From positions 1-59,117 of the IMG/VR virus record IMGVR_UViG_3300034198_011610: DNA of 59,117 nucleotides, one strand, 5' to 3'. Position 1 is the stretch's first letter; every line of letters begins with the position of its first letter. Below, in pieces: positions 1 through 59,117 of the stretch. Source of the stretch: a virus. A program made the position numbers and the translations under genes. The notes below the pieces were generated by a model. That model saw only the letters and a program-made list of their open reading frames with translations. It had not been told where the DNA came from and did not search any database.

Positions 1-178
1 AGAACCTAAAGAGTTAACAGAATCTATTAATATAATTTTAGCACAACTTCCCCAACAAGAAATATCAGATGAAGAAATAGAGAAAGCATTTACAATAGAA
101 ACTGAAGTTCAAACAACAAAGTATGTAGGCGAAATTGCAGGTGCTAAATGGTATAGAGAACAATTAAAACAACTATAA
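1..178 (+). CDS. C-terminal fragment of an unknown early protein (5' end outside window)
   Basis: An open frame enters from the left edge (first full codon at base 2) and stops with TAA at 176-178, giving about 58 acidic residues ending in AKWYREQLKQL. Similar 'AKW..EQ' tails are common on small Bacteroidetes phage proteins of unknown function (general knowledge, not searched). No start codon is visible because the gene is cut by the window edge. The last codons are duplicated just downstream, see the repeat at 152-229. Confidence 0.55.
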   Translation, partial: EPKELTESINIILAQLPQQEISDEEIEKAFTIETEVQTTKYVGEIAGAKWYREQLKQL

Positions 179-229
179 CTTGGCAGTAAAATGAGTTTAG
201 TGCCATTTTATAGAGAACAATTAAAACAA
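152..229. repeat. 21-bp direct repeat, 57 bp apart
   Basis: The 21 bases at 152-172 recur exactly at 209-229. The offset of 57 bp equals 19 codons, so both copies lie in the same frame (YREQLKQ), separated by a stop codon and a possible ATG at 191. This looks like a recent small duplication or replacement at the 3' end of the truncated gene. Confidence 0.8.
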
Positions 230-234
230 AGACA

Positions 235-321
235 ATGAAATGGTTTTTACTATATATAATTGTTATTATTATACTAGCTACTGTTGTGTTTGATAATTTA
301 TATCATGATAATGAAAATTAA
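235..321 (+). CDS. 28-residue single-span membrane peptide
   Basis: ATG at 235 to TAA at 319-321. The product is almost all hydrophobic up to residue 19 (MKWFLLYIIVIIILATVVF) and then has a short polar tail DNLYHDNEN. It would insert once in the inner membrane. The start sits in an ATGA overlap with the end of a 15-codon frame that follows the repeat. No family is recognised, and a peptide this short could be fortuitous. Confidence 0.4.
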   Translation: MKWFLLYIIVIIILATVVFDNLYHDNEN

Positions 322-344
322 AAATTACTATATTGCAAGCAAAT

Positions 345-533
345 ATGAATGACATGTGTATGAATAAAGACGAGTGGGTTCTAATTAAGAATTTATATCT
401 TGACGAGGGGGAATTAATATATGATTGCTACATGGTTTGCAAAGATTGCGACATGTGTATAGAGATAACTGAATACGATTTTGCTAGTGGGCTTTTTGAA
501 GAAGAAGAACCGCTGCATTTTTCATGTAATTAA
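345..533 (+). CDS. Small Cys-rich early protein, unknown function
   Basis: About 62 residues. I use ATG 345 rather than the in-frame TTG at 333. The protein has Cys residues grouped as CYMVCKDCDMC in the middle plus one near each end, which could bind a metal, and an acidic C-terminal stretch EEEE. The next gene starts 2 bp after its stop. No family recognised. Confidence 0.5.
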   Translation: MNDMCMNKDEWVLIKNLYLDEGELIYDCYMVCKDCDMCIEITEYDFASGLFEEEEPLHFSCN

Positions 534-534
534 T

Positions 535-714
535 ATGAACTGGGAAAAAATAGAATCAGAATACAAAAAATGGGTGTCAGAAAACCCAGCTGAAAGAATG
601 TTTTCTTACAGGGCATTCATAGATTGGCTTAAACAAAACTATAAACACATAAAAACAGAAAGAGATGAACAACAAAAAACATTATCAAGTATTACAGAAA
701 ATAAACGGAGTTGA
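535..714 (+). CDS. Small hypothetical early protein
   Basis: 59 residues from ATG 535, just after the TAA of the upstream gene (frame open further upstream, but this ATG avoids a long overlap). Charged, probably helical (EKIESEYKKW near the N-terminus, KTERDEQQK near the C-terminus). Its last 50 bp overlap the next gene. Function unknown. Confidence 0.5.
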   Translation: MNWEKIESEYKKWVSENPAERMFSYRAFIDWLKQNYKHIKTERDEQQKTLSSITENKRS

Positions 715-1003
715 AGCACATGAATACGATATTATTGTTGAGATGTTGCCAGATGGAACAAAATATACCCTTATGGCTAGTAATTCTCCAGAATGGTCTG
801 AGAGTTATATTGGGAGTGAGTTAATAAATGCGTTTGATGACGGGAACGGGATTATATTATCTAAGGGAGTAAACAAAAAGTTGACTTATTACGAGTTTGC
901 ACAAGCTACTATTCTTTTTGATTTTATAAACAAAAAAGAAAACATTTATTCTGGTAAAATATTAAGGGTAAGGGAGGAGATGAATATAAACGAATCACAA
1001 TAA
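665..1003 (+). CDS. Hypothetical early protein, 112 aa
   Basis: Begins at ATG 665 inside the end of the preceding gene and ends at 1003, overlapping the 3' end of the opposing ninG-like gene by 9 bp, so two convergent transcripts meet here. No motif recognised; composition suggests a small soluble alpha/beta protein. Coding is supported by length and ordinary codon use for this phage. Confidence 0.6.
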   Translation: MNNKKHYQVLQKINGVEAHEYDIIVEMLPDGTKYTLMASNSPEWSESYIGSELINAFDDGNGIILSKGVNKKLTYYEFAQATILFDFINKKENIYSGKILRVREEMNINESQ

Positions 1004-1561
1004 TTTTTGTTGGACTATTTTTAGTTTAGCTCTATAGTCAATCAATAATTGTTTTAGCTCCTCCCGTCCAAACTTATTAACTTCTCTACTTTCTTCTTTT
1101 AATTGGTCGGGAAGACCAGGTTGTTCTGCATTTAAGTTGTCGGTATAAGCGTCCATGTTCCCGTTCTTATGGCAATTACATTCTACACATTGTGGTCTTG
1201 CATTCCTAGAATCCCATCTAAGCAATGTCTCTCCTCTCTTTATGTAGTGACCATTCTGTAGCTTAGTCCAATGGTCTTTTTTACCACAGGTATAGCAAGC
1301 GCATATTCCCCTTGGGTCAGATTCTCTTATCCTTATGTAACGGGAAAACACATAATCTAAGTCATTAATTAACGACTGCCTCTCATTCATGCCCTCGTAT
1401 GATTGCCTTTCTTTTGTTTTATCTTTTGCCTTCTCTGTGTATTGCTTTGCCTTTTGCATGTTCCTACAGTGAACGCAATATGTCTCCTTCCCGACCTTAA
1501 TTACATTCGTGTTTTTATCTCCACATTCAGCGCAGTCTCCAAATTTAGTTTTATTAATCAT
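995..1561 (-). CDS. ninG: NinG/Rap-type recombination endonuclease
   Basis: 188 residues. Two zinc-knuckle pairs (C10/C13 with C29/C32) precede a linker, then the NinG core: CYTC at 89-92, the GHYIKRG motif with H105, RWDSRN at 115-120 and PQCVECN with C125/C128 followed by KNGN. This matches the HNH-like NinG (Rap) family that cuts branched recombination intermediates in lambdoid phages. The start overlaps the stop of the DnaA-like gene by 8 bp, so the two are co-transcribed leftward. The family call is strong from motifs; the activity is inferred. Confidence 0.88.
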   Translation of the reverse strand: MINKTKFGDCAECGDKNTNVIKVGKETYCVHCRNMQKAKQYTEKAKDKTKERQSYEGMNERQSLINDLDYVFSRYIRIRESDPRGICACYTCGKKDHWTKLQNGHYIKRGETLLRWDSRNARPQCVECNCHKNGNMDAYTDNLNAEQPGLPDQLKEESREVNKFGREELKQLLIDYRAKLKIVQQKLL

Positions 1562-1925
1562 TCTTAAAGTAGTTTAAATTCCCGTACACTTTTATAAAAG
1601 CCTCCCTAACCTTTTGCTCCATTTCTGGAATAACCTCCATTAAGTTATCAATTTGATTAACAGAATGAATTACGGTAGTATGGTCACGATTCCCAAACAA
1701 CCTTCCTATTTGTTTTAAACTGAGACCTAAATACCTGTCAGACCTTAATAAATAAATAGCTATCATTCTAGCTTCTACTATATATCTATACCTGGGCTTG
1801 CCACAAAGTTTTATTCTTTGTATATTAAAATGCTCGCAAATTATATCTATAATTTCATCTGGATTAAGTCTTTTTGTTTGTGTTGTTAATGGGTGTTCTG
1901 TGCAAGGCACACATTCTATATTCAT
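1554..1925 (-). CDS. Orphan DnaA domain-IV (DnaA-box binding) protein
   Basis: 123 residues from the ATG at 1925; the frame stays open to 2039 but that extension crosses the promoter and has poor composition. The C-terminal two thirds match DnaA domain IV: a helix with ARMIAIYLLR, then LSLKQIGRLFGNRDHTTVIHSV, which is the DnaA signature with the RDHTTV DNA-contact loop. There is no AAA+ ATPase domain, so it can bind DnaA-type boxes but cannot form an ATP-DnaA filament alone. It could mark the phage origin, regulate its own divergent promoters, or titrate host DnaA sites. It leads the ninG operon. Confidence 0.85.
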   Translation of the reverse strand: MNIECVPCTEHPLTTQTKRLNPDEIIDIICEHFNIQRIKLCGKPRYRYIVEARMIAIYLLRSDRYLGLSLKQIGRLFGNRDHTTVIHSVNQIDNLMEVIPEMEQKVREAFIKVYGNLNYFKND

Positions 1926-1946
1926 TTTTAAATTTTTAGTGGACAA

Positions 1947-1977
1947 CAAAAATACAATTTTAAAATATTTCTGCAAA
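1947..1977 (-). promoter_or_regulatory. Leftward Bacteroidetes-type promoter for the dnaA-like/ninG operon
   Basis: Read on the minus strand: TTTG at 1977-1974, a 19-bp gap, then TATTTTTG at 1954-1947, fitting the -33 TTTG / -7 TAnnTTTG consensus. The start codon at 1925 lies about 20 bp beyond the -7 box. Confidence 0.65.
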
Positions 1978-1986
1978 ATTATTTTG
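1974..1986. promoter_or_regulatory. Palindrome joining the two -33 boxes (operator candidate)
   Basis: CAAAATTATTTTG is a perfect 6-1-6 inverted repeat. Its left arm supplies the -33 box of the leftward promoter and its right arm that of the rightward promoter. A dimeric regulator bound here would affect both operons at once. Confidence 0.5.
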
Positions 1987-2013
1987 TAAATAATTTTACT
2001 TGTTCTATGTTTG
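1983..2013 (+). promoter_or_regulatory. Rightward Bacteroidetes-type promoter for the replication operon
   Basis: TTTG at 1983-1986, a 19-bp gap and TATGTTTG at 2006-2013 fit the consensus exactly. The first ATG used, at 2032, lies 18 bp beyond the -7 box. Confidence 0.7.
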
Positions 2014-2031
2014 CAAACAAAAGAAATATTT

Positions 2032-2274
2032 ATGGGCAACTACGAAATGTATTTAAGAAAAAAAGAGGACATCAAAAAAAAGCTAAAAACTATTAAATTT
2101 GACAAAAATGAAGGCACTAGGCAGTTGTGGGTTATAGGTAATGCTTTAAAGATATCTGGTACGTCTGTTGATAATTATGTTAAGGGAAGAATTAAGGACG
2201 GTTACATGGCGGAAGCAATTTATTCTGAATATTTAAAAATGAAAGGCAAAAATGGTTCATTGGAATCCAAGTGA
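2032..2274 (+). CDS. Small hypothetical protein, first gene of the replication operon
   Basis: 80 residues from ATG 2032 (an upstream in-frame alternative start would fall inside the promoter). A lysine-rich N-terminus MYLRKKEDIKKKLK is followed by a helix-turn-helix-like stretch, TRQLWVIGNALKISGTSVDNYVKGR, described here in two parts: TRQLWVIGNALKIS and GTSVDNYVKGR. It may bind DNA; family not recognised. Confidence 0.6.
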   Translation: MGNYEMYLRKKEDIKKKLKTIKFDKNEGTRQLWVIGNALKISGTSVDNYVKGRIKDGYMAEAIYSEYLKMKGKNGSLESK

Positions 2275-2338
2275 TGGGATAGAAGACCCATCAGAAATGG
2301 TTGACGAAGATAGTAGTATTACTGAAACGGCAATTTGA
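2252..2338 (+). CDS. 28-residue acidic peptide
   Basis: ATG 2252 to TGA 2336-2338, overlapping the previous gene by 23 bp and filling the otherwise empty gap before 2351. The peptide is very acidic (IEDPSEMVDEDSSITE). It is plausible as a small phage gene but too short to be certain. Confidence 0.35.
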   Translation: MVHWNPSDGIEDPSEMVDEDSSITETAI

Positions 2339-2350
2339 AAAAATTAATTT

Positions 2351-2590
2351 ATGGAATATTATTTAAAGAAGGATGCAGTTGGGGCTGCGTCAAGAACCTT
2401 ATACGCTATACAAGGGGAGAAAGTAACATTAATTTCCGAGCATGGAAATGTCTTTGTTGTTGAAACCGAAAAGGGCGTAAGATTTGGGGTTGCTACAACT
2501 TCCCTCTCGATTGAAAAAGTAGAAGAATCCCCTAAAATAGACACTAAAAATGAAAAGAAAAATCCCACTAAGCGAGGAAGAAAAAGCTGA
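2351..2590 (+). CDS. Hypothetical protein with SH3-like barrel and basic tail
   Basis: 79 residues. The first 55 read as short beta strands (GEKVTLISEHGNVFVVETEKG, quoted in pieces: GEKVTLISE, GNVFVVETEKG), as in small SH3-like or KOW-like folds. The end is basic (KKNPTKRGRKS) and could contact nucleic acid. Overlaps the next gene by 41 bp in another frame. Function unknown. Confidence 0.55.
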   Translation: MEYYLKKDAVGAASRTLYAIQGEKVTLISEHGNVFVVETEKGVRFGVATTSLSIEKVEESPKIDTKNEKKNPTKRGRKS

Positions 2591-2771
2591 AATTATTAAG
2601 TTACACATAGAAAACAAAACTAATGCCGAAATAGCAGAAACTATAGGCATAGTAACCTCAACGGTACAAAGACACGTAAGCGACTATTACAAGTCAATTA
2701 ATGGTAAATCGGATTATTTTGACGTAGACGAACAAAGCTGCTGGATAATCCCATCTGTAAAAGGTTTTTAA
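2550..2771 (+). CDS. Homeodomain-like HTH protein
   Basis: 73 residues. Positions 7-45 form a classic Hin/homeodomain-like HTH: SEEEKAEIIKLHIENK, then NAEIAETIGIVTSTVQRHV with the recognition helix at about 34-43. Such proteins in phage replication operons act as small transcription regulators or terminase-like DNA binders. The short tail has no recognised domain. It could be the regulator of the palindromic divergent promoters (inference). Confidence 0.65.
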   Translation: MKRKIPLSEEEKAEIIKLHIENKTNAEIAETIGIVTSTVQRHVSDYYKSINGKSDYFDVDEQSCWIIPSVKGF

Positions 2772-2792
2772 ATTTAAATAAATAACACACAT

Positions 2793-3539
2793 ATGAAGAA
2801 CAATACATTCTATTTTTCACATGATTTTAATGCTCATAATGATGTTAAGATTTTATTTTTAAGGCAACAATTAGGCATGGAAGGGTATGGGATTTATTGG
2901 TATTTAATTGAATCTTTAGCTGATGCTGGAGGGCTATTGCCATTAAAAATTATTCCTGTTTTATCTATGCAAATGCATACCAATGAAGTAAAGGTTTTGG
3001 CAGTAATTAATGAATTTGATTTATTTACTGTTGTTGATGACCAGTTTCTTAGCGCTAGATTAAATGAACACTTGAATAAAGTAAATAATATAAAACAGAT
3101 TAATTCTGAGAAAGGTAAGCGTAGTGGGGAGGTAAGAAGACTAACCGCGGTTGAACAGCGGTTAAACAGCGAGTTAACCGCGGATGAACAAAGGAAAGGA
3201 AAGGAAATAAAAGAAAAAGAGAGTAAAGAAAAAGAAATTAAAATTGATATCACAAAATCAAATTTATTTAAACAGCCAGTTGTTCCCTCAAAAGATGAAG
3301 TTTGGGAATTTTTTAAAGGAGCTAGCGGAACAAAAGAAATGGCTAAATCTTTTTATGAAAAATATGAATCCACAGGGTGGATGTTAAATGGGAGTCCTGT
3401 AATCAACTTTAGAGCTTTAGCTGGAAGATTTATTGCCAACTGGCTTAAAAATGATTCTAAACGAAATGCTCCCGTTCAAGAAAATAAAACTCAAACACTA
3501 AAAAAATTACCAACCTACATCCAACCAAAGTATGATTAG
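2793..3539 (+). CDS. DUF4373-type replication initiator / replisome organiser
   Basis: 248 residues. The N-terminus (NTFYFSHDFNAHNDVKI, then GMEGYGIYWYLIESL) is the Lin1244/Lin1753-like DUF4373 domain, a winged-helix DNA-binding module found in phage replisome organisers. A charged low-complexity linker (about 115-155) follows, then a C-terminal segment (EVWEFFK, AKSFYEKYESTGW, RFIANWLKN) of the kind found in helicase-loader tails. It lies directly upstream of dnaB, overlapping by 8 bp, as lambda O precedes its helicase-loading partner. The linker DNA carries the repeat cluster annotated as a candidate origin. Confidence 0.8.
   Translation: MKNNTFYFSHDFNAHNDVKILFLRQQLGMEGYGIYWYLIESLADAGGLLPLKIIPVLSMQMHTNEVKVLAVINEFDLFTVVDDQFLSARLNEHLNKVNNIKQINSEKGKRSGEVRRLTAVEQRLNSELTADEQRKGKEIKEKESKEKEIKIDITKSNLFKQPVVPSKDEVWEFFKGASGTKEMAKSFYEKYESTGWMLNGSPVINFRALAGRFIANWLKNDSKRNAPVQENKTQTLKKLPTYIQPKYD
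3141..3255. other. Candidate replication origin (iteron-like repeats plus purine-rich tract) inside the initiator gene
   Basis: Three copies of TTAACCGC(G/T)G: 3141-3150 (first base C), 3156-3165 (inverted) and 3174-3183, the first forming the palindrome ACCGCGGT at 3144-3151. These GC-rich repeats stand out from the AT-rich surroundings and are followed at once by about 65 bp of almost pure A/G on this strand (3186-3250), ending in AT-rich DNA. Repeats followed by an easily melted tract within the initiator linker is the lambda ori plan. Origin activity is inferred. Confidence 0.55.
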
Positions 3540-4944
3540 CGAAAAACTACCCCCGCAAAGCGAAGAAATTGAGAGAGCGATTATCGGAACTTTACTTCTT
3601 GATTCTGGGTGTCTAAACACCGCCATGTCTAAATTGTTCTCGGACATGTTTTATAAAATCGAATATAAGGCTATTTTTAGCGCCATAGAGGCACTTTATG
3701 ACAGCAACCAAGGCATTGACCTTCTGACGGCAGTAGAAGAGCTTAAAAGGCAAAATAAATTAGAAGACGCTGGAGGGGTTTATGGGGTAACAAAAACTAC
3801 CAACTCGGTGGTTAGTTCTGCAAATATTGAAAACCATATTTTGTTGTTGTCAGAAATGTATCTCAAGAGGGAGATGATTAGCATATGCCATAATTCATTT
3901 TCTAGGGCTTTTGACGATGAAACTGATGTTTTCGATTTGATTAGCGTTACGGATGACAGGATTCAAAAAGCTCAAGAAAAAGTAATCAAGGGGATGTCGA
4001 AGGACATAAACTACTACGCTATTAAGGTTTTGGAGCAGCATGCACAGGTTAAGGAAACTGGCGTATTAGGTATAAAAACTGGAATACCAGAGCTTGATAA
4101 GGCTACTAATGGATTAGTTTCTCCCGACTTGCTAATCATAGCGGCAAGACCAGGCGCGGGAAAAACAGCTTTAGCGTTATCTATAACCTACAACACTTCC
4201 GTACTAAAGGGAATACCTTGCGCTTGGTTTAGCTTAGAGATGGATGGCGTTCAGTTAGTAAGAAGGCTCGTATCTATGGACACAGGAATATCACACGAGA
4301 GGATAAGAAACGGTCATACGACCACAGAAGAAGATAAGTTGCTAGGGGAATCTGTTGAAAGGATAATAAACTCTCAGATTTTCATAGAGGATAAGACAAG
4401 TATGAACATTAGGGACATACGTACCAAGGCTTCAATTTTGAAGAAGAAAAACAACATAGGCTACATAATTGTGGATTATATTCAACTTATGAATGGGGTT
4501 GATGCCAAGGGGAAGAACAGGGAGCAGATAGTTTCTGATATAAGTAGGGGCTTGAAGTGTATAGCTAAGGAGCTTGAAATACCAGTAATAGCACTAAGTC
4601 AGTTGAGTAGGGCTGTAGAGACAAGGGCAGATAAGATGCCAATGCTTAGTGACTTAAGGGAATCTGGGGCAATTGAACAAGATGCCGACTCTGTGTTGTT
4701 TTTAATGAGACCAGAATATTACGGCATGCAAGACCCTATTGAAATCAACTCTCAGATGTTCCCTACCGAAAAATTAGCGTTATGTTCAATAGCTAAAAAC
4801 AGACATGGCTCAACAAAAAATATAGCTATGCAGTTCACTGGCTCAACTATGCAGTTTAGGGAACACCCAATATTATCAACGCCAAATGTTCCCAGAGAAG
4901 TAAAAAACAATTGGAATCAATCACAAATTAATACACCATTCTAA
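3532..4944 (+). CDS. dnaB: Replicative DNA helicase, DnaB-like
   Basis: 470 residues, full length for the family. N-terminal domain about 5-120 (PPQSEEIERAIIGTLLLD). RecA-type motor: Walker A ARPGAGKT 205-212, motif FSLEM 233-237, Walker B YIIVDYIQLM 311-320, sensor region SQLSR 356-360, and LRESGAIEQDAD 375-386 with the arginine finger region beyond. It unwinds DNA at the phage fork as a hexamer. No primase or polymerase gene is seen in the window, so host DnaG and Pol III are probably recruited (inference). It is translationally coupled to the initiator through an ATGATTAG overlap. Confidence 0.96.
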   Translation: MISEKLPPQSEEIERAIIGTLLLDSGCLNTAMSKLFSDMFYKIEYKAIFSAIEALYDSNQGIDLLTAVEELKRQNKLEDAGGVYGVTKTTNSVVSSANIENHILLLSEMYLKREMISICHNSFSRAFDDETDVFDLISVTDDRIQKAQEKVIKGMSKDINYYAIKVLEQHAQVKETGVLGIKTGIPELDKATNGLVSPDLLIIAARPGAGKTALALSITYNTSVLKGIPCAWFSLEMDGVQLVRRLVSMDTGISHERIRNGHTTTEEDKLLGESVERIINSQIFIEDKTSMNIRDIRTKASILKKKNNIGYIIVDYIQLMNGVDAKGKNREQIVSDISRGLKCIAKELEIPVIALSQLSRAVETRADKMPMLSDLRESGAIEQDADSVLFLMRPEYYGMQDPIEINSQMFPTEKLALCSIAKNRHGSTKNIAMQFTGSTMQFREHPILSTPNVPREVKNNWNQSQINTPF

Positions 4945-4945
4945 A

Positions 4946-5308
4946 ATGAAAAACAAACTAGAACAAGCCAAGTTCATGGACAACACCTTTTCTTTGGCAA
5001 AAGGAATCCATCACGTCAACATCGCAAAGCAGTATTTTGAAGACCTGTGCATAGGCTCAAATTACAATGTGAAAATGATATTTTCCCAGTACATACATAA
5101 ATGCGACTTTATAATCTCAAATGTAAAAGACAGGCTTTCTGATGAGAACAGGGAAATACTAGCAAAGGAACTAGAAGACTCTTTATCATTTGACGCTATT
5201 GCAGACAAAATAATAAGACTTAGTACAGAACAAAGAGCTTTTATAGAAGAGATATTAGACTCTATGATACGAGGGGAAGAAGTTGTAATAACTGATGAAA
5301 AACAATAA
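4946..5308 (+). CDS. Hypothetical helical protein in the replication operon
   Basis: 120 residues starting one base after the dnaB stop. Predicted mostly helical and acidic at the C-terminus (DSMIRGEEVVITDEKQ). No catalytic motif. The position suggests a replication accessory role, but this is context only. Confidence 0.6.
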   Translation: MKNKLEQAKFMDNTFSLAKGIHHVNIAKQYFEDLCIGSNYNVKMIFSQYIHKCDFIISNVKDRLSDENREILAKELEDSLSFDAIADKIIRLSTEQRAFIEEILDSMIRGEEVVITDEKQ

Positions 5309-5310
5309 AA

Positions 5311-5619
5311 ATGAAAAAATTATCAAAAACAAAAGAGAAAGTAATTACACTGTTACAACAACATCCTCACCTTAGAGACTCTGACGAAAAACTTATTGCT
5401 ACATTCTGGATGGGCGAGGCGGGAAGCAAAGAGGCTTTAGAAGGGATGACTGCTTTTGAATTTTTGACTAAGTTCGTTAATGGCGTATACACATCAACAG
5501 AGTCTATATGCAGAATGAGAAGAAAAGTACAAGAAGATAACGAATCATTGAGAGGACAAACCTATCAAAAAAGGCAAAAACTAGAGAAAGAATTTAGGGA
5601 AGAAATAAAACATATTTAA
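5311..5619 (+). CDS. Hypothetical protein, possible DNA-binding helical protein
   Basis: 102 residues, starting 2 bp after the previous stop. The N-terminal half (KTKEKVITLLQQHPHLRDSD) reads like a winged-helix first helix, and the C-terminal half is very charged (MRRKVQEDNESLRGQTYQKR). Proteins of this length and layout recur in Bacteroidetes phage early operons; family not identified. Confidence 0.6.
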   Translation: MKKLSKTKEKVITLLQQHPHLRDSDEKLIATFWMGEAGSKEALEGMTAFEFLTKFVNGVYTSTESICRMRRKVQEDNESLRGQTYQKRQKLEKEFREEIKHI

Positions 5620-5631
5620 AAATAATAAAAC

Positions 5632-5639
5632 TATATTTG
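5632..5639 (+). promoter_or_regulatory. Possible -7 box upstream of the GroES-like gene
   Basis: TATATTTG matches TAnnTTTG and lies 21 bp before the ATG at 5660 in a 40-bp gap, but no good TTTG is found 19-21 bp upstream. Confidence 0.35.
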
Positions 5640-5659
5640 TAAAATCTAAATCAAAATTT

Positions 5660-5935
5660 ATGAAACTAAAACCAGTAGGAAGCAAAATCTTAGTGCTTCC
5701 CCTTGAGTCAAAAAACTACGTAACAGACACAAACATTGAACTTGTAGAAACAGAACTAGCAAGAGCAGAAGTTGTAGAAGTATCAGACGACCTATCTCAC
5801 ATTTACAAGCAAGGCGACATCGTAATGCATCCAGAAAAATCTGGCGTTCTCCAAATATACAATGGCAAAAAATGCCTATGGTTAAATGGGATGGGATTTC
5901 CTAATGGAGACATTTGGGCAATTATAAGCGAATAA
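5660..5935 (+). CDS. GroES-like co-chaperonin
   Basis: 91 residues, the usual GroES length. The order of features matches Cpn10: MKLKPVGSKILVLPL at the N-terminus, an exposed mobile-loop region about 18-32 (ESKNYVTDTNIELVE), ARAEVVEVSDD 35-44, YKQGDIVMHPEKSG 49-62, and a closing strand with GDIWAIISE 83-91. Phages such as T4 (Gp31) replace host GroES to fold capsid protein in GroEL; a similar role for this phage's capsid is inferred. The loop lacks the canonical GGIVLT motif, so the GroEL contact may be altered. It heads the glycosyltransferase cassette. Confidence 0.75.
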   Translation: MKLKPVGSKILVLPLESKNYVTDTNIELVETELARAEVVEVSDDLSHIYKQGDIVMHPEKSGVLQIYNGKKCLWLNGMGFPNGDIWAIISE

Positions 5936-5944
5936 ATCAACAAC

Positions 5945-6631
5945 ATGAATCCGTTAAAGATATTATTCAAGTTCCCATGTAGGGGAAGAAGAGAGGTTTT
6001 CTTTGAAAGCCTTGACAGCCTTAACAATAACATAAGAGACAGGAACAATTACTTAATCTCATTGACTTTAGACATTGACGACAAAGAGTTGAACAATGAG
6101 GAGGTAATAAATGCTATAAATGCATATCCTAATGTGCAAATAGAGTGGGGAACATCTAGCTCAAAAATAGACGCAATAAATAGAAGTATGCCCGACTATG
6201 ACTGGGATGTTATTGTTTGTTGGAGCAATGATATGTTTGCAACATTTTATGGGTTTGATGATATATTTAGGGAGTCGATATGTGCTGTTTTCCCAGACCT
6301 TGATGGATTAATTCACTTCCCAGAACAAGATGCAAGAGAGGCATTAAACGTCTTATACATAGCAACAAGAAAATACTATGACAGGTTTGGTTACATATAT
6401 CATCCAAGCTATAAGAGCCTATGGTGCGATAATGAAACAATGGAAGTGGCTAAACTTTTGGGTAAGTATCATTTTTTTGGTATCCCTAATTTGTATGTTC
6501 ATAAGAACCCAGCATATCATCACTACCAAATAGAAAGGGATGAATTATTTAACCATCAGCAATCTTTTTGGCATGAAGACGAATCTAATTTCAGAAACAG
6601 GCAATCAATAAATTTTGAACTAAGTTTATGA
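5945..6631 (+). CDS. Glycosyltransferase-like protein (GT-A type)
   Basis: 228 residues. The N-terminus (MNPLKILFKFPCRGRREVFF) and the following Rossmann-like strands with LISLTLDIDD (38-47) resemble family-2-like nucleotide-sugar transferases. WSNDMF at 93-98 sits where the DxD metal site is expected but is degenerate. The C-terminus is rich in His and aromatic residues (KNPAYHHYQIERD), as in GT-A enzymes. First of a run of similar genes, separated by overlaps, so expressed together. Substrate unknown. Confidence 0.6.
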   Translation: MNPLKILFKFPCRGRREVFFESLDSLNNNIRDRNNYLISLTLDIDDKELNNEEVINAINAYPNVQIEWGTSSSKIDAINRSMPDYDWDVIVCWSNDMFATFYGFDDIFRESICAVFPDLDGLIHFPEQDAREALNVLYIATRKYYDRFGYIYHPSYKSLWCDNETMEVAKLLGKYHFFGIPNLYVHKNPAYHHYQIERDELFNHQQSFWHEDESNFRNRQSINFELSL

Positions 6632-7218
6632 TATTACTAACCATAATGCTTCCAACAACAATAGATAGGAGGGAGCAATTTTCTAATTTATTAGAAGAAA
6701 TAAAAAGGCAGATATTAGTAAACAAATATGAAGACATTGTTGAGGTTATTGTTAACGAGGATAATAAAGAAATTAGTATTGGGAAGAAAAGACAACAATT
6801 ATTAGAAGAAGCAAGCGGGAAATGGGTTGTTGGTATTGATTCCGATGATTGGATTTCCGAAGATTATTTGCATGATATTGTAGAGACTTTGAAAAATAAT
6901 CCATTTATAGACCACGTTGGATTCCTAGAAGATTGCGACATTAACGGAGAAAAGTCATTGTCTATATTTAGCATAAGACATAAACATTGGGCTGAAAACT
7001 TTGACGGATACGACCATATTAGATGCGCTAATCCAAAGTCCGTTATATTAAGGGAAAAGGCGTTAGCTGTAGGTTTTGAAGACAGTAGATTTGGTGAAGA
7101 CAGGGTGTTTAGCGAAGCTGTAACTTCCCTCTTGACATCTGAAATTTTTATAGAAAAACCATTATATTTATACAGGCATATATCTACAGAGCATAACGAA
7201 AGGTATGGAATAAAATAA
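6628..7218 (+). CDS. Family-2-like glycosyltransferase
   Basis: 196 residues, shorter than most GT2 enzymes but with the core: an N-terminal beta strand MILLTIMLPTTIDRR, the KKRQQLLEEASGKWV helix, and the nucleotide-sugar/metal site GIDSDDWIS with D71, D73 and D74. FGEDRVFSE near residue 155 fits the catalytic ED(x)xF region. Starts in an ATGA overlap with the previous gene. Transfers a sugar from a nucleotide donor; acceptor unknown. Confidence 0.75.
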   Translation: MILLTIMLPTTIDRREQFSNLLEEIKRQILVNKYEDIVEVIVNEDNKEISIGKKRQQLLEEASGKWVVGIDSDDWISEDYLHDIVETLKNNPFIDHVGFLEDCDINGEKSLSIFSIRHKHWAENFDGYDHIRCANPKSVILREKALAVGFEDSRFGEDRVFSEAVTSLLTSEIFIEKPLYLYRHISTEHNERYGIK

Positions 7219-7224
7219 AAAGAC

Positions 7225-7437
7225 ATGATGCAGTTTAATACCCCAATACCAATAGTGGTTAAAGAAACGAAGGAAGATGGGTATGCATTGTATGTTGAAA
7301 GCGGGGGAATGTTAGAGAACGATATATGGACATGTGTTTTGTGTAGTGGAGGAATAATAAGGCACTACAATACAAGTCAATTAGTAATTTACAATAACGC
7401 AACATTTAACATAGACAAAAATGGAGAACCTAAATAG
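7225..7437 (+). CDS. Small beta-rich hypothetical protein in the glycan cassette
   Basis: 70 residues; ATG at 7225 or 7228. Alternating hydrophobic strands (PIPIVVKETKEDGYALYV, IWTCVLCSGG) suggest a small beta barrel. Overlaps the next gene by 17 bp. Similar short proteins beside glycosyltransferases are known in Bacteroidetes phages, without a function. Confidence 0.55.
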   Translation: MMQFNTPIPIVVKETKEDGYALYVESGGMLENDIWTCVLCSGGIIRHYNTSQLVIYNNATFNIDKNGEPK

Positions 7438-8101
7438 AGCGGTTATTATATCAGCTGGTATAGGAGGTTGGTATGCACAGGGCGTAAGAAGACTAGAAAG
7501 GTCGCTGGTGTTTGAGGGCTGGGGCGGCAACATTTTAACATGGAAAGACGACTACCCTCCAAATAGCCATAGGCACGAAGACTTCCCGTACTATATGAAA
7601 ATAGCAGCTTTTGAAGAAGCACTAAGGCAAGGCTATACTCACATACTATGGGTAGACGCTAGCTTTTGGGCAGTCAAAAGACCAGACAAAATGTTTGATA
7701 TTATAAACGACCAAGGTTATTATTTTTTTAGTAGTGGATATAATCTAGCACAGTCTGTAAATGATAATGCATTAGAGTATGTAGGATTATCTAGAGATGT
7801 TGCAGAAGGATTAAATGAATGGGCTTCTGGATGTGTAGGAATAAACTTCAATAATGATGATGGGAAGAACCTATATAACAGATGGAAACAACTTATGGAC
7901 GCTGGGTTAAGCAAAGGCAGCAGATTGCACGATAATCAAAGCTCAGATTCAAGATTTTTATTCCATAGGCAAGACCAAAGTTGTTTGAGTTTGGCTATAT
8001 GGGAACATGGTTTTAAGAATGAAAAAGGACTTGATATGGTTTCATACAAAGGAACGGGATATAATGAAAATGATTTAATATTTTTTATAGGAGGTTTATA
8101 A
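7421..8101 (+). CDS. Glycosyltransferase-like protein with DxS motif
   Basis: 226 residues. The N-terminal RAVIISAGIGGWYAQGVRRL resembles nucleotide-sugar binding; HILWVDASFW at 74-83 puts D79-A-S81 at the DxD position after a hydrophobic strand, as in GT-A families that handle galactose or related sugars. DDQS-like and HRQDQS near the C-terminus fit the acceptor-side catalytic loop. Stop and next start overlap as TAATG. Function is inferred from fold-level pattern. Confidence 0.6.
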   Translation: MENLNRAVIISAGIGGWYAQGVRRLERSLVFEGWGGNILTWKDDYPPNSHRHEDFPYYMKIAAFEEALRQGYTHILWVDASFWAVKRPDKMFDIINDQGYYFFSSGYNLAQSVNDNALEYVGLSRDVAEGLNEWASGCVGINFNNDDGKNLYNRWKQLMDAGLSKGSRLHDNQSSDSRFLFHRQDQSCLSLAIWEHGFKNEKGLDMVSYKGTGYNENDLIFFIGGL

Positions 8102-8892
8102 TGAAAATAGCAATAAGCTCAACTTACGACTCTAAGTATTTATTCTTTCTTCCAATAGTTTCTTATACGTGGAAGCTAATTGGCTGCGATGTGATTTGTC
8201 TTATGCCAGCCCCTGTTAGTAGTGAAGACCATAAAAAGTTAGAAATCGTGAAGCAATACATGCCCAATAACTGCTCGATATATCATTTCATATGCAACGC
8301 AGAACAGGCGGCAACATATTCCCAATGCTCAAGACTATATGCGGCTTCTTTGTGTGAAAATGATGAAGACTGGTTTATGATGTCCGATATAGACATGATT
8401 GTATTTAGCTCAGATTATTTCATGATGGAAGCTAACAAAGGGTTTACTGTATTTGGTGCGGATTTAGTTCCCGAAAACCAATACCCAATATGCTACATAA
8501 AGGGCAAGGTTAAATATTGGAAGGAGCATGTAACAAAAGGATTAAGTTATCAAGAGTGCCTAGATAATTTGCTTGGAGACATTAAATGCGAAAACATGAG
8601 AGGCAACTACTGGGCAAAAGACCAAGAGGAGATATACAACATTGTTAGCAAGACTTCCCCGACACTAATAAAAAGAGCAAGACCAAACACACAGTTTGCT
8701 AACAACAGGTTAGATAGGGATGATGCATACATATTAGACAGATTAACCCCAGATGTTTTAGACTATCATATTAACAGACCAGGATACGAGGATGATAAGT
8801 TTGCTATTATTATGAGCATACTAGAACATTACTATCCTGGCAAAAACGAATGGATTAAAAAATATAAAGAATCATGGATACAAATGAATTAG
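8101..8892 (+). CDS. Glycosyltransferase-like protein with DxD motif
   Basis: 263 residues. MKIAISSTYDSKYLFFLPIV at the N-terminus, helix QCSRLYAASL 75-84 and the strand WFMMSDIDMIVF 91-102 with D96/D98 give the pattern of GT8-like or GT-A enzymes, where the DxD binds the metal and sugar nucleotide. DRDDAYILDR about 205-214 may be the acceptor side. It is the longest gene of the cassette and overlaps the methyltransferase by 19 bp. Confidence 0.65.
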   Translation: MKIAISSTYDSKYLFFLPIVSYTWKLIGCDVICLMPAPVSSEDHKKLEIVKQYMPNNCSIYHFICNAEQAATYSQCSRLYAASLCENDEDWFMMSDIDMIVFSSDYFMMEANKGFTVFGADLVPENQYPICYIKGKVKYWKEHVTKGLSYQECLDNLLGDIKCENMRGNYWAKDQEEIYNIVSKTSPTLIKRARPNTQFANNRLDRDDAYILDRLTPDVLDYHINRPGYEDDKFAIIMSILEHYYPGKNEWIKKYKESWIQMN

Positions 8893-9446
8893 TTGAATGG
8901 CAAATTAGAGACACCGATGGGTTGGTAATGCCCTGGTGGACTCATCCGTTTTTGGCTGAATTGCAAACATGGGACAATAAAGATAAAAACTGGCTAGAGT
9001 TTGGCGGCGGAAGAAGTACCGCATGGCTAAGGAAACAAGCAAAATGGGTTGATACCATAGAGGCTAGTACGGAATGGGCAAATCAAGCTAAGATTGATTG
9101 CGACTCTAATGCATTGCAGAACGGGAGAATGATTGCCAAAGATTTACCAGATGGTATACAGGAAAGAAAGAGTGAATTTTTTGACTTAATACCAACAGAT
9201 AAGCAATATGATATTATTTCTGTAGATGGCATATGGAGATACGAATGCCTAGAGTGGGCTTTGAATCATTTAAAGGGAAGAGAGGGGATTATCATTGCAG
9301 ACAATTGGCATCAAGACTTTGTTTGGATTTCCCCGCCAGCAGAAAAACTAATGGAGGACTATAAAATAAACGTCTATATCCAACCAAACCACACTAACCA
9401 CGAGGGTAACCCATGGAAGACTGTGTATTGGAAAATACCAGCGTAA
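8874..9446 (+). CDS. SAM-dependent methyltransferase-like protein
   Basis: 190 residues. Class I Rossmann methyltransferase layout: motif I WLEFGGGRST 40-49, acidic ribose-binding E63 in VDTIEAS, and motif IV QYDIISVDGI 111-120, followed by GIIIADNW for the next strand. The catalytic motif is not diagnostic. Sitting inside a glycosyltransferase run, it most likely methylates a sugar or lipid-linked glycan, though a small-molecule or protein substrate is possible. Confidence 0.65.
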   Translation: MDTNELVEWQIRDTDGLVMPWWTHPFLAELQTWDNKDKNWLEFGGGRSTAWLRKQAKWVDTIEASTEWANQAKIDCDSNALQNGRMIAKDLPDGIQERKSEFFDLIPTDKQYDIISVDGIWRYECLEWALNHLKGREGIIIADNWHQDFVWISPPAEKLMEDYKINVYIQPNHTNHEGNPWKTVYWKIPA

Positions 9447-10024
9447 TGGAGATATACATACTATATGACGACAGAAGATGCGAGTACTTGCCGTTGATAC
9501 AAGGGGAGATGGACAGGCAGAAGATAACAGAGTATACGCTGTTCCCTCCCGTTCCACGTGAAACAGTGGTGTCTTCTATAAATGTATCCCAAAAAGAAAT
9601 CATAAGAATTGCTAAAGAAAAAGGATTGGATAAGGTTGTTATTATGGAGCAAGACATATGGTTTCCAAATGAAAAAGGGTGGGATTACTTTGTTTCTAAT
9701 GAGCCAAAGGAATACGATATATATTTGGCTGGCAGCTACTTGCTAGACAATAGAGTTGAGTACAAAGTCCCCTTGACAAAAGTAAATAGTTACGTTGGGC
9801 ATCACTGTATAATAGTAAACGAAAGATATTATGATAAGTTTTTAGAAACGCCAGAAGATATGCATATAGATACAGCGCAGCAAGACAAGGGGGAATTTTA
9901 CCTATGTTATCCTATGCCTGGACTACAAAGAGCTGGATTCAGCTCAAACAATAGAGGAATTGTTGACTACAATAAAATACTAGAACCAATACACATATAT
10001 GGAGAATCCGTACATACTATATAA
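9446..10024 (+). CDS. Glycosyltransferase-like protein, GT-A type
   Basis: 192 residues from ATG 9446, which overlaps the previous stop as TAATG; the frame continues upstream but would overlap the methyltransferase by 34 bp. MEIYILYDDRR then KVVIMEQDIWF 63-73 with E68-Q-D70 at the DxD site; AGSYLLDNR and GHHCIIVNERYYD resemble GT25-like or other GT-A folds. Last enzyme of the cassette. Confidence 0.55.
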   Translation: MEIYILYDDRRCEYLPLIQGEMDRQKITEYTLFPPVPRETVVSSINVSQKEIIRIAKEKGLDKVVIMEQDIWFPNEKGWDYFVSNEPKEYDIYLAGSYLLDNRVEYKVPLTKVNSYVGHHCIIVNERYYDKFLETPEDMHIDTAQQDKGEFYLCYPMPGLQRAGFSSNNRGIVDYNKILEPIHIYGESVHTI

Positions 10025-10283
10025 CGAGAATGGCTATGATTACATATTGCAGAAGAACTTCCCAAACTATATAGGAAGAGTAAATACCAAACTAGAAAGA
10101 CAAATAGCTCAACACCCAGTTGCTGGTTATAATCTATATATTAGCTTTGCTGGGATGCTAAACGGTAACTTCATTCAAATGGACAAACTTGCTATACAGC
10201 ACACCGAAGAAATTATGAGCAGTATGTCAAGTTTCTTTGTTGAAAAACTTGACAAATCAAAATACGAAAATTACAAAATATGA
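9999..10283 (+). CDS. Hypothetical protein at the end of the glycan cassette
   Basis: 94 residues, overlapping the upstream gene by 26 bp and the next by ATGA. Starts MENPYILYNENGYDYIL and ends with a helical charged segment KLDKSKYENYKI. No motif recognised; expression is clearly coupled to the neighbours. Confidence 0.5.
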   Translation: MENPYILYNENGYDYILQKNFPNYIGRVNTKLERQIAQHPVAGYNLYISFAGMLNGNFIQMDKLAIQHTEEIMSSMSSFFVEKLDKSKYENYKI

Positions 10284-10915
10284 TACAATCTCCAGTAAAC
10301 AATGTAATAGTAAAGGTAAAAACCAAGTACATAGGTAATATATCCAAGATATTGCAGCTGTCAGCAATCCAAAACGGGTCTTCGGTAGATAGCGTGGATT
10401 TGGTTAATATAATGGGAGAAATAGTAAGTCTTCCCCGTACAGTGAGCGATTATATAGGGTATAAAGGCTTTAGTACAAAAGATATGCAAGTGGGAGATAC
10501 AGCCATATTTAGCTATAGTGTAATCCATGATTTTGTAATTCCAGAGGAAGATGCAGACCCAATATACAGGAATAGATTCATGTACAAGGGTGAAGAATAT
10601 TTTTTAGCTGATGTTACTAAAGTATTTGGGGTTATTCGTGACGGGGAAATTATAATGGTCAATGGTTATGTAATGGCTTCCGAGTTTTCGGAAAGTAGCT
10701 TTGTTCTTCCCGCTAGCTTAAAAAAGATTAAAAAGGCAGCAGAGACAAATGTAATGCATATAGGATATCCAAAAACAGAAGACTCAAACATAGATATAGA
10801 CAACGGAGATAAAATATACTTTAATTCTATTACAGCCCAAAAATATCAAATAAATCAAAAGCCATTCTCCATAATCCAGCAAAACAAAATATTTGGCAAA
10901 GAAGTGTTAGATTAA
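10280..10915 (+). CDS. Tandem GroES-like beta-barrel protein
   Basis: 211 residues. Two segments follow the GroES pattern. First: NVIVKVKTKYIG, IMGEIVSLPRT (44-54), MQVGDTAIFSY (69-79), YKGEEYFLADVTKVFGVI (102-119). Second: VMHIGYPK (158-165), IDIDNGDKIYFN (171-182), and a closing strand NKIFGKEVLD. The order 'valve strand, GD turn, closing strand' twice over suggests a double Cpn10-like fold. Since it sits between the glycan cassette and the connector genes, it may be a folding factor or a virion component. The fold call is moderate. Confidence 0.5.
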   Translation: MIQSPVNNVIVKVKTKYIGNISKILQLSAIQNGSSVDSVDLVNIMGEIVSLPRTVSDYIGYKGFSTKDMQVGDTAIFSYSVIHDFVIPEEDADPIYRNRFMYKGEEYFLADVTKVFGVIRDGEIIMVNGYVMASEFSESSFVLPASLKKIKKAAETNVMHIGYPKTEDSNIDIDNGDKIYFNSITAQKYQINQKPFSIIQQNKIFGKEVLD

Positions 10916-10947
10916 AAAAAAGTATTAGTTTTGAGTAAAGTATACTT

Positions 10948-11634
10948 ATGAACTTACAAGAAACATACGACTTTCTTAACTTTTGGATTAATAAATATAC
11001 GGGAGCTTGGTATACAATACCAGAGCTTGAAATGGTTATTGATAGAGGACAAATGTCTTTGTTTAATGACCTTCAAATACAATACGCAACTTCGCAAAGA
11101 GTAAAAGATGGGTTAGCCCCATTTAGAAGCACAGCATTATTTACCCCAGCAACATCTACAAGCGGATTAATAACAATATCAAGTTTATCTAATGACCCAT
11201 ATGTTTCTTTGCTTGATTTGAGAATAGAATTTACGGACGCATCTGGAAGAAATAATTTTGTATCTGTAAAAATGTATAATGAGGATGAAATTTCTTTTAG
11301 ACTAATGTCTCAAATAGACCCATTGACAGAAGAATTTCCGATAGGCGAAGTGGTATCTAAGGGGGTATTTCAATTATACCCAGCAACGGGTTATACAGGT
11401 AAGGTTACTTATTTAAGAAGACCAAACAAGCCTAATACAGTTTATACGGTTAATGGAAGGGTTATAACGATTAATGAACCAGCATCCACTCAAATAGAGT
11501 GGCTAGAGAATTGGCAAAACGCTGTATTGATAAAGGCTTTGTCTAGTATAGGTATTAATTTAGGGGAACAAGATATAATGCAATACTCAGAATTAAAGAG
11601 CCAATCAAATTTTGTTTCTAAAAACATGGTATAA
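10948..11634 (+). CDS. Virion ring/connector protein (head-tail interface)
   Basis: 228 residues. Helical N-terminus (ETYDFLNFWINKY), a beta-rich centre (LFTPATSTSGLITISSL) and a helical end. Size and position, first of three similar genes ahead of tail fibre genes, match the stacked ring or adaptor proteins of Bacteroidetes podoviruses. Separated from the upstream gene by 32 bp, so the late cluster may start here. Assigned by context. Confidence 0.5.
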   Translation: MNLQETYDFLNFWINKYTGAWYTIPELEMVIDRGQMSLFNDLQIQYATSQRVKDGLAPFRSTALFTPATSTSGLITISSLSNDPYVSLLDLRIEFTDASGRNNFVSVKMYNEDEISFRLMSQIDPLTEEFPIGEVVSKGVFQLYPATGYTGKVTYLRRPNKPNTVYTVNGRVITINEPASTQIEWLENWQNAVLIKALSSIGINLGEQDIMQYSELKSQSNFVSKNMV

Positions 11635-11636
11635 TT

Positions 11637-12305
11637 ATGGCACAAACAATATATCGTATTGCCGAACAAATATATTCTCTTATAGAGGGTGGTGACCCTG
11701 GTACAGCTTCATCTATAAGTTTGAATGAATTAAAGATATCGGTAGGACAGGTAATAAATCAAAGGTTAAGAATTGATTATTTTAATTCTGGTTTAAAGCT
11801 AGGGGAAGCGATTCCAAACAATACTGTAATTGCTAAGTACGATAACATATTAGTATCTCAATACGGTAACGGTCAAAGCAAAATAAAGTTACCAGTAAAG
11901 CCAATGATGCTTCCAAGAAACATGGGGGTTTGGTCTATATATCAACCAGACGAGCCAGAGAAGGAGTTCATCCCCTTGCAAATGGGACAATCTAATTTAC
12001 TTCGCTCTCAATTATTATTAAATGACTTATTGGGACAAGTTGGATATGAAGTAAGGGGTTTGGATGTTTATTTTACAAAAGATATAACTAGCAGATTGCC
12101 AGTTTATGTAAACGTAGAATTGGCTATTATGGATATATCTAATTATGGCGATTATGATATTCTCCCAGTTCCGCCAGAAATGGAATGGGAAATTGTTCAA
12201 GAAGTATACAAACTATATATTACTCAACCTACAGCGGACAAAGTTGTTTCTCCTACTGCAAAAGAAGAAAAAGGACTACCGCTTAACCAACAAGAACAAT
12301 CGTAA
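11637..12305 (+). CDS. Virion ring/connector protein
   Basis: 222 residues starting 2 bp after the preceding stop. The helical N-terminus TIYRIAEQIYSLIEGG, a loop, then beta strands ending in a helix EWEIVQEVYKLYI resemble ring proteins of crAss-like phages. Overlaps the next gene as TAATG. The Gln/Lys-rich tail is unstructured. Confidence 0.5.
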   Translation: MAQTIYRIAEQIYSLIEGGDPGTASSISLNELKISVGQVINQRLRIDYFNSGLKLGEAIPNNTVIAKYDNILVSQYGNGQSKIKLPVKPMMLPRNMGVWSIYQPDEPEKEFIPLQMGQSNLLRSQLLLNDLLGQVGYEVRGLDVYFTKDITSRLPVYVNVELAIMDISNYGDYDILPVPPEMEWEIVQEVYKLYITQPTADKVVSPTAKEEKGLPLNQQEQS

Positions 12306-13054
12306 TGACATACGCAAACATAGATATGATAGTAAGGAGAAGCCTCTTGGAAAGGGGCTATCCTATCCATTATTATGCAGAGTATTTGCTACACGCAAGT
12401 TCTTGCATAAGGCAATTGACCTACGACACTTTAAAAATAATAAACTCAGTAAGTCTTCCCGTTAATAGCTATTATGCAGTTGACTTACCAGAAGACTTTG
12501 TTGACGACATATCTGTTAATGTACCTACGGGTAGTTTTTTAAAACCCGTACCGAAGAACGACAGCATAAATCCATTAAGACTAGTAGACCCAACTACAGG
12601 TCAATTTGTTCCATACAAAGATGCTGGGCAAAATGAAACAGTTTATGGGATTAATCCTAGCTGGCTTTGGTATTGGAACGTAAATGATTACGGAGAGCCT
12701 ACTGGTAGATTTTATGGAGCTGGTGGGGGAGAAAGAGCTAACGGATATAAGTTATTTAAAGAAAGAAGACAAATTCAATTAACAGAAACATTTACTGGCG
12801 ATACTATCGTATTGCTTTACATATCTGACGGACAAAGCGTAAACAGTGCTACTCAAATAGATATGTTGGCTTTCTCTACAATTCAAGCATATATAGATTG
12901 GAAGACTTCCCCTAACGCAGCTAGAAAAGATAGTTATGAAGCTAGAACATATGCAGATGAAAAAAGATTATTGAGAGCTAAGTTGAATGATTTGACTGTT
13001 GTTGATATTAAGAACATTGTTCGTAAACAATTTATGGCTGCAATTAAAAACTAA
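12305..13054 (+). CDS. Head-tail connector-like protein
   Basis: 249 residues. N-terminal helices (NIDMIVRRSLLERGYPIHYY) lead to a beta domain (VNSYYAVDLPEDFVDDISV) and a helical C-terminus rich in Lys/Arg (RTYADEKRLLRAKLNDL). This helix-barrel-helix pattern and the place before the fibre genes fit a gp4/gp10-like adaptor of podovirus necks. No catalytic residues. Confidence 0.55.
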   Translation: MTYANIDMIVRRSLLERGYPIHYYAEYLLHASSCIRQLTYDTLKIINSVSLPVNSYYAVDLPEDFVDDISVNVPTGSFLKPVPKNDSINPLRLVDPTTGQFVPYKDAGQNETVYGINPSWLWYWNVNDYGEPTGRFYGAGGGERANGYKLFKERRQIQLTETFTGDTIVLLYISDGQSVNSATQIDMLAFSTIQAYIDWKTSPNAARKDSYEARTYADEKRLLRAKLNDLTVVDIKNIVRKQFMAAIKN

Positions 13055-13056
13055 TT

Positions 13057-13341
13057 ATGCCTGTATTAAAGGGAAATACAAGTGGTTCTATAAATCTTGT
13101 GGGATACAACATCCCCTCGACTATAGAATCATTTTCTATAGTGAATAAGGACGCTTCATCAGTAACAGTTACTGTTTATATTTCTGATGGGGATGGTAAT
13201 GATGTTGCTATAACAGCATTGAATTATTCCCTATCTGTTGGACAGGCTTATGTGAGAAAGAATCCAATACGAGTTCTTCCCAATAATTACATTTACATTG
13301 TAACATCTGGAGAAATAGATTATTATTTTACAATAGATTAA
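13057..13341 (+). CDS. Small beta-sandwich virion protein
   Basis: 94 residues, almost all beta (STIESFSIVNKDASSVTVTV). It resembles the small decoration-like or fibre-base beta sandwiches found between the connector and fibre genes of Bacteroidetes phages. Inferred structural. Confidence 0.5.
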   Translation: MPVLKGNTSGSINLVGYNIPSTIESFSIVNKDASSVTVTVYISDGDGNDVAITALNYSLSVGQAYVRKNPIRVLPNNYIYIVTSGEIDYYFTID

Positions 13342-13345
13342 TAAC

Positions 13346-13771
13346 ATGCCAGAATCAACAAAAGAACTTGCTAATGGCAAGTACATAGATGACCAAATGG
13401 GAAATGGCGTTCCAGAAGGGGGAACAACTGGTCAAGTGTTGGCTAAAGCAAGCAATACCGATTATGATACAGAATGGATTGCTGCAAGCGGTGGAAGTCA
13501 AGACTTACAGCAAGTAACGGACATAGGCAATACAACAACTAATGATATAATTGCAAGTGGAGTTGGAGTAAATAATGGTACATATACAGCTTATATATAC
13601 AACACAAATGGCACTGCATCTTTTACATTAGAAATACCAAACGGTACTGGTATTTATACTATACCTATAAAAGTTAATGGAATATCGGCAGATTCTTTTG
13701 GTGAAATAAATATACCAACTGGGGGTAGTACAGTTGGATTTGAACAAACTTTTTTATTAATGGGAGCTTAA
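13346..13771 (+). CDS. Tail-fibre-like protein
   Basis: 141 residues. Residues about 26-48 contain GGTTGQVLAKAS, NTDYDTEWIAA, the short repeat typical of phage tail-fibre shafts, and QDLQQVTDIGNTTTNDI is another known fibre signature. Probably an attachment or trimerising part of a longer fibre. Confidence 0.65.
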   Translation: MPESTKELANGKYIDDQMGNGVPEGGTTGQVLAKASNTDYDTEWIAASGGSQDLQQVTDIGNTTTNDIIASGVGVNNGTYTAYIYNTNGTASFTLEIPNGTGIYTIPIKVNGISADSFGEINIPTGGSTVGFEQTFLLMGA

Positions 13772-13775
13772 ATAT

Positions 13776-14108
13776 ATGCCTACAAATACGTATAAAATAT
13801 TAGGACAGGTGAACCCATCGCCAACGACAGAAACTTTGTTATACACAGTTCCATTATCTACATCTGCGGTATGTAGCTCTATAGTGGTATGCAATTGGGG
13901 AACTACAGATAGTTCGTTCAGAATATCTTTAAGCGAAAATTCAGCATCAACAGACCCAAAGGATTATTTATATTATGACGTAGCAATAGCTGGGAATGAT
14001 ACATTTATTGCTACAATAGGTATTACATTGTCAGCAAATTGGGACATAAGAGTATATTCTGCTAATAATAAATTATCGTATACAGTATTTGGAACAGAAA
14101 TAACTTAA
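13776..14108 (+). CDS. Small beta-sandwich tail protein
   Basis: 110 residues. YKILGQVNPSPTTETLLYTV, then SSIVVCNWGTT and LSANWDIRVYSANN form the pattern of a common phage protein found near receptor-binding genes in many phage groups. Probably exposed on the virion; binding partner unknown. Confidence 0.6.
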   Translation: MPTNTYKILGQVNPSPTTETLLYTVPLSTSAVCSSIVVCNWGTTDSSFRISLSENSASTDPKDYLYYDVAIAGNDTFIATIGITLSANWDIRVYSANNKLSYTVFGTEIT

Positions 14109-14111
14109 TAA

Positions 14112-15362
14112 ATGGCACAAGGATATTCCGCATATAGCATATTTAGTAGCGATGTTTCTATAAGAGACAGTGCAAACTTGGACGCGTTTAGTAGGTTAAG
14201 GGTATCCAATCCATTAATACTACACAACTCTCAGTTTACGTATGACCTTGCTCCGATTATTATGGAGCAAATAACTAACGGAACGGGAGCGACTATTGCG
14301 CATGATAGCACAAACAGAAGTGCATTAATGACGTTTAGCTCAACACCAACTGGCGGGAAGTCGTACATGCAGAGCTACGAGTATCTCCCGTACCAACCAG
14401 GAAGGTCTCAATTAATATTTGTTACATTCAACATGATTGCGGCTGTAGCCAACGTATTGAAATTTGCTGGATATTCAGACGGAGTAAACGGAATAGAATT
14501 TCAATTAAATGGGACTACAAAGCAATTTGTGGTATATTCTGCAAGTTCTGCTGGAAATGAAACAGTTACTCAGTCTAGTTGGAATATAGATAAATTAGAC
14601 GGAACGGGAGCTAGCGGAATAACATTAGACATAACCAAAACACAAATACTAGTAATAGACATACAGGCTCTTTATGTAGGTAGGGTTAGGGTTGGCTTCG
14701 ATATCGGCGGGGTAATTGTTTATGCTCATGAATTTTTGCACTCAAATTTATTTGCTTCCCCGTACATACAAACAGCTAATTTACCTGTAAGATGCGGCAT
14801 GACATGCACAGCAACGGTTAGCACAACAATGAGCTTTATATGTTCCGCAGTTATATCAGAAGGAGGCTCAGAGGATATAAATGTATACGGTTATACATTT
14901 CAGCAAGATAGCGGAGCTGTTAACGTAGGTACAGGCGGTACGCATATGATAAGTCTTAGACCAAGGACAACATTTAACAGTATAGCAAATAGAACAAGGG
15001 TAGCATATATAGATGTAGAAATTTATAACGCTGGCAATCAACCTATTCAGTGGCAGTTATGTGTTGGTCAAGCCATATCTGGGACTACTACATATAATAA
15101 TGTAAATGCATCATATAGCTCAAGCGAGTATAATGTATTGGGAACACTTAGTGGCAGCCCAGCTATTGTAATAGATGGTGGATTTGTAGCCTCATCTGGA
15201 GGAGCTAAAGGTGTGACAAATACTGCTATTGTATCTCGCTATCCAATCACTCTTGACGCGGCTGGATTACACAGAGCAATGGGAACTTTAACACTTAAGG
15301 CTATATCATTAAGTGGTACACAATCTGTTTATTCTTCAATTAAATTTAGAGAAATTAGATAA
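14112..15362 (+). CDS. Tail/virion structural protein of the 'SRLRVS' type
   Basis: 416 residues of predicted beta structure. The N-terminal LDAFSRLRVSNPLILH plus SQFTYDLAP is a recurrent start of large phage structural proteins, followed by a long jelly-roll-like part and a C-terminal beta domain with Gly/Ser-rich turns (GGAKGVTN). Likely a receptor-binding or baseplate-like protein. Confidence 0.65.
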   Translation: MAQGYSAYSIFSSDVSIRDSANLDAFSRLRVSNPLILHNSQFTYDLAPIIMEQITNGTGATIAHDSTNRSALMTFSSTPTGGKSYMQSYEYLPYQPGRSQLIFVTFNMIAAVANVLKFAGYSDGVNGIEFQLNGTTKQFVVYSASSAGNETVTQSSWNIDKLDGTGASGITLDITKTQILVIDIQALYVGRVRVGFDIGGVIVYAHEFLHSNLFASPYIQTANLPVRCGMTCTATVSTTMSFICSAVISEGGSEDINVYGYTFQQDSGAVNVGTGGTHMISLRPRTTFNSIANRTRVAYIDVEIYNAGNQPIQWQLCVGQAISGTTTYNNVNASYSSSEYNVLGTLSGSPAIVIDGGFVASSGGAKGVTNTAIVSRYPITLDAAGLHRAMGTLTLKAISLSGTQSVYSSIKFREIR

Positions 15363-15363
15363 T

Positions 15364-16308
15364 ATGGCTCAAGGTACTACACGTGGTGTTCCTATTGATA
15401 CAGACGACACACTATCAAATGATAGTGACCTACTTGTTCCCTCTCAGAAAGCTATAAAGGCTTATGTAGATAATAATTTAGGTACAGTAACTTCTGTAGC
15501 AGCATTAACACTTGGTACAACTGGAACAGATTTAAGCTCTACAGTTGCTACGGGGACTACAACACCAGTAATTACTTTAAATGTACCAGATGCCTCAGCG
15601 ACTGCTAGAGGAGTTGTTACTACAGGGACACAAACAATAGCAGGGGCTAAAACACTTTCTACTGCGCCTATATTATCTTCCCTAACGGCATCACAAATAC
15701 TTGCTACAGATGCAAGCAAGAATGTACAGTCTTTAACAACTGCTACATATCCTAGTCTAACCGAATTGAGTTATGTAAAGGGAGTAACATCTGCCTTGCA
15801 AACACAATTAGGTGCTAAACAAGACTTATCACTATCGGCATATAGTTTTAGAGTTAATAACACTAACGCAACAGCAAACGCAGCAGATACTACATATAGA
15901 GACGCTGGGCTTCAAACATACACAGGTACAGCAACATGGACAGGAACAACTGCTCCAAGTGGTACAACAAATCATTCTTACTATTGGAATCAAGTGGGAA
16001 AATTAGTTACACTAAGGATTAATTTATCATATACTGTAGCTGGTAATGCATTGACAATCGTATCAATGACATTACCAACAGATTGCCCAACACCAGCTTC
16101 CCCTAGTGGAGTAACAGCAGCAAACGAAGTAATATCTTATGGGTCTGGAGCTTTAGCTACAGCAAAGACATTAGTTACTTTTGCAACAATAGGAGCTACT
16201 ATAGCTGGATTAAGAAGAAACGCAGCAAACACAGGATATGAAGTAGCTGTAACAAGAGCATCATCAGCTTGGCAATATGCATACGCAACAATACAATACT
16301 TTGTATAA
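15364..16308 (+). CDS. Tail-fibre protein
   Basis: 314 residues from ATG 15364 (in-frame upstream starts overlap the previous gene). The VPSQKAIKAYVDNN motif near residues 25-38 is the familiar fibre neck; SSTVATGTTTPVITLNVPDA and GVVTTGTQTIAGAKTLS continue the shaft. A C-terminal beta domain, about 195-314, may bind the receptor. Overlaps the following gene as TAATG. Confidence 0.7.
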   Translation: MAQGTTRGVPIDTDDTLSNDSDLLVPSQKAIKAYVDNNLGTVTSVAALTLGTTGTDLSSTVATGTTTPVITLNVPDASATARGVVTTGTQTIAGAKTLSTAPILSSLTASQILATDASKNVQSLTTATYPSLTELSYVKGVTSALQTQLGAKQDLSLSAYSFRVNNTNATANAADTTYRDAGLQTYTGTATWTGTTAPSGTTNHSYYWNQVGKLVTLRINLSYTVAGNALTIVSMTLPTDCPTPASPSGVTAANEVISYGSGALATAKTLVTFATIGATIAGLRRNAANTGYEVAVTRASSAWQYAYATIQYFV

Positions 16309-16484
16309 TGAAACATATAGTACAATCAAATACAAAAAATACAGAGTCTTATACTATTGTGGTATTAGATGATTGGAACGGGAATATAGAAGACCATCCA
16401 TCTATTATAGAGCATCCAGAGCTTTTTGAAATAGTTGATTCAGAACTTCCCGAAAAATATCAATTATTAAACTATAATGTGTAA
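16308..16484 (+). CDS. Small acidic protein following the fibre gene
   Basis: 58 residues; starts with ATG 16308 overlapping the fibre stop. It has an acidic centre (DDWNGNIEDHPSIIEHPELF) and could be a fibre assembly partner or a small virion part. Its translational coupling to the fibre suggests a shared job; no family recognised. Confidence 0.5.
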   Translation: MKHIVQSNTKNTESYTIVVLDDWNGNIEDHPSIIEHPELFEIVDSELPEKYQLLNYNV

Positions 16485-16493
16485 TTTTAATTT

Positions 16494-16748
16494 ATGGCAG
16501 CGCCCAATATAATACTTGAACAGGGATATATATTACTACAGCAAATTGGCGAAAGTAAGCTGGGAATAACTATGACCAACAATAACTTCTTGTTTGCAGA
16601 AGCCGTTGCCGTAAATGACTTGAGCGAGAAGTATGACATAGGAAGCACTGTGCTTTTTAATCCCCTTGGAGCTACATTACTAGTATACGATGATGAAACC
16701 TTCTTTTTAATTACAGAAGATAAAATAATATTTAAAGAAGTAAGTTAA
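16494..16748 (+). CDS. Third GroES-like small protein
   Basis: 84 residues. Cpn10 pattern: QGYILLQQIGESKLG at the N-terminus, a loop TMTNNN, LFAEAVAVNDLS, then KYDIGSTVLFNPLGATLLV and a closing EDKIIF strand. Located immediately before the tail hub gene. A fold-level similarity only; the role may be structural rather than as co-chaperonin. Confidence 0.5.
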   Translation: MAAPNIILEQGYILLQQIGESKLGITMTNNNFLFAEAVAVNDLSEKYDIGSTVLFNPLGATLLVYDDETFFLITEDKIIFKEVS

Positions 16749-19700
16749 ATGCAAAACGAAAAAAAATATTTTCTATCTACAGATAGCATGCTTGATGCTG
16801 ACTCAGCAGATTTTGTAGTACCCCAAAATGCATGGGTAAATATGGAGAATGCCAGAACAGGAACAACCGATGCTGGCGTTATTGGTACGGTAGAAAGTAT
16901 TGGAAGCACAGAATTGATTGAAAATAATAATGATTTATATATAGCCATAGGGATGGCTGATGATGTAGAAAATAAAAGATTTGTAACATTTTATTATAAC
17001 ACAAGCGGGAACGGGAATCATAAAATTGAATGTTGTTATACAGATACAAATATGATATATATTGTATTAGAAAGCAATGATGTAACAGGTGGCTTAAACT
17101 TTACATTAGAGCCAATACATAGTGCAAAAATAACAGGTAATATATTATCATGGGTAGATGGTACAAATAACGAACCTAGAAAAATAAATATAGAATCTGG
17201 GATGGTTGCTTATGACCCAACATTCCAAACAGATGCTAATCCTTATGTTTTCCCCTTGAATTTTTCAGAAATAACATTAATTAAACCACCACCAATATAC
17301 ACTCCAAATATTTCAAAGGTATACGAATCAACATATCCTAATAATTTCATAGCAAATGATTCTTTTGAATTTGCTTTTCAATATACTTATTATGATAACG
17401 AAACTACTGTTGTAGGTGCTTATAGTCAAACATCAAAACTTAATTATAGTTTTCAAAATTATAATAAAATAACAGTACAAATGGATGGTAGTGAAAAAAT
17501 CCCAAGTACTGTTAGATTAATTAATTTAATTGTTAGAATAAGCGATGGGACGAGCCAAGGCGGGGATAACGCTGTGATAATAAAAACATGGGACAGGAGT
17601 ATACCGTCAGAAGAACTGGAGATTATTTTACAAAACAATCCCACGTCTGCGCAAAGGTTAACATTTGATTTTTATAATAATATTAGCGGGGAAACTATTG
17701 CGACAGACGATGTTTTAAGACCATTTGATAATGTACCAATTTATTCACACTCTCATGAAGTGGCTAAGAATAGAATATTTTTAGGCAATAACATAGAAGG
17801 ATATGACGCTCCAACACAAACATCATTAAGTGTATCTTTTGGGAATATAGTAGCCCCAACGAGCCTAAATATTACTGGACAACTTTACAGCTTAACTTTG
17901 AATGGAGGTGTTGAAACTTATGGGAATACAGTAACTGGCGGCGGCACTCGACCAAAAACAAGGTATGAATCTTATGTAATATGGGCTAATATTCCTACTA
18001 CGCCAGGCGGAGCTTCGCTTACAGGATTTTGGGAAATACAATCTACCGTAACAAGAGATTATAGTCAGCCATTCGCTGTGGGAAATGGATATATTAATAT
18101 ACCGCTAACGGTTCAAGTAGGTGATTTAATATATGCTGGCAATACAAATCAGCAATTATTTCAATACGTAAAATCTCAGCCGCAAAACCAATATATTTTG
18201 CCTATATCTGTTATAAGCGGTACTACATATGAATATTTAACAAATATAGCTGGTATTCCACCAAATTACAATGGTACTTATTTACCTAGGATACCCATAA
18301 CAGGCGTTACAAACGGAAGTACTTTTAATGTTTTCCCCCAATTAGCTTCGTACAAATATGGGGTAGTCTTTTATGATTACGCTATGAGGAAATGCGGCGT
18401 TACGCCATATCAAAAAAATGAACTTCAATTACAATATACATTTACGGATATTATTCAATCTGTTTTACCCAATACAATTGTATTTACAAATAATTATGGT
18501 TCTTATTTTAGAGCTGGGGATAGATTAGTGATAGGGGGTAATAGTGTACTGACTGGTATCTATACAGTGCAATCTATTGTAAATACAACCACAATTACGT
18601 TAACTCAAAATTTATCAACACCAATAACTGTTAATACTTCGTTTTCTATATTTAGGTTATCAACAAATGCACCAACTACATCAATAAGAAATTACTCTTA
18701 CTCAAGCGGTGGTATAGGTTCTATATCTTGGACTTTAATAAATACTCTTAATAATACAAACGAAATACCAGAATGGGCTTATTATTATTCTGTTGTTAAA
18801 ACATTAAACTTAAGAACAAGATATTTTATACAAGGATATTCGGATGGTTCTAATACAAAATATGCTAGCAGAAATTCAACAGGAGCTTTTACGTATCAAA
18901 ATAGCTCTACGTTCAACGGAACAAATACGGTTGGCATTGCAATAGACACAACGTCAATAATAAGTGCGGGATTAGGGTATCAATATACAGAAGGAGATAT
19001 TTGTATATTAGTAAAAAATGACGCAGCTAATACTTCTTATCAATTACCAGTTATAGGACAAGATGGCAATTATGTTATATTAAGCGCACGAAACATAGGC
19101 ACGTTGGGGAATGCCGCAGATAAGTTTATTTATGAGATATATACACCATACCAAACAAGCGAGCAAGAGCCGTACTATGAAATGGGTGAAATATATCAAA
19201 TATCTAATCCAACAACAGCCAATAGAGCATACACAATAACTAATGGTAATTTTATTGGAGATACATATATATTGCTAAGGAGTTTTGGCGCAAATAATAC
19301 ATATTTTGCAAACGCAATGTCTCCAAATGATTTGTATTACAAAAGATGGGACACAGATGCTAGTAAGATTAATTTCATAACCAAGCTGGGAAGAACTAAC
19401 AATACAACACAAATATCATGGAGCGATACTGTTGTTTCTGGCACTCAAATAAACGGCTCTAGTACATTTAGGATAGGCAATGATACATACGTGCCAGATG
19501 ATTGCGGGGCTATATCAAAATTGATATTGACTTCTAAGGTACAAGAACAAGGAACGGTTATGTTGTCTATATGTACCAATGAAACTAATTCAATGTATCT
19601 AGGGGAAACGCAGATAACGGACTCTACGGGTAAGGTACAATTCTTTGGGGCTAATGCTTCGCAAGTAATTAGTACAATTAATACGTTAAAGGGAAGTTTT

Positions 19701-20585
19701 GGTACAGTAAATCCAGAGGCGGTTACGGAGTTTAGAGGAAGCGTATTTTATCCAGATGCCAACAGGGGTGTTTGGGTTCAGTATTCTTCTAACGGTCTTT
19801 TTCCCATCTCTAACTATAAAATGACAAGGTTCTGGAAGCTATTCTTCCAAAGATATCTAAGCCCAGAAGGACAGCAATACATGTCTAGCAATAATATCAG
19901 ACCTTATCTGTTTAGTACTGTAGACGCAAGTCACTTAGAGCTATTGATATCCATACCAGAAATATACGACACTCCACCAAAGGGTTATTTAGTTGACTAT
20001 CCTAATGAGGTGTATCCGTTTGATATTTATGATGGCAAGGGGAAGTCAATAGTATTCTGTCTAGAAAATACAGGAGTACAACCACACTGGCAAGGCTCGT
20101 ATTCTTTTAATCCAGAGCAATTCATGTGTTTACAAAATAAATTGTATTCCGTAAAAGACGGTAATTTGTATCAGCACAATATGACCGATTCGTTTAATAA
20201 TTTCTATGGCACGCAATATACTTCCAAAATAATGGTTGTATCTAATCAATTGCCACAAAGACCAAAGGTTTACAATAATGTGTCTGTTGAAGCTAACATG
20301 AAGCCAATATTTGTTTACTTTTACAATGATTACCCATACCTACAAACATCAGACCTTGAAGACGTTGATTTCAGAGACTTAGAAGGAGTTTATTACGCAA
20401 CATTGTACAGGAACAAGATAATAGACAACGGAAGCGGAACGCTCCAAACAACAGCTTTATTGACTGGGGAAAAGATGAGAAACGTGGCTATGAAGATTAT
20501 GCTTGAGTTTGATGTGACAGAAGTTCCCCTTGAGCTAAAGTTTTTAAACATTGGCTACGATATATCTAAAGGACATACTACATGA
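16749..20585 (+). CDS. Large tail hub / stabilisation protein
   Basis: 1,278 residues, almost wholly beta-rich, without signal peptide or enzyme motif. The N-terminal ADFVVPQNAWVNMENARTG, the IGMADDVENKRF strand and a series of repeated beta blades match the very long tail hub ('muzzle' or stabilisation) proteins that close the tail of Bacteroidetes podoviruses. Directly follows the GroES-like gene and overlaps the GNAT-like gene by 4 bp. Confidence 0.75.
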   Translation: MQNEKKYFLSTDSMLDADSADFVVPQNAWVNMENARTGTTDAGVIGTVESIGSTELIENNNDLYIAIGMADDVENKRFVTFYYNTSGNGNHKIECCYTDTNMIYIVLESNDVTGGLNFTLEPIHSAKITGNILSWVDGTNNEPRKINIESGMVAYDPTFQTDANPYVFPLNFSEITLIKPPPIYTPNISKVYESTYPNNFIANDSFEFAFQYTYYDNETTVVGAYSQTSKLNYSFQNYNKITVQMDGSEKIPSTVRLINLIVRISDGTSQGGDNAVIIKTWDRSIPSEELEIILQNNPTSAQRLTFDFYNNISGETIATDDVLRPFDNVPIYSHSHEVAKNRIFLGNNIEGYDAPTQTSLSVSFGNIVAPTSLNITGQLYSLTLNGGVETYGNTVTGGGTRPKTRYESYVIWANIPTTPGGASLTGFWEIQSTVTRDYSQPFAVGNGYINIPLTVQVGDLIYAGNTNQQLFQYVKSQPQNQYILPISVISGTTYEYLTNIAGIPPNYNGTYLPRIPITGVTNGSTFNVFPQLASYKYGVVFYDYAMRKCGVTPYQKNELQLQYTFTDIIQSVLPNTIVFTNNYGSYFRAGDRLVIGGNSVLTGIYTVQSIVNTTTITLTQNLSTPITVNTSFSIFRLSTNAPTTSIRNYSYSSGGIGSISWTLINTLNNTNEIPEWAYYYSVVKTLNLRTRYFIQGYSDGSNTKYASRNSTGAFTYQNSSTFNGTNTVGIAIDTTSIISAGLGYQYTEGDICILVKNDAANTSYQLPVIGQDGNYVILSARNIGTLGNAADKFIYEIYTPYQTSEQEPYYEMGEIYQISNPTTANRAYTITNGNFIGDTYILLRSFGANNTYFANAMSPNDLYYKRWDTDASKINFITKLGRTNNTTQISWSDTVVSGTQINGSSTFRIGNDTYVPDDCGAISKLILTSKVQEQGTVMLSICTNETNSMYLGETQITDSTGKVQFFGANASQVISTINTLKGSFGTVNPEAVTEFRGSVFYPDANRGVWVQYSSNGLFPISNYKMTRFWKLFFQRYLSPEGQQYMSSNNIRPYLFSTVDASHLELLISIPEIYDTPPKGYLVDYPNEVYPFDIYDGKGKSIVFCLENTGVQPHWQGSYSFNPEQFMCLQNKLYSVKDGNLYQHNMTDSFNNFYGTQYTSKIMVVSNQLPQRPKVYNNVSVEANMKPIFVYFYNDYPYLQTSDLEDVDFRDLEGVYYATLYRNKIIDNGSGTLQTTALLTGEKMRNVAMKIMLEFDVTEVPLELKFLNIGYDISKGHTT

Positions 20586-21031
20586 TAGAATTTCAAATAA
20601 TTTCAATTGAGGAATTAAAAGATTTAATATATTTATCCTACGAAAATGATACTGAATTAGTAAAAAGGTTTCATAGCATAAACATAGACAACGAAGAGCA
20701 TAGCCTTGAAGAGTGCGTAGATACAACATACGACAGAATAATAGAGGCTGGGGAAGAAGTAAAACAAGATATTTTTAAAGTTCTTTATAATGGGGAAGAT
20801 ATCGGATATATGGTTATATTTGGAAGCGTTTTGTATAGTTTTGCTATTTTCCCCTCGTTTAGAAAAAAAGATATATTAAATTTGTGGTGGGAGGAAGTAA
20901 AGGAATTATTTGGAGGAGAGTTTGGAACTTTAATATACAACAACAATATTAGATGCTTAATTTTCTTATTGAAAAATGATATGAAAATAGTAGCAGAAGA
21001 AAATAGTATTTTATTATTAAAAAATATATAA
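20582..21031 (+). CDS. GNAT acetyltransferase-like protein
   Basis: 149 residues. VLYNGEDIGYMVIFGSVLYSF is the central beta hairpin, FPSFRKKDILNLWWEE replaces the acetyl-CoA loop, and LIYNNNIRCLIFLLKND forms the last strand-helix pair of GNAT folds. The loop Q/RxxGxG/A motif is poorly kept, so activity is uncertain. GNAT-like proteins beside tail genes are common in Bacteroidetes phages. Confidence 0.6.
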   Translation: MIEFQIISIEELKDLIYLSYENDTELVKRFHSINIDNEEHSLEECVDTTYDRIIEAGEEVKQDIFKVLYNGEDIGYMVIFGSVLYSFAIFPSFRKKDILNLWWEEVKELFGGEFGTLIYNNNIRCLIFLLKNDMKIVAEENSILLLKNI

Positions 21032-21032
21032 T

Positions 21033-21638
21033 ATGCCAATAATTGTAGGAGCTGGTATAGGTCTTGTAGGTAGCGTAGGGAAGATGTTTCAAAGAGGGAA
21101 GGCTAACAAAGAATTAAAGAATTTAATGAATACAATGCCTCAGTATAAAGAAAATCCTCTTTTTGCTCAAAGGCTTGGATTAGCTCAAACACTTTTGAAT
21201 GCGCGTATGCCAGGAGCTGCTGCTGCCGAAAGAAATATATATCAGACGCAAGCAAATCAAATGGCTAATGTACAAAGAGGTGCTACAAGTGGAAGTGATG
21301 TTTTATTGGCTGGTGCTGGAGCTGCTGGGCAGGCTGGACAAGCATTTAATCAATTAGGTCAAGCAGAAGCGGCTGATTATCAAAGAAGATACGGCAATTT
21401 AGCACAAGCTCAAGATGCACAAGCCGCAGAACAACAAAGAGTATACGAAGACCAATTAAGAAGGTATCAAACGCAAGCTCAACTTCAAGGAGCTATACAA
21501 GAAAATAGGGCTTCTACGTGGGGCGATATTGGCAACTTAGGCATGAGCTTTGCAACCATGAGTGCTGACGCTGGGCTAAATAGTTATTTAGGGAAGGGCA
21601 AGAAGAAGGGAAAAGACGATACGGAAACAACAGGGTAG
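21033..21638 (+). CDS. Virion internal (ejection) protein, small
   Basis: 201 residues. Ala/Gln/Gly-rich with long helices (QANQMANVQRGATSGSDVLL, QAQLQGAIQENRASTW), a hydrophobic N-terminal stretch (IIVGAGIGLVGSVGKMF) and a very basic C-terminus KGKKKGKDD. This is the pattern of ejected internal proteins that line the DNA exit path in podoviruses (T7 gp14-like analogy). First of three cargo genes. Confidence 0.65.
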   Translation: MPIIVGAGIGLVGSVGKMFQRGKANKELKNLMNTMPQYKENPLFAQRLGLAQTLLNARMPGAAAAERNIYQTQANQMANVQRGATSGSDVLLAGAGAAGQAGQAFNQLGQAEAADYQRRYGNLAQAQDAQAAEQQRVYEDQLRRYQTQAQLQGAIQENRASTWGDIGNLGMSFATMSADAGLNSYLGKGKKKGKDDTETTG

Positions 21639-21672
21639 TAATAATTCCCCTTTACTTAAAATAGATTAAACA

Positions 21673-23055
21673 ATGGCATTAGATTTAACAGGATTTACTA
21701 TACCAGAACAAAAGTTTGAAGGCTTATATAAGCTAGGGGAAGAACTTGCAGCTCAAAGAAAAGCTAAACAGGATGCAAAAATAGCAGAAGCAAAAGCTGC
21801 TAAAGATGCTGCTGATAAGCTAAAAGCTAATCAAGACACAAACTTTAAATTATTGCGTGAAATGGCAGACCCGTCTAAAATAAATAGCGGAGCGCCAACA
21901 GACCCTGTATTAATTGAAGAGATGGGACAAGGGTTTGATGAATTGATGAAATATTTAAATGACAACCCAGGAACGTCTACTGCACAATTAATACAAAAGG
22001 CATATCCAATTACATCTAAGATAGTTGGAAGAGAAAAGGTATCTAAAATTATAGAAGATGATATAAAACAAAATGTTACAAAATTAGACCCTAAAATAAT
22101 TGATATAGGCGCATATACTAAAAGATTAAAAGAAAAGATTTATTATGATGAAGACAAGGATGGCAATTTAGTATTAAAAGACCCAGGTAGTATAAAAATA
22201 GACCCTAGCGTATATCAAGAAGTAGCTGATGAATATGCAGATGAAATTTATGATGCAAAAGGAGTTTTAGATGTAGCAAGAAAAATAGAAAAAGTGCAAA
22301 CGACTACTCAAGTGGGTAACACAACGACAGCTGTTTCGCTATATCCTTGGCAAAAAATTGATAAAGATGGCAAGCCAGTTACTATAGTAGAAAAGGCTAC
22401 TCAAATGGATGAAAATAATCAACCTGTAGATTTAACAGATGAAAATGGTAACCCGATTTATGCATTACCAGAGAATATATATAACACAATCGTTTCGTAT
22501 GACGACACTATAGAAAAATACTTAAATGGACAATTAAAATCAGTATCTAGGGCATTAAATAAGGAAGTAGACCCTACTAGTCAAGAAGGGGTATTGTATA
22601 AAAGGGCATTATTAGCAGAATTATTAGGTGGATTTGGTGGAGGCGCTATTAAGAAAACGACCAAAACATATCGTCCAAGAACAAGTGGAGGAAGAGGTGG
22701 CTCTGCTGCTGATAGAGATAAAGCACAAAAAAGAACAAGATTGGCAGATACAGTTAATAATAGGGATGTAGATGCTGACGGATATGTAAATGTAACTGAT
22801 ATCTTCCCTGGATATAAATATGGGAAAAAATCATTTGGCAGAAATGGAGTAAAATATAACCCAGATACTCAAAAATTTAAGTTGACAGTAATTGACGAAG
22901 ATGGTAATACATCCGAAGAAGAAAAACCATTTAATGAAGTAGTTACAATATTACAGGGAAGTAATTCAGATAAAAACTTAGATTTCTTAGACGGATTTAT
23001 AGAAGCTAAACCTAGAGCAGAAAAAACAAAAGGTACAAAAAAGAAAATTTTTTAG
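21673..23055 (+). CDS. Virion ejection protein, mid-size
   Basis: 460 residues. Charged coiled-coil region with Lys/Ala repeats (KQDAKIAEAKAAKDAADKLK, residues about 34-53), then a globular part and a Lys/Arg-rich C-terminus. No catalytic motif recognised. Together with the giant downstream protein it should form the ejected cargo. Confidence 0.65.
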   Translation: MALDLTGFTIPEQKFEGLYKLGEELAAQRKAKQDAKIAEAKAAKDAADKLKANQDTNFKLLREMADPSKINSGAPTDPVLIEEMGQGFDELMKYLNDNPGTSTAQLIQKAYPITSKIVGREKVSKIIEDDIKQNVTKLDPKIIDIGAYTKRLKEKIYYDEDKDGNLVLKDPGSIKIDPSVYQEVADEYADEIYDAKGVLDVARKIEKVQTTTQVGNTTTAVSLYPWQKIDKDGKPVTIVEKATQMDENNQPVDLTDENGNPIYALPENIYNTIVSYDDTIEKYLNGQLKSVSRALNKEVDPTSQEGVLYKRALLAELLGGFGGGAIKKTTKTYRPRTSGGRGGSAADRDKAQKRTRLADTVNNRDVDADGYVNVTDIFPGYKYGKKSFGRNGVKYNPDTQKFKLTVIDEDGNTSEEEKPFNEVVTILQGSNSDKNLDFLDGFIEAKPRAEKTKGTKKKIF

Positions 23056-23082
23056 GTTAATAATAAATTTTAAATAAAAGAT

Positions 23083-26000
23083 ATGCCAGCACCAGTATCA
23101 AAGTCAAGTGAATTATATAGAAAGTTAATTAAAGATGGATATACAGCAGAAAATATAGGCAGTGAAGAAGAGTTTACTAAAAAAGCATCAACAAAAGAAG
23201 GGGCTAGTAAATTGCATTCTGTTTTGTTATCTGAAGGTTATACTGAAGATAACTTAGGCAATATAGATGAATTCACTACTAAGCTAGTGTCAGTTTCTCC
23301 CGATAAAAAAAAAGTATCTACTACAGGTCAGCCAGCTTCATCAGAAGGATTACAGGATGGCGGCTTAGAATCTACAACATCTACGACTGAACCAAAAACA
23401 ACTCCAGAGCAGCCTAAAGGAATTGTAATTGGAGAAACAACGGGCAGCACATTTCGTACAAAAGATTTTGCAGCAGAACCATCTCCAGATAAATCTTACT
23501 ATAGAGTTGATTATAAAGATGAAAAAAATCAACCAGCTCATAAATATTTTGAAAGCGAAGAGGATAGTAGAATATTTTTTAAGAATGTTCCAACCCCTTC
23601 AACTGGTGTTACAGGATATTATGAAAAATTACCCAAAGGGGAGATTATTGAAAAAGTATCAACACCTCCCATTCCACCAACCCCAATAGATTTATCATTT
23701 AAAGCAAACGAACTATTAAATAAAAAAATAGCTACTGGAGTATCTTCCCCAACAGGCGCTATAGGTATAACACCAATAGACCTTACAACATACAAAAAAG
23801 ATGAAGAAGCAATTGCTGAAGCTAAGAAAATAAAATTAGATTTAGCTGCTCAAGGATATGACGCGGATAAAATTTATGATGACTTTAAAGATATTAATAC
23901 TTCTTTGCTATTTGATGATAACAAAGAATCAATAATGAATAATTATAAAAATAATCCAAATAAATATGAAAAAGATATAGCTATTTTAAAATTTACATCT
24001 CAATTGGCACAAGCAATACATAATATGCCAGAAGATAAAAGATTTGACCCTATTCGCGGTAGTTTACAAGAAGTATCATTTAAAAGGGATTTAAATTACA
24101 ATGAATTAAGAAAGAATACAAAAAACATAACAGATAATATAAGATTCTATGCTGGGGATAATTATGCTAATGATTTATTAAAAAATGTAGCTATAATACA
24201 AAGCGATATTTATGGTAGTGCCATAATAAATAATGATGAAAATATAAAAAATGATACAAGGTCTAATTATTTAAATAATAATCAAATAGGCGCTCTTCAA
24301 TATTTAGAAGATACAAATCCAGAAATAGCAAAGGGATATGAAGTATTAATGATAGACTCTTCTTTAATTAAAAAAAATAGTAAAGAAGAAGCTGGATGGC
24401 AAGAAAAAGCATTTGCTTTAGAATCAATAGGGTTGCAATTACAAAAAACTACTTTAAAGTCAATATTAGACGACCCAAATGTAATTGAAAATATTGGCGC
24501 AGAAGAAGCAATAAATTATGCATCTAAATTAGATGAAGTAGATAAACAAATACAAGGGTTATATACAAAATACCCTCATGCAGCTATTAGAGAAGCTACT
24601 GAAGCAGCTATGGATTTGACCGATAATATTCCTAGTATTGGGTGGGCAAATAAGCCTTTTGTGTCTGCGGGGAATGCAATCTATAATACTATTACTGGAG
24701 TATATGAATTTGCGTCAGAGCCATTTAGAAATAACGAAGAAAGCAAATTATTCCAATTAGATTTAATTGGAGAAGACATACTTAGAACCCCAAGTAAATA
24801 TCTTCTTAAGAGTCAGCAAATGAAAAAAACGTATGACTGGAAATTATCTCCAGAAGTACAAAAAAAGTATGACGACATTATGAATGATAAGTCATTATCA
24901 ATAAATGACAAAACAACTTACGTATATAATTTATTAAAAGACAATCCAAACGGATATACAAGAATACCTGTCCATAATACTAAATTAAATGTAAATCCAT
25001 CCACTATCTATTATAGTGTTACTGAACTTGCTGCATCTTTAGTTCCATATATGGCATTAGAAATGGCAACTGGCGGAGGAGCTACAGCTAGTATAATAAG
25101 AAAAATATCATCTTCATTTATAGCCGCTGCTGCTACTGGATTCCATGATAATTATGTACAAGCTATTAAAGAAGGTTCGTCAAATCCATACAGGCAAGCT
25201 ATAATAACAACCGCTATAATGAGCGCTGCTATGGCTGGCGCTGGTACACCTTCTATGATAAAATCAATGTTAGGCACAAAATCCGCTATAGGAGAAGTTG
25301 TGTCTAAACTTACTGATGATGAAATATATAATGTTTTAAATAAAATAAAAAATGGTTCTTTAAAAAATAAAATAATTGATTTTGGAGAAACAATTGGTAA
25401 AAACACTTATAAATCAATAGTAGAAGGGGCTAAAGGTGGCGCAAAATTTGAATTAACAATGTTAGCTGCTAAAGAATTAGACGCCGAAACAAAAAACCAA
25501 AAATTATCTAGGGAGGAATTATTTACAGATGCTTTATTGGGTGTTTTAAATTTTACAATATTTGGGGGTGTTACTGGATTAGGAAAATCTGCTTATAAAT
25601 CAATTACAGATATCCAAGGTGGAGCTTTAATAAAAGCTAGCGAAAATCCAGTATTATATTTAAAAGCGGCTGAAAAGCAATTATCAGACAATCTTTTAAC
25701 TAAAAATGAATATGACCAAATTAAAGACAATATAGAGACTGCATCAAGAGTTGCTGATAATATTAGATATGTAGATGAAAATGGTAATGAATTATCTGAA
25801 GCAAATAAAGCTAAACTTCTTGCAGCTAAAATACAACAATATAAACTAAGAGAGCAAGCTAATGGAGACATCCCCACAAAATTAAGGGATAAGATAGATG
25901 ATGAAATAAATGAGGTAGAAGCATATGTTGAAGAAATACAAAAACCAAAAGAATATGATACAGAAAACACAACAGGGTTACCAAGTGAAGTCAGAGTCGG

Positions 26001-29000
26001 GGAAGAACCTATCCAAGCCGAACCTATCGAAAGCAGAGGCGCACAAGAGGTTAGCGACGATAGAATTTTTCAAGAAAATGTCCCCAGCGGAGAAGGCGAA
26101 GTGGCGCAAGGGGAAGTAAAAGCTCCCGTTCCTACAGAAAAAGCACAAGGAATAGCAACACCAATAGAAAAACCTAAAGTCGTTGTTACAGGTACAAGAC
26201 AAGGTATGGAAAATCTTGCTGGGGAAAAGTCTACTGATTATGAAGGGGTTGAAGATGCTAGAGGGAGAATGAAAGACTTTGATAGCGAAGGAGTATTAAT
26301 TGAAAAAGATAAAGAAGGGAATAATGTCGTAAACATAAAAGTAGATGCTGTAGATGCATTTGGAAGACCAGGATTCCTACAAGCATCAATAACTGTCCCA
26401 GAAGGCTCAAATATAAATGATGCAGCAATTAAAAAAATAGTTGCAAAGAGTGTAAGTGAAATGAAGGGGGATAGGATGGATTTAGATTTAAGTAAAGTAG
26501 ATAAATCTTTATTTGCAAAACTTAAAGAGGATATAGTAAACGAATTAAAAAATCCATCAGAAGCTCCCGTTCCTTCAGAAGTAAAACAAGGGGAAGTAGA
26601 AGCTAAAAGAGCTGATATAGAAAAACAACAAGAACCTAAAGTAACAGGAGTAGAACAAGAGCAAGTAGTAAAGCAAATGAAACCATTTACAGATAAAATG
26701 GTTGAGATTGAAAGAGAATTTAATAATAACGGATTTGAAATAAATACAGACTACGATAATGAAATACAGGTATTAGACAAGAACGGGGAACAAGTAGAGC
26801 CAGCAGAACTTCCCGACAATTTAAAAAAAATAGCAGCAGATTATGAAAAAGCAACTAGCAAGCTAGGGGAATTTGATGCATCTGCAAGAGAAAAAGCGTT
26901 AGCTGAATCTAGGAAGGTAGTTGAAGTGGAAGCGGAGGTTGTTGAGCCTAAGAAAGAAGAACTTCCTCCCGTTCAAGAAAAGCCCAAATTAAAATCTGGG
27001 GAATCTATATCATTTAAAGATTTCGGGCAAAATAAATTAAGCGGAGAAAAAATAGAAGTCCCTGGATACGAAAATATGGACTTGATTCTAGTTAGGGACG
27101 GGTTCGATAATAAAATATACGAATTAAGCACTGGGATGCAATTGGCTGACGTATCGGCTTTTTCAAAGGAAGAGGCTATTAGCGAAGCGTCTAAATCTTT
27201 GCTAGAAAAAAAATTAAGCGCAGAAAGTATATATTCAAAAATATACAAAGCAGAGCAAGACAAAACATCTAGCAGATTAAAAACAATAAACGAAAGCCCA
27301 GCATACGAATCGTATAAAGAACAAAAAAGGGCAGAATACGAAAAGAAGCCATACGTTCAAACAGAATCAGATAGAATAGAAATAAATAAAATGGCTGACG
27401 AAGTTGAGCCGATTAACAAAAACGTAGCTGAAACATTAAGATACAATGCCAACAAAAGAGTAGTAGAGGGAGATAAATCATGGTCGTTTAGCGTTTCTGA
27501 TGCTAAGCGAATGGTTGATTTTGTTAAAGAAAAGGCAGAAGCGGACAGACTCAAATCAGAAAATTTGCCGTTGCCAGAAGATAAAAAACAAAAAAGAAAC
27601 ACAACGGAAGACGCGTTTAAGAAAGCTATAAACGAAGGATACACCAAAGATAGGTTTGATAATATTCCAGAAGAATTAAAGCAACCCATATTAGATGCAT
27701 GGAAGAAGCAAAACGAAGTATTTAATAAATACGGGTATAATCCAAAATCGCTACAAGAGTCAGACGGAATTACGCTTGTTGTAGGTAAATATCTGGCAGC
27801 ATTAAACTCAAGGGATTTAGTTAAAAAAGAATCAAGAATATCCGAAGCAATAAATGGTGTAAATAAAGAAATATCCAAAATAAATAAAATACACGATAAA
27901 GAATTTTATGTAGAGCCAATAATTAAGGTAGAAAAACCAACGATAAACAAAGACAATAAAGGACAAGAGCCATTTGTTACTAGAAATAAAAAACAAATGG
28001 TAAAAATAAACCAAAACGGAACAGCTATAGTTACGGACATGCAAGGTAATCCAGTTAGCAGAGCTGTAGAGAAAAAAGCACTGAGGGAGTATGCTAGAAA
28101 ATTTGATTATTCTGTAGGCAAAAAAGCGGAAGAGTCTGGCAACGAAATATCTTCTGCTAGGGATGTAATAATAGAATCAGAAAATCCCCTTGAAGTTGCC
28201 GAAATATACGCTAATGAAGAGCTTGCAACAGCAAATATGTCTTCAGTGGAAGCAATGATTCACGACTACGGGATAGGCAAAGTAACTAATAAGAGCTTTA
28301 GAAGATACAATGACATAAATAATATAACAATGTCATTGGCTAAAAGTTATTTAAGTAAAGAGGGAAGAGGGCTAGACCAAATAGCGAAAGATATGTCAGA
28401 CCATTATTTCCCAGAAGGAGATGGAACAGAAATATCCCCAGAAGACGTTGGCGACTTTATAGTTAGATTTCCAAATAGGGAATCGGGAAGACTAATGGAA
28501 ACAGATATAGCAAAAGAAGCTGCTGAAAAATTTAAGAAACTAACTGGTCTTTATCTAAACAGAGAAATAGCCGACATAGCAGTTAATCAACAATTTGAAT
28601 TATTAAGTAAAGAGCAACAAAAACTATTAGAATATGAATACAAAAATCAATCAGAGCTCGAAAAAGACTACTGGGACACATACGCCAAGACTGACGGATT
28701 TACAAAAGAAATTCCTGTTGGTGAAGCTAAGCAAGCAAAAGCCGCCACAAGAAAAAAAATAGGAAACTTTGAAGCCAAAGCTCAAAAGATAGCAGACAAA
28801 ATAATGGCAACAGAACTTCCCTCTTGGTTCTCAATAGCTGACAAAGATGTAATTACAAAAGGAGTTGATGCAGAGAGTATGAAGAGGGCATTGGCAGACG
28901 CTATTGTAAGTATGGGTAAGTTATTGGATAGCGGAGTAGAGTTTTCAGAAGCATTGAAGCAATCTGTAAGAGAGCTTGTTGGAATCAAGGGGGAACAAAA

Positions 29001-32000
29001 TAGAGAATCTATCGAGAAAGGGTTTGAAGAGTATTACAAGTCTCAAGTTCCCCTTGAAGAAAATCCATTTGAAAACATCCCTAAGACACAAGTAGCAAGA
29101 GACAAATACTTTGATACTACATTCGGAGAAAACGCAGACAAGGCAAGAGAGATTTATAACCAAGGGGGAACTCCAGAAGAAATGCTTGCTAAGATGAAAG
29201 AGGCTGGACTAGAACCTCCCGTACCGCCAACAGCAGAAAAACCAACATTGTCTACTGAACCAGAAAAAGTAGGTATTAGAAAAGAAGACATTAAAGAACT
29301 AGCCATTAAGTATGACTTAGACATAGCAGAAAGAAGAGAATCTATAACAGATGCTGAAATAGCTTCAATGGCTAAGGACATGATAGCTAATGGGTATGAT
29401 GTAAATAAACTTGTTCAAGATTCATTAGATATAGAAAAAAGAGGATTGACAGATATAGAGGCAAACATACTTGCAGAAGTAGCTGCTGACATGAAAGCTA
29501 AGATTGATAAAAACTCTAGTGATGCTGATATTGCTAAATACAGAGATGTACTTAGTGCGTTGAATAGGGGTATTAGCGAAAATGCTAGGGGTCTTAGGAT
29601 GGCTAAGGTTAAAAAGAATGTAGTAGAAAGCATTGCAGATGTCATGGCAGACATGATGGATGATACCATGACTGATGAATTAACTACAGAGCAAAGGAAT
29701 AAAGCTGAAGAAAGATTTAACGATATAAAAGTTGCCCTGGATAAAGAAACTGAGTTAAGAAAGCAAGCTGAACAAGAAATTGACAGATTGAAGGCAGAAC
29801 TTGAAATAAAAAAACAAAAGGCTAGAGCTGAAAATAAGCCTAAAAAAACTAAGCAAGACTATGCCTCAGAAAGAAAAACAATTATTCAGTCAATAAAAGA
29901 CAAATGGAATAAGGCAAGCAAAGGCGAGGGTGGGTTGACTATGGCAGTTGTTCCCTACCAGTCACAATTAATGGCTATCGCTCCAGATGTAGCTAGACTA
30001 GTAAAAAGTTATTTAGAACAGGGAGCTGCTACAACATTAGAAGAAGTTAGAGCATTGCTTAAAAGAGACATACAAGATGCGGGTGCTGATGTCCAAGATG
30101 AAGATGTAAGAGGATTAATTGCTGGGAATTATACTAAGAAAAAACCAACAAAGAATCAGTATGCTAAAAAATTGTATGAGTTAAAGCAAGAAGAAAAATT
30201 ACTTCTTCAAATTGAAGCGTTAGAAAGAGGGGAAGAGCCAACAACGGAAAAGAAAAGAATAGAAAAGAATCAGAAATTAGCAGATTTAAGAAAAAAAATA
30301 AAAGAACTTACTGGTAAAGAAGTTCCAAAAAAAGAGATAAAAGAAAAGACAGAAAAAACAGAAGATGAAAAGTTTGAACAAGCGGTAAATGCAAGAATAA
30401 AAGCAAACCAAAAGAAACAATCAGAAATACAAGATAAGATTAACAGGGGAGATTTCTCTCCAGAAGTAAAGAAACAAAGTATTTTAGAGAACACTGAATT
30501 GCAGAATAATAATAAAGCTCTGTATGATGAGTATTTAAAGTCGGTACTAAATAAAGACGAAGCCTTGTTGGAATATGAAAAAGCAAGAGTGGCAGACCAA
30601 ATGAAAAATAGGACAAAGCTAGAAAAGATTTCAGATGGTGTTGATGTCTTAATACAAACCTCTAAAGGTACAGTGGCAATGGCTGACCAATCATTTACAT
30701 TAGTACAAATGTTGCCATTTGCGTTTTCTCATCCAATAGAAATGGTCAAATTTGCTGCAAGAGCTGCAAAAAACTTTGCTAGCAAAACATCTTTTGATAA
30801 AAGCATGGCTATACTTCATAGTACAGCTCTTTGGGATGTCATAGAAAAATCTGGGCTAGCTATATATGAACCAAGGAGTGCAAAGTCAGAAATGAGAAAT
30901 GAACTTCATGGTGGCGAGAAGAATTTATGGAACAAGGAAATAAATGTAGGTGGCAAAAAAATAAGTGTTGGTCAAGCATTTGAAAGAAGTGCAACTACGG
31001 CACTAAACAATGCAAGACTATATTTATTTATGAACAGCGTGCAAGATTTATATAACGCTGGTAAAACATTTGAAAACTCTCCAGAGTCATTTAAAGCTGC
31101 TGCAAGAATAGCTAATGAATTTACAGGTCATGGCAAAGTGCATGAGATGTTCCAAAATAAAAATTGGGACAAAATTATATGGTCTAAAAAAATGTTCTCA
31201 AGTACATTCAATTTGCTTGGATTCGGAGACTTGATTAGACCAGTAGCTACAGCGAATGCAATAGGTAGAAGATTAGGAATTACAACAAAAGAAACTTCTA
31301 AATATAGTAAAGGTTTTTATACTAGTTTAACCGCAGACCAAGCTAAGTTTGCAACTAAAGAATTAACTAGGTTTGTAGTTGGTGGCATGATGATAATGAT
31401 TGCTACAAAATTATCATCAATAATGGCTGGGGACGATGAAGATGAAGTTGTTATTAACATGAATCCAAAAAGCACTGATTTTGGTAACATGATAGTTGGC
31501 GGTAAAAAAATATCAATATATGGAAGATTTGGTTCAGCCGTAAGAACAGTATGCCAAGTTATTTTAGGAGAAAGAACAACAGCCGAAGGAGAAAACAAAG
31601 CTCTTGGTGATGGATATGGCAATAAAACAAGTGGTGAAGTAATGTTTGGTTCATTTGTGAGGGGTAAGATGACTCCATCTGCTGGCATTGCTTATGATTT
31701 TATTTTAAATAACAAAAAGAATTATTACACTAAAGAAGAGTTATCAGCTAAAGAAATAACTAAACAATTAACAATACCGTTGGCGGCTAGGGAAGTATTT
31801 ACAGATATAGACAGAGATGGCGCATTAGTGGGTACAATAGAAACTATCGCTAAAATATATGGTGCTACGATTAGAGACGAAAGAGACTTTATTAAAACCG
31901 AGAAGCCAACATTTACAGAGTTAGAAATGAAAGACGAGGGGGATAAAAAAGTATTTGAGTTCTTAAAAAAATATGAAGTTCCCGTTCCTACATTCCAAGA

Positions 32001-32364
32001 CATAAAAAAATATCGTCTAGAAGTAGATGACAAACACCCAGAGGCTGGTAAAACAAAAGACGGTAAGCCATATGCACTATATAACCCAGATGAATTTAAA
32101 ATGTATAATGATTTTAAAAAAGATTACATTATTAAGGCACTTAAAATATTAGATAAACTAGACAAATCTGGAACAGTTAAGTTGACAAAAGAAGTTATAG
32201 AAGACAAATTAAAGTCTGTTGAAAGTCAAGCATCAAAAGTTGCCAAGAATAAATTAATTGCCAAAGGAATAATACCAGCAAAAAACAAAGAGGCATCTGA
32301 TACCGATATAACTATAAGTGAAGAATTTGCAGAATTGTTTTCAGAAGAAAATCCAGAAGAATAA
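23083..32364 (+). CDS. Giant polyvalent virion-ejection protein, 3,093 aa
   Basis: The N-terminus has two copies of a short repeat (KLIKDGYTAENIGSEEEF and LLSEGYTEDNLGNIDEF, about 14-62). A hydrophobic, Ala/Gly-rich segment (about 647-726) could span a membrane. A low-complexity middle has repeated APVP and QGEV units (about 1005-1175). A C-terminal module (about 2527-2890), starting TVAMADQSFTLVQMLPFAF and including RFVVGGMMIMIATKL, resembles the large polyvalent-protein-associated domains of ejected phage proteins. No lysozyme, protease or RNA polymerase motif was found. Likely packed in the capsid and injected with DNA. Confidence 0.75.
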   Translation: MPAPVSKSSELYRKLIKDGYTAENIGSEEEFTKKASTKEGASKLHSVLLSEGYTEDNLGNIDEFTTKLVSVSPDKKKVSTTGQPASSEGLQDGGLESTTSTTEPKTTPEQPKGIVIGETTGSTFRTKDFAAEPSPDKSYYRVDYKDEKNQPAHKYFESEEDSRIFFKNVPTPSTGVTGYYEKLPKGEIIEKVSTPPIPPTPIDLSFKANELLNKKIATGVSSPTGAIGITPIDLTTYKKDEEAIAEAKKIKLDLAAQGYDADKIYDDFKDINTSLLFDDNKESIMNNYKNNPNKYEKDIAILKFTSQLAQAIHNMPEDKRFDPIRGSLQEVSFKRDLNYNELRKNTKNITDNIRFYAGDNYANDLLKNVAIIQSDIYGSAIINNDENIKNDTRSNYLNNNQIGALQYLEDTNPEIAKGYEVLMIDSSLIKKNSKEEAGWQEKAFALESIGLQLQKTTLKSILDDPNVIENIGAEEAINYASKLDEVDKQIQGLYTKYPHAAIREATEAAMDLTDNIPSIGWANKPFVSAGNAIYNTITGVYEFASEPFRNNEESKLFQLDLIGEDILRTPSKYLLKSQQMKKTYDWKLSPEVQKKYDDIMNDKSLSINDKTTYVYNLLKDNPNGYTRIPVHNTKLNVNPSTIYYSVTELAASLVPYMALEMATGGGATASIIRKISSSFIAAAATGFHDNYVQAIKEGSSNPYRQAIITTAIMSAAMAGAGTPSMIKSMLGTKSAIGEVVSKLTDDEIYNVLNKIKNGSLKNKIIDFGETIGKNTYKSIVEGAKGGAKFELTMLAAKELDAETKNQKLSREELFTDALLGVLNFTIFGGVTGLGKSAYKSITDIQGGALIKASENPVLYLKAAEKQLSDNLLTKNEYDQIKDNIETASRVADNIRYVDENGNELSEANKAKLLAAKIQQYKLREQANGDIPTKLRDKIDDEINEVEAYVEEIQKPKEYDTENTTGLPSEVRVGEEPIQAEPIESRGAQEVSDDRIFQENVPSGEGEVAQGEVKAPVPTEKAQGIATPIEKPKVVVTGTRQGMENLAGEKSTDYEGVEDARGRMKDFDSEGVLIEKDKEGNNVVNIKVDAVDAFGRPGFLQASITVPEGSNINDAAIKKIVAKSVSEMKGDRMDLDLSKVDKSLFAKLKEDIVNELKNPSEAPVPSEVKQGEVEAKRADIEKQQEPKVTGVEQEQVVKQMKPFTDKMVEIEREFNNNGFEINTDYDNEIQVLDKNGEQVEPAELPDNLKKIAADYEKATSKLGEFDASAREKALAESRKVVEVEAEVVEPKKEELPPVQEKPKLKSGESISFKDFGQNKLSGEKIEVPGYENMDLILVRDGFDNKIYELSTGMQLADVSAFSKEEAISEASKSLLEKKLSAESIYSKIYKAEQDKTSSRLKTINESPAYESYKEQKRAEYEKKPYVQTESDRIEINKMADEVEPINKNVAETLRYNANKRVVEGDKSWSFSVSDAKRMVDFVKEKAEADRLKSENLPLPEDKKQKRNTTEDAFKKAINEGYTKDRFDNIPEELKQPILDAWKKQNEVFNKYGYNPKSLQESDGITLVVGKYLAALNSRDLVKKESRISEAINGVNKEISKINKIHDKEFYVEPIIKVEKPTINKDNKGQEPFVTRNKKQMVKINQNGTAIVTDMQGNPVSRAVEKKALREYARKFDYSVGKKAEESGNEISSARDVIIESENPLEVAEIYANEELATANMSSVEAMIHDYGIGKVTNKSFRRYNDINNITMSLAKSYLSKEGRGLDQIAKDMSDHYFPEGDGTEISPEDVGDFIVRFPNRESGRLMETDIAKEAAEKFKKLTGLYLNREIADIAVNQQFELLSKEQQKLLEYEYKNQSELEKDYWDTYAKTDGFTKEIPVGEAKQAKAATRKKIGNFEAKAQKIADKIMATELPSWFSIADKDVITKGVDAESMKRALADAIVSMGKLLDSGVEFSEALKQSVRELVGIKGEQNRESIEKGFEEYYKSQVPLEENPFENIPKTQVARDKYFDTTFGENADKAREIYNQGGTPEEMLAKMKEAGLEPPVPPTAEKPTLSTEPEKVGIRKEDIKELAIKYDLDIAERRESITDAEIASMAKDMIANGYDVNKLVQDSLDIEKRGLTDIEANILAEVAADMKAKIDKNSSDADIAKYRDVLSALNRGISENARGLRMAKVKKNVVESIADVMADMMDDTMTDELTTEQRNKAEERFNDIKVALDKETELRKQAEQEIDRLKAELEIKKQKARAENKPKKTKQDYASERKTIIQSIKDKWNKASKGEGGLTMAVVPYQSQLMAIAPDVARLVKSYLEQGAATTLEEVRALLKRDIQDAGADVQDEDVRGLIAGNYTKKKPTKNQYAKKLYELKQEEKLLLQIEALERGEEPTTEKKRIEKNQKLADLRKKIKELTGKEVPKKEIKEKTEKTEDEKFEQAVNARIKANQKKQSEIQDKINRGDFSPEVKKQSILENTELQNNNKALYDEYLKSVLNKDEALLEYEKARVADQMKNRTKLEKISDGVDVLIQTSKGTVAMADQSFTLVQMLPFAFSHPIEMVKFAARAAKNFASKTSFDKSMAILHSTALWDVIEKSGLAIYEPRSAKSEMRNELHGGEKNLWNKEINVGGKKISVGQAFERSATTALNNARLYLFMNSVQDLYNAGKTFENSPESFKAAARIANEFTGHGKVHEMFQNKNWDKIIWSKKMFSSTFNLLGFGDLIRPVATANAIGRRLGITTKETSKYSKGFYTSLTADQAKFATKELTRFVVGGMMIMIATKLSSIMAGDDEDEVVINMNPKSTDFGNMIVGGKKISIYGRFGSAVRTVCQVILGERTTAEGENKALGDGYGNKTSGEVMFGSFVRGKMTPSAGIAYDFILNNKKNYYTKEELSAKEITKQLTIPLAAREVFTDIDRDGALVGTIETIAKIYGATIRDERDFIKTEKPTFTELEMKDEGDKKVFEFLKKYEVPVPTFQDIKKYRLEVDDKHPEAGKTKDGKPYALYNPDEFKMYNDFKKDYIIKALKILDKLDKSGTVKLTKEVIEDKLKSVESQASKVAKNKLIAKGIIPAKNKEASDTDITISEEFAELFSEENPEE

Positions 32365-32380
32365 CCAAATCAAAATAACC

Positions 32381-32701
32381 ATGACCGAATCAAGAAGAAT
32401 CCAGCAATTAGAAGAACAACTAAAGAAGTATGAAGAAAATGGGATGGCTAAACTTTACTATTCATTAAATAAAAAAATGAACGAGATGGCTGACCTAATG
32501 AACAGACATGACTTAGCGGTTCTTCCCATTGACGACCCAAAGGACAAAACATTTGATAGACTAAAAGTAATATGGGCAGATGCATCAAGCATAGCCCTTG
32601 CAGTTAAGTCTCTAGGGGAAGTCGCTGGGGTTACAGGAAACGAAAAGGCAGACGTAGAAAAGAAGCCATTTGTAGAAACCATTGCTGAAGCTAGAAAATA
32701 A
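32381..32701 (+). CDS. Small coiled-coil protein, possible terminase small subunit
   Basis: 106 residues from ATG 32381 (an upstream in-frame ATG would overlap the giant gene). Begins with coiled coil (ESRRIQQLEEQLKKYEENG) and has a mid-length helical part. The place, two genes ahead of the large terminase, is where a TerS is expected, but no HTH is evident, so this is context only. Confidence 0.4.
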   Translation: MTESRRIQQLEEQLKKYEENGMAKLYYSLNKKMNEMADLMNRHDLAVLPIDDPKDKTFDRLKVIWADASSIALAVKSLGEVAGVTGNEKADVEKKPFVETIAEARK

Positions 32702-32726
32702 TTGTAATTTTATAAAAAACAAATAA

Positions 32727-33224
32727 ATGAAAAAACCATTATTAGATGCTAGTTGCATAAAGAAACTGGAAAAAGCTGTTCAATATGAACTTGGGCATTT
32801 CTATCTATACAAGATGCTTGCTAATAAAATGCAGATGCTAGGCTACTTTGGTGCGCAAGAATACTTCCTAGCAGAAAGCAAGGAAGAAGAAACGCATTAT
32901 CAGAAGCATGTAGACTTCCTTAATGACGAAGGAGTTCTAACTAAATTGCCTACATTAACTCCAGAGAAGGATGACATATCTTCCCTTAAAGAAGGAATAG
33001 AATCAGCATACGAAAACGAACTAGACCTATTAAAGTATTACAGAGAATTATATAAGGAAGAAGCTATGGAATATCCAGAGATAGCGGCTCACCTTAATTT
33101 CTTCCTTGATACTCAAAGGGAAGCTGTTGGATTCTATGGAGATATTTTGGCAATGTTTGAATCAGAGAAAGATAATCATAATATATGCATGATTATTGAC
33201 CATAAACTTAAAAAATTGGCTTAA
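32727..33224 (+). CDS. Ferritin-like protein
   Basis: 165 residues in four helices. The diiron residues fall at the spacing of bacterial ferritins: E21, E54 and H57 (EETH), E98 (YENELD), and Q130/E132 (LDTQREA). Y28 is near the centre, as in ferroxidase sites. Such proteins store iron or protect DNA from oxidation. The gene is between the ejection and packaging genes and overlaps the terminase start by one base, so it is expressed late. It may be packed in the virion or replace a host iron-handling protein (inference). Confidence 0.75.
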   Translation: MKKPLLDASCIKKLEKAVQYELGHFYLYKMLANKMQMLGYFGAQEYFLAESKEEETHYQKHVDFLNDEGVLTKLPTLTPEKDDISSLKEGIESAYENELDLLKYYRELYKEEAMEYPEIAAHLNFFLDTQREAVGFYGDILAMFESEKDNHNICMIIDHKLKKLA

Positions 33225-35299
33225 TGCCCGAAAAGGTTTATATATACAATACTGAAATAGAGCTACCAGAACCTCCCGAAAATATAGAGGACTGGGGGAC
33301 AGATAGTCCCTTAGAACAATACTGGCAAAGAAAGCCATTGCCAGCCTATTTTGAGCAAGTTGAATACGATAGAGACGGTAACGCATTGCTTGATTCAAGG
33401 CAGATGCAATACGCCTCAGAAGAGGTTAGGAGATGCAAGGACGGGTTCTGGTTTATGAACAGAGGGATTCCGACATATATTACAGGGAAGAACTACTTTT
33501 ATATCCAATGGTGGAAGCTAGAGGATGACATATACCCAGACTATAGGGACTTGGATAGGAGATACTTTCTATACTTAGACAAGTGGGAGAATACGCCATG
33601 GTGTTTAGGGTTGTTGATAGGTAAGAAAAGAAGACAAGGTCAAACATCAATAGCTACCTCTAATCTAGTCTATGAGTGCATATTCTTTAAGAATAGCGTG
33701 TGCGGGTTGACAAGTAAGACGCAGATAGATGCTAAGGCAGCCTTCACTAACATGGTTGCGTTTGGTTATAGACAACTTCCCGTCTTTATGAAACCAAAGC
33801 AGTTAAACAACAAAGACTCTGTAAGTGAATTAGTATTTGCCCATAAGTTAGTAGAGGTAAAGGGAGCAAAAGGTACAGCCATAGATACAGACACAGGACA
33901 CAGGAGCAAGGTAGACTACAGAGCGCCAGGGAAGAACGCCTATGACTCTGGTCGTCTTTCAAGGTTGTTAGCAGATGAGGGCGGTAAGTTCCCGCCAGAA
34001 GTTCCCTTCTCGGAATTTATATCAATTGTTAGCAAGACAATGGTAAAGGGGGTAAAGAGGGTTGGTTTTATGGAATGTCCGTCCACAATGAATGACATGA
34101 CCAAAGGTGGCGGTGAGCAGTACAAGAAGCTGTGGGACTTGGCAGACCCAACGTCTGGCAGAACGCCAAACAGACTCGTAAGATACTTTACTCCAGCCTA
34201 TGACGGTTACCTTGGATTTATAGACAAGTACGGAATATCTGTGATAGATTCTCCCGACCCAGAGCAGTATAAATACTTAGTAGAAAACTATGTAGGACTA
34301 GGTGATTTGACAGAAGAAGACGTTAAGCTAGGAGCAAGACAATATCTAATAAATAAAAGAGCTGGTCTAGAGGGAACACTACTAGAAGAAGAGATTCGTA
34401 TGAATCCGTTTGACGAAAAGGAAATGTTCCAATCGGCAGCCACATCTTCCCTTTACAACTCATTCAAACTAAACCAACAGTTAGACTTCCTAAGCTATAA
34501 TGAACTTACTGAAAGAGGTAATCTAATATGGGAAGACGGTCATCAGTTTTACAAAGAAGAATATAACAGTCAAGGGGAGCTTGTAGGAACTAAAATAAGC
34601 AAGGTGCTATGGATTCCAAACCCTAACGGCAAATTTGAAAAAGTAAAGGGATGGAAGCCAAAGGAAATGAACAACGTCTTTGAAAAAAACGGATACTTCC
34701 ATCCAAACGGCAGCTATGCTATAAGAATAGGATGTGACCCATTCAAGTACGACAAAACAAAAGACAGCAGAAAGTCAAATTGTGCAGCATACGCATATCA
34801 ATTAGAGGATTTATCTAACGAAAATTCAGAATTTAATGATATGTTTGTAATGAAATACGTAGACCGTCCATTAACAACCGATTTACAATACGAAGCAGTG
34901 CTTAAAATGGCATGGTATTGTGGTTGTCAAGTGTTATTTGAGCGTAACGTAGATGGTTGGAAAAAGTTCTTTAATTATAATAAATGCGGTGGATTTCTAA
35001 TGTGGCTTCCTAAAGAAGTAGAGCCTGGAATCTATACTGATGGGAACGGGAGAACAACGCAAATGATATGCGACTTCACAGAGGCATACATAGAAAAGAA
35101 CATTGAGAAAGTTTACTTCCCGTCCCTAATGCAAGAACAAGCTGGATGGTTAGGATTCGAAGTAGGGAACACACAAAAGTATGACGAAGCTATGGCAAGC
35201 GGATTCGCCCTTATAGCAGCAAAGCAAAAGAGATATATAAAAGAACAAGATACAAAAAGAAATATAGAATTTATTATACCGTATTTAAACGCCAATTAG
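33224..35299 (+). CDS. terL: Large terminase subunit
   Basis: 691 residues. ATPase domain: Walker A variant IGKKRRQGQTS 132-142, Walker B SRLLADEGGKF 246-256, coupling region CPSTMND 285-291. Nuclease domain in the C-terminal half with IGCDPFKYDK (D in GCDP) and an acidic strand around the GCQVLFERNVDG region. Packages DNA into the prohead through the portal encoded next. The KKRRQG form of Walker A is typical of terminases from crAss-like and related Bacteroidetes phages. Confidence 0.93.
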   Translation: MPEKVYIYNTEIELPEPPENIEDWGTDSPLEQYWQRKPLPAYFEQVEYDRDGNALLDSRQMQYASEEVRRCKDGFWFMNRGIPTYITGKNYFYIQWWKLEDDIYPDYRDLDRRYFLYLDKWENTPWCLGLLIGKKRRQGQTSIATSNLVYECIFFKNSVCGLTSKTQIDAKAAFTNMVAFGYRQLPVFMKPKQLNNKDSVSELVFAHKLVEVKGAKGTAIDTDTGHRSKVDYRAPGKNAYDSGRLSRLLADEGGKFPPEVPFSEFISIVSKTMVKGVKRVGFMECPSTMNDMTKGGGEQYKKLWDLADPTSGRTPNRLVRYFTPAYDGYLGFIDKYGISVIDSPDPEQYKYLVENYVGLGDLTEEDVKLGARQYLINKRAGLEGTLLEEEIRMNPFDEKEMFQSAATSSLYNSFKLNQQLDFLSYNELTERGNLIWEDGHQFYKEEYNSQGELVGTKISKVLWIPNPNGKFEKVKGWKPKEMNNVFEKNGYFHPNGSYAIRIGCDPFKYDKTKDSRKSNCAAYAYQLEDLSNENSEFNDMFVMKYVDRPLTTDLQYEAVLKMAWYCGCQVLFERNVDGWKKFFNYNKCGGFLMWLPKEVEPGIYTDGNGRTTQMICDFTEAYIEKNIEKVYFPSLMQEQAGWLGFEVGNTQKYDEAMASGFALIAAKQKRYIKEQDTKRNIEFIIPYLNAN

Positions 35300-35300
35300 T

Positions 35301-37646
35301 ATGAGATATACTCAAATGGGAATAGGAAGCTCCTATCCTTACCCAGACCATAATGTAGCTCCAGATAAAAAAGGTAAAGACTGGTGTATGCAATACGCAA
35401 AAGCTGTGTATTATGACTTCACTTTTGCTTATCCCAAAGGAGTGTTTGCCAACAACAATGGTGACTATGAGAAGTTTAGAATGTACGCATTGGGCAAGCA
35501 GCCGATTTCCCCGTACAAAAAACTATTAGGAGTAGATTCACAAACAAACCATACGTGGTTGTCAGTAGACTGGACTAACAGAGCAGTAGTAAGCGGATAT
35601 AGAGACAAGGCTATAAGCAGACTAATGAAGGAGGACTTCGGTATAGTATGTACACCAATAGATATGCTTGCTAAAACAGAAATGCAAGAATACTACAACC
35701 AACTAAAAATTAAGTTGGTTATGAGGGAGCAGCTACAAAAAGAAAACCCAGAACTAGCAGAACATCCCGCACTTGCATTAGACCCAAATGACCCAGTAGA
35801 TTTAGAGGAGCTAGAAATGAGGTTGAATATGGACGAGCAGCTTATCAGAAGCAAGGACGCAGAGATGGCTATTGAGTTAGCGTTTTATCAAAATGATTAT
35901 AAAAAATATAGAAGGTCGGTATATGAGGACTTGTTTGATTATGGAGTAGCTGGATGCAAAGATTGGTTAGGGGAAGACAATAAAGTATACTTCAGAAGAG
36001 TTAACCCAGAGTGTGTAGTAACTAGCTATTGTAAAGATGGGACATTCAAAGACATTATCCATGCTGGTGAGGTTATTGACGTATCTCTTGTTGAACTTGG
36101 TACGTTGAAAGATGAGAACGGAAACGCAATGTTCACAGACGAAGAATTGCAAGAGTTTGCTGGCTCTATAGCTGGTAAGTTTGGCAACCCAGCTCAGTTG
36201 GGTAAGGGGACAGGATGGTTTAAATCATACGATAGATTCAAATGTAAAGTATTAGACCTGGAATTTTATACTTACAATGAAAACGTATACAGAGAATCAG
36301 AAGATGAGCATGGTAATTTAGACTTTAGAAAAGCAGATTATAATAGAGGGAAGAAGTCAGAAAAATACAAAAGAAAAAGAATCCAATATGTATATAAGTG
36401 CAAGTGGATTATAGGTACTGAGAAATGTTATGATTTTGGTATGGCTTATGACCAAAAAAGAAGCAACGATATGAAGAAGAAGTCTCAGACAAGACTTTCG
36501 TATTCATTCTGCGCATATAATTTCTACGAGATGAAAGCGCAATCATTTATGGAAAGACTTATTCCATACATTGATGATTATCAATTGACGATGCTTAAGA
36601 TACAGAACTTTAAGAATCGTGCAGTTCCCTCTGGCTGGTGGATAGACCTAGACTCATTAGAAAAAGTAGCATTGAATAAAGGTGGTGCTAATATGCAACC
36701 AAAGGAATTGTTACAGATGTTCTTTGAGACAGGTATATTGGTGGGAAGAAGTGTAACAGAAACTGGTGAACCACAATCTCCCAACTGGAAACCTGTAATA
36801 CCAATTGAAAATACAGCAGCTAGCGAATTAGCAATGTTTTATCAAGACTTAATGACAAGCGTTGGGATGATAGAGAAGATAACTGGATATAACGATGTTA
36901 CATCTGGAAACCCTAATCCTAAAACGCTTGTGCCTGGATACCAAAGTGCAGAGATGGCAACAAACGATGCCCTATATCCAATGGCTTACGCAGAAGAGCA
37001 TATAACATTGCAGCTAGCAGAAGATTGCTTGTGCCGTATGCAACAGGGAATCAAGAAGGGAGGTCACGTTTCTGGATATGCGCCAGCGTTAAACTCTAAC
37101 ACACTTAGGTTTGTAGAAATAGCTCCAGACATATCATTAAGAGATTACGGAATTGAACTTGAAAGAAGAACAACCAATGACCAAAAGATGTGGCTATTGC
37201 AACAAATGCAAGTAGATATTCAGAATGGATTCCTTGATACATCGGATGCTGTTCTTTTGGTAAACACAAAGAATGTAAAGCAAGCTCAAATGATTTGGGC
37301 GCACAGGGTTAAGAAGTCTAAAGAAAAACTACAAGAACAAGAGCTAGCTAAGATACAAGCTAACAATGAAGGTCAGCAGCAGTCGGCTATGATGGCTCAG
37401 CAAATGAAGCAGCAAGAGATGCAGATGCAGTATGAGTTTGAGTTGCAGAAAGAGCAGATGAGAATACAAGCCGAGTTGCAGAAAGAACAAATGAAAATAG
37501 AATCAATGGAAAGAATTGCGTTACAAAACAATCAAACGAAAGTAGCTGTAGCTCAAGAAACAGGCGACTCGAAAATAAATTCACACATGGTAGCAAGCAA
37601 TGCAATAATAGAAAAACAAAAAATAGCAAATCAAAAAACAAAATAA
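35301..37646 (+). CDS. Portal protein
   Basis: 781 residues directly after terL (1 bp gap). Long helical protein with a central crown-like part (SGWWIDLDSLEK, about 450) and a C-terminal Gln/Met-rich coiled coil (QQMKQQEMQMQYEFELQKEQ, about 695-714). Size and neighbours identify the portal, the dodecameric vertex that the terminase docks on. No enzyme motif. Confidence 0.85.
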   Translation: MRYTQMGIGSSYPYPDHNVAPDKKGKDWCMQYAKAVYYDFTFAYPKGVFANNNGDYEKFRMYALGKQPISPYKKLLGVDSQTNHTWLSVDWTNRAVVSGYRDKAISRLMKEDFGIVCTPIDMLAKTEMQEYYNQLKIKLVMREQLQKENPELAEHPALALDPNDPVDLEELEMRLNMDEQLIRSKDAEMAIELAFYQNDYKKYRRSVYEDLFDYGVAGCKDWLGEDNKVYFRRVNPECVVTSYCKDGTFKDIIHAGEVIDVSLVELGTLKDENGNAMFTDEELQEFAGSIAGKFGNPAQLGKGTGWFKSYDRFKCKVLDLEFYTYNENVYRESEDEHGNLDFRKADYNRGKKSEKYKRKRIQYVYKCKWIIGTEKCYDFGMAYDQKRSNDMKKKSQTRLSYSFCAYNFYEMKAQSFMERLIPYIDDYQLTMLKIQNFKNRAVPSGWWIDLDSLEKVALNKGGANMQPKELLQMFFETGILVGRSVTETGEPQSPNWKPVIPIENTAASELAMFYQDLMTSVGMIEKITGYNDVTSGNPNPKTLVPGYQSAEMATNDALYPMAYAEEHITLQLAEDCLCRMQQGIKKGGHVSGYAPALNSNTLRFVEIAPDISLRDYGIELERRTTNDQKMWLLQQMQVDIQNGFLDTSDAVLLVNTKNVKQAQMIWAHRVKKSKEKLQEQELAKIQANNEGQQQSAMMAQQMKQQEMQMQYEFELQKEQMRIQAELQKEQMKIESMERIALQNNQTKVAVAQETGDSKINSHMVASNAIIEKQKIANQKTK

Positions 37647-37647
37647 A

Positions 37648-38052
37648 ATGGCAAAGAAGAAAAAAGTAACAGAAGAATTATTGGAAGAATTAGAAAACTT
37701 GGTAGAAGAGATTCAAGAGTCAGAAGTATTAAGCGAAAGCACTCGTTTCGCAGTAGTTGCTGAGGAAGATTATCCAAAGCAAATGACAATAGAAGAGTCT
37801 ATGCTAGAATATATTTCTAGGCAATCGGGAAATGAAGTGAGGATTAATGATTTCTTTACTTCCCTGTTCACACTACCAGAGACAGTAGCAACATCAAAGA
37901 TGATAAAAGATATCCTAGTAAAAGCCAACAATGAAAAGAAAATAAAAGTAGTCAATAACAGACACTTTGAGCTAGGAATGACACACTATGATGTTGATGG
38001 TAAAGCGCACAAATACAACATTTCTAATATAGAAATATTTATAGAAAAATAA
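37648..38052 (+). CDS. Small acidic protein between portal and scaffold
   Basis: 134 residues. A very charged N-terminus (EELLEELENLVEEIQESE) is followed by a winged-helix-like half (NDFFTSLFTLPETVATSKM, then ILVKANNEKKIKVVNN). Common in portal-scaffold gaps of Bacteroidetes phages, without assigned role; may help capsid assembly or DNA packaging. Confidence 0.55.
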   Translation: MAKKKKVTEELLEELENLVEEIQESEVLSESTRFAVVAEEDYPKQMTIEESMLEYISRQSGNEVRINDFFTSLFTLPETVATSKMIKDILVKANNEKKIKVVNNRHFELGMTHYDVDGKAHKYNISNIEIFIEK

Positions 38053-38107
38053 TTTCTGTAATAAGAAAAATAATATAATTTTACTTAACCAATCAAAATC
38101 AAATACA

Positions 38108-39247
38108 ATGAATATTAGAAAGTTCTATGAAGCCGACCAAGCCGAAGGAGGAAGCCAAGAGCCAGCAAGCATCGCGGCTATGATGGCAAAGGAAGGCACA
38201 ATGAGTCACTCGGATAACGTACAAATGCCATCTGTAGGGAGAACCGAAGAACCAAAAGCGGCAGAACCAACACCTGTTGAGACAACAAATGTTGATAATG
38301 TAGCCCAAGGGGAATCAGAACCTCCCATACAAGCCAATGTGGGGGCATACGAATTACCACAATGGCAAGAAGTTCTTAGACAACAACAACCAGAAGCGAT
38401 TTTAAAGGAGCTTGGGTTTGATGATTCTGCTGTGGGATTTCTAAAAGAACTTAAAGATGTTGACCCTAAAATGGTTCAATTCTTTAATATGTGGAAATCA
38501 GACAAGGATAATCTGAAGTATTATCTAGAAGAAATAACAACTGACTACAGCCAAATGCCTTCAGAAGATGTGATGCGCCATCAGCTTCGTGAAGAATATC
38601 CAAAGGCTACAGAGAAGCAGTTAGATATTCTTTTTAGAAAAGAAATTGTTGAAAAATACAATCTTGACTCTATGGATGATGATTTAGTTGAGGAAGGCAA
38701 ATTATTGCTAGATGCTAAAGCTGAATATTATAGAGAAAAATTGGTACAGCAACAAGAACAACTTCAATTACCAGACTACGTTAATTCAGCTAGCGAAACA
38801 GAACAACGTGCGCAGCAAGAGTTTGAAAACTACAAGCAAAATCTAATTTCGAATCAGTTGACACAGGAATTGATGCAAAACAAAAGATTGACGATTGGAG
38901 AAGGTGATGAAAAATTCAGCTACAATCTTACTAACCCAAACAACATAGTAAACAATCTATTTGATAGCAATGCATGGGCGAACAAACTTTTTGATATTCA
39001 AAAAGATTCTCAAGGAAATGAAGTATTTGTTCCCAACGTGGAAAAGCAATTATTAGTATCTGCAATTCTAGAAGACCATAAAGGTTTCTTGAAAGAGATG
39101 GCTAAGTATTACAAGTCACTAGGGGGAAAAGCAACAATTGATTCCTTGGAAAATGCAAGCCCAGGAGGTAGCTCAGCTCCTTCTAAGCCAGCGTCAGAGC
39201 CTAAAACTCCAGCGGAGTGGATGGCAAAAAGCGGAAGATTAGTGTAG
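38108..39247 (+). CDS. Capsid scaffolding protein
   Basis: 379 residues. Low-complexity, acidic, Pro/Ala/Gln-rich N-terminus (GGSQEPASIAAMMAKEG), mostly helical in the middle, with a basic short end (AEWMAKSGRLV). This is the make-up of scaffolds, and the gene lies just before the major capsid gene. No protease domain seen, so maturation may use another enzyme or none. Confidence 0.7.
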   Translation: MNIRKFYEADQAEGGSQEPASIAAMMAKEGTMSHSDNVQMPSVGRTEEPKAAEPTPVETTNVDNVAQGESEPPIQANVGAYELPQWQEVLRQQQPEAILKELGFDDSAVGFLKELKDVDPKMVQFFNMWKSDKDNLKYYLEEITTDYSQMPSEDVMRHQLREEYPKATEKQLDILFRKEIVEKYNLDSMDDDLVEEGKLLLDAKAEYYREKLVQQQEQLQLPDYVNSASETEQRAQQEFENYKQNLISNQLTQELMQNKRLTIGEGDEKFSYNLTNPNNIVNNLFDSNAWANKLFDIQKDSQGNEVFVPNVEKQLLVSAILEDHKGFLKEMAKYYKSLGGKATIDSLENASPGGSSAPSKPASEPKTPAEWMAKSGRLV

Positions 39248-39310
39248 AATCAATTTGGTTGTAAAGTTTGAGAAAAAAATATTTTATAACCTTTTTTAAA
39301 TTTTAAAAAA

Positions 39311-40666
39311 ATGCCAGTAACACAAGGAGTTATGATTAAGTCGTTTGTATCGGCAATCGACTTTCTCGACCAAAGGGATATTGACCCTAACATCTACGAC
39401 CAAAGTCGTGATAAAGCATTTACCGACATCATGAAGATGGTAAATCGCTACAAGCCAGCAACAATGTTTAACTACCACAACTTTGTAAACAATGACGTTT
39501 ACGAGGTGGGAACTATCAGTTCTGTTAGTACAACAGGTCTTGCTCAGATTACTTTCACAATCAACACAGCATCTACCTTCCCTCGCGTTGGTGATTTGAT
39601 TATGACATCAAACACTAACAACGTAGGTAAGCAAGCTCGTATCCAAACTGTAAGTTTCGGTTCTGGTACAGCTACTCTTACTGTTCGTAGCGTAGGCGGT
39701 AACTCTGCTGCTTTCTTTGCAACAGTTGGAGATAGTGTAGCTTTCTCTTCTAATGCATTTGCTGAGAAGTCTGATGCTCCTACTAATCGCAGATATGGTT
39801 TGACCAAGTATTACAACTTGATTCAAATCTTCAGAGAGGTAGATGAGGTTTCTGACATCCAGAAGGTTGCTAAAATCGAGGTTAACGTAGGCGGTGACTA
39901 CCACATCCTCCCTTACCAAACAGTACAGAAGTACATCAAGCTACAAGGAGACATCTCCGTACAAATGTTGGCTGGTGTTCAGTCTTCTACATTGTTCAAC
40001 GATTCTAACCCATTCTTGGCTGACCCATCTAGCGGTTTGCCTATCCAAACTACAGGTGGTCTTGACTGGTATGTAACTACATACGGTATCTCTGACCAAG
40101 CTGCTGTTTTGGGTACATTTGGTTTCACTGAGTTGGATGAGATTATCGACAACTTCATCGCTAACAAAGCTCCTACAGACCAAATGGTATTCATGGGCTC
40201 TAAGGCTTATCGTGTAATCAGCAAGTTCTTGAAGAACCTAGCTTCATCTGGTGTTACTTCAGTACGTTTGATGATTGATGGTAGAACTTTGGATTTCGAA
40301 GTTGAGCATCTATCTTATGGTGGATATGAATTTGATTTCGTTCACGTTCCTATCTTCGACCATCCACAATTGTTCTCTACTTCATTGAGAGCAGACGTAA
40401 ACGGTTCGTTGTATTTCGTACCTAAAGACCAAGTTGACACTGTTGACAATGGTCGCCAACCACGTATGCAAATCCGTCACACTCCTACTCCGTTCATGGG
40501 TAACGCAGCTAATAAATCAGCTAACGGTATCATCACCGAGTGGAGAACAGGTGCGCTTGCTGAAATTCCAACAAGCAGCACTATGCAATTGCATACTGAC
40601 TGGGAAACTGGTCAAGGTCTTGAGTGTCTTGCTGTTAAGCATTTCCAAAAGTACCGTATCGTTTAA
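39311..40666 (+). CDS. Major capsid protein
   Basis: 451 residues. N-terminal helix VTQGVMIKSFVSAIDFLDQR, beta domain (FPRVGDLIMTSNTNNVGKQA) and C-terminal P-loop-like strands; compatible with the HK97 fold and the length of crAss-like capsid proteins. The codon choice is unlike its neighbours, with many TTC, AAC, GAC, GGT, CGT and CCT codons, as expected of the most abundant phage protein. A strong hairpin with a T run follows 10-20 bp after the stop. The 63-bp spacer upstream may contain its own promoter. Confidence 0.85.
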   Translation: MPVTQGVMIKSFVSAIDFLDQRDIDPNIYDQSRDKAFTDIMKMVNRYKPATMFNYHNFVNNDVYEVGTISSVSTTGLAQITFTINTASTFPRVGDLIMTSNTNNVGKQARIQTVSFGSGTATLTVRSVGGNSAAFFATVGDSVAFSSNAFAEKSDAPTNRRYGLTKYYNLIQIFREVDEVSDIQKVAKIEVNVGGDYHILPYQTVQKYIKLQGDISVQMLAGVQSSTLFNDSNPFLADPSSGLPIQTTGGLDWYVTTYGISDQAAVLGTFGFTELDEIIDNFIANKAPTDQMVFMGSKAYRVISKFLKNLASSGVTSVRLMIDGRTLDFEVEHLSYGGYEFDFVHVPIFDHPQLFSTSLRADVNGSLYFVPKDQVDTVDNGRQPRMQIRHTPTPFMGNAANKSANGIITEWRTGALAEIPTSSTMQLHTDWETGQGLECLAVKHFQKYRIV

Positions 40667-40679
40667 TTACGATAAACAA

Positions 40680-40713
40680 GGGGAAGTGGGTAAAACCACT
40701 TCCCTACTTTTTA
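40680..40713 (+). terminator. Rho-independent terminator after the capsid gene
   Basis: GGGAAGTGG (40681-40689), loop of 6, CCACTTCCC (40696-40704), then TACTTTTTAA. A perfect 9-bp stem followed by T-rich sequence, in the gap before the next gene. It can keep capsid mRNA in excess by ending most transcripts here. Confidence 0.85.
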
Positions 40714-40735
40714 ATAACCAATCAAATCAATCAAA

Positions 40736-41617
40736 ATGTCATTAGAACAAATCGCGCATTACAATAATCTCTCTACTAAATTAAGGGAGGAGGTTGTAGA
40801 AAAATTACAGAGTCTTGGTAAAAGAGTTAGGTATAAGTTTGATATCGGAAATCCAAACCCAGACCCGCAGAAGTATAACGGGGCTATGGTCTTCCCTAAC
40901 TTGTACACATTAGACCCATGCATCTTTGATATATTAGACCCATACGAAGAGAAGGGAAAGCCAAAGTCAAAGAAAATTGCCTTGGTAAGCGGAACAGACG
41001 AGAAGGGTATTCCGAATAAGTTCGGAAGAATTAGAGTAAGAGCAGCAGAGGCTGGTATCTTAGACTTAGACTTGACAGAAGGTGGAGAGGGATGGTATAC
41101 GGCTATGTACCTTGAGCTACATCCGAAGCTATTGAACGGGAAGTTCGCAGACACAAGCAAGCATCCTGTAGTTTCAAGAATAGACGAGGTACAATCAGCT
41201 TCAAATGCCAAGAAAGAAAGAACGGCTAGACTTAAAGCCTTGAACGTAGCTCAAGATATGACCGACAAGGACGTATTTAATTTTGCTGACGCAATGCTTT
41301 GGGATAGTTCAGAAGATATATTAATTTTGAGAAACAAAGTTGAAGAGCTTGCAGACACTAACCCAGAGTTCTTTAACGACTTGGTTTCTGGAAAAACAAT
41401 AGAATACAAGGCTGCGATTAAAAAGGCAATGAACAAGAAGGTGATTGAGTTTGACCCAGCTGAGTATAAGTTCTTATGGTGTGGAAATAAACAGACAATT
41501 GCGATGCTTTCTCCCGCTGGCGATAGAAATGAAGTAGATAAGTTTTCAGAGTTTCTACAGACAGGAGGGGAAAAGGCAGATACGATATACAAAAAAATAA
41601 AAGATTTGATTAAATAA
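40736..41617 (+). CDS. Unknown protein encoded after the major capsid gene
   Basis: 293 residues. N-terminal helix LSTKLREEVVEKLQSLGKRV, a beta-rich middle with many Pro and Gly (KYNGAMVFPNLYTLDPCIFD; EGGEGWYTAMYLELHPKLL), and a helical end with many Lys. No signature recognised. It could be a head decoration or nucleic-acid binding protein; the site after MCP supports only a late role. Confidence 0.5.
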   Translation: MSLEQIAHYNNLSTKLREEVVEKLQSLGKRVRYKFDIGNPNPDPQKYNGAMVFPNLYTLDPCIFDILDPYEEKGKPKSKKIALVSGTDEKGIPNKFGRIRVRAAEAGILDLDLTEGGEGWYTAMYLELHPKLLNGKFADTSKHPVVSRIDEVQSASNAKKERTARLKALNVAQDMTDKDVFNFADAMLWDSSEDILILRNKVEELADTNPEFFNDLVSGKTIEYKAAIKKAMNKKVIEFDPAEYKFLWCGNKQTIAMLSPAGDRNEVDKFSEFLQTGGEKADTIYKKIKDLIK

Positions 41618-41624
41618 TTTTGAT

Positions 41625-41679
41625 TTGGATTGGTTCGGCAGATTGGGTACATTCGTACTATCGCCCATTTTAAATCCAA
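41625..41679. other. Intergenic structured element
   Basis: TTGGATT (41625-41631) pairs with AATCCAA (41673-41679), enclosing a smaller hairpin GTAC-ATTC-GTAC (41647-41658) that carries GG upstream and CCC at 41664-41666. The only clear structure in the 83-bp gap, with no T run strong enough for a standard terminator. Could be an RNA processing site, regulator or weak terminator. Confidence 0.4.
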
Positions 41680-41700
41680 TTAAAATAAAAAACATAAACA

Positions 41701-42234
41701 ATGCCATTAGTACCAAATTTTACCGTAACGCAATCATTAGGAAGCCCTAATTTGTTGGAATTTAATGATACGTCAACTGGTTCTGACGGAGCTGTTGTTA
41801 ACAGATGGATATATATCCAACAAGCAAATGGAACGTATATTGTAGAAGGTTCAAATACAACTACGGATTATACAGAAGTCCCATATGTAATAGACCCAGT
41901 AACTTTAGATGTCTTGACGAAGGATGTAGCCGTTCAGATAACAGTTGAATGGCTAGATTCTTCCGATATAGTACTTTACACAAAATCAAATGTTTTTAAA
42001 TTCACTAATTTTAATGAAAACTTTGACTACGCATTGACTCAAAATCTAACAGCAAACCCGCTGTTGATAAATGATAACGATTTCTTTGCTAATAAATCAG
42101 AGCTAAGAACATGTATAGATTCTGGGAATCAAGCATTTGATTTGGTGGGGGATTTGTTTTCAGCTCAACAATGTTATGATAGAGCAACTAATCTAAGAAT
42201 AAATTCTCAATATTTCTTTAATATCAATAGTTAG
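41701..42234 (+). CDS. PKD/Ig-like small virion protein
   Basis: 177 residues; the N-terminal half (NFTVTQSLGSPNLLEFNDTS then NRWIYIQQAN) is a PKD-like beta sandwich, the C-terminal half helical (LRTCIDSGNQAFDLVGDLF). Probably a neck or fibre base piece to which the larger fibre downstream attaches; starts after the structured gap. Confidence 0.55.
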   Translation: MPLVPNFTVTQSLGSPNLLEFNDTSTGSDGAVVNRWIYIQQANGTYIVEGSNTTTDYTEVPYVIDPVTLDVLTKDVAVQITVEWLDSSDIVLYTKSNVFKFTNFNENFDYALTQNLTANPLLINDNDFFANKSELRTCIDSGNQAFDLVGDLFSAQQCYDRATNLRINSQYFFNINS

Positions 42235-42237
42235 CAA

Positions 42238-45200
42238 ATGTTAAGCGTACCTTCTATTATAGAGATAGCAAAAGTATCTCAATATTTAGCTCAAAATGAT
42301 ATAGATGATAAAGGTCTATATGGCGGAGGTATTGACCTAGATTTGCCTAAAAAGCTATATAATATAAGGAAGAGTGTAGAGTGGATGTATAACCAAGACA
42401 GTACAGAACCAAACTTGGGTGCTACATCCGAATATTTGTTGGCAATGTGTGCTAAGTATAGGTCATTGGCTCAAATAAATTTACAACCACAAATAATTAC
42501 GACCACGTTAAATAATTTTGGGAATATAAATGTAGGGTCAAGTTCTGCTGTACAATTTTTTACAATCAGAGGAACTGGATTAAATGCCCCAGGATATTTT
42601 GATATAACCGCTCCATTAGGATTTGAAATTTCTGATGATGGGGTTACATGGACAGGTAATTTATTTCCTAACTATACAACAGATACGGTTGCTCCATTTA
42701 TAGTATATGTTAGATTCTCCCCAGCATCTACTGGTTATCAACAAGGCTATATAAATATATTTTCATTCCCCTCTACCCCTGGTCAACAACAAGGGAATGC
42801 TGTTGTTTTTGTAGAAGGAACGGGAGTTGCCGCACAATTAACGGCATCGCCAAGTTCTATACCATTTCCTACGATTGCTGTTTTAGAGTCGCAGTATAGC
42901 GCATTTTTTTTGTCTGGAATTTATTTGGAAAATCCTCCAAATAATATTGTTATAACTTCCCCTAACAATAATTTCGAATTATCCTTAGACTTGGGGGTTA
43001 CTTTTTCAAATTCAGTAAGCTTACCATACACATCAGCTACATTGTCTAGCACTCAAGTAACTGTTAAGTTTATTCCGCAAAGCACTGGAGTTAAAAGCGG
43101 TAATATAACTATAGTAGGCGGCGGCGACTCTACAAATGTAGCGGTTACAGGAACGGGAGGAACAGCATTACTAACAGCTACGCCATCAACAATAACCGCC
43201 TTCCCAAGTACTCCAGTTGGTAATTTTTCGGCATCTAAATTCTTTGATGTAACAGGGGTGTATTTGCAAGGCTCGCCAAATGTTGTCACAATAACAGCGC
43301 CTAATACTAATTTCCAAGTTTCAAATAATAATACAACATGGGGAGCTACTACGACAATTCCGTTTACCTCACCAACACTAACATCTACTAGAGTGTATGT
43401 TAGATTTAGTCCTCAAAGCGGAGGCTCTAAGTCTGGCAACGTCACTGTAGCTGGAGGTGGCGCTTCAACTGTTAACGTAGCAGTATCTGGAGCAGCGGCA
43501 GCAGCTAGTGTAAGTGCTACTGCGTTGTCATCATTTGGTAACCTAGGGTTAACTATTCCCTTGACTAATAATCAAAACTACTCAGCTTCACAGACTAGTA
43601 CTATAACAGGAACGGGACTAGATGGCACAGCATTAACCATAACTGGTACAACTAACTATCAAATATCTTTAAATGGCACTACGTGGACTAATAGTACATT
43701 GAATCTTCCCTACACAGGAAGCACTATCAATACCACAGTTTATGTAAGATTTGCTCCATTAACAGTAGGAGCTAAGTCAGAGAATATTGCAATAACTGGA
43801 GGCGGGCTAGCATCAGCGGTCAACATTGCAGCAGCTGGAACGGGAGTTGTAGAGTTTTATATAAGCGTTGTAGGGGCTACAAGAATAAAAATGCAGTATG
43901 TTCAAACAGCGACAACTACAATATTGTGGGGAGATGGCACAGAAATATTTAGTGGCTCTGGTACAAAAAATCCAGACCATACTTACACAAGCGCATACAC
44001 TGGTAGTATCGTCATTCAAATGAATGCGTATACTAACATTACGCATTTTTATATGAATATGGGAGAAACTGCCGCAACTAGTATTACCATTAACGCTTTT
44101 TACTTCGGGAAATTAACGGCATTGACTAACTGTATCTTAGATAGTAAAGTATCTTTGATAAGATATGCGCTAGGCACACCTATGGCTACGTCTAGTTTGC
44201 CTCAATCATTAGTTACATTAAGAATAGATAAAGCAGATGTTGGCGGGACTGTGCAAGGTCTTCCACCTGGATTGACATATCTTGATATAAGAGAGAACAA
44301 TACAATAAATGGGACATTGGACGAATTATTTACTAGATGCCCATCTTTAACAAATATATTACTATCTGGTAGCAATACTGTAAGCGGAGATATTGCAAGC
44401 ATACCTAACGGGGTTACTACAATAAGAATGTTTGGGAATAACACAATCACTTGCGCAACAAAGGACTTATCTGTAATTCCAACAAGTGTTATTAATTTTA
44501 GAATACTTGGTAACAATACAATAGCGGGTTCTCTCCAAGATATTAGCCATTGGTCTACAATAGAAGAGTTTAGTATAGGTGGAGTATTAAATGCATCATC
44601 GCTTAACGGTACAAGCTATATTACTGGTACATTAAATAACATAACATTTAGTGCAAATCTATCTATATTTCAATTGACTTATGGCGTTAATGAGGTGTCT
44701 GGGCAATTGTCTACAACAACTACAGATGCTACACATTTCCAATTGCCAGCTGGCATAGATGTATTTGAGTTAAGAGGGGAATCTACACTAAGCCCATCTT
44801 TTGGCAATACTTTGATTGCTAATATTGGCGATTTCCCTACTGGATTAAACACATTAAACGTGGGCGGCTTAAATACTATTTCTGGCAATCTAAATACTTA
44901 TTCATCTAGTACTATAAGAACATTTATAATAGATGGAAACAACACATTGTCTGGCTCTGTTTCAAGTGCGCCAGCAAACGTAACCTTCTTCCAGTTGACT
45001 GGTAATACATCAGTACAAACATATACAGCGTCTAGGACATGGGGAGCAAGCGGGGTAATGAACTACTTTGCTCTTTATTCACGAGTGGGAGGATATACTG
45101 GATTTACTACTGGAACACAATCGCAATTAAATCAATTATTCGTAGATTTAAACGTAGCTCAATGGGTAGATAGTAGCTCTATTGTTCCTAAACGTATAAC

Positions 45201-45303
45201 ATATCCAAGGCAAGGGACAGTTGTTCCCACTGGCGCTGGAGCTACTGCATTAACATCATTAACAACTGTAAAGGGAGTAATTGTAGACGCGGTGACGTAT
45301 TAA
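42238..45303 (+). CDS. Large fibre or surface protein: Ig repeats, PKD domain and leucine-rich solenoid
   Basis: 1,021 residues. Residues 1-80 are an anchoring part. About 82-536 hold four Ig-like repeats, each ending with a pattern like VYVRFSPQSGGSKSGNV or VFVEGTGV. About 537-610 is PKD-like (ILWGDGTE, DHTYTS). About 620-930 hold repeats with LTYLDIRENNTINGTL-type units (NNTISG turns), a leucine-rich or beta-solenoid array. The last 90 residues form a tip. The long modular stalk with a solenoid end suggests a receptor-binding or host-glycan binding fibre. Confidence 0.7.
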   Translation: MLSVPSIIEIAKVSQYLAQNDIDDKGLYGGGIDLDLPKKLYNIRKSVEWMYNQDSTEPNLGATSEYLLAMCAKYRSLAQINLQPQIITTTLNNFGNINVGSSSAVQFFTIRGTGLNAPGYFDITAPLGFEISDDGVTWTGNLFPNYTTDTVAPFIVYVRFSPASTGYQQGYINIFSFPSTPGQQQGNAVVFVEGTGVAAQLTASPSSIPFPTIAVLESQYSAFFLSGIYLENPPNNIVITSPNNNFELSLDLGVTFSNSVSLPYTSATLSSTQVTVKFIPQSTGVKSGNITIVGGGDSTNVAVTGTGGTALLTATPSTITAFPSTPVGNFSASKFFDVTGVYLQGSPNVVTITAPNTNFQVSNNNTTWGATTTIPFTSPTLTSTRVYVRFSPQSGGSKSGNVTVAGGGASTVNVAVSGAAAAASVSATALSSFGNLGLTIPLTNNQNYSASQTSTITGTGLDGTALTITGTTNYQISLNGTTWTNSTLNLPYTGSTINTTVYVRFAPLTVGAKSENIAITGGGLASAVNIAAAGTGVVEFYISVVGATRIKMQYVQTATTTILWGDGTEIFSGSGTKNPDHTYTSAYTGSIVIQMNAYTNITHFYMNMGETAATSITINAFYFGKLTALTNCILDSKVSLIRYALGTPMATSSLPQSLVTLRIDKADVGGTVQGLPPGLTYLDIRENNTINGTLDELFTRCPSLTNILLSGSNTVSGDIASIPNGVTTIRMFGNNTITCATKDLSVIPTSVINFRILGNNTIAGSLQDISHWSTIEEFSIGGVLNASSLNGTSYITGTLNNITFSANLSIFQLTYGVNEVSGQLSTTTTDATHFQLPAGIDVFELRGESTLSPSFGNTLIANIGDFPTGLNTLNVGGLNTISGNLNTYSSSTIRTFIIDGNNTLSGSVSSAPANVTFFQLTGNTSVQTYTASRTWGASGVMNYFALYSRVGGYTGFTTGTQSQLNQLFVDLNVAQWVDSSSIVPKRITYPRQGTVVPTGAGATALTSLTTVKGVIVDAVTY

Positions 45304-45318
45304 TAAAAATATATTAAA

Positions 45319-45555
45319 ATGATAAACATAACTAAAACAAACGGTATAATACAGATAACTACAGACGGCGGATTGCCCAAGAGCTATTTTAATTCTAATG
45401 TTAGCTTTACGGCTAACCCAGAAAACCTAATGTTTTATATAAAAATAAATGGAGATTATTATGAAATTCCCCTTGATACATTAGAAATAAACGGCACAAA
45501 TCCAGTAAGTTTGCCAGCGGGAATATCATCTTTAGCAACATTATTTACTTCTTAA
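45319..45555 (+). CDS. Small paralogue of a domain in the following gene
   Basis: 78 residues. Its KSYFNSNVSF, MFYIKINGDYYEIPLDTLEI, and ISSLATLF segments line up with KSYFNINGKF, FYVYLANDVYEIPLAKLQV and INALAGIL in the next protein. It looks like a copy of that domain as a separate gene. Function unknown, probably virion associated. Confidence 0.6.
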   Translation: MINITKTNGIIQITTDGGLPKSYFNSNVSFTANPENLMFYIKINGDYYEIPLDTLEINGTNPVSLPAGISSLATLFTS

Positions 45556-45567
45556 AATAAAAATATA

Positions 45568-46455
45568 ATGATAAATATTACTTGTTCTAATGGCATAACA
45601 ACAGTTGAAAATACTGATTATAATGTAATGCCTGTTGTGAGATTTGTTAATCCAGTAGGCTCTTATATATCAGAAGCAAGGGGAATGTACAATGGTCATT
45701 ACTATTGGGCATTGGATGGCGTTGCTCCTTGGGGTAATCTTCCAGTAACTGGCACTATTTATATTTGGTTTAAGACAGGAGACACAGAATGGTGGGCTAC
45801 AGATGCACTAGGCGGTGGATTATTTTATGATAGTATTCAAAGTCCTACAAACACATTGTATCCTTTAGAGGCTTTTCTTGGCGGCAGTTTTGATGCTGGG
45901 ACGTTAATATCTCCAGCAAATGGATTAGCTAAAAGTTATTTTAACATAAACGGGAAGTTCCACACAAAAGAAACAATTTTTTATGTTTATCTAGCAAATG
46001 ATGTTTATGAAATTCCCCTTGCTAAACTACAAGTAAACGGCTCACCTCAAGCAACTATGCAAGATGGTATAAATGCTTTAGCTGGGATATTGGTAAACGC
46101 TGGAGCTAGTGGAGGCGGAGGTGTTACTAATTATTGGGATTTGACATTTTCAAGCGATAACTATGTGAATTTAGGATTAGAAAATTATTTTGTTACATAT
46201 CCAGGCGTATATAGAATTATAGGCGCTGGAGATGGGACATTTACATTTGAATTGCCTAACGTAGAAAATTATATAGGGCAAACGATAGTTATTATTAATT
46301 CAGATGGGAACAATGCGTATATTGGAAGTGCTGTAACATCTCCGCAATACATAGATGGCACTTCTTTTTCTCAATTACCAAGTTTAACAGCTGTTGTGTT
46401 AACGTCAGCAAACGGATTTAATGTATGGTGGGTTGTTAGTCAATATACAATATAA
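45568..46455 (+). CDS. Fibre-associated protein, C-terminal beta sandwich
   Basis: 295 residues. Starts MINITCSNGITTVEN as the small upstream paralogue; a YWALDGVAPWGNLPVTGTIYI domain follows; at about 130-180 the repeat shared with the upstream gene; then a Gly-rich linker (GASGGGGV) and a beta-rich C-terminal domain (about 190-295) with FTFELPNVENYIGQTIVI. Likely a two-domain accessory fibre or receptor-binding module. Confidence 0.6.
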   Translation: MINITCSNGITTVENTDYNVMPVVRFVNPVGSYISEARGMYNGHYYWALDGVAPWGNLPVTGTIYIWFKTGDTEWWATDALGGGLFYDSIQSPTNTLYPLEAFLGGSFDAGTLISPANGLAKSYFNINGKFHTKETIFYVYLANDVYEIPLAKLQVNGSPQATMQDGINALAGILVNAGASGGGGVTNYWDLTFSSDNYVNLGLENYFVTYPGVYRIIGAGDGTFTFELPNVENYIGQTIVIINSDGNNAYIGSAVTSPQYIDGTSFSQLPSLTAVVLTSANGFNVWWVVSQYTI

Positions 46456-46468
46456 AATATAAAACAAT

Positions 46469-46681
46469 ATGAAAGAATCAGTAGGATTTAATTTGCTTTG
46501 TGACCAGTTTATGCTTGGATTGGTTTTATCTCTACAAGCTAGTACGGGAGAATCTATATTTGAAATAGTAGACAAGGCTGTGCAAAGTGCTATCAATGAC
46601 CATCCAAGTTGTGATGATGTTAGCGAATTAGTTATGTACGCTAGTAATAACATAAAAATTGCACTTGGATTTCCTGTCTAG
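46469..46681 (+). CDS. Small hypothetical late protein
   Basis: 70 residues. Helical with two Cys (NLLCDQFMLG, HPSCDD). Lies between the fibre module and the lysis cassette. No family recognised. Confidence 0.5.
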   Translation: MKESVGFNLLCDQFMLGLVLSLQASTGESIFEIVDKAVQSAINDHPSCDDVSELVMYASNNIKIALGFPV

Positions 46682-46733
46682 CGCTTGGTTTTCCCATTTA
46701 ATACATATATTTACATATAAATTATAAGTAAAG

Positions 46734-46886
46734 ATGAACAACTTGGATAATACTTACCTTTCAATGATAAGTGGATTCTGTGCCTTTATTTCTTTGTCAG
46801 ACATCCAGCCAGTTTTAACATTTGTAGCATCTATTGTGGCTATTGTTTCTGGTATTTATTCAGTAATTAGAAGGAAAAGAAAATAA
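46734..46886 (+). CDS. Holin-like small membrane protein
   Basis: 50 residues from ATG 46734 to TAA 46884-46886. Two hydrophobic stretches (YLSMISGFCAFISL, VLTFVASIVAIVSGIYSV) followed by a basic tail RRKRK. This layout and the position just before a second membrane protein, a spanin-like protein and an endolysin make it a holin or anti-holin candidate. Confidence 0.55.
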   Translation: MNNLDNTYLSMISGFCAFISLSDIQPVLTFVASIVAIVSGIYSVIRRKRK

Positions 46887-46891
46887 TTTTT

Positions 46892-47092
46892 ATGCGGAGA
46901 AAAATAAAGTTTGGTTGGAGTTACTACTGGAAACCTACTCCAAAAAGAGTTAGACAAATAGCTGATGGTATTGCATCTGCTTGCGTGTTTGCTGGTACAA
47001 TATCGTCATTCAACGGGGATGTAAAAATAGGAACTGCAATATTCGTGACAGGCTTTTTATCAAAGGTTATATCTAATTTCTTCGCACATTAG
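46892..47092 (+). CDS. Second small membrane protein (holin candidate)
   Basis: 66 residues. Basic N-terminus MRRKIKFGWSYYWKPTPKRV, then a hydrophobic hairpin (ADGIASACVFAGTISS and GTAIFVTGFLSKVI). This type is frequent before lysis genes of Bacteroidetes phages. Starts 5 bp after the previous gene. Confidence 0.6.
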   Translation: MRRKIKFGWSYYWKPTPKRVRQIADGIASACVFAGTISSFNGDVKIGTAIFVTGFLSKVISNFFAH

Positions 47093-47093
47093 C

Positions 47094-47705
47094 GTGATTA
47101 AAAAAGACCATATATACAATTTCATAATAGTTGTATTGGCTATTATAATTTTACTGCAAAGATGCGGCAAGGGGAACTCCTCTCCTTGTGAAACCAAAGT
47201 CACCAGAGACACTATATGGATTCATAAAGATTCCACAATCTATTCTAAGCCCCAACTAATAAAAACTATTCCCGTACCTATTGAACAATGGAATACGGAA
47301 TATCTTCCCGACACAAACTATACTAAGCTACTACAACAATATCAAGAAGTAGTAACAAAATACTTATCATCTAATCTTATACAGGATAGTATAAAAATAG
47401 ATTCTATCGGATATCTTAAAATAATAGATACCATCAGCACTAATTTAGTGAAGGGAAGAAGCGCTTCATACAAATTCAAATACCCAGTAGTCAAGGAAAC
47501 CTTGACAGTTGTCCCAGAATCTAAGCGACAAGTTTATGCTGGTATTGGTTTAGGTGGAGATGGCGTTAAGTTAATAGACCAAGTGAGTTTAGGGATGCTG
47601 TATAAGGACAGAAGGGATAGAATCTTTGGGGCAAGTGTTATAGCTTCCCCTAGCGGAATAGGATATGGAGTACAATCATTCTGGAAAATAAAACTTAAAA
47701 AATAA
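47094..47705 (+). CDS. Spanin-like membrane-anchored protein
   Basis: 203 residues with a GTG start at 47094 (one base after the previous stop; no usable ATG). One N-terminal membrane segment (FIIVVLAIIILLQRCG), a periplasmic helical/coiled part (YTKLLQQYQEVVTKYL) and a C-terminal beta segment (QVYAGIGLGGDGVKLIDQV), as in outer-membrane-facing ends. It may link the inner and outer membranes at lysis, an Rz-like role, inferred from place and layout. Confidence 0.5.
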   Translation: MIKKDHIYNFIIVVLAIIILLQRCGKGNSSPCETKVTRDTIWIHKDSTIYSKPQLIKTIPVPIEQWNTEYLPDTNYTKLLQQYQEVVTKYLSSNLIQDSIKIDSIGYLKIIDTISTNLVKGRSASYKFKYPVVKETLTVVPESKRQVYAGIGLGGDGVKLIDQVSLGMLYKDRRDRIFGASVIASPSGIGYGVQSFWKIKLKK

Positions 47706-48127
47706 TGGTAACGTCTGCACAATGTTTTAAAAAATACGGAGACCCTACACTAGAAAAAGGAATGGTGGTATGGGATGTCCCAGTGAGTTTAGAGATAGGT
47801 GTAATACCAAAAAAGATTTATTGCAACAAAGACCTCGTTCTCCCCTTGCAACAAGCATTTAAAAATCTAATAGATACAGGTTGCGTAGCTGAATTGAAAA
47901 CATGGGATGGTTGTTTCAATATCAGAAAGAAAAGAGGATTATCATCTATGTCATTGCATAGCTGGGGTTTGGCTTGTGATGTGAATGCGGCTTGGAATGG
48001 ACTTGGGAAAAAGTCAACCTTGTCTGACGGATTTGTAAAATGTTTTACAGATGCAGGTTTTGAATGGGGCGGGAATTGGAAAGGAAGGTCTGACCCGATG
48101 CACTTTGAGATATCAAAATTACCATAA
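47705..48127 (+). CDS. M15-family peptidase endolysin
   Basis: 140 residues. Zinc and catalytic residues in the VanY/M15 arrangement: H85 and D92 in SLHSWGLACDVN, and H133 with E135 in DPMHFEI. Cleaves peptidoglycan peptide crosslinks or stems. No signal peptide, so it needs the neighbouring holin. Overlaps the spanin-like gene by TAATG. Confidence 0.9.
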   Translation: MVTSAQCFKKYGDPTLEKGMVVWDVPVSLEIGVIPKKIYCNKDLVLPLQQAFKNLIDTGCVAELKTWDGCFNIRKKRGLSSMSLHSWGLACDVNAAWNGLGKKSTLSDGFVKCFTDAGFEWGGNWKGRSDPMHFEISKLP

Positions 48128-48174
48128 ACATAAGGGAATAATAGAAATTAGAACACCCAAAGAAATTTTTAATT

Positions 48175-48333
48175 ATGGAAAAGAAAGCTAAGAAAAAGAA
48201 AGTCAAATTTGATGCCATCAAAGTAATGAGGGAGATAAGGGATAATATAAGTGCTGAAATTATGAATATGACCTATGAGCAAGAGCGTGCTTATTTAGAT
48301 AAGTTATTGGCTAAAGGCTACAAGAAGTTATGA
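48175..48333 (+). CDS. Small charged protein, antitoxin-like, coupled to the phosphoesterase gene
   Basis: 52 residues, ATG 48175 to TGA 48331. Basic N-terminus (EKKAKKKKVKFDAIKVMREI) and a helix NMTYEQERAYLDKLL. The 'KFDAxKxMREIRDxIS' form is known from small antitoxin-like proteins. Ends in an ATGA overlap with the next gene. No toxin is evident beside it, so its role is uncertain. Confidence 0.5.
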   Translation: MEKKAKKKKVKFDAIKVMREIRDNISAEIMNMTYEQERAYLDKLLAKGYKKL

Positions 48334-49304
48334 ATAAGTCAGAACTTTTAAGAGAGTATCGTAGGAAAAACATGGATATGCCTACGAGGAAGCTATCAAG
48401 AATTATTTATTCTGAAAATCCTTTATTGTTTAAAAGTGTTGAATCTATAAGAAATCAATTAATTAGGATGGAAAACCCAAAATCCCCTCACTTTAGGGAG
48501 GAATTTAAAAAGGATGAACTACGTCCGCACAATCCTTACAATCTCCCAGAATCGTCAGAGATAATCTATGAGCCGTATATAATAAAGGGCTACAAGAAAG
48601 TCGGTATATTATCTGATATACACCTTCCCTACCATAACATTGATGCATTGACTTGTGCAATAGAGTTCCTTAAAAAAGAAAAGGTAGATGCATTATTATT
48701 GAACGGGGATACAATAGATTGCCATACCTTAAGCAGATTCATGAAAGACCCAAAGAAGAGAGACTTTAAGTATGAGTTAGATACATTGAAGGCATTTGTT
48801 GAAGTACTAAAGAAGGAGTTGAATTGTAAGATATTCTTTAAAATTGGCAACCACGAGAATAGATATCAGCACTTCCTTTATCAGAAGGCTGGGGAGCTAG
48901 TGGGAATTGAGGAGTTTGAGTTTGAGAATATCATCAAGGCGAGAGCAGAAGGAATTGATATTATAGAATCAAATCGTTATATGAAGCTAAACGAATTGAA
49001 CGGGATTCATGGACACGAATATATAAACGGAATTTCAGCTCCAGTTAACGTAGCAAGGGGATTATACCTTCGTGGTAAAACAAGCGCTTTTCAAGGTCAC
49101 AATCACTCCACAAGCGAACATTCTGAGACCGATATGAACGGGAAGATTACAACCACTTGGTCTATCGGTTGCCTTTGTGAATTACACCCAGAATACATGC
49201 CTCTGAACAAATGGAATTGGGGCTGTGCCGTAGTTTATTTAGACGACAATGGTAGCGACTACCAGTTCTTTAACAAGAGAATATTCAACGGGAAAATATT
49301 GTAA
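48330..49304 (+). CDS. Calcineurin-like metallophosphoesterase
   Basis: 324 residues. An N-terminal HTH-like part (about 1-50) precedes the phosphoesterase domain: SDIH 95-98, NGDTID 125-130, GNHE 173-176, HGHE 227-230 and GHNH 256-259 supply the two-metal site. Such enzymes in phages act as nucleases or nucleotide phosphatases (SbcD/Mre11 type by analogy). No SbcC partner is encoded. Last gene before the strong terminator. Confidence 0.85.
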   Translation: MNKSELLREYRRKNMDMPTRKLSRIIYSENPLLFKSVESIRNQLIRMENPKSPHFREEFKKDELRPHNPYNLPESSEIIYEPYIIKGYKKVGILSDIHLPYHNIDALTCAIEFLKKEKVDALLLNGDTIDCHTLSRFMKDPKKRDFKYELDTLKAFVEVLKKELNCKIFFKIGNHENRYQHFLYQKAGELVGIEEFEFENIIKARAEGIDIIESNRYMKLNELNGIHGHEYINGISAPVNVARGLYLRGKTSAFQGHNHSTSEHSETDMNGKITTTWSIGCLCELHPEYMPLNKWNWGCAVVYLDDNGSDYQFFNKRIFNGKIL

Positions 49305-49324
49305 TATGTGGGTTTACAAATGAG

Positions 49325-49354
49325 AAGCCCCCGTAGAAACGGGGGCTTGTTTTA
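49325..49354 (+). terminator. Strong rho-independent terminator of the late transcript
   Basis: AAGCCCCCGT (49325-49334), loop AGAA, ACGGGGGCTT (49339-49348), then GTTTTA: a perfect 10-bp, GC-rich stem. It closes the rightward structural and lysis genes. Confidence 0.9.
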
Positions 49355-49399
49355 TCCAATATCCTATGAAAAACTATGAAGCAAATATAAAAATAAATT

Positions 49400-49576
49400 A
49401 TGAAAGAAAAAATTCACAACCTTTTGGCTGAACTTCCCTTAACGGAAAAAATTAATATATTGGAATCTCTTTGCAATTCGTATAGGAAGCAAAATAGTAT
49501 TAAATTGAGTAGTATTAAGTACATCAAATCGTTAAATAATGGAAGAGCAAAATCCAGTAATACAGGAAGATGTTAA
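49400..49576 (+). CDS. Small hypothetical protein downstream of the terminator
   Basis: 58 residues from ATG 49400 to TAA 49574. Helical (LAELPLTEKINILESL) with a basic end. It lies past the terminator, so needs read-through or a weak promoter of its own. Overlaps the next gene by 38 bp. Confidence 0.4.
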   Translation: MKEKIHNLLAELPLTEKINILESLCNSYRKQNSIKLSSIKYIKSLNNGRAKSSNTGRC

Positions 49577-49802
49577 TGAAGTAGGGGAAGAAATAATAGA
49601 CATAGAATATACTACAAGGGTGGATTATATATCCGCAGCTTTTTATTCTATATCAGCAGTTGAAGGAATTGATTTGCTTATGATGTCTAAGGAGGACGCG
49701 AAGAAGGTTAAAAGAATATTAAAGAAGTCCATACGAATAATTGATTCGTGCATATCTGAAATGTATGACGAGCTGTTTGAGGAGGATAAAGATGATGAAT
49801 AA
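49539..49802 (+). CDS. Acidic hypothetical protein
   Basis: 87 residues with acidic ends (EEQNPVIQEDVNEVGEEIID and ELFEEDKDDE) and a central helix with a basic stretch (KEDAKKVKRILKKSIRI). It might bind a host protein; no family recognised. Last rightward gene. Confidence 0.5.
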   Translation: MEEQNPVIQEDVNEVGEEIIDIEYTTRVDYISAAFYSISAVEGIDLLMMSKEDAKKVKRILKKSIRIIDSCISEMYDELFEEDKDDE

Positions 49803-49843
49803 TACGCCAAATCATTATTTATTTTAGGGTTTTGGCGAAATAT

Positions 49844-49872
49844 AAAAAGAGGCTTCCATAGAAATGGAAGCC
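49844..49872 (-). terminator. Terminator of the leftward early array
   Basis: GGCTTCCAT and ATGGAAGCC form a perfect 9-bp stem with loop AGAA (49851-49872). On the minus strand it is followed by TCTTTTTATA, a T run. So it ends leftward transcription; on the plus strand no T run follows. Confidence 0.75.
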
Positions 49873-49918
49873 GTCAACCCTCAAGAAAGGAATTGCTTCC
49901 CCTTGTCATGTCATTCGT

Positions 49919-50104
49919 TTATTTATTTTCATTTATTTCGTCAGCCATTTCAACAATTAAATTGTCCCAACTTGCTGGGTGATATCCAATAGACATAGCT
50001 ACGCTGTGGAACATTTCCATTAATTCACTTAAGTTTAGGTCAGAATTATCTCTTTCAATGGTTACTTTGATATCGTAATGTTTTGCTGATATTATTGTTG
50101 ACAT
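49919..50104 (-). CDS. Small hypothetical protein, last gene of the leftward array
   Basis: 61 residues, with helical centre (NLSELMEMFHSVAMSI). No motif. Its stop lies about 47 bp before the leftward terminator. Starts 3 bp from the neighbour gene. Confidence 0.5.
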   Translation of the reverse strand: MSTIISAKHYDIKVTIERDNSDLNLSELMEMFHSVAMSIGYHPASWDNLIVEMADEINENK

Positions 50105-50107
50105 AGT

Positions 50108-50659
50108 TTAAAAGTTTGCGTTATTAATTTGATTTTTTTCTTTCTTGTTTATTTCTGCATTATCGCTGTTTTCGTACCACAATCTTACTTGTTTGTATTT
50201 GGATATTTCTACTGAATATTTATCCCAAAAAGAAGAGTACACGCATTTGTCTAATCCTACCGCACTTATCTCGTATCCATCACCTTCATAGTATGGAGAG
50301 ATGAATGTATTGTATGATGACGTAGGTGTGCCATATTTATTGGTAAACAATTCAAAATAATTTTCATAATCTCTTTTTAGTTCATCCCAATTATCGTGCT
50401 TGGGAAGATACACTACAAACTTCCATGCTATATTACTCTTAGGACTAAAGAATACATATACCTCAATAGGAGTATTGCTAACGTACCCGTTGAACAACAG
50501 CGCACTGGGTGAGGATATTTTCTTTTCAGTAAATTCTTTCGCAAGGAACTTGCTTCTGATGGATGACCTACTCCCGTCCACACTAATACCCATAAAGTCT
50601 TGGGCAATAGTGGTCAATGATAGCGTTAACGCTAGTGCAAAAATTGAAATCTTTTTCAT
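50108..50659 (-). CDS. Exported hypothetical protein
   Basis: 183 residues. N-terminal signal peptide MKKISIFALALTLSLTTIA with cleavage after A19 (TIA-QDF). The mature part has strands IEVYVFFSPKSNIAWKFVVY and an acidic-Tyr part (SPYYEGDGYEIS). Sequences of this type occur in Bacteroidales genomes as secreted proteins. A phage early gene that makes an exported protein suggests a change of the host envelope, for example against superinfection, or a host-derived gene. Confidence 0.6.
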   Translation of the reverse strand: MKKISIFALALTLSLTTIAQDFMGISVDGSRSSIRSKFLAKEFTEKKISSPSALLFNGYVSNTPIEVYVFFSPKSNIAWKFVVYLPKHDNWDELKRDYENYFELFTNKYGTPTSSYNTFISPYYEGDGYEISAVGLDKCVYSSFWDKYSVEISKYKQVRLWYENSDNAEINKKEKNQINNANF

Positions 50660-50692
50660 CGTGTTTAGTTTTTGTTTTAGTTATTAAAGTTA

Positions 50693-50929
50693 TTAATCAA
50701 TACATAAGTTAATGCAAACTATTAGATTGTCAATAGTTTTTCTTGAGGATATAATTACATTATTAGCTTGAATTAATTCAAAGTTAAATCCTAATCCCCA
50801 GTAATGATTAACTTTTGAACTTGTTAACATTCCTAATAAAGCCACCTCATTATTGCGAAAACTGATTGAAAAGAAATCATCAAGGTTGATGCCAGTGATT
50901 GTAAGTAATTGCTCAATGTTGTTTCTCAT
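50693..50929 (-). CDS. Small hypothetical protein
   Basis: 78 residues. Starts MRNNIEQLLTITGINLDDFF; the rest is beta-like (NNEVALLGML, HYWGLGFNFELIQ). Unknown; part of the array with the standard A-rich leader before its ATG. Confidence 0.5.
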   Translation of the reverse strand: MRNNIEQLLTITGINLDDFFSISFRNNEVALLGMLTSSKVNHYWGLGFNFELIQANNVIISSRKTIDNLIVCINLCID

Positions 50930-50983
50930 GTTTATTTTTTTTTAGTTATTAAATTTATTGATTGTCTGCTATTATTAAGTTAC

Positions 50984-51001
50984 CTACGCGTCTTCTTTCA
51001 T
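50984..51001 (-). other. Five-codon reading frame behind a full leader
   Basis: CTAAACACC precedes ATG AAA GAA GAC GCG TAG. The leader is of the type found before real genes in this array, but the frame closes at once. It may be a decayed gene or an upstream open frame affecting the next gene. Confidence 0.3.
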
Positions 51002-51029
51002 GGTGTTTAGTTTTAATTGTAATTTAAAA

Positions 51030-51185
51030 TCATGGATTGTTTAGGCTGTGTAAAATTAATTCGCAATCTGCTTTATCCCCTTGATATATCATATCGTACC
51101 CAGTCAATACCATGTTAGCGAACTTCCAAGTAAATTGACATATTAGTACAGGAGGGGAATTGCTTTTTCTCATTATTGCGTACAT
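51030..51185 (-). CDS. Small hypothetical protein, 51 aa
   Basis: ATG 51185 to TGA 51030. Product MYAIMRKSNSPPVLIC... with hydrophobic middle WKFANMVLTGYDMIY and acidic end. Fills the gap between two other genes of the array. Unknown function. Confidence 0.4.
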   Translation of the reverse strand: MYAIMRKSNSPPVLICQFTWKFANMVLTGYDMIYQGDKADCELILHSLNNP

Positions 51186-51187
51186 TT

Positions 51188-51400
51188 TTATATTTCACAA
51201 GTTTTTATTAGCAATAAATAATCATCATAATACTCATTAAATATATCTTGTGCCTGTTCAGTGTATGCTATTGAGCCGTCTTCTAAGTCCTCAAATATCT
51301 CAATGCTATCTTTCCAATTTGATATTAGTTTTGTGTTTGCTAATTCACTGGCTAATTCAAGAATGTTTATCAATCTGGCGTCTTCGGTTTGTTGTTTCAT
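51188..51400 (-). CDS. Small acidic hypothetical protein
   Basis: 70 residues, helical (DARLINILELASELANTKL) with acidic Tyr-rich end (FNEYYDDYLLLI). Small acidic early proteins often act on host enzymes, but no family is recognised. Confidence 0.5.
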   Translation of the reverse strand: MKQQTEDARLINILELASELANTKLISNWKDSIEIFEDLEDGSIAYTEQAQDIFNEYYDDYLLLIKTCEI

Positions 51401-51411
51401 TTTTTTAGTTT

Positions 51412-51585
51412 TTAGTTTAATACAAAATTATATCCTTGAAAATCTACTATTTTAATTTTGCCCTGTTTGTATAGCTTATAAACATAAGAAACAGTTATCC
51501 GATTATTTTGAGCGTATTGTGCAACAGACAGAGCTGTACTGGGCAGTTGTTCTACTTTATCGTATGTTATCCTTTTCCCTTTCAT
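51412..51585 (-). CDS. Small HTH protein, excisionase/MerR-like
   Basis: 57 residues from ATG 51585 to TAA 51412. TALSVAQYAQNNRITVSYVY followed by KLYKQGKI is the helix-turn-helix-wing pattern of excisionase-like DNA binders. One base overlap with the upstream gene (TAATG). Probably a small regulator of phage or host genes. Confidence 0.55.
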   Translation of the reverse strand: MKGKRITYDKVEQLPSTALSVAQYAQNNRITVSYVYKLYKQGKIKIVDFQGYNFVLN

Positions 51586-51839
51586 TATTTTATTTCTTTT
51601 ATTATTAAATTAATAGTTGTTCCGTCTTCCATGATAGTAAAATCGTTTTCCGATATAGCCATTATCATATTCTCCAAAGTGTTTGGGTATTCCGTTCTTT
51701 TCCCCTTGCAATAAGATAATATATCTTGAAGGGAATAAGTGCCTTTGCCTTCGTTGTGAAATGCAATTAATTCAAATAGAGTGTTATTCAATATCCCTCT
51801 CTTTTTTACTGTTGCCTGTAATTCTGTTCTTTTTGTCAT
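51585..51839 (-). CDS. Small hypothetical protein, winged-helix-like
   Basis: 84 residues. TELQATVKKRGILNNTLFEL, then TYSLQDILSYCKGK and NDFTIMEDGTTINLI suggest helix-helix-wing. Starts in ATGA overlap with the 29-residue gene before it. Unknown. Confidence 0.5.
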   Translation of the reverse strand: MTKRTELQATVKKRGILNNTLFELIAFHNEGKGTYSLQDILSYCKGKRTEYPNTLENMIMAISENDFTIMEDGTTINLIIKEIK

Positions 51840-51925
51840 TTTGTTAATTTAAAGGTTAAAAATATTGTTACTGCAATAATTATTATCAATTCAACAATCG
51901 TTTCAGTATTGTTCAGTTTCTTCAT
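51836..51925 (-). CDS. 29-residue membrane peptide
   Basis: ATG 51925 to TGA 51836. One membrane span ETIVELIIIIAVTIFLTF. Overlaps both neighbours by one to four bases (TAATG and ATGA), which supports it being translated. Confidence 0.5.
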   Translation of the reverse strand: MKKLNNTETIVELIIIIAVTIFLTFKLTK

Positions 51926-52122
51926 TATGTAATGGGTTTATTTGTTGGTAAATGGTCTGGCAGTATTTGAACCCCATTGAAATATCCGTTTGTTTTAGCG
52001 TCTTTAATTATCTGCTGGGCTTTGTCAAACGAATTGTTATCGCTTTGACAGGCATGTACTAATTCTCCAATGAATGTTATTTTATCAAAATAACTTAATT
52101 CATCATATTTTGTGCATAACAT
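51925..52122 (-). CDS. Small hypothetical protein
   Basis: 65 residues. Helical first part (LSYFDKITFIGELVHACQ) and a short Pro-containing end. Stop overlaps the next ATG by one base. Unknown. Confidence 0.5.
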   Translation of the reverse strand: MLCTKYDELSYFDKITFIGELVHACQSDNNSFDKAQQIIKDAKTNGYFNGVQILPDHLPTNKPIT

Positions 52123-52143
52123 AATTAATGGTATTTAGGTTAA

Positions 52144-52365
52144 TTAATCAAGGTTTTCGCTTATTTGCTGAATTTGTATGTCAGTAAATTTATCGGTAAT
52201 ATCTATCTCCAATCCATTTACGTCAATAGTTATTGATTCAACTACATTCTTTACATCAACATCAGTAAAATAATGATAGCCATGACATTCTTCTCTCCTC
52301 GTTGATGTTCTAACGTATTGAGTAAATTTGATTTGCAAAATGTGGTTTTCTGTTTTGTTTTCCAT
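52144..52365 (-). CDS. Small hypothetical protein
   Basis: 73 residues. Starts MENKTENHILQIKFTQYVRT; GYHYFTDVDVKNVVESIT then a beta hairpin. Preceded by a leader with TAAAAAC before the ATG. Unknown. Confidence 0.5.
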   Translation of the reverse strand: MENKTENHILQIKFTQYVRTSTRREECHGYHYFTDVDVKNVVESITIDVNGLEIDITDKFTDIQIQQISENLD

Positions 52366-52370
52366 TGTTT

Positions 52371-52499
52371 TTAGTTTTTATTTTTAACGTATTCTATTAA
52401 TGCGTTCATAATATCCAGCTTTTCTTGTGTGGTTGCTGATGATGAGCTTATCGTTTGAACTAATTTTTCTAATTCTGGGTTGGTTATTTTTTTCTCCAT
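52371..52499 (-). CDS. Small hypothetical protein, 42 aa
   Basis: ATG 52499 to TAA 52371. Product starts MEKKITNPELEKLVQTISSS, wholly helical. Lies in a gap of the array and has a leader. Weak evidence. Confidence 0.4.
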   Translation of the reverse strand: MEKKITNPELEKLVQTISSSSATTQEKLDIMNALIEYVKNKN

Positions 52500-52511
52500 T
52501 TTGTTTAATTT

Positions 52512-52718
52512 TTAATTATTTGTTTGAATACCAAAATATAATATATCAACAGAATCAACTTGCATTGATATATCTAACTGCTGGCATACTTCTTCCCATG
52601 CCCTATATGTAAAGTCCTCTCGGTATAGGGTTAAGTATTTGCCTGTTCCTTTTGGGTTTATATCCCATTTTTTGCATTTTAGAACTTCAATTTGTGCGTT
52701 TAATAGGTTAAATGACAT
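52512..52718 (-). CDS. Small hypothetical protein
   Basis: 68 residues. MSFNLLNAQIEVLKCKKWDI, then TYRAWEEVCQQLDISM. No motif recognised. Confidence 0.5.
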   Translation of the reverse strand: MSFNLLNAQIEVLKCKKWDINPKGTGKYLTLYREDFTYRAWEEVCQQLDISMQVDSVDILYFGIQTNN

Positions 52719-52743
52719 CTTGTTTGATTTAATGGGTGAATGA

Positions 52744-52896
52744 TTATTGCGCTAAAAATTGATACCATCTTTTTTTGTTTGCCTCAATAATTAGCTGGGT
52801 TTCTATTTGGGCAATTTTGTTTTTTAGTGCGTGCGGGTTTTTTGTTTTCCCGTTCTTTAGCTTTTGTCGTAGTGCATACAGTTGACGTTGTTTCAT
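52744..52896 (-). CDS. Small basic protein, 50 aa
   Basis: ATG 52896 to TAA 52744. MKQRQLYALRQKLKNGKTKN, then helical QIETQLIIEANKKRWYQF. Basic and might bind nucleic acid. Lies just downstream of the ligase-like gene. Confidence 0.45.
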   Translation of the reverse strand: MKQRQLYALRQKLKNGKTKNPHALKNKIAQIETQLIIEANKKRWYQFLAQ

Positions 52897-52906
52897 TGTG
52901 GGGGTT

Positions 52907-53563
52907 TTAAAAATTATAGATTTTAGTTTCTTTTCGGCATTTTATCTGCCAATCTTGATTATTTAATGGCTGAAGTCCAAAGGTTAATTTGCTATCAATT
53001 TTCTTTAGTACTAATCCTTCGTACAGGTCTGTTTTAATAATGTCAAAATACAATTCCTCAAAGTTGTTCATATATGTTGGGGCTTTGTATATTCCAGAAA
53101 ATTCAGTACAGCATAAATGGTCGTATATCTCTACATTATTGCTGGTTACTATTGCTCGGTTGCAGGGGTATATTTGCTCTAATAAAGTCAATCTATCTAA
53201 TAACGATTTGCCAATTAGGTATTCCCCGTTCCAAACTAATATATCCCATATAACAAACTTATCCTTTTCCTTTATTCCATTTTCCCCTAACTTCCCTTTG
53301 TTAAGGTATTCTCCAGAATATACAAACCAATTACCTGTCTTGGATAGGTTTCTAAAATCAATCTTATCCGATACATTGGATAGTAACTGATTATGCCTAT
53401 TAAATACCTTTAGTTCCCGTCCATTAGTAAATACAATACAACAGCTCCCATTGTATTTTGGTTGGGCAATATATTCTCCGTTATCGTATTTAGATAATGA
53501 TTTTGACGGGGTTTTTACTTCTGGTCTTGGCGGGTATAAATACTTAAATTCGTTGTACTTCAT
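52907..53563 (-). CDS. ATP-dependent ligase-like nucleotidyltransferase
   Basis: 218 residues. Ligase motifs in order: I K36-Y-N-G39 in AQPKYNGS (lysine that takes AMP), III YSGEYL 82-87, IIIa KFVIWDILV 102-110, IV YEGLVLKK 181-188, V WQIKCRK 205-211. Only the adenylation domain is present; no OB-fold follows, so it is a minimal DNA or RNA ligase. It could repair nicked tRNA or seal DNA ends after host defence. Surrounded by small genes in the early array. Confidence 0.8.
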   Translation of the reverse strand: MKYNEFKYLYPPRPEVKTPSKSLSKYDNGEYIAQPKYNGSCCIVFTNGRELKVFNRHNQLLSNVSDKIDFRNLSKTGNWFVYSGEYLNKGKLGENGIKEKDKFVIWDILVWNGEYLIGKSLLDRLTLLEQIYPCNRAIVTSNNVEIYDHLCCTEFSGIYKAPTYMNNFEELYFDIIKTDLYEGLVLKKIDSKLTFGLQPLNNQDWQIKCRKETKIYNF

Positions 53564-53569
53564 AATTAT

Positions 53570-53743
53570 TTAGTTTGAATAATCAATTACATTTTCTTTG
53601 TTAAAATTATTTTCCCGCACGATAATATCTAAATGGTCGCAATATTCTCTGCATATTGTACACATATAAAATGTATCGGCATTGGGAGTTTCCATTGTTT
53701 CAATTTTTGCTGTTTCGCAACAATTACAAAAAATATATTTCAT
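53570..53743 (-). CDS. Small zinc-ribbon protein
   Basis: 57 residues from ATG 53743 to TAA 53570. Cys residues placed as CNCC (6-9) and CTIC-x4-C (28-36), suited to a zinc ribbon or knuckle. Acidic and Asn-rich end. Overlaps the end of the next upstream gene without a gap. Confidence 0.5.
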   Translation of the reverse strand: MKYIFCNCCETAKIETMETPNADTFYMCTICREYCDHLDIIVRENNFNKENVIDYSN

Positions 53744-53747
53744 TTGA

Positions 53748-54338
53748 TTATTTTTTAAGGGAACAAATAGGGTTAATTAGCTCAAATACTTCGTCTGGGT
53801 TGTTGTATTGCAATAACCTGTCTATACTTCCCTTTGTTACTGAAAATGTTTTCTCCCCTGTAATTAAATTAGCTTTATCCTCGTCCTCTATTTCTTGGCA
53901 ATTCATAATTAAATTAGACAATACTTCCCCGTACTTATCAACTAATTCTGTATTGAATTTAAACACTACATTTTCAGTCAATAGGTTATCGTAATTCCTC
54001 AATAATTCTGCTTTGCTTTCATCAACTATGGTGTATTTGTCCATACATATAAACATACAGGTAGCTCCCGTTTCGTCTTGTATCTTAAAATTGTCTGGAG
54101 TGCTTTTAATAGCTTTGTATTCCTTTAGAAACAATTCTTTTCCCTTTACCTTAATATCTCCCTCAATCATCTTTATTTCGCCTGTTAATGCGTCTATCTG
54201 GGCTTTTAATTCAGCGAATTGTTTAATCTTGTTTGATAGTTCTTCGGCTTTGATAATTTTCTTCTCTGGTTTCTTTGCGGTTTCCTTTACTTTGGTTGAT
54301 GTGGCGAATAGGTTTGCGCCTTTTTGTAAGTTAATCAT
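53748..54338 (-). CDS. Coiled-coil hypothetical protein, 196 aa
   Basis: Basic first part KVKETAKKPEKKIIKAEELS, coiled coil KQFAELKAQIDALTGEIKMI (about 39-58), then a globular C-terminus ending in NPICSLKK. Similar proteins exist in Bacteroidetes phages and plasmids near recombination genes, without a firm role. First gene after promoter P4, so expressed strongly. Confidence 0.6.
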   Translation of the reverse strand: MINLQKGANLFATSTKVKETAKKPEKKIIKAEELSNKIKQFAELKAQIDALTGEIKMIEGDIKVKGKELFLKEYKAIKSTPDNFKIQDETGATCMFICMDKYTIVDESKAELLRNYDNLLTENVVFKFNTELVDKYGEVLSNLIMNCQEIEDEDKANLITGEKTFSVTKGSIDRLLQYNNPDEVFELINPICSLKK

Positions 54339-54372
54339 TGTAGTTGTTTTTAGTTTTTAAAATAGTGTTGTG

Positions 54373-54401
54373 CAAATATAATAACTTTTGACTAATAAAA
54401 A
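54373..54401 (-). promoter_or_regulatory. Early promoter P4
   Basis: On the minus strand TATATTTG (54380-54373) matches TAnnTTTG, preceded by the same AGTCAAAAGTTATTA sequence seen at P1 and P3. The -33 element is not a clean TTTG. ATG of the 196-residue gene is 35 bp away. Confidence 0.6.
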
Positions 54402-54420
54402 AATAATTTTCAAAATAATT

Positions 54421-54714
54421 TTATAGTCCATTAGCATTGTATTCTTTTTCTCCGTTATGGGCTATTAATTTGGTTTCATCATCATCATAATATAGCTCTC
54501 TGGTTGCGTATAGTCCGTTTCCCTCTGGATATATATCCTCTATTGTATCGTATTCAAATTCTTGCTCCACGAATGTATCTTCGTTATTGTTGTCAAAATC
54601 TTCCAGCATTATTTTTATTGCCTGTTCTTTGCTTTCTGCTTCAATAATGTGTATTTCTTTTATCCACATTGTTACTTTTTGAGATACAAAAAATTGATAA
54701 TCTTGCTTTTTCAT
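54421..54714 (-). CDS. Acidic hypothetical protein
   Basis: 97 residues. Starts MKKQDYQFFVSQKVTMWIKE, then AESKEQAIKIMLEDFDNNNE and a Glu/Asp-rich stretch. The leader CTAAACACA stands directly before ATG. It reads like a small domain around a helix with acidic tail; unknown function. Confidence 0.55.
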   Translation of the reverse strand: MKKQDYQFFVSQKVTMWIKEIHIIEAESKEQAIKIMLEDFDNNNEDTFVEQEFEYDTIEDIYPEGNGLYATRELYYDDDETKLIAHNGEKEYNANGL

Positions 54715-54725
54715 TGTGTTTAGTT

Positions 54726-54977
54726 TTAAAGTGTTATGGATATATTTTTTGTAAATTCTTGATATTGTTCAAATATCTGGTCGTGCATATCTAATTTAGT
54801 TTCCAATTCCCATTGATACCAATCGTCCCTTAATTCGTCCATAATGTCCTCAAATTCATCATTGTTAAATTGATATAAATAATCTGGGGTTAATTGATGT
54901 ATTGAATTAATTGCTGGTATTGGTAATGATGTGTACCAATCGTGTAAATATTGGTTTAGCTTTTCGGTCAAATTCAT
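54726..54977 (-). CDS. Acidic hypothetical protein
   Basis: 83 residues. Helical and aromatic (LNQYLHDWYTSLPIP; DIMDELRDDWYQWELETKLD). Preceded by a perfect CTAAACACAATG leader. Unknown. Confidence 0.55.
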   Translation of the reverse strand: MNLTEKLNQYLHDWYTSLPIPAINSIHQLTPDYLYQFNNDEFEDIMDELRDDWYQWELETKLDMHDQIFEQYQEFTKNISITL

Positions 54978-54995
54978 TGTGTTTAGTTTTTAATG

Positions 54996-55235
54996 TTAGT
55001 CAATTAGTTTTATTTCTGTTGGGCAATAATATGCGTCTTCGTCTTCTTCGTTATGGTCTTCCATAATGTAATTAGGTAGTTCACTGCACCCGTCCAATAA
55101 TTCTCTAATGCTGGTCTTCGCTTTCCCGTCCGTTCTTAATTCGCTGATAATGTTTTTAGCAAATATTAAATAGTCGTCTGGCTCGGTAAAATACCAATCC
55201 AGAAACCTTTGCTTTTTTAGTTTTACTCTGCTCAT
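54996..55235 (-). CDS. Hypothetical protein
   Basis: 79 residues. Basic start (MSRVKLKKQRFLDWYF), acidic end (EDHNEEDEDAYYCP). No family recognised; leader differs from the consensus. Confidence 0.5.
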   Translation of the reverse strand: MSRVKLKKQRFLDWYFTEPDDYLIFAKNIISELRTDGKAKTSIRELLDGCSELPNYIMEDHNEEDEDAYYCPTEIKLID

Positions 55236-55237
55236 TG

Positions 55238-55540
55238 TTAGTTTGATTTAAAATTTAAGAATAGGTTTGTGTTTTCTTGAAAGTTTAATAAATTTTGATA
55301 GTGGTCTTCAAATTCCAATATTTCAAAAGTATCGTAATCGGAATTGACAAGCATATAATTTACCCAATCTTCAAATTCATATATTTCTTCTGCGCTATGG
55401 GTATAATTTTCTAATTCGTGCATTTTTTGAACAAAAAAATCTTTCATTTGGTCTATGTCTAATATTATTTTCCCGTTCTCGTTTATATGGTAATAAACGG
55501 GAATAGATAAATTGTGAGGCATTGTTAATTTATTTTTCAT
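55238..55540 (-). CDS. Hypothetical protein
   Basis: 100 residues. MKNKLTMPHNLSIPVYYHIN, helical middle (FFVQKMHELENYTHSAEEIY) and Asn/Phe-rich end. Leader AACACAATG. Unknown. Confidence 0.5.
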   Translation of the reverse strand: MKNKLTMPHNLSIPVYYHINENGKIILDIDQMKDFFVQKMHELENYTHSAEEIYEFEDWVNYMLVNSDYDTFEILEFEDHYQNLLNFQENTNLFLNFKSN

Positions 55541-55544
55541 TGTG

Positions 55545-55715
55545 TTATTGTTTAATTAGTACAAAAATGTTGTTATTTAATTTTATCATCTTATTTTCCT
55601 CTAATTCCCGTACAATATAATTGAATTGATTTACTGTCATATCGCTATTAATGGCGTATTCAATCGCTTGTTCTAAATTGTCGGCTATTAGTACTTTGTT
55701 TGTTTCTGGTATCAT
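55545..55715 (-). CDS. Small hypothetical protein, 56 aa
   Basis: ATG 55715 to TAA 55545. VLIADNLEQAIEYAINS, VNQFNYIVRELEENKMIKL. Helix-turn-helix-like spacing but no strong match. Leader CACTAAACAATG. Unknown. Confidence 0.45.
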   Translation of the reverse strand: MIPETNKVLIADNLEQAIEYAINSDMTVNQFNYIVRELEENKMIKLNNNIFVLIKQ

Positions 55716-55725
55716 TGTTTAGTGT

Positions 55726-55929
55726 TTAAAGGTTATCAATTTGCCAATTCTCTATGGTTGCAAAGATTTCTATTTCTTCGGCTTGGGTATCTATTCCCCA
55801 GATTTCAATGTGCCTCAATTCTTCATCATATTCTTCGCATTCTGCGTTTATTGGGTTAGCCCTTACAGTTACTTTGGCGTCTTGGTTAGGGTGTTTTTGT
55901 AGTTCTTCAATTAATTCTTTGATTGTCAT
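55726..55929 (-). CDS. Small hypothetical protein
   Basis: 67 residues. MTIKELIEELQKHPNQDAKV then beta strands with acidic loops (ECEEYDEELRHIEIWG). The 'ELIEELQKHP.Q..V' start is a common pattern of small phage proteins, role unknown. Confidence 0.55.
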   Translation of the reverse strand: MTIKELIEELQKHPNQDAKVTVRANPINAECEEYDEELRHIEIWGIDTQAEEIEIFATIENWQIDNL

Positions 55930-55955
55930 TTTAGTAGGTTTTTAGGTTTTTAAAT

Positions 55956-55980
55956 GGACGGGAAAATAATTCTCCCGTCC
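55956..55980 (-). other. GGACGGGA hairpin H1
   Basis: GGACGGGA (55956-55963) with TCCCGTCC (55973-55980), loop of 9. It lies 11 bp downstream of the stop of the 73-residue gene. On the minus strand no run of T follows, so it is not a usual terminator. Same stem as H2-H4. Confidence 0.6.
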
Positions 55981-55990
55981 TTATTTGTTT

Positions 55991-56212
55991 TCAATCTTGC
56001 CATATCAATAGGGAATTTTTTTCCTTAATTCTTCCCGCTTGTTTGAATACGTCTATTATACTTTCGTATTGGTTTAAAGTACAGCCATGAGCCATTAATG
56101 ATGCGTAAAGTGTTCCCGCTGGCGTCTCTTTGTTTTCCCTTAATATATCCCCTATTGCTTTAAACAATTTAATAGTGAATAGCTTTTTTTGTTCTGGCGT
56201 TTGTAGTTCCAT
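55991..56212 (-). CDS. Small hypothetical protein
   Basis: 73 residues. MELQTPEQKKLFTIKLFKAI, then TLYASLMAHGCTLNQYESII and FKQAGRIKEKNSLL. Wholly helical; might be a winged helix. Hairpin H1 follows its stop. Confidence 0.55.
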   Translation of the reverse strand: MELQTPEQKKLFTIKLFKAIGDILRENKETPAGTLYASLMAHGCTLNQYESIIDVFKQAGRIKEKNSLLIWQD

Positions 56213-56238
56213 TGTGTTACATTTTAAAGGTTATTAAA

Positions 56239-56379
56239 TTAATATGGGCGGTTGATTCTTTTTACCATCTTCCCCCAACTTTCCCGTCCATTACATCCGT
56301 ATCCATTACGGGTTGAACAGGATGAAAAAATAAGGGCTAATAAAATAACTGCGGTAATTGTTTGTAGTGTCTTTTTCAT
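56239..56379 (-). CDS. 46-residue lipoprotein
   Basis: ATG 56379 to TAA 56239. Signal MKKTLQTITAVILLALIF, lipobox FSSC with lipidated C21, then STRNGYGCNGRESWGKMVKR. Probably anchored in an envelope membrane. Short lipoproteins in phages often cause superinfection exclusion or adapt the envelope, an inference here. First gene after promoter P3. Confidence 0.6.
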   Translation of the reverse strand: MKKTLQTITAVILLALIFSSCSTRNGYGCNGRESWGKMVKRINRPY

Positions 56380-56411
56380 TTTGTTTGGTTTTTAGTGTTA
56401 AATAATTAATG

Positions 56412-56440
56412 TAAAGATAATAACTATTGACTGATAATAA
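56412..56440 (-). promoter_or_regulatory. Early promoter P3
   Basis: TATCTTTA (56419-56412, minus strand) is one base from TAnnTTTG, preceded by the shared AGTCAATAGTTATTA. No clear TTTG at -33. ATG of the lipoprotein is 33 bp away. Confidence 0.55.
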
Positions 56441-56470
56441 AAATAAATTGTGTTAAAATTTTCTTAATAT

Positions 56471-56497
56471 GGGACGGGATTTTTTGCTTCCCGTCCC
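56471..56497 (-). other. GGGACGGG hairpin H2
   Basis: GGGACGGGA (56471-56479) with TCCCGTCCC (56489-56497), loop of 9, located 9 bp after the stop of the 207-residue gene and upstream of promoter P3. No T run on the minus strand after the stem. Confidence 0.7.
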
Positions 56498-56505
56498 TAT
56501 TGTTT

Positions 56506-57129
56506 TTAAATGTTGTTAACGTAACTATTGAAATAGTCGGGCGTTTCGTGTCCGTATGATTTTACAAACATTGGGGCGTATGTCTCCAGATATTCTTTTT
56601 TGATGTCGTCAAAGTTTAGCCCGCTTTTATTTATTAGTTTAAATAGGTCGCTGAATGTTGACGAAGCGTTACCAATATATCCAGCGTCCGTCATTGTTTT
56701 GGCTTGCTCGTACTTGAATTTTATTTGTTCCCGTACTTGCGTCAATGTACAATAGTAATTATCTCGCAGTTTTATTATTGTGTAGTCCTCTGGGTTGTCG
56801 TTTGATTCCAGATTGTTTTTGATATTATCATTTAGCCAATTTTCAAAGCTATTTGAGGAAATTAATACTATTGTGTCTTTGTCATATGGTATAGAATAAC
56901 AAGAAATTTTTTTGTTATAGTTATCTATTTCGTAGTAATATTCTGCCCGTCCGTCAAAAATACTATTGGTTGGCTCAATTCTTTCCATTCCCCGTATTAC
57001 TGAAAATAGTTCTAAATTGTTGCATTTTTCAATAGTTTTTATTAGCTGGTATGCCGTCCCGCTTGGGTAATTGTCCCAATGATTGTATAAAAGTGTTCCG
57101 TTTACTTTGTACGTTCCTCTGGTAGCCAT
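56506..57129 (-). CDS. Hypothetical protein, 207 aa (MATRGTYKV type)
   Basis: The N-terminus MATRGTYKVNGTLLYNHWDN with YPSGTAY is a start shared by proteins known in Bacteroidetes phages and mobile elements, without a clear function. The protein is acidic and aromatic in its second half (DAGYIGNASSTFSDLFKLIN). Its ATG has an A-rich leader and it is flanked by H3 and H2. Confidence 0.6.
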   Translation of the reverse strand: MATRGTYKVNGTLLYNHWDNYPSGTAYQLIKTIEKCNNLELFSVIRGMERIEPTNSIFDGRAEYYYEIDNYNKKISCYSIPYDKDTIVLISSNSFENWLNDNIKNNLESNDNPEDYTIIKLRDNYYCTLTQVREQIKFKYEQAKTMTDAGYIGNASSTFSDLFKLINKSGLNFDDIKKEYLETYAPMFVKSYGHETPDYFNSYVNNI

Positions 57130-57157
57130 AATTTTAAGTTTTTAAGTGTTTAGAATT

Positions 57158-57185
57158 GGGACGGGGTTTTTTATCTTCCCGTCCC
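57158..57185 (-). other. GGGACGGG hairpin H3
   Basis: GGGACGGG (57158-57165) with CCCGTCCC (57178-57185), loop of 12 with a T run. Lies 21 bp after the stop of the ArdC-like gene and just before the leader of the 207-residue gene. Confidence 0.65.
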
Positions 57186-57206
57186 TGTTATTGATTTGTG
57201 TTTGTT

Positions 57207-57503
57207 TTATTGTACTTGTAGCTCGTTGAATAGGTAACACGTTCCAAAATATTTGTTTTCTGCTGGCGTTGTTTCCTTCCCTTTCTCCGCTTTAATTACT
57301 CCAATGGGACGGGAAAATACAGGGTAGCCCCGTTCTCCCTTCTTAACTATCTTTCCCGTTTCTTTCCATTGCTTAAACGTCTTGAATGTTGTTGCTCCTG
57401 TTTCTGCTTTGTATTGTATCAATAAAATATCATTCATTGACAAAGTTTCTGTAATTAAGTGGCGGAGCTGGTAACTAATTTCTTTAATGTTTCTTTTTTC
57501 CAT
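57207..57503 (-). CDS. ArdC N-terminal-like (ssDNA-binding antirestriction) domain protein
   Basis: 98 residues. ATTFKTFKQWKETGKIVKKG (about 36-55) and ERGYPVFSRPI, followed after a linker by YFGTCYLFNELQV, match the ArdC N-terminal domain that binds single-stranded DNA and guards it from restriction in plasmids and phages. The C-terminal metalloprotease-like part of full ArdC is missing. First gene after P2, consistent with immediate action on entry. Confidence 0.7.
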   Translation of the reverse strand: MEKRNIKEISYQLRHLITETLSMNDILLIQYKAETGATTFKTFKQWKETGKIVKKGERGYPVFSRPIGVIKAEKGKETTPAENKYFGTCYLFNELQVQ

Positions 57504-57535
57504 TGTTTAAAGTTTTTAGTGTTAATTAATTAGTA

Positions 57536-57567
57536 CAAAGATAATAATCTTTAACCAATATAACAAA
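57536..57567 (-). promoter_or_regulatory. Early promoter P2
   Basis: On the minus strand TTTG (57567-57564), 20-bp gap, TATCTTTG (57543-57536): full consensus match. The ATG of the ArdC-like gene is 33 bp away. Aligned with P1, P3 and P4. Confidence 0.75.
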
Positions 57568-57588
57568 ATAAAGGTTGTTAATTTTTTG

Positions 57589-57852
57589 TTAATCTAATTT
57601 TAAGTATTGCTTATATTCGTTCCCGTTCTTTGAAATTCTGTTAATAAAATACTTCCCGTTTATACTTACAAAAATAGGGTAGGTTTGCCCGTCTGCCGTT
57701 GTGTAGGTTTGCCCTGTCTTTGTTGCTCCTGTTCCCGTTCTGGTCTGCTTTACTTGTACATAATTACCTGTACTATCCTTAACTATCTTTTGAGCATATC
57801 CGCCAAAAATAGCCGTAAAAATTACTAATGTGGTTAAAATTACTTTTTTCAT
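57589..57852 (-). CDS. Small exported protein
   Basis: 87 residues. Signal peptide MKKVILTTLVIFTAIFGGYA with cleavage about A20. The mature part is Thr/Gly-rich and beta (TYTTADGQTYPIFVSINGKY). It should be in the periplasm or outside. Second exported protein of the array. Confidence 0.6.
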   Translation of the reverse strand: MKKVILTTLVIFTAIFGGYAQKIVKDSTGNYVQVKQTRTGTGATKTGQTYTTADGQTYPIFVSINGKYFINRISKNGNEYKQYLKLD

Positions 57853-57885
57853 TGTTTTAGTGTTTAAATGTTTAAAGATTGATTT

Positions 57886-58107
57886 TTATTTGCTTTCTGG
57901 GTATTTGCTATGTGTTTTTCCTATATGGTGGTAAATTCCGTTATTTACTTTGGGGTGTGTTGTTTCATAATTTGAGCGCGTCCCGTCACTTATTACGGTG
58001 CTAAATAAATGATTTATATTTAAGGCGTTGCGGTGTTGTCGTTCATTTATTCGCTGGTGTATGTTTAATGTAAAATATTTTTGGTAAAGTGTTTTTCTGT
58101 TTATCAT
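57886..58107 (-). CDS. Small basic hypothetical protein
   Basis: 73 residues with many His, Arg and Asn (NIHQRINERQHRNALNINHL). Basic, possibly nucleic-acid binding; no motif. Confidence 0.45.
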   Translation of the reverse strand: MINRKTLYQKYFTLNIHQRINERQHRNALNINHLFSTVISDGTRSNYETTHPKVNNGIYHHIGKTHSKYPESK

Positions 58108-58119
58108 TGTTTTACGTTT

Positions 58120-58326
58120 TTATTGTTCAATATATGTTCCTATTGGATAAAATGAAATAGTGCAAAAATTATCTTCGGCGTAAATTTCTGCCTGTCTTTT
58201 GTTTGGGGTGCAAAGTGTCGGGTTTTGCTCGCAGTCAATACATAAATAAAGGGGCTTTGTCTTGTTTATTATTTCCATTCTTGAGGGTGTTTTTTCTGGT
58301 TGTCTCCATTCATAAATATTTGTCAT
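58120..58326 (-). CDS. Small Cys-containing hypothetical protein
   Basis: 68 residues. LYLCIDCEQNPTLCTPNKRQ contains three Cys in a knuckle-like pattern; the rest has alpha/beta character (IYAEDNFCTISFYPIG). Unknown. Confidence 0.5.
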   Translation of the reverse strand: MTNIYEWRQPEKTPSRMEIINKTKPLYLCIDCEQNPTLCTPNKRQAEIYAEDNFCTISFYPIGTYIEQ

Positions 58327-58337
58327 TTTTTAAATTT

Positions 58338-58421
58338 TTAAAGGTTATGAAATAAAAAAATAAAGTACCAAAAAATAAGGTTTGCAAAAATGATGATTGC
58401 AAGTGTCGTGCGTTTTTTCAT
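58338..58421 (-). CDS. 27-residue membrane peptide
   Basis: ATG 58421 to TAA 58338. A basic start MKKRTT then one membrane span LAIIIFANLIFWYFIFLF. The leader AGCACAATG precedes it. Short but with the proper leader, so plausible. Confidence 0.45.
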   Translation of the reverse strand: MKKRTTLAIIIFANLIFWYFIFLFHNL

Positions 58422-58447
58422 TGTGCTTTGTTTTGAGGTTTAAAGGT

Positions 58448-58465
58448 GGGACGGTTTCCCGTCCC
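58448..58465 (-). other. GGGACGG hairpin H4
   Basis: GGGACGG (58448-58454), loop TTTC, CCGTCCC (58459-58465). Lies 10 bp beyond the stop of the 152-residue gene. Same arm sequence as H1-H3. Confidence 0.6.
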
Positions 58466-58475
58466 TTTGTCTTGA

Positions 58476-58934
58476 TTAGTTAAAATAGTTTTTTGCTGTT
58501 CTTCTGGTTACGTGCTTGCGTACTTCTTTGCGTATCTCGTCCCCTGTGTTATATCTTGTCGTCCCGTCCTCGTTCTTCTGATTTGCATATTCTCTCCAGA
58601 TAATTGACTTTAACACTCTATTACACGCGGGGCGGTATTCAGTTGGGAAATATTGTCCTGTTATGTATTTTAACTTCCCGTCCTCAAATGTTAGGCGGTC
58701 GCTTGATGTAGTTAAATAGTCGGCAATTTTCTGGTTTAGGTTGTCAACTTTCCAACGTGCAAAGTTTAATAGGTCGCAAAAGTCGTGAAGGTCTTTTGTA
58801 ATTTCTCGGCTCTCGGCTCGGTATATTCTGCGGTCTCCGTAGTCGGCAAAACATAAGGCGGGGCGCTGGTGTGCAAATTTACAAAGCATTTCCAAAAAAT
58901 TAATTTCGTGCGGGGTTGTGGTTGTTGTGTTCAT
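58476..58934 (-). CDS. First early gene of the leftward array, hypothetical, 152 aa
   Basis: Thr-rich start (MNTTTTTPHEINFLEML), helical rest with many Arg (FADYGDRRIYRAESREITKD) and a basic C-terminus (RKEVRKHVTRRTAKNYFN). Nearest gene to promoter P1, so probably one of the first transcripts. No family recognised; the basic nature would suit nucleic-acid binding. Confidence 0.6.
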   Translation of the reverse strand: MNTTTTTPHEINFLEMLCKFAHQRPALCFADYGDRRIYRAESREITKDLHDFCDLLNFARWKVDNLNQKIADYLTTSSDRLTFEDGKLKYITGQYFPTEYRPACNRVLKSIIWREYANQKNEDGTTRYNTGDEIRKEVRKHVTRRTAKNYFN

Positions 58935-58972
58935 TGTTATTTGTTTTTAGTGTTATTAATTAATTGATGATA

Positions 58973-59005
58973 CAAAGATAATAACTATTGACCTATACTT
59001 CCAAA
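58973..59005 (-). promoter_or_regulatory. Early promoter P1
   Basis: On the minus strand TTTG (59005-59002), 21-bp gap, TATCTTTG (58980-58973): full match to the Bacteroidetes consensus. The ATG of the 152-residue gene is 39 bp away. The spacer shares GTCAATAGTTATTA with P3. Confidence 0.75.
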
Positions 59006-59048
59006 TATTTTTTTCCCTTTAACAAAACTTTAACATTTCCCCAATATC

Positions 59049-59075
59049 TTTAGCAATACTAATACATTTAGCAAT
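59049..59075. repeat. 9-bp direct repeat upstream of P1
   Basis: TTTAGCAAT at 59049-59057 and again at 59067-59075, 18 bp apart (close to two helix turns). It lies about 45 bp upstream of the -33 box of P1 and may be an activator or repressor site. The rest of 58935-59117 holds no open frame. Confidence 0.45.
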
Positions 59076-59117
59076 GCCCCCTCACTTGCTCCCGTTCCTT
59101 TGCTTGCTTACCTATTA

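Follow-up and report, generated by a model that had tools for sequence, protein, structure and literature searches.

We have found that a ferritin encoded by an uncultivated virus belongs to what is, judged by sequence and at the sensitivity of the searches used, a virus-specific family nearly absent from cellular genomes, and that this one family recurs, with its diiron site intact, in head and packaging or giant-protein blocks of phages that have unrelated terminases and portals. Phage genes of the ferritin superfamily have so far mostly been interpreted as stress-response cargo, and the gene setting is the main new result of this work. No description of a phage ferritin within a head operon was found in the literature searched, most subscription journals and all bioRxiv preprints being outside that search.

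The ferritin gene and its neighbours

The window, that is the whole stretch of 59,117 nucleotides that was analysed, contains an ATG-initiated and TAA-terminated ORF of 165 codons at 32727-33224(+). It lies in a gene order running from structural proteins (14112-20585) through two ORFs, a 3093-aa giant protein, a 106-aa protein, the ferritin, the terminase large subunit (TerL), the portal, a 134-aa protein and a 379-aa protein to the capsid protein, and no tRNA genes were found in the window. The features are:

14112..15362, plus strand: virion structural protein, 416 aa (phrog_1645, 2e-69)
16749..20585, plus strand: virion structural protein, 1278 aa (phrog_14478, 9e-19)
23083..32364, plus strand: giant protein, 3093 aa, in a position like that of the Gundel_1 giant structural protein
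32381..32701, plus strand: 106-aa protein 5' of the ferritin, conserved in L010 and L011
32727..33224, plus strand: ferritin gene, 165 aa, stop codon included (Pfam PF00210 1e-9; AlphaFold2 pLDDT 94.2; Foldseek to E. coli FtnA, TM 0.90)
33222..33226, plus strand: TAATG, ferritin stop and TerL start sharing one base (read in the sequence; present in L001 and L010, absent in L011)
33224..35299, plus strand: TerL, 691 aa (phrog_6681, 5e-88)
35301..37646, plus strand: portal protein, 781 aa (phrog_6547, 8e-67)
37648..38052, plus strand: 134-aa protein between the portal and the 379-aa protein, no confident family, its place held by the ferritin in 12 related loci
38108..39247, plus strand: 379-aa protein in the scaffold position (function from position only; blastp cluster c5, as is the gene after the ferritin in 12 loci)
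39311..40666, plus strand: major capsid protein, 451 aa (Pfam SU10_MCP 9e-16; phrog_1328 6e-9)

That this ORF encodes a ferritin-like protein, as the original prediction had proposed, was borne out by Pfam, the predicted fold and the diiron residues, which all agree. The window protein matched the Pfam Ferritin model PF00210 with a score of 38.9 bits (cut-off 24.5; E 1e-9), all 21 of the 21 aligned family members scored above the curated cut-off of the same model, and the phmmer matches in the PDB were bacterial and archaeal non-heme ferritins. The spacing E-x32-E-x2-H-x40-E-x31-Q occurred once in the six-frame translation of the window and not at all in 100 shuffles. Chance resemblance to ferritin was ruled out by the HMM match, the fold and the motif shuffles, and host contamination of the contig was ruled out since phage genes flank the ferritin and their order is repeated in related contigs. 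The gene is under purifying selection, with a dN/dS of about 0.02 against L001 and about 0.08 against L010 (dS being near saturation for L010), values that resemble those of TerL wherever the latter could be computed.

It was also proposed, from a one-base overlap between the ferritin stop and the terminase start, that the ferritin is expressed late and coupled to the terminase. The overlap is there: the last A of the ferritin TAA (33222-33224) is the first base of the terminase ATG (33224-33226), in the context gcTTAATGcc. Its presence in L001 and L010 fits coupled expression, but it is missing in L011, and coupling to TerL is not general, as other lineages place the ferritin elsewhere in the block. 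Expression of the ferritin together with the head and packaging genes is probable, in this virus through translational coupling to TerL, and it would presumably come late in infection.

The TerL and portal of the window were nearest, at 20-28% identity, to those of podoviruses of Flavobacteriia (elemo phages, Cellulophaga phages and Gundel_1), and a Bacteroidota host for the window virus is a reasonable inference. Among these nearest annotated relatives, Tenacibaculum phage Gundel_1 shares the order giant protein, protein of about 100 aa, TerL and portal; nevertheless, the TerL proteins of the elemo phages, Cellulophaga phi46:3 and Gundel_1 are just 24-28% identical to that of the window, and these phages are without ferritin. 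A GroES co-chaperonin gene was observed 5' of TerL in the nearest annotated phages (L008, 4829-5371; L033, 4729-5331). Immediately before TerL, elemo has GroES and phi46:3 has GroES and a small gene, whereas the window lineage has the ferritin, and this slot is an accessory position tied to head assembly.

The 3093-aa giant had no match in Pfam or PHROG, and its candidacy as a homologue of the LPD38-type giants of other lineages was rejected, as hhalign found no such relation. Against the Gundel_1 giant, phmmer gave no match and blastp without composition correction gave weak matches of a low-complexity type; with no convincing homology, only position is common to both giants. The AlphaFold2 model of the 106-aa protein, built from three sequences, reached a pLDDT of 65, too weak for interpretation.

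Fold and diiron site

A fold with no likeness to ferritin would have spoken against the original prediction; structure prediction gave a four-helix bundle (residues 8-38, 41-67, 87-112 and 117-146) with a short C-terminal fifth helix (153-164), at a pTM of 0.87 from an alignment of 21 sequences drawn from the window and viral loci only. A short C-terminal helix goes with the classical 24-mer ferritin topology. The best Foldseek matches were E. coli FtnA (9bye, 4ztt and 1eum; TM about 0.90, rmsd about 1.5 A, 25-26% identity), followed by other prokaryotic ferritins. By predicted fold, domain and ligands the window protein is thus of the classical non-heme ferritin (Ftn) type, resembling FtnA in fold, length, C-terminal helix and the five diiron-site residues. 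It is a relative of FtnA rather than FtnA proper, as it scored 35.2 bits on the NCBIfam equivalog PRK10304, whose cut-off is 178. Other classes were tried and rejected. The heme-binding Met of bacterioferritin, which follows the Glu of E-x-x-H, is absent, position 55 being E in the window and never M in any row of alignment A2, and the bfr model was matched by only 1 of 21 members. Dps was set aside because the fifth helix and intrasubunit ligands are present and the best PDB folds are Ftn, and rubrerythrin because the window protein gave 22.0 bits on Pfam PF02915 against a cut-off of 22.8.

The original prediction had placed E21, E54, H57, E98 and Q130/E132 in a ferritin-like spacing, and in the window these residues stand as described. 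The codons of the site are:

32787..32789, plus strand: E21, diiron ligand (E in 77/77 viral sequences)
32886..32897, plus strand: E54-x-x-H57, diiron ligands (E54 and H57 in 77/77)
33018..33020, plus strand: E98, diiron ligand (E in 77/77)
33114..33116, plus strand: Q130, second-sphere or ligand residue of the diiron site (Q in 77/77)

The comparison used 77 usable ferritin ORFs, window included, from 83 loci examined, the remaining 6 having been lost to a contig end or to a crude ORF picker, which in the inspected cases took an overlapping antisense frame. Loss of the ligands in relatives would have spoken against the prediction; all of E21, E54, H57, E98 and Q130 were retained in each of the 77, and the same residues stand at these five positions in 22 cellular FtnA proteins of Pseudomonadota. 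E132 did not fare as well: 72 of the 77 sequences have T, K or R here. It was rejected as a diiron ligand, the invariant residue being Q130. Taken from sequence, a complete intrasubunit diiron centre (E, E-x-x-H, E, Q) is present in the viral family, and its members are predicted ferroxidases.

The third iron site of FtnA, site C, is not retained, as acidic residues are conserved only partly at position 53 and not at 129, 132 or 133, and the extra B-site carboxylates of bacterial FtnA have also been lost (by comparison with the 22 Pseudomonadota proteins). Iron turnover may therefore differ from that of bacterial FtnA. The phage family differs further from bacterial FtnA in near-invariant residues of its own (N33, Q36, E50, N66, Y105, R131, G135, Y137 and D139, against the 22 cellular FtnA) and in its location in phage head and packaging or giant-protein blocks. 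With the animal H-chain ferritin it shares a diiron site without the extra carboxylate and, at position 133, a small residue, A or S, which compares with A144 of the H-chain set (E27, E62, H65, E107, Q141 and A144); the sequence similarity is, however, weaker than that to prokaryotic ferritins, and the hosts differ.

Distribution of the family

At least 152 IMG/VR stretches encode a ferritin relative, the best 80 of which were retained for comparison, and this virus-only ferritin is shared by about 75 other uncultivated viruses whose head genes are quite different. When 84,980 species genomes were scanned once with two conserved peptide patterns, a single member was found. It sits on a 5.4-kb contig from a Rhodoferax MAG; the large ORF of this contig falls in cluster c0 of the phage giant proteins, and the contig looks viral. 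Among 398 Pseudomonadota genomes the family occurred only in the Rhodoferax seed genome (215 bits over a truncated gene), and the highest score of a cellular ferritin in these genomes was 88 bits, whereas complete viral members gave 220-286. In a quick tree, in which Pseudomonadota make up the cellular side, a fully supported but long branch separates the phage from the cellular sequences.

With five members as queries, 50,697 phage records yielded nothing, or weak hits to unannotated records at 24-28% identity, and a plasmid search returned only Edwardsiella ftnA at 28% identity. In PHROGs, 21 of 21 aligned members matched the related family phrog_16594, to which no function is assigned there. 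A viral structure library gave as its best match, at 20% identity, a protein from an uncultured marine phage annotated as "putative bacterial non-heme ferritin"; ferritins in viruses are thus no novelty in themselves. Two further observations were made in these searches. Unannotated records named Staphylococcus phage (OR845001.1, 36063-36539(-), and OR850087.1) hold a ferritin-like ORF that is 26% identical to the protein of L031 and may be host DNA in the record. Two proteins of uncultured Caudovirales phages named "prohead protease" (A0A6J7WIS1 and A0A6J7WPK9; 432 and 763 aa) match the ferritin model; fusions of a ferritin-like domain with a head protease may thus exist, and these would bear on head association.

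Gene settings in other phages

At least six gene settings were found for the ferritin. The terminases or portals of several are unrelated, and in all of them the gene lies in a head and packaging block or between giant proteins; several of these settings have only 1-3 members, and the labels of some neighbours are taken from position or blastp clusters. The upstream neighbour lies on the strand of the ferritin in 72 of 74 cases and the downstream neighbour in 73 of 76, the downstream gap being 5 nt or less in 59 of 73 same-strand loci.

The gene order of the window is repeated in L010 and L011, and L001 covers the part from ferritin through TerL to portal. In the latter (2546-5185) the portal and the next 134-aa protein form one 880-aa frame, the two being separate genes in the window, L010 and L011. 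Twelve loci (L086, L050 and others) have a homologous portal and 379-aa protein with the ferritin right between these two; genes resembling, by eye, glycosyltransferases or sugar-nucleotide enzymes were seen just 5' of the portal in L086 (3-5045) and L050 (3-5578). The ferritin of L012 lies directly 3' of a MuF-like minor head protein, which is itself preceded by a portal from a different family; the neighbour cluster is shared by L035 and by L021, whose terminase belongs to a different family. The ferritin comes after a phrog_15 TerL and a phrog_21 portal in L028, whereas L037 and L038 have ahead of it a TerL (phrog_2 in the case of L037), a 655-aa protein in portal position and a 100-aa protein.

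In about 50 loci a giant protein of cluster c0 stands on one or both sides of the ferritin, and L046 and L059 have a further pair of giants. A T7-connector-like portal (phrog_332) was found in G004, of the c0-giant group, and in the L030 phage, whose ferritin neighbours differ (537 and 899 aa). Some giants near the ferritin have LPD38, ART-PolyVal, zeta-toxin or LPD23 domains, or a partial match to a virion RNA polymerase PHROG; those beside it in L027 (8480-13846) and L031 (1645-7974) were seen to have ADP-ribosyltransferase, zeta-toxin-like, methyltransferase-like and LPD domains. L047 is cut off upstream. A separate observation concerns L101 (5841-8342(-)), where residues 64-194 of an 834-aa terminase frame match a thymidylate synthase PHROG.

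As the terminases and portals fall in different PHROG families, the ferritin was either taken up into this position repeatedly or moved between phages, and either course suggests an advantage connected with head assembly or with expression alongside the head genes.

Possible role of the ferritin

Drawing on the computed fold, ligand conservation, purifying selection, gene setting and virus specificity (at the sensitivity of the searches), we propose a late-made ferroxidase that acts while heads are assembled and DNA is packaged and that may remain with the head, a prediction which we regard as evenly balanced. Late in infection the ferritin would assemble as a cage or a smaller oligomer, oxidise Fe(II) with O2 or H2O2 and retain the product. 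In this manner it could keep Fenton chemistry from nicking DNA under packaging and hold under control the iron freed by the dying host. The recurrent portal, MuF-like, TerL and giant-protein neighbours suggest that it would act at the head and may remain there.

Ferritins are soluble cytosolic cages, and placement in the head block may simply reflect late expression. It is quite conceivable, if somewhat short of even, that the protein is a soluble, late-made ferritin of the cytoplasm which deals with the iron and the oxidative stress of the host and is never associated with heads, the head operon giving it only its late expression. No targeting extension was seen, the length of 165 aa is as in FtnA, and phage Dps and Mn-catalase (PMC8008677) as well as a giant-virus ferritin (PMC7136201) were interpreted in this way. 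However, every readable setting is a head and packaging or giant-protein block, often adjoining the portal, a MuF-like protein or TerL, and the ferritin was never found among lysis or replication genes, although late expression alone would permit more places. The head-gene neighbourhood would also suit a purely structural head or assembly protein built on a ferritin fold, in which the diiron site persists just for stability, and the family-specific invariant residues (N33 through D139, above) could mark a new interface; yet the identity of all five diiron-site residues in 77 of 77 sequences goes beyond what fold stability alone predicts, making this reading improbable.

The mineral of ferritin is enclosed in a closed shell and would thus be a poor receptor bait, and the gene sits in the head and packaging block, away from tail-fibre genes. 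We therefore give very little credence to iron-based host entry, the Ferrojan Horse idea, by which the virion would display ferritin-held iron to host iron-uptake receptors. A ferritin-like protein of a Vi01-like phage, Sajous1 gp217, was seen by mass spectrometry of phage preparations, but its assignment is by Phyre2 only and it is placed with a tail completion protein, and TonB- and FeoB-deficient hosts were infected as usual by Vi01-like phages (PMC10892097). The iron-related host interaction that the original prediction had offered finds nothing in the locus that points there, and the one published test found, made in other phages, was negative (PMC10892097).

Residence in the cell and residence in the virion come close together, and we have a slight preference for an assembly-linked role. 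The suggestion that the ferritin enters the virion has gained from the recurrence of a head and packaging or giant-protein neighbourhood in unrelated phages, its evidence being the gene setting: judged from the genes, the ferritin occupies, across lineages, the head and packaging block in which virion proteins are encoded. A further reading, which we hold tentatively and rather below even, is that several unrelated tailed-phage lineages took up one virus-specific ferritin in head or portal assembly, and that an iron-oxidising centre in the virion protects the packaged DNA or is released into the next host. A ferritin 24-mer is about 12 nm wide; it could fit in the head but cannot pass the portal, and only by coming apart, or as a smaller oligomer, could the protein be ejected.

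Related systems differ from this one in family or setting. Dps and Mn-catalase genes are known from Gratiaviridae and other gut phages (PMC8008677), and a Dps-like protein from Lactobacillus phages (PMC6669764). Like the window protein, these are phage-encoded members of the ferritin superfamily thought to counter iron and oxygen damage; they belong, however, to the Dps and catalase families and not to classical ferritin, and the Lactobacillus gene lies near DNA metabolism genes (PMC6669764) whereas the window ferritin lies in a head operon. Giant viruses also encode ferritin, interpreted as iron management, but their hosts are eukaryotic and the available part of that source describes no head-operon setting (PMC7136201). 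Encapsulins combine an HK97-type shell with a ferritin-like protein (PMC8229669, for the shell relation), but their cargo comes from another ferritin-like group, and the EncB model matched only weakly (0.002) and in just 3 of 21 viral members. Polyvalent phage proteins are described as packaged and injected (PMC5512222), and giants beside the ferritin in some lineages bear LPD38, ART-PolyVal and LPD23 domains as they do; the window giant is without such domains, and ferritin is not mentioned in PMC5512222.

The recurrence of the ferritin among head genes suggests a link between iron handling and the building of the virus head. If the protein is in the virion, it would provide a molecular basis for the debated iron in phage particles, testable in defined phages, and a parallel to the encapsulins, HK97-type shells carrying ferritin-like cargo. 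If it is cytoplasmic, the control of free iron would still be worth a head-operon gene in many uncultivated phages.
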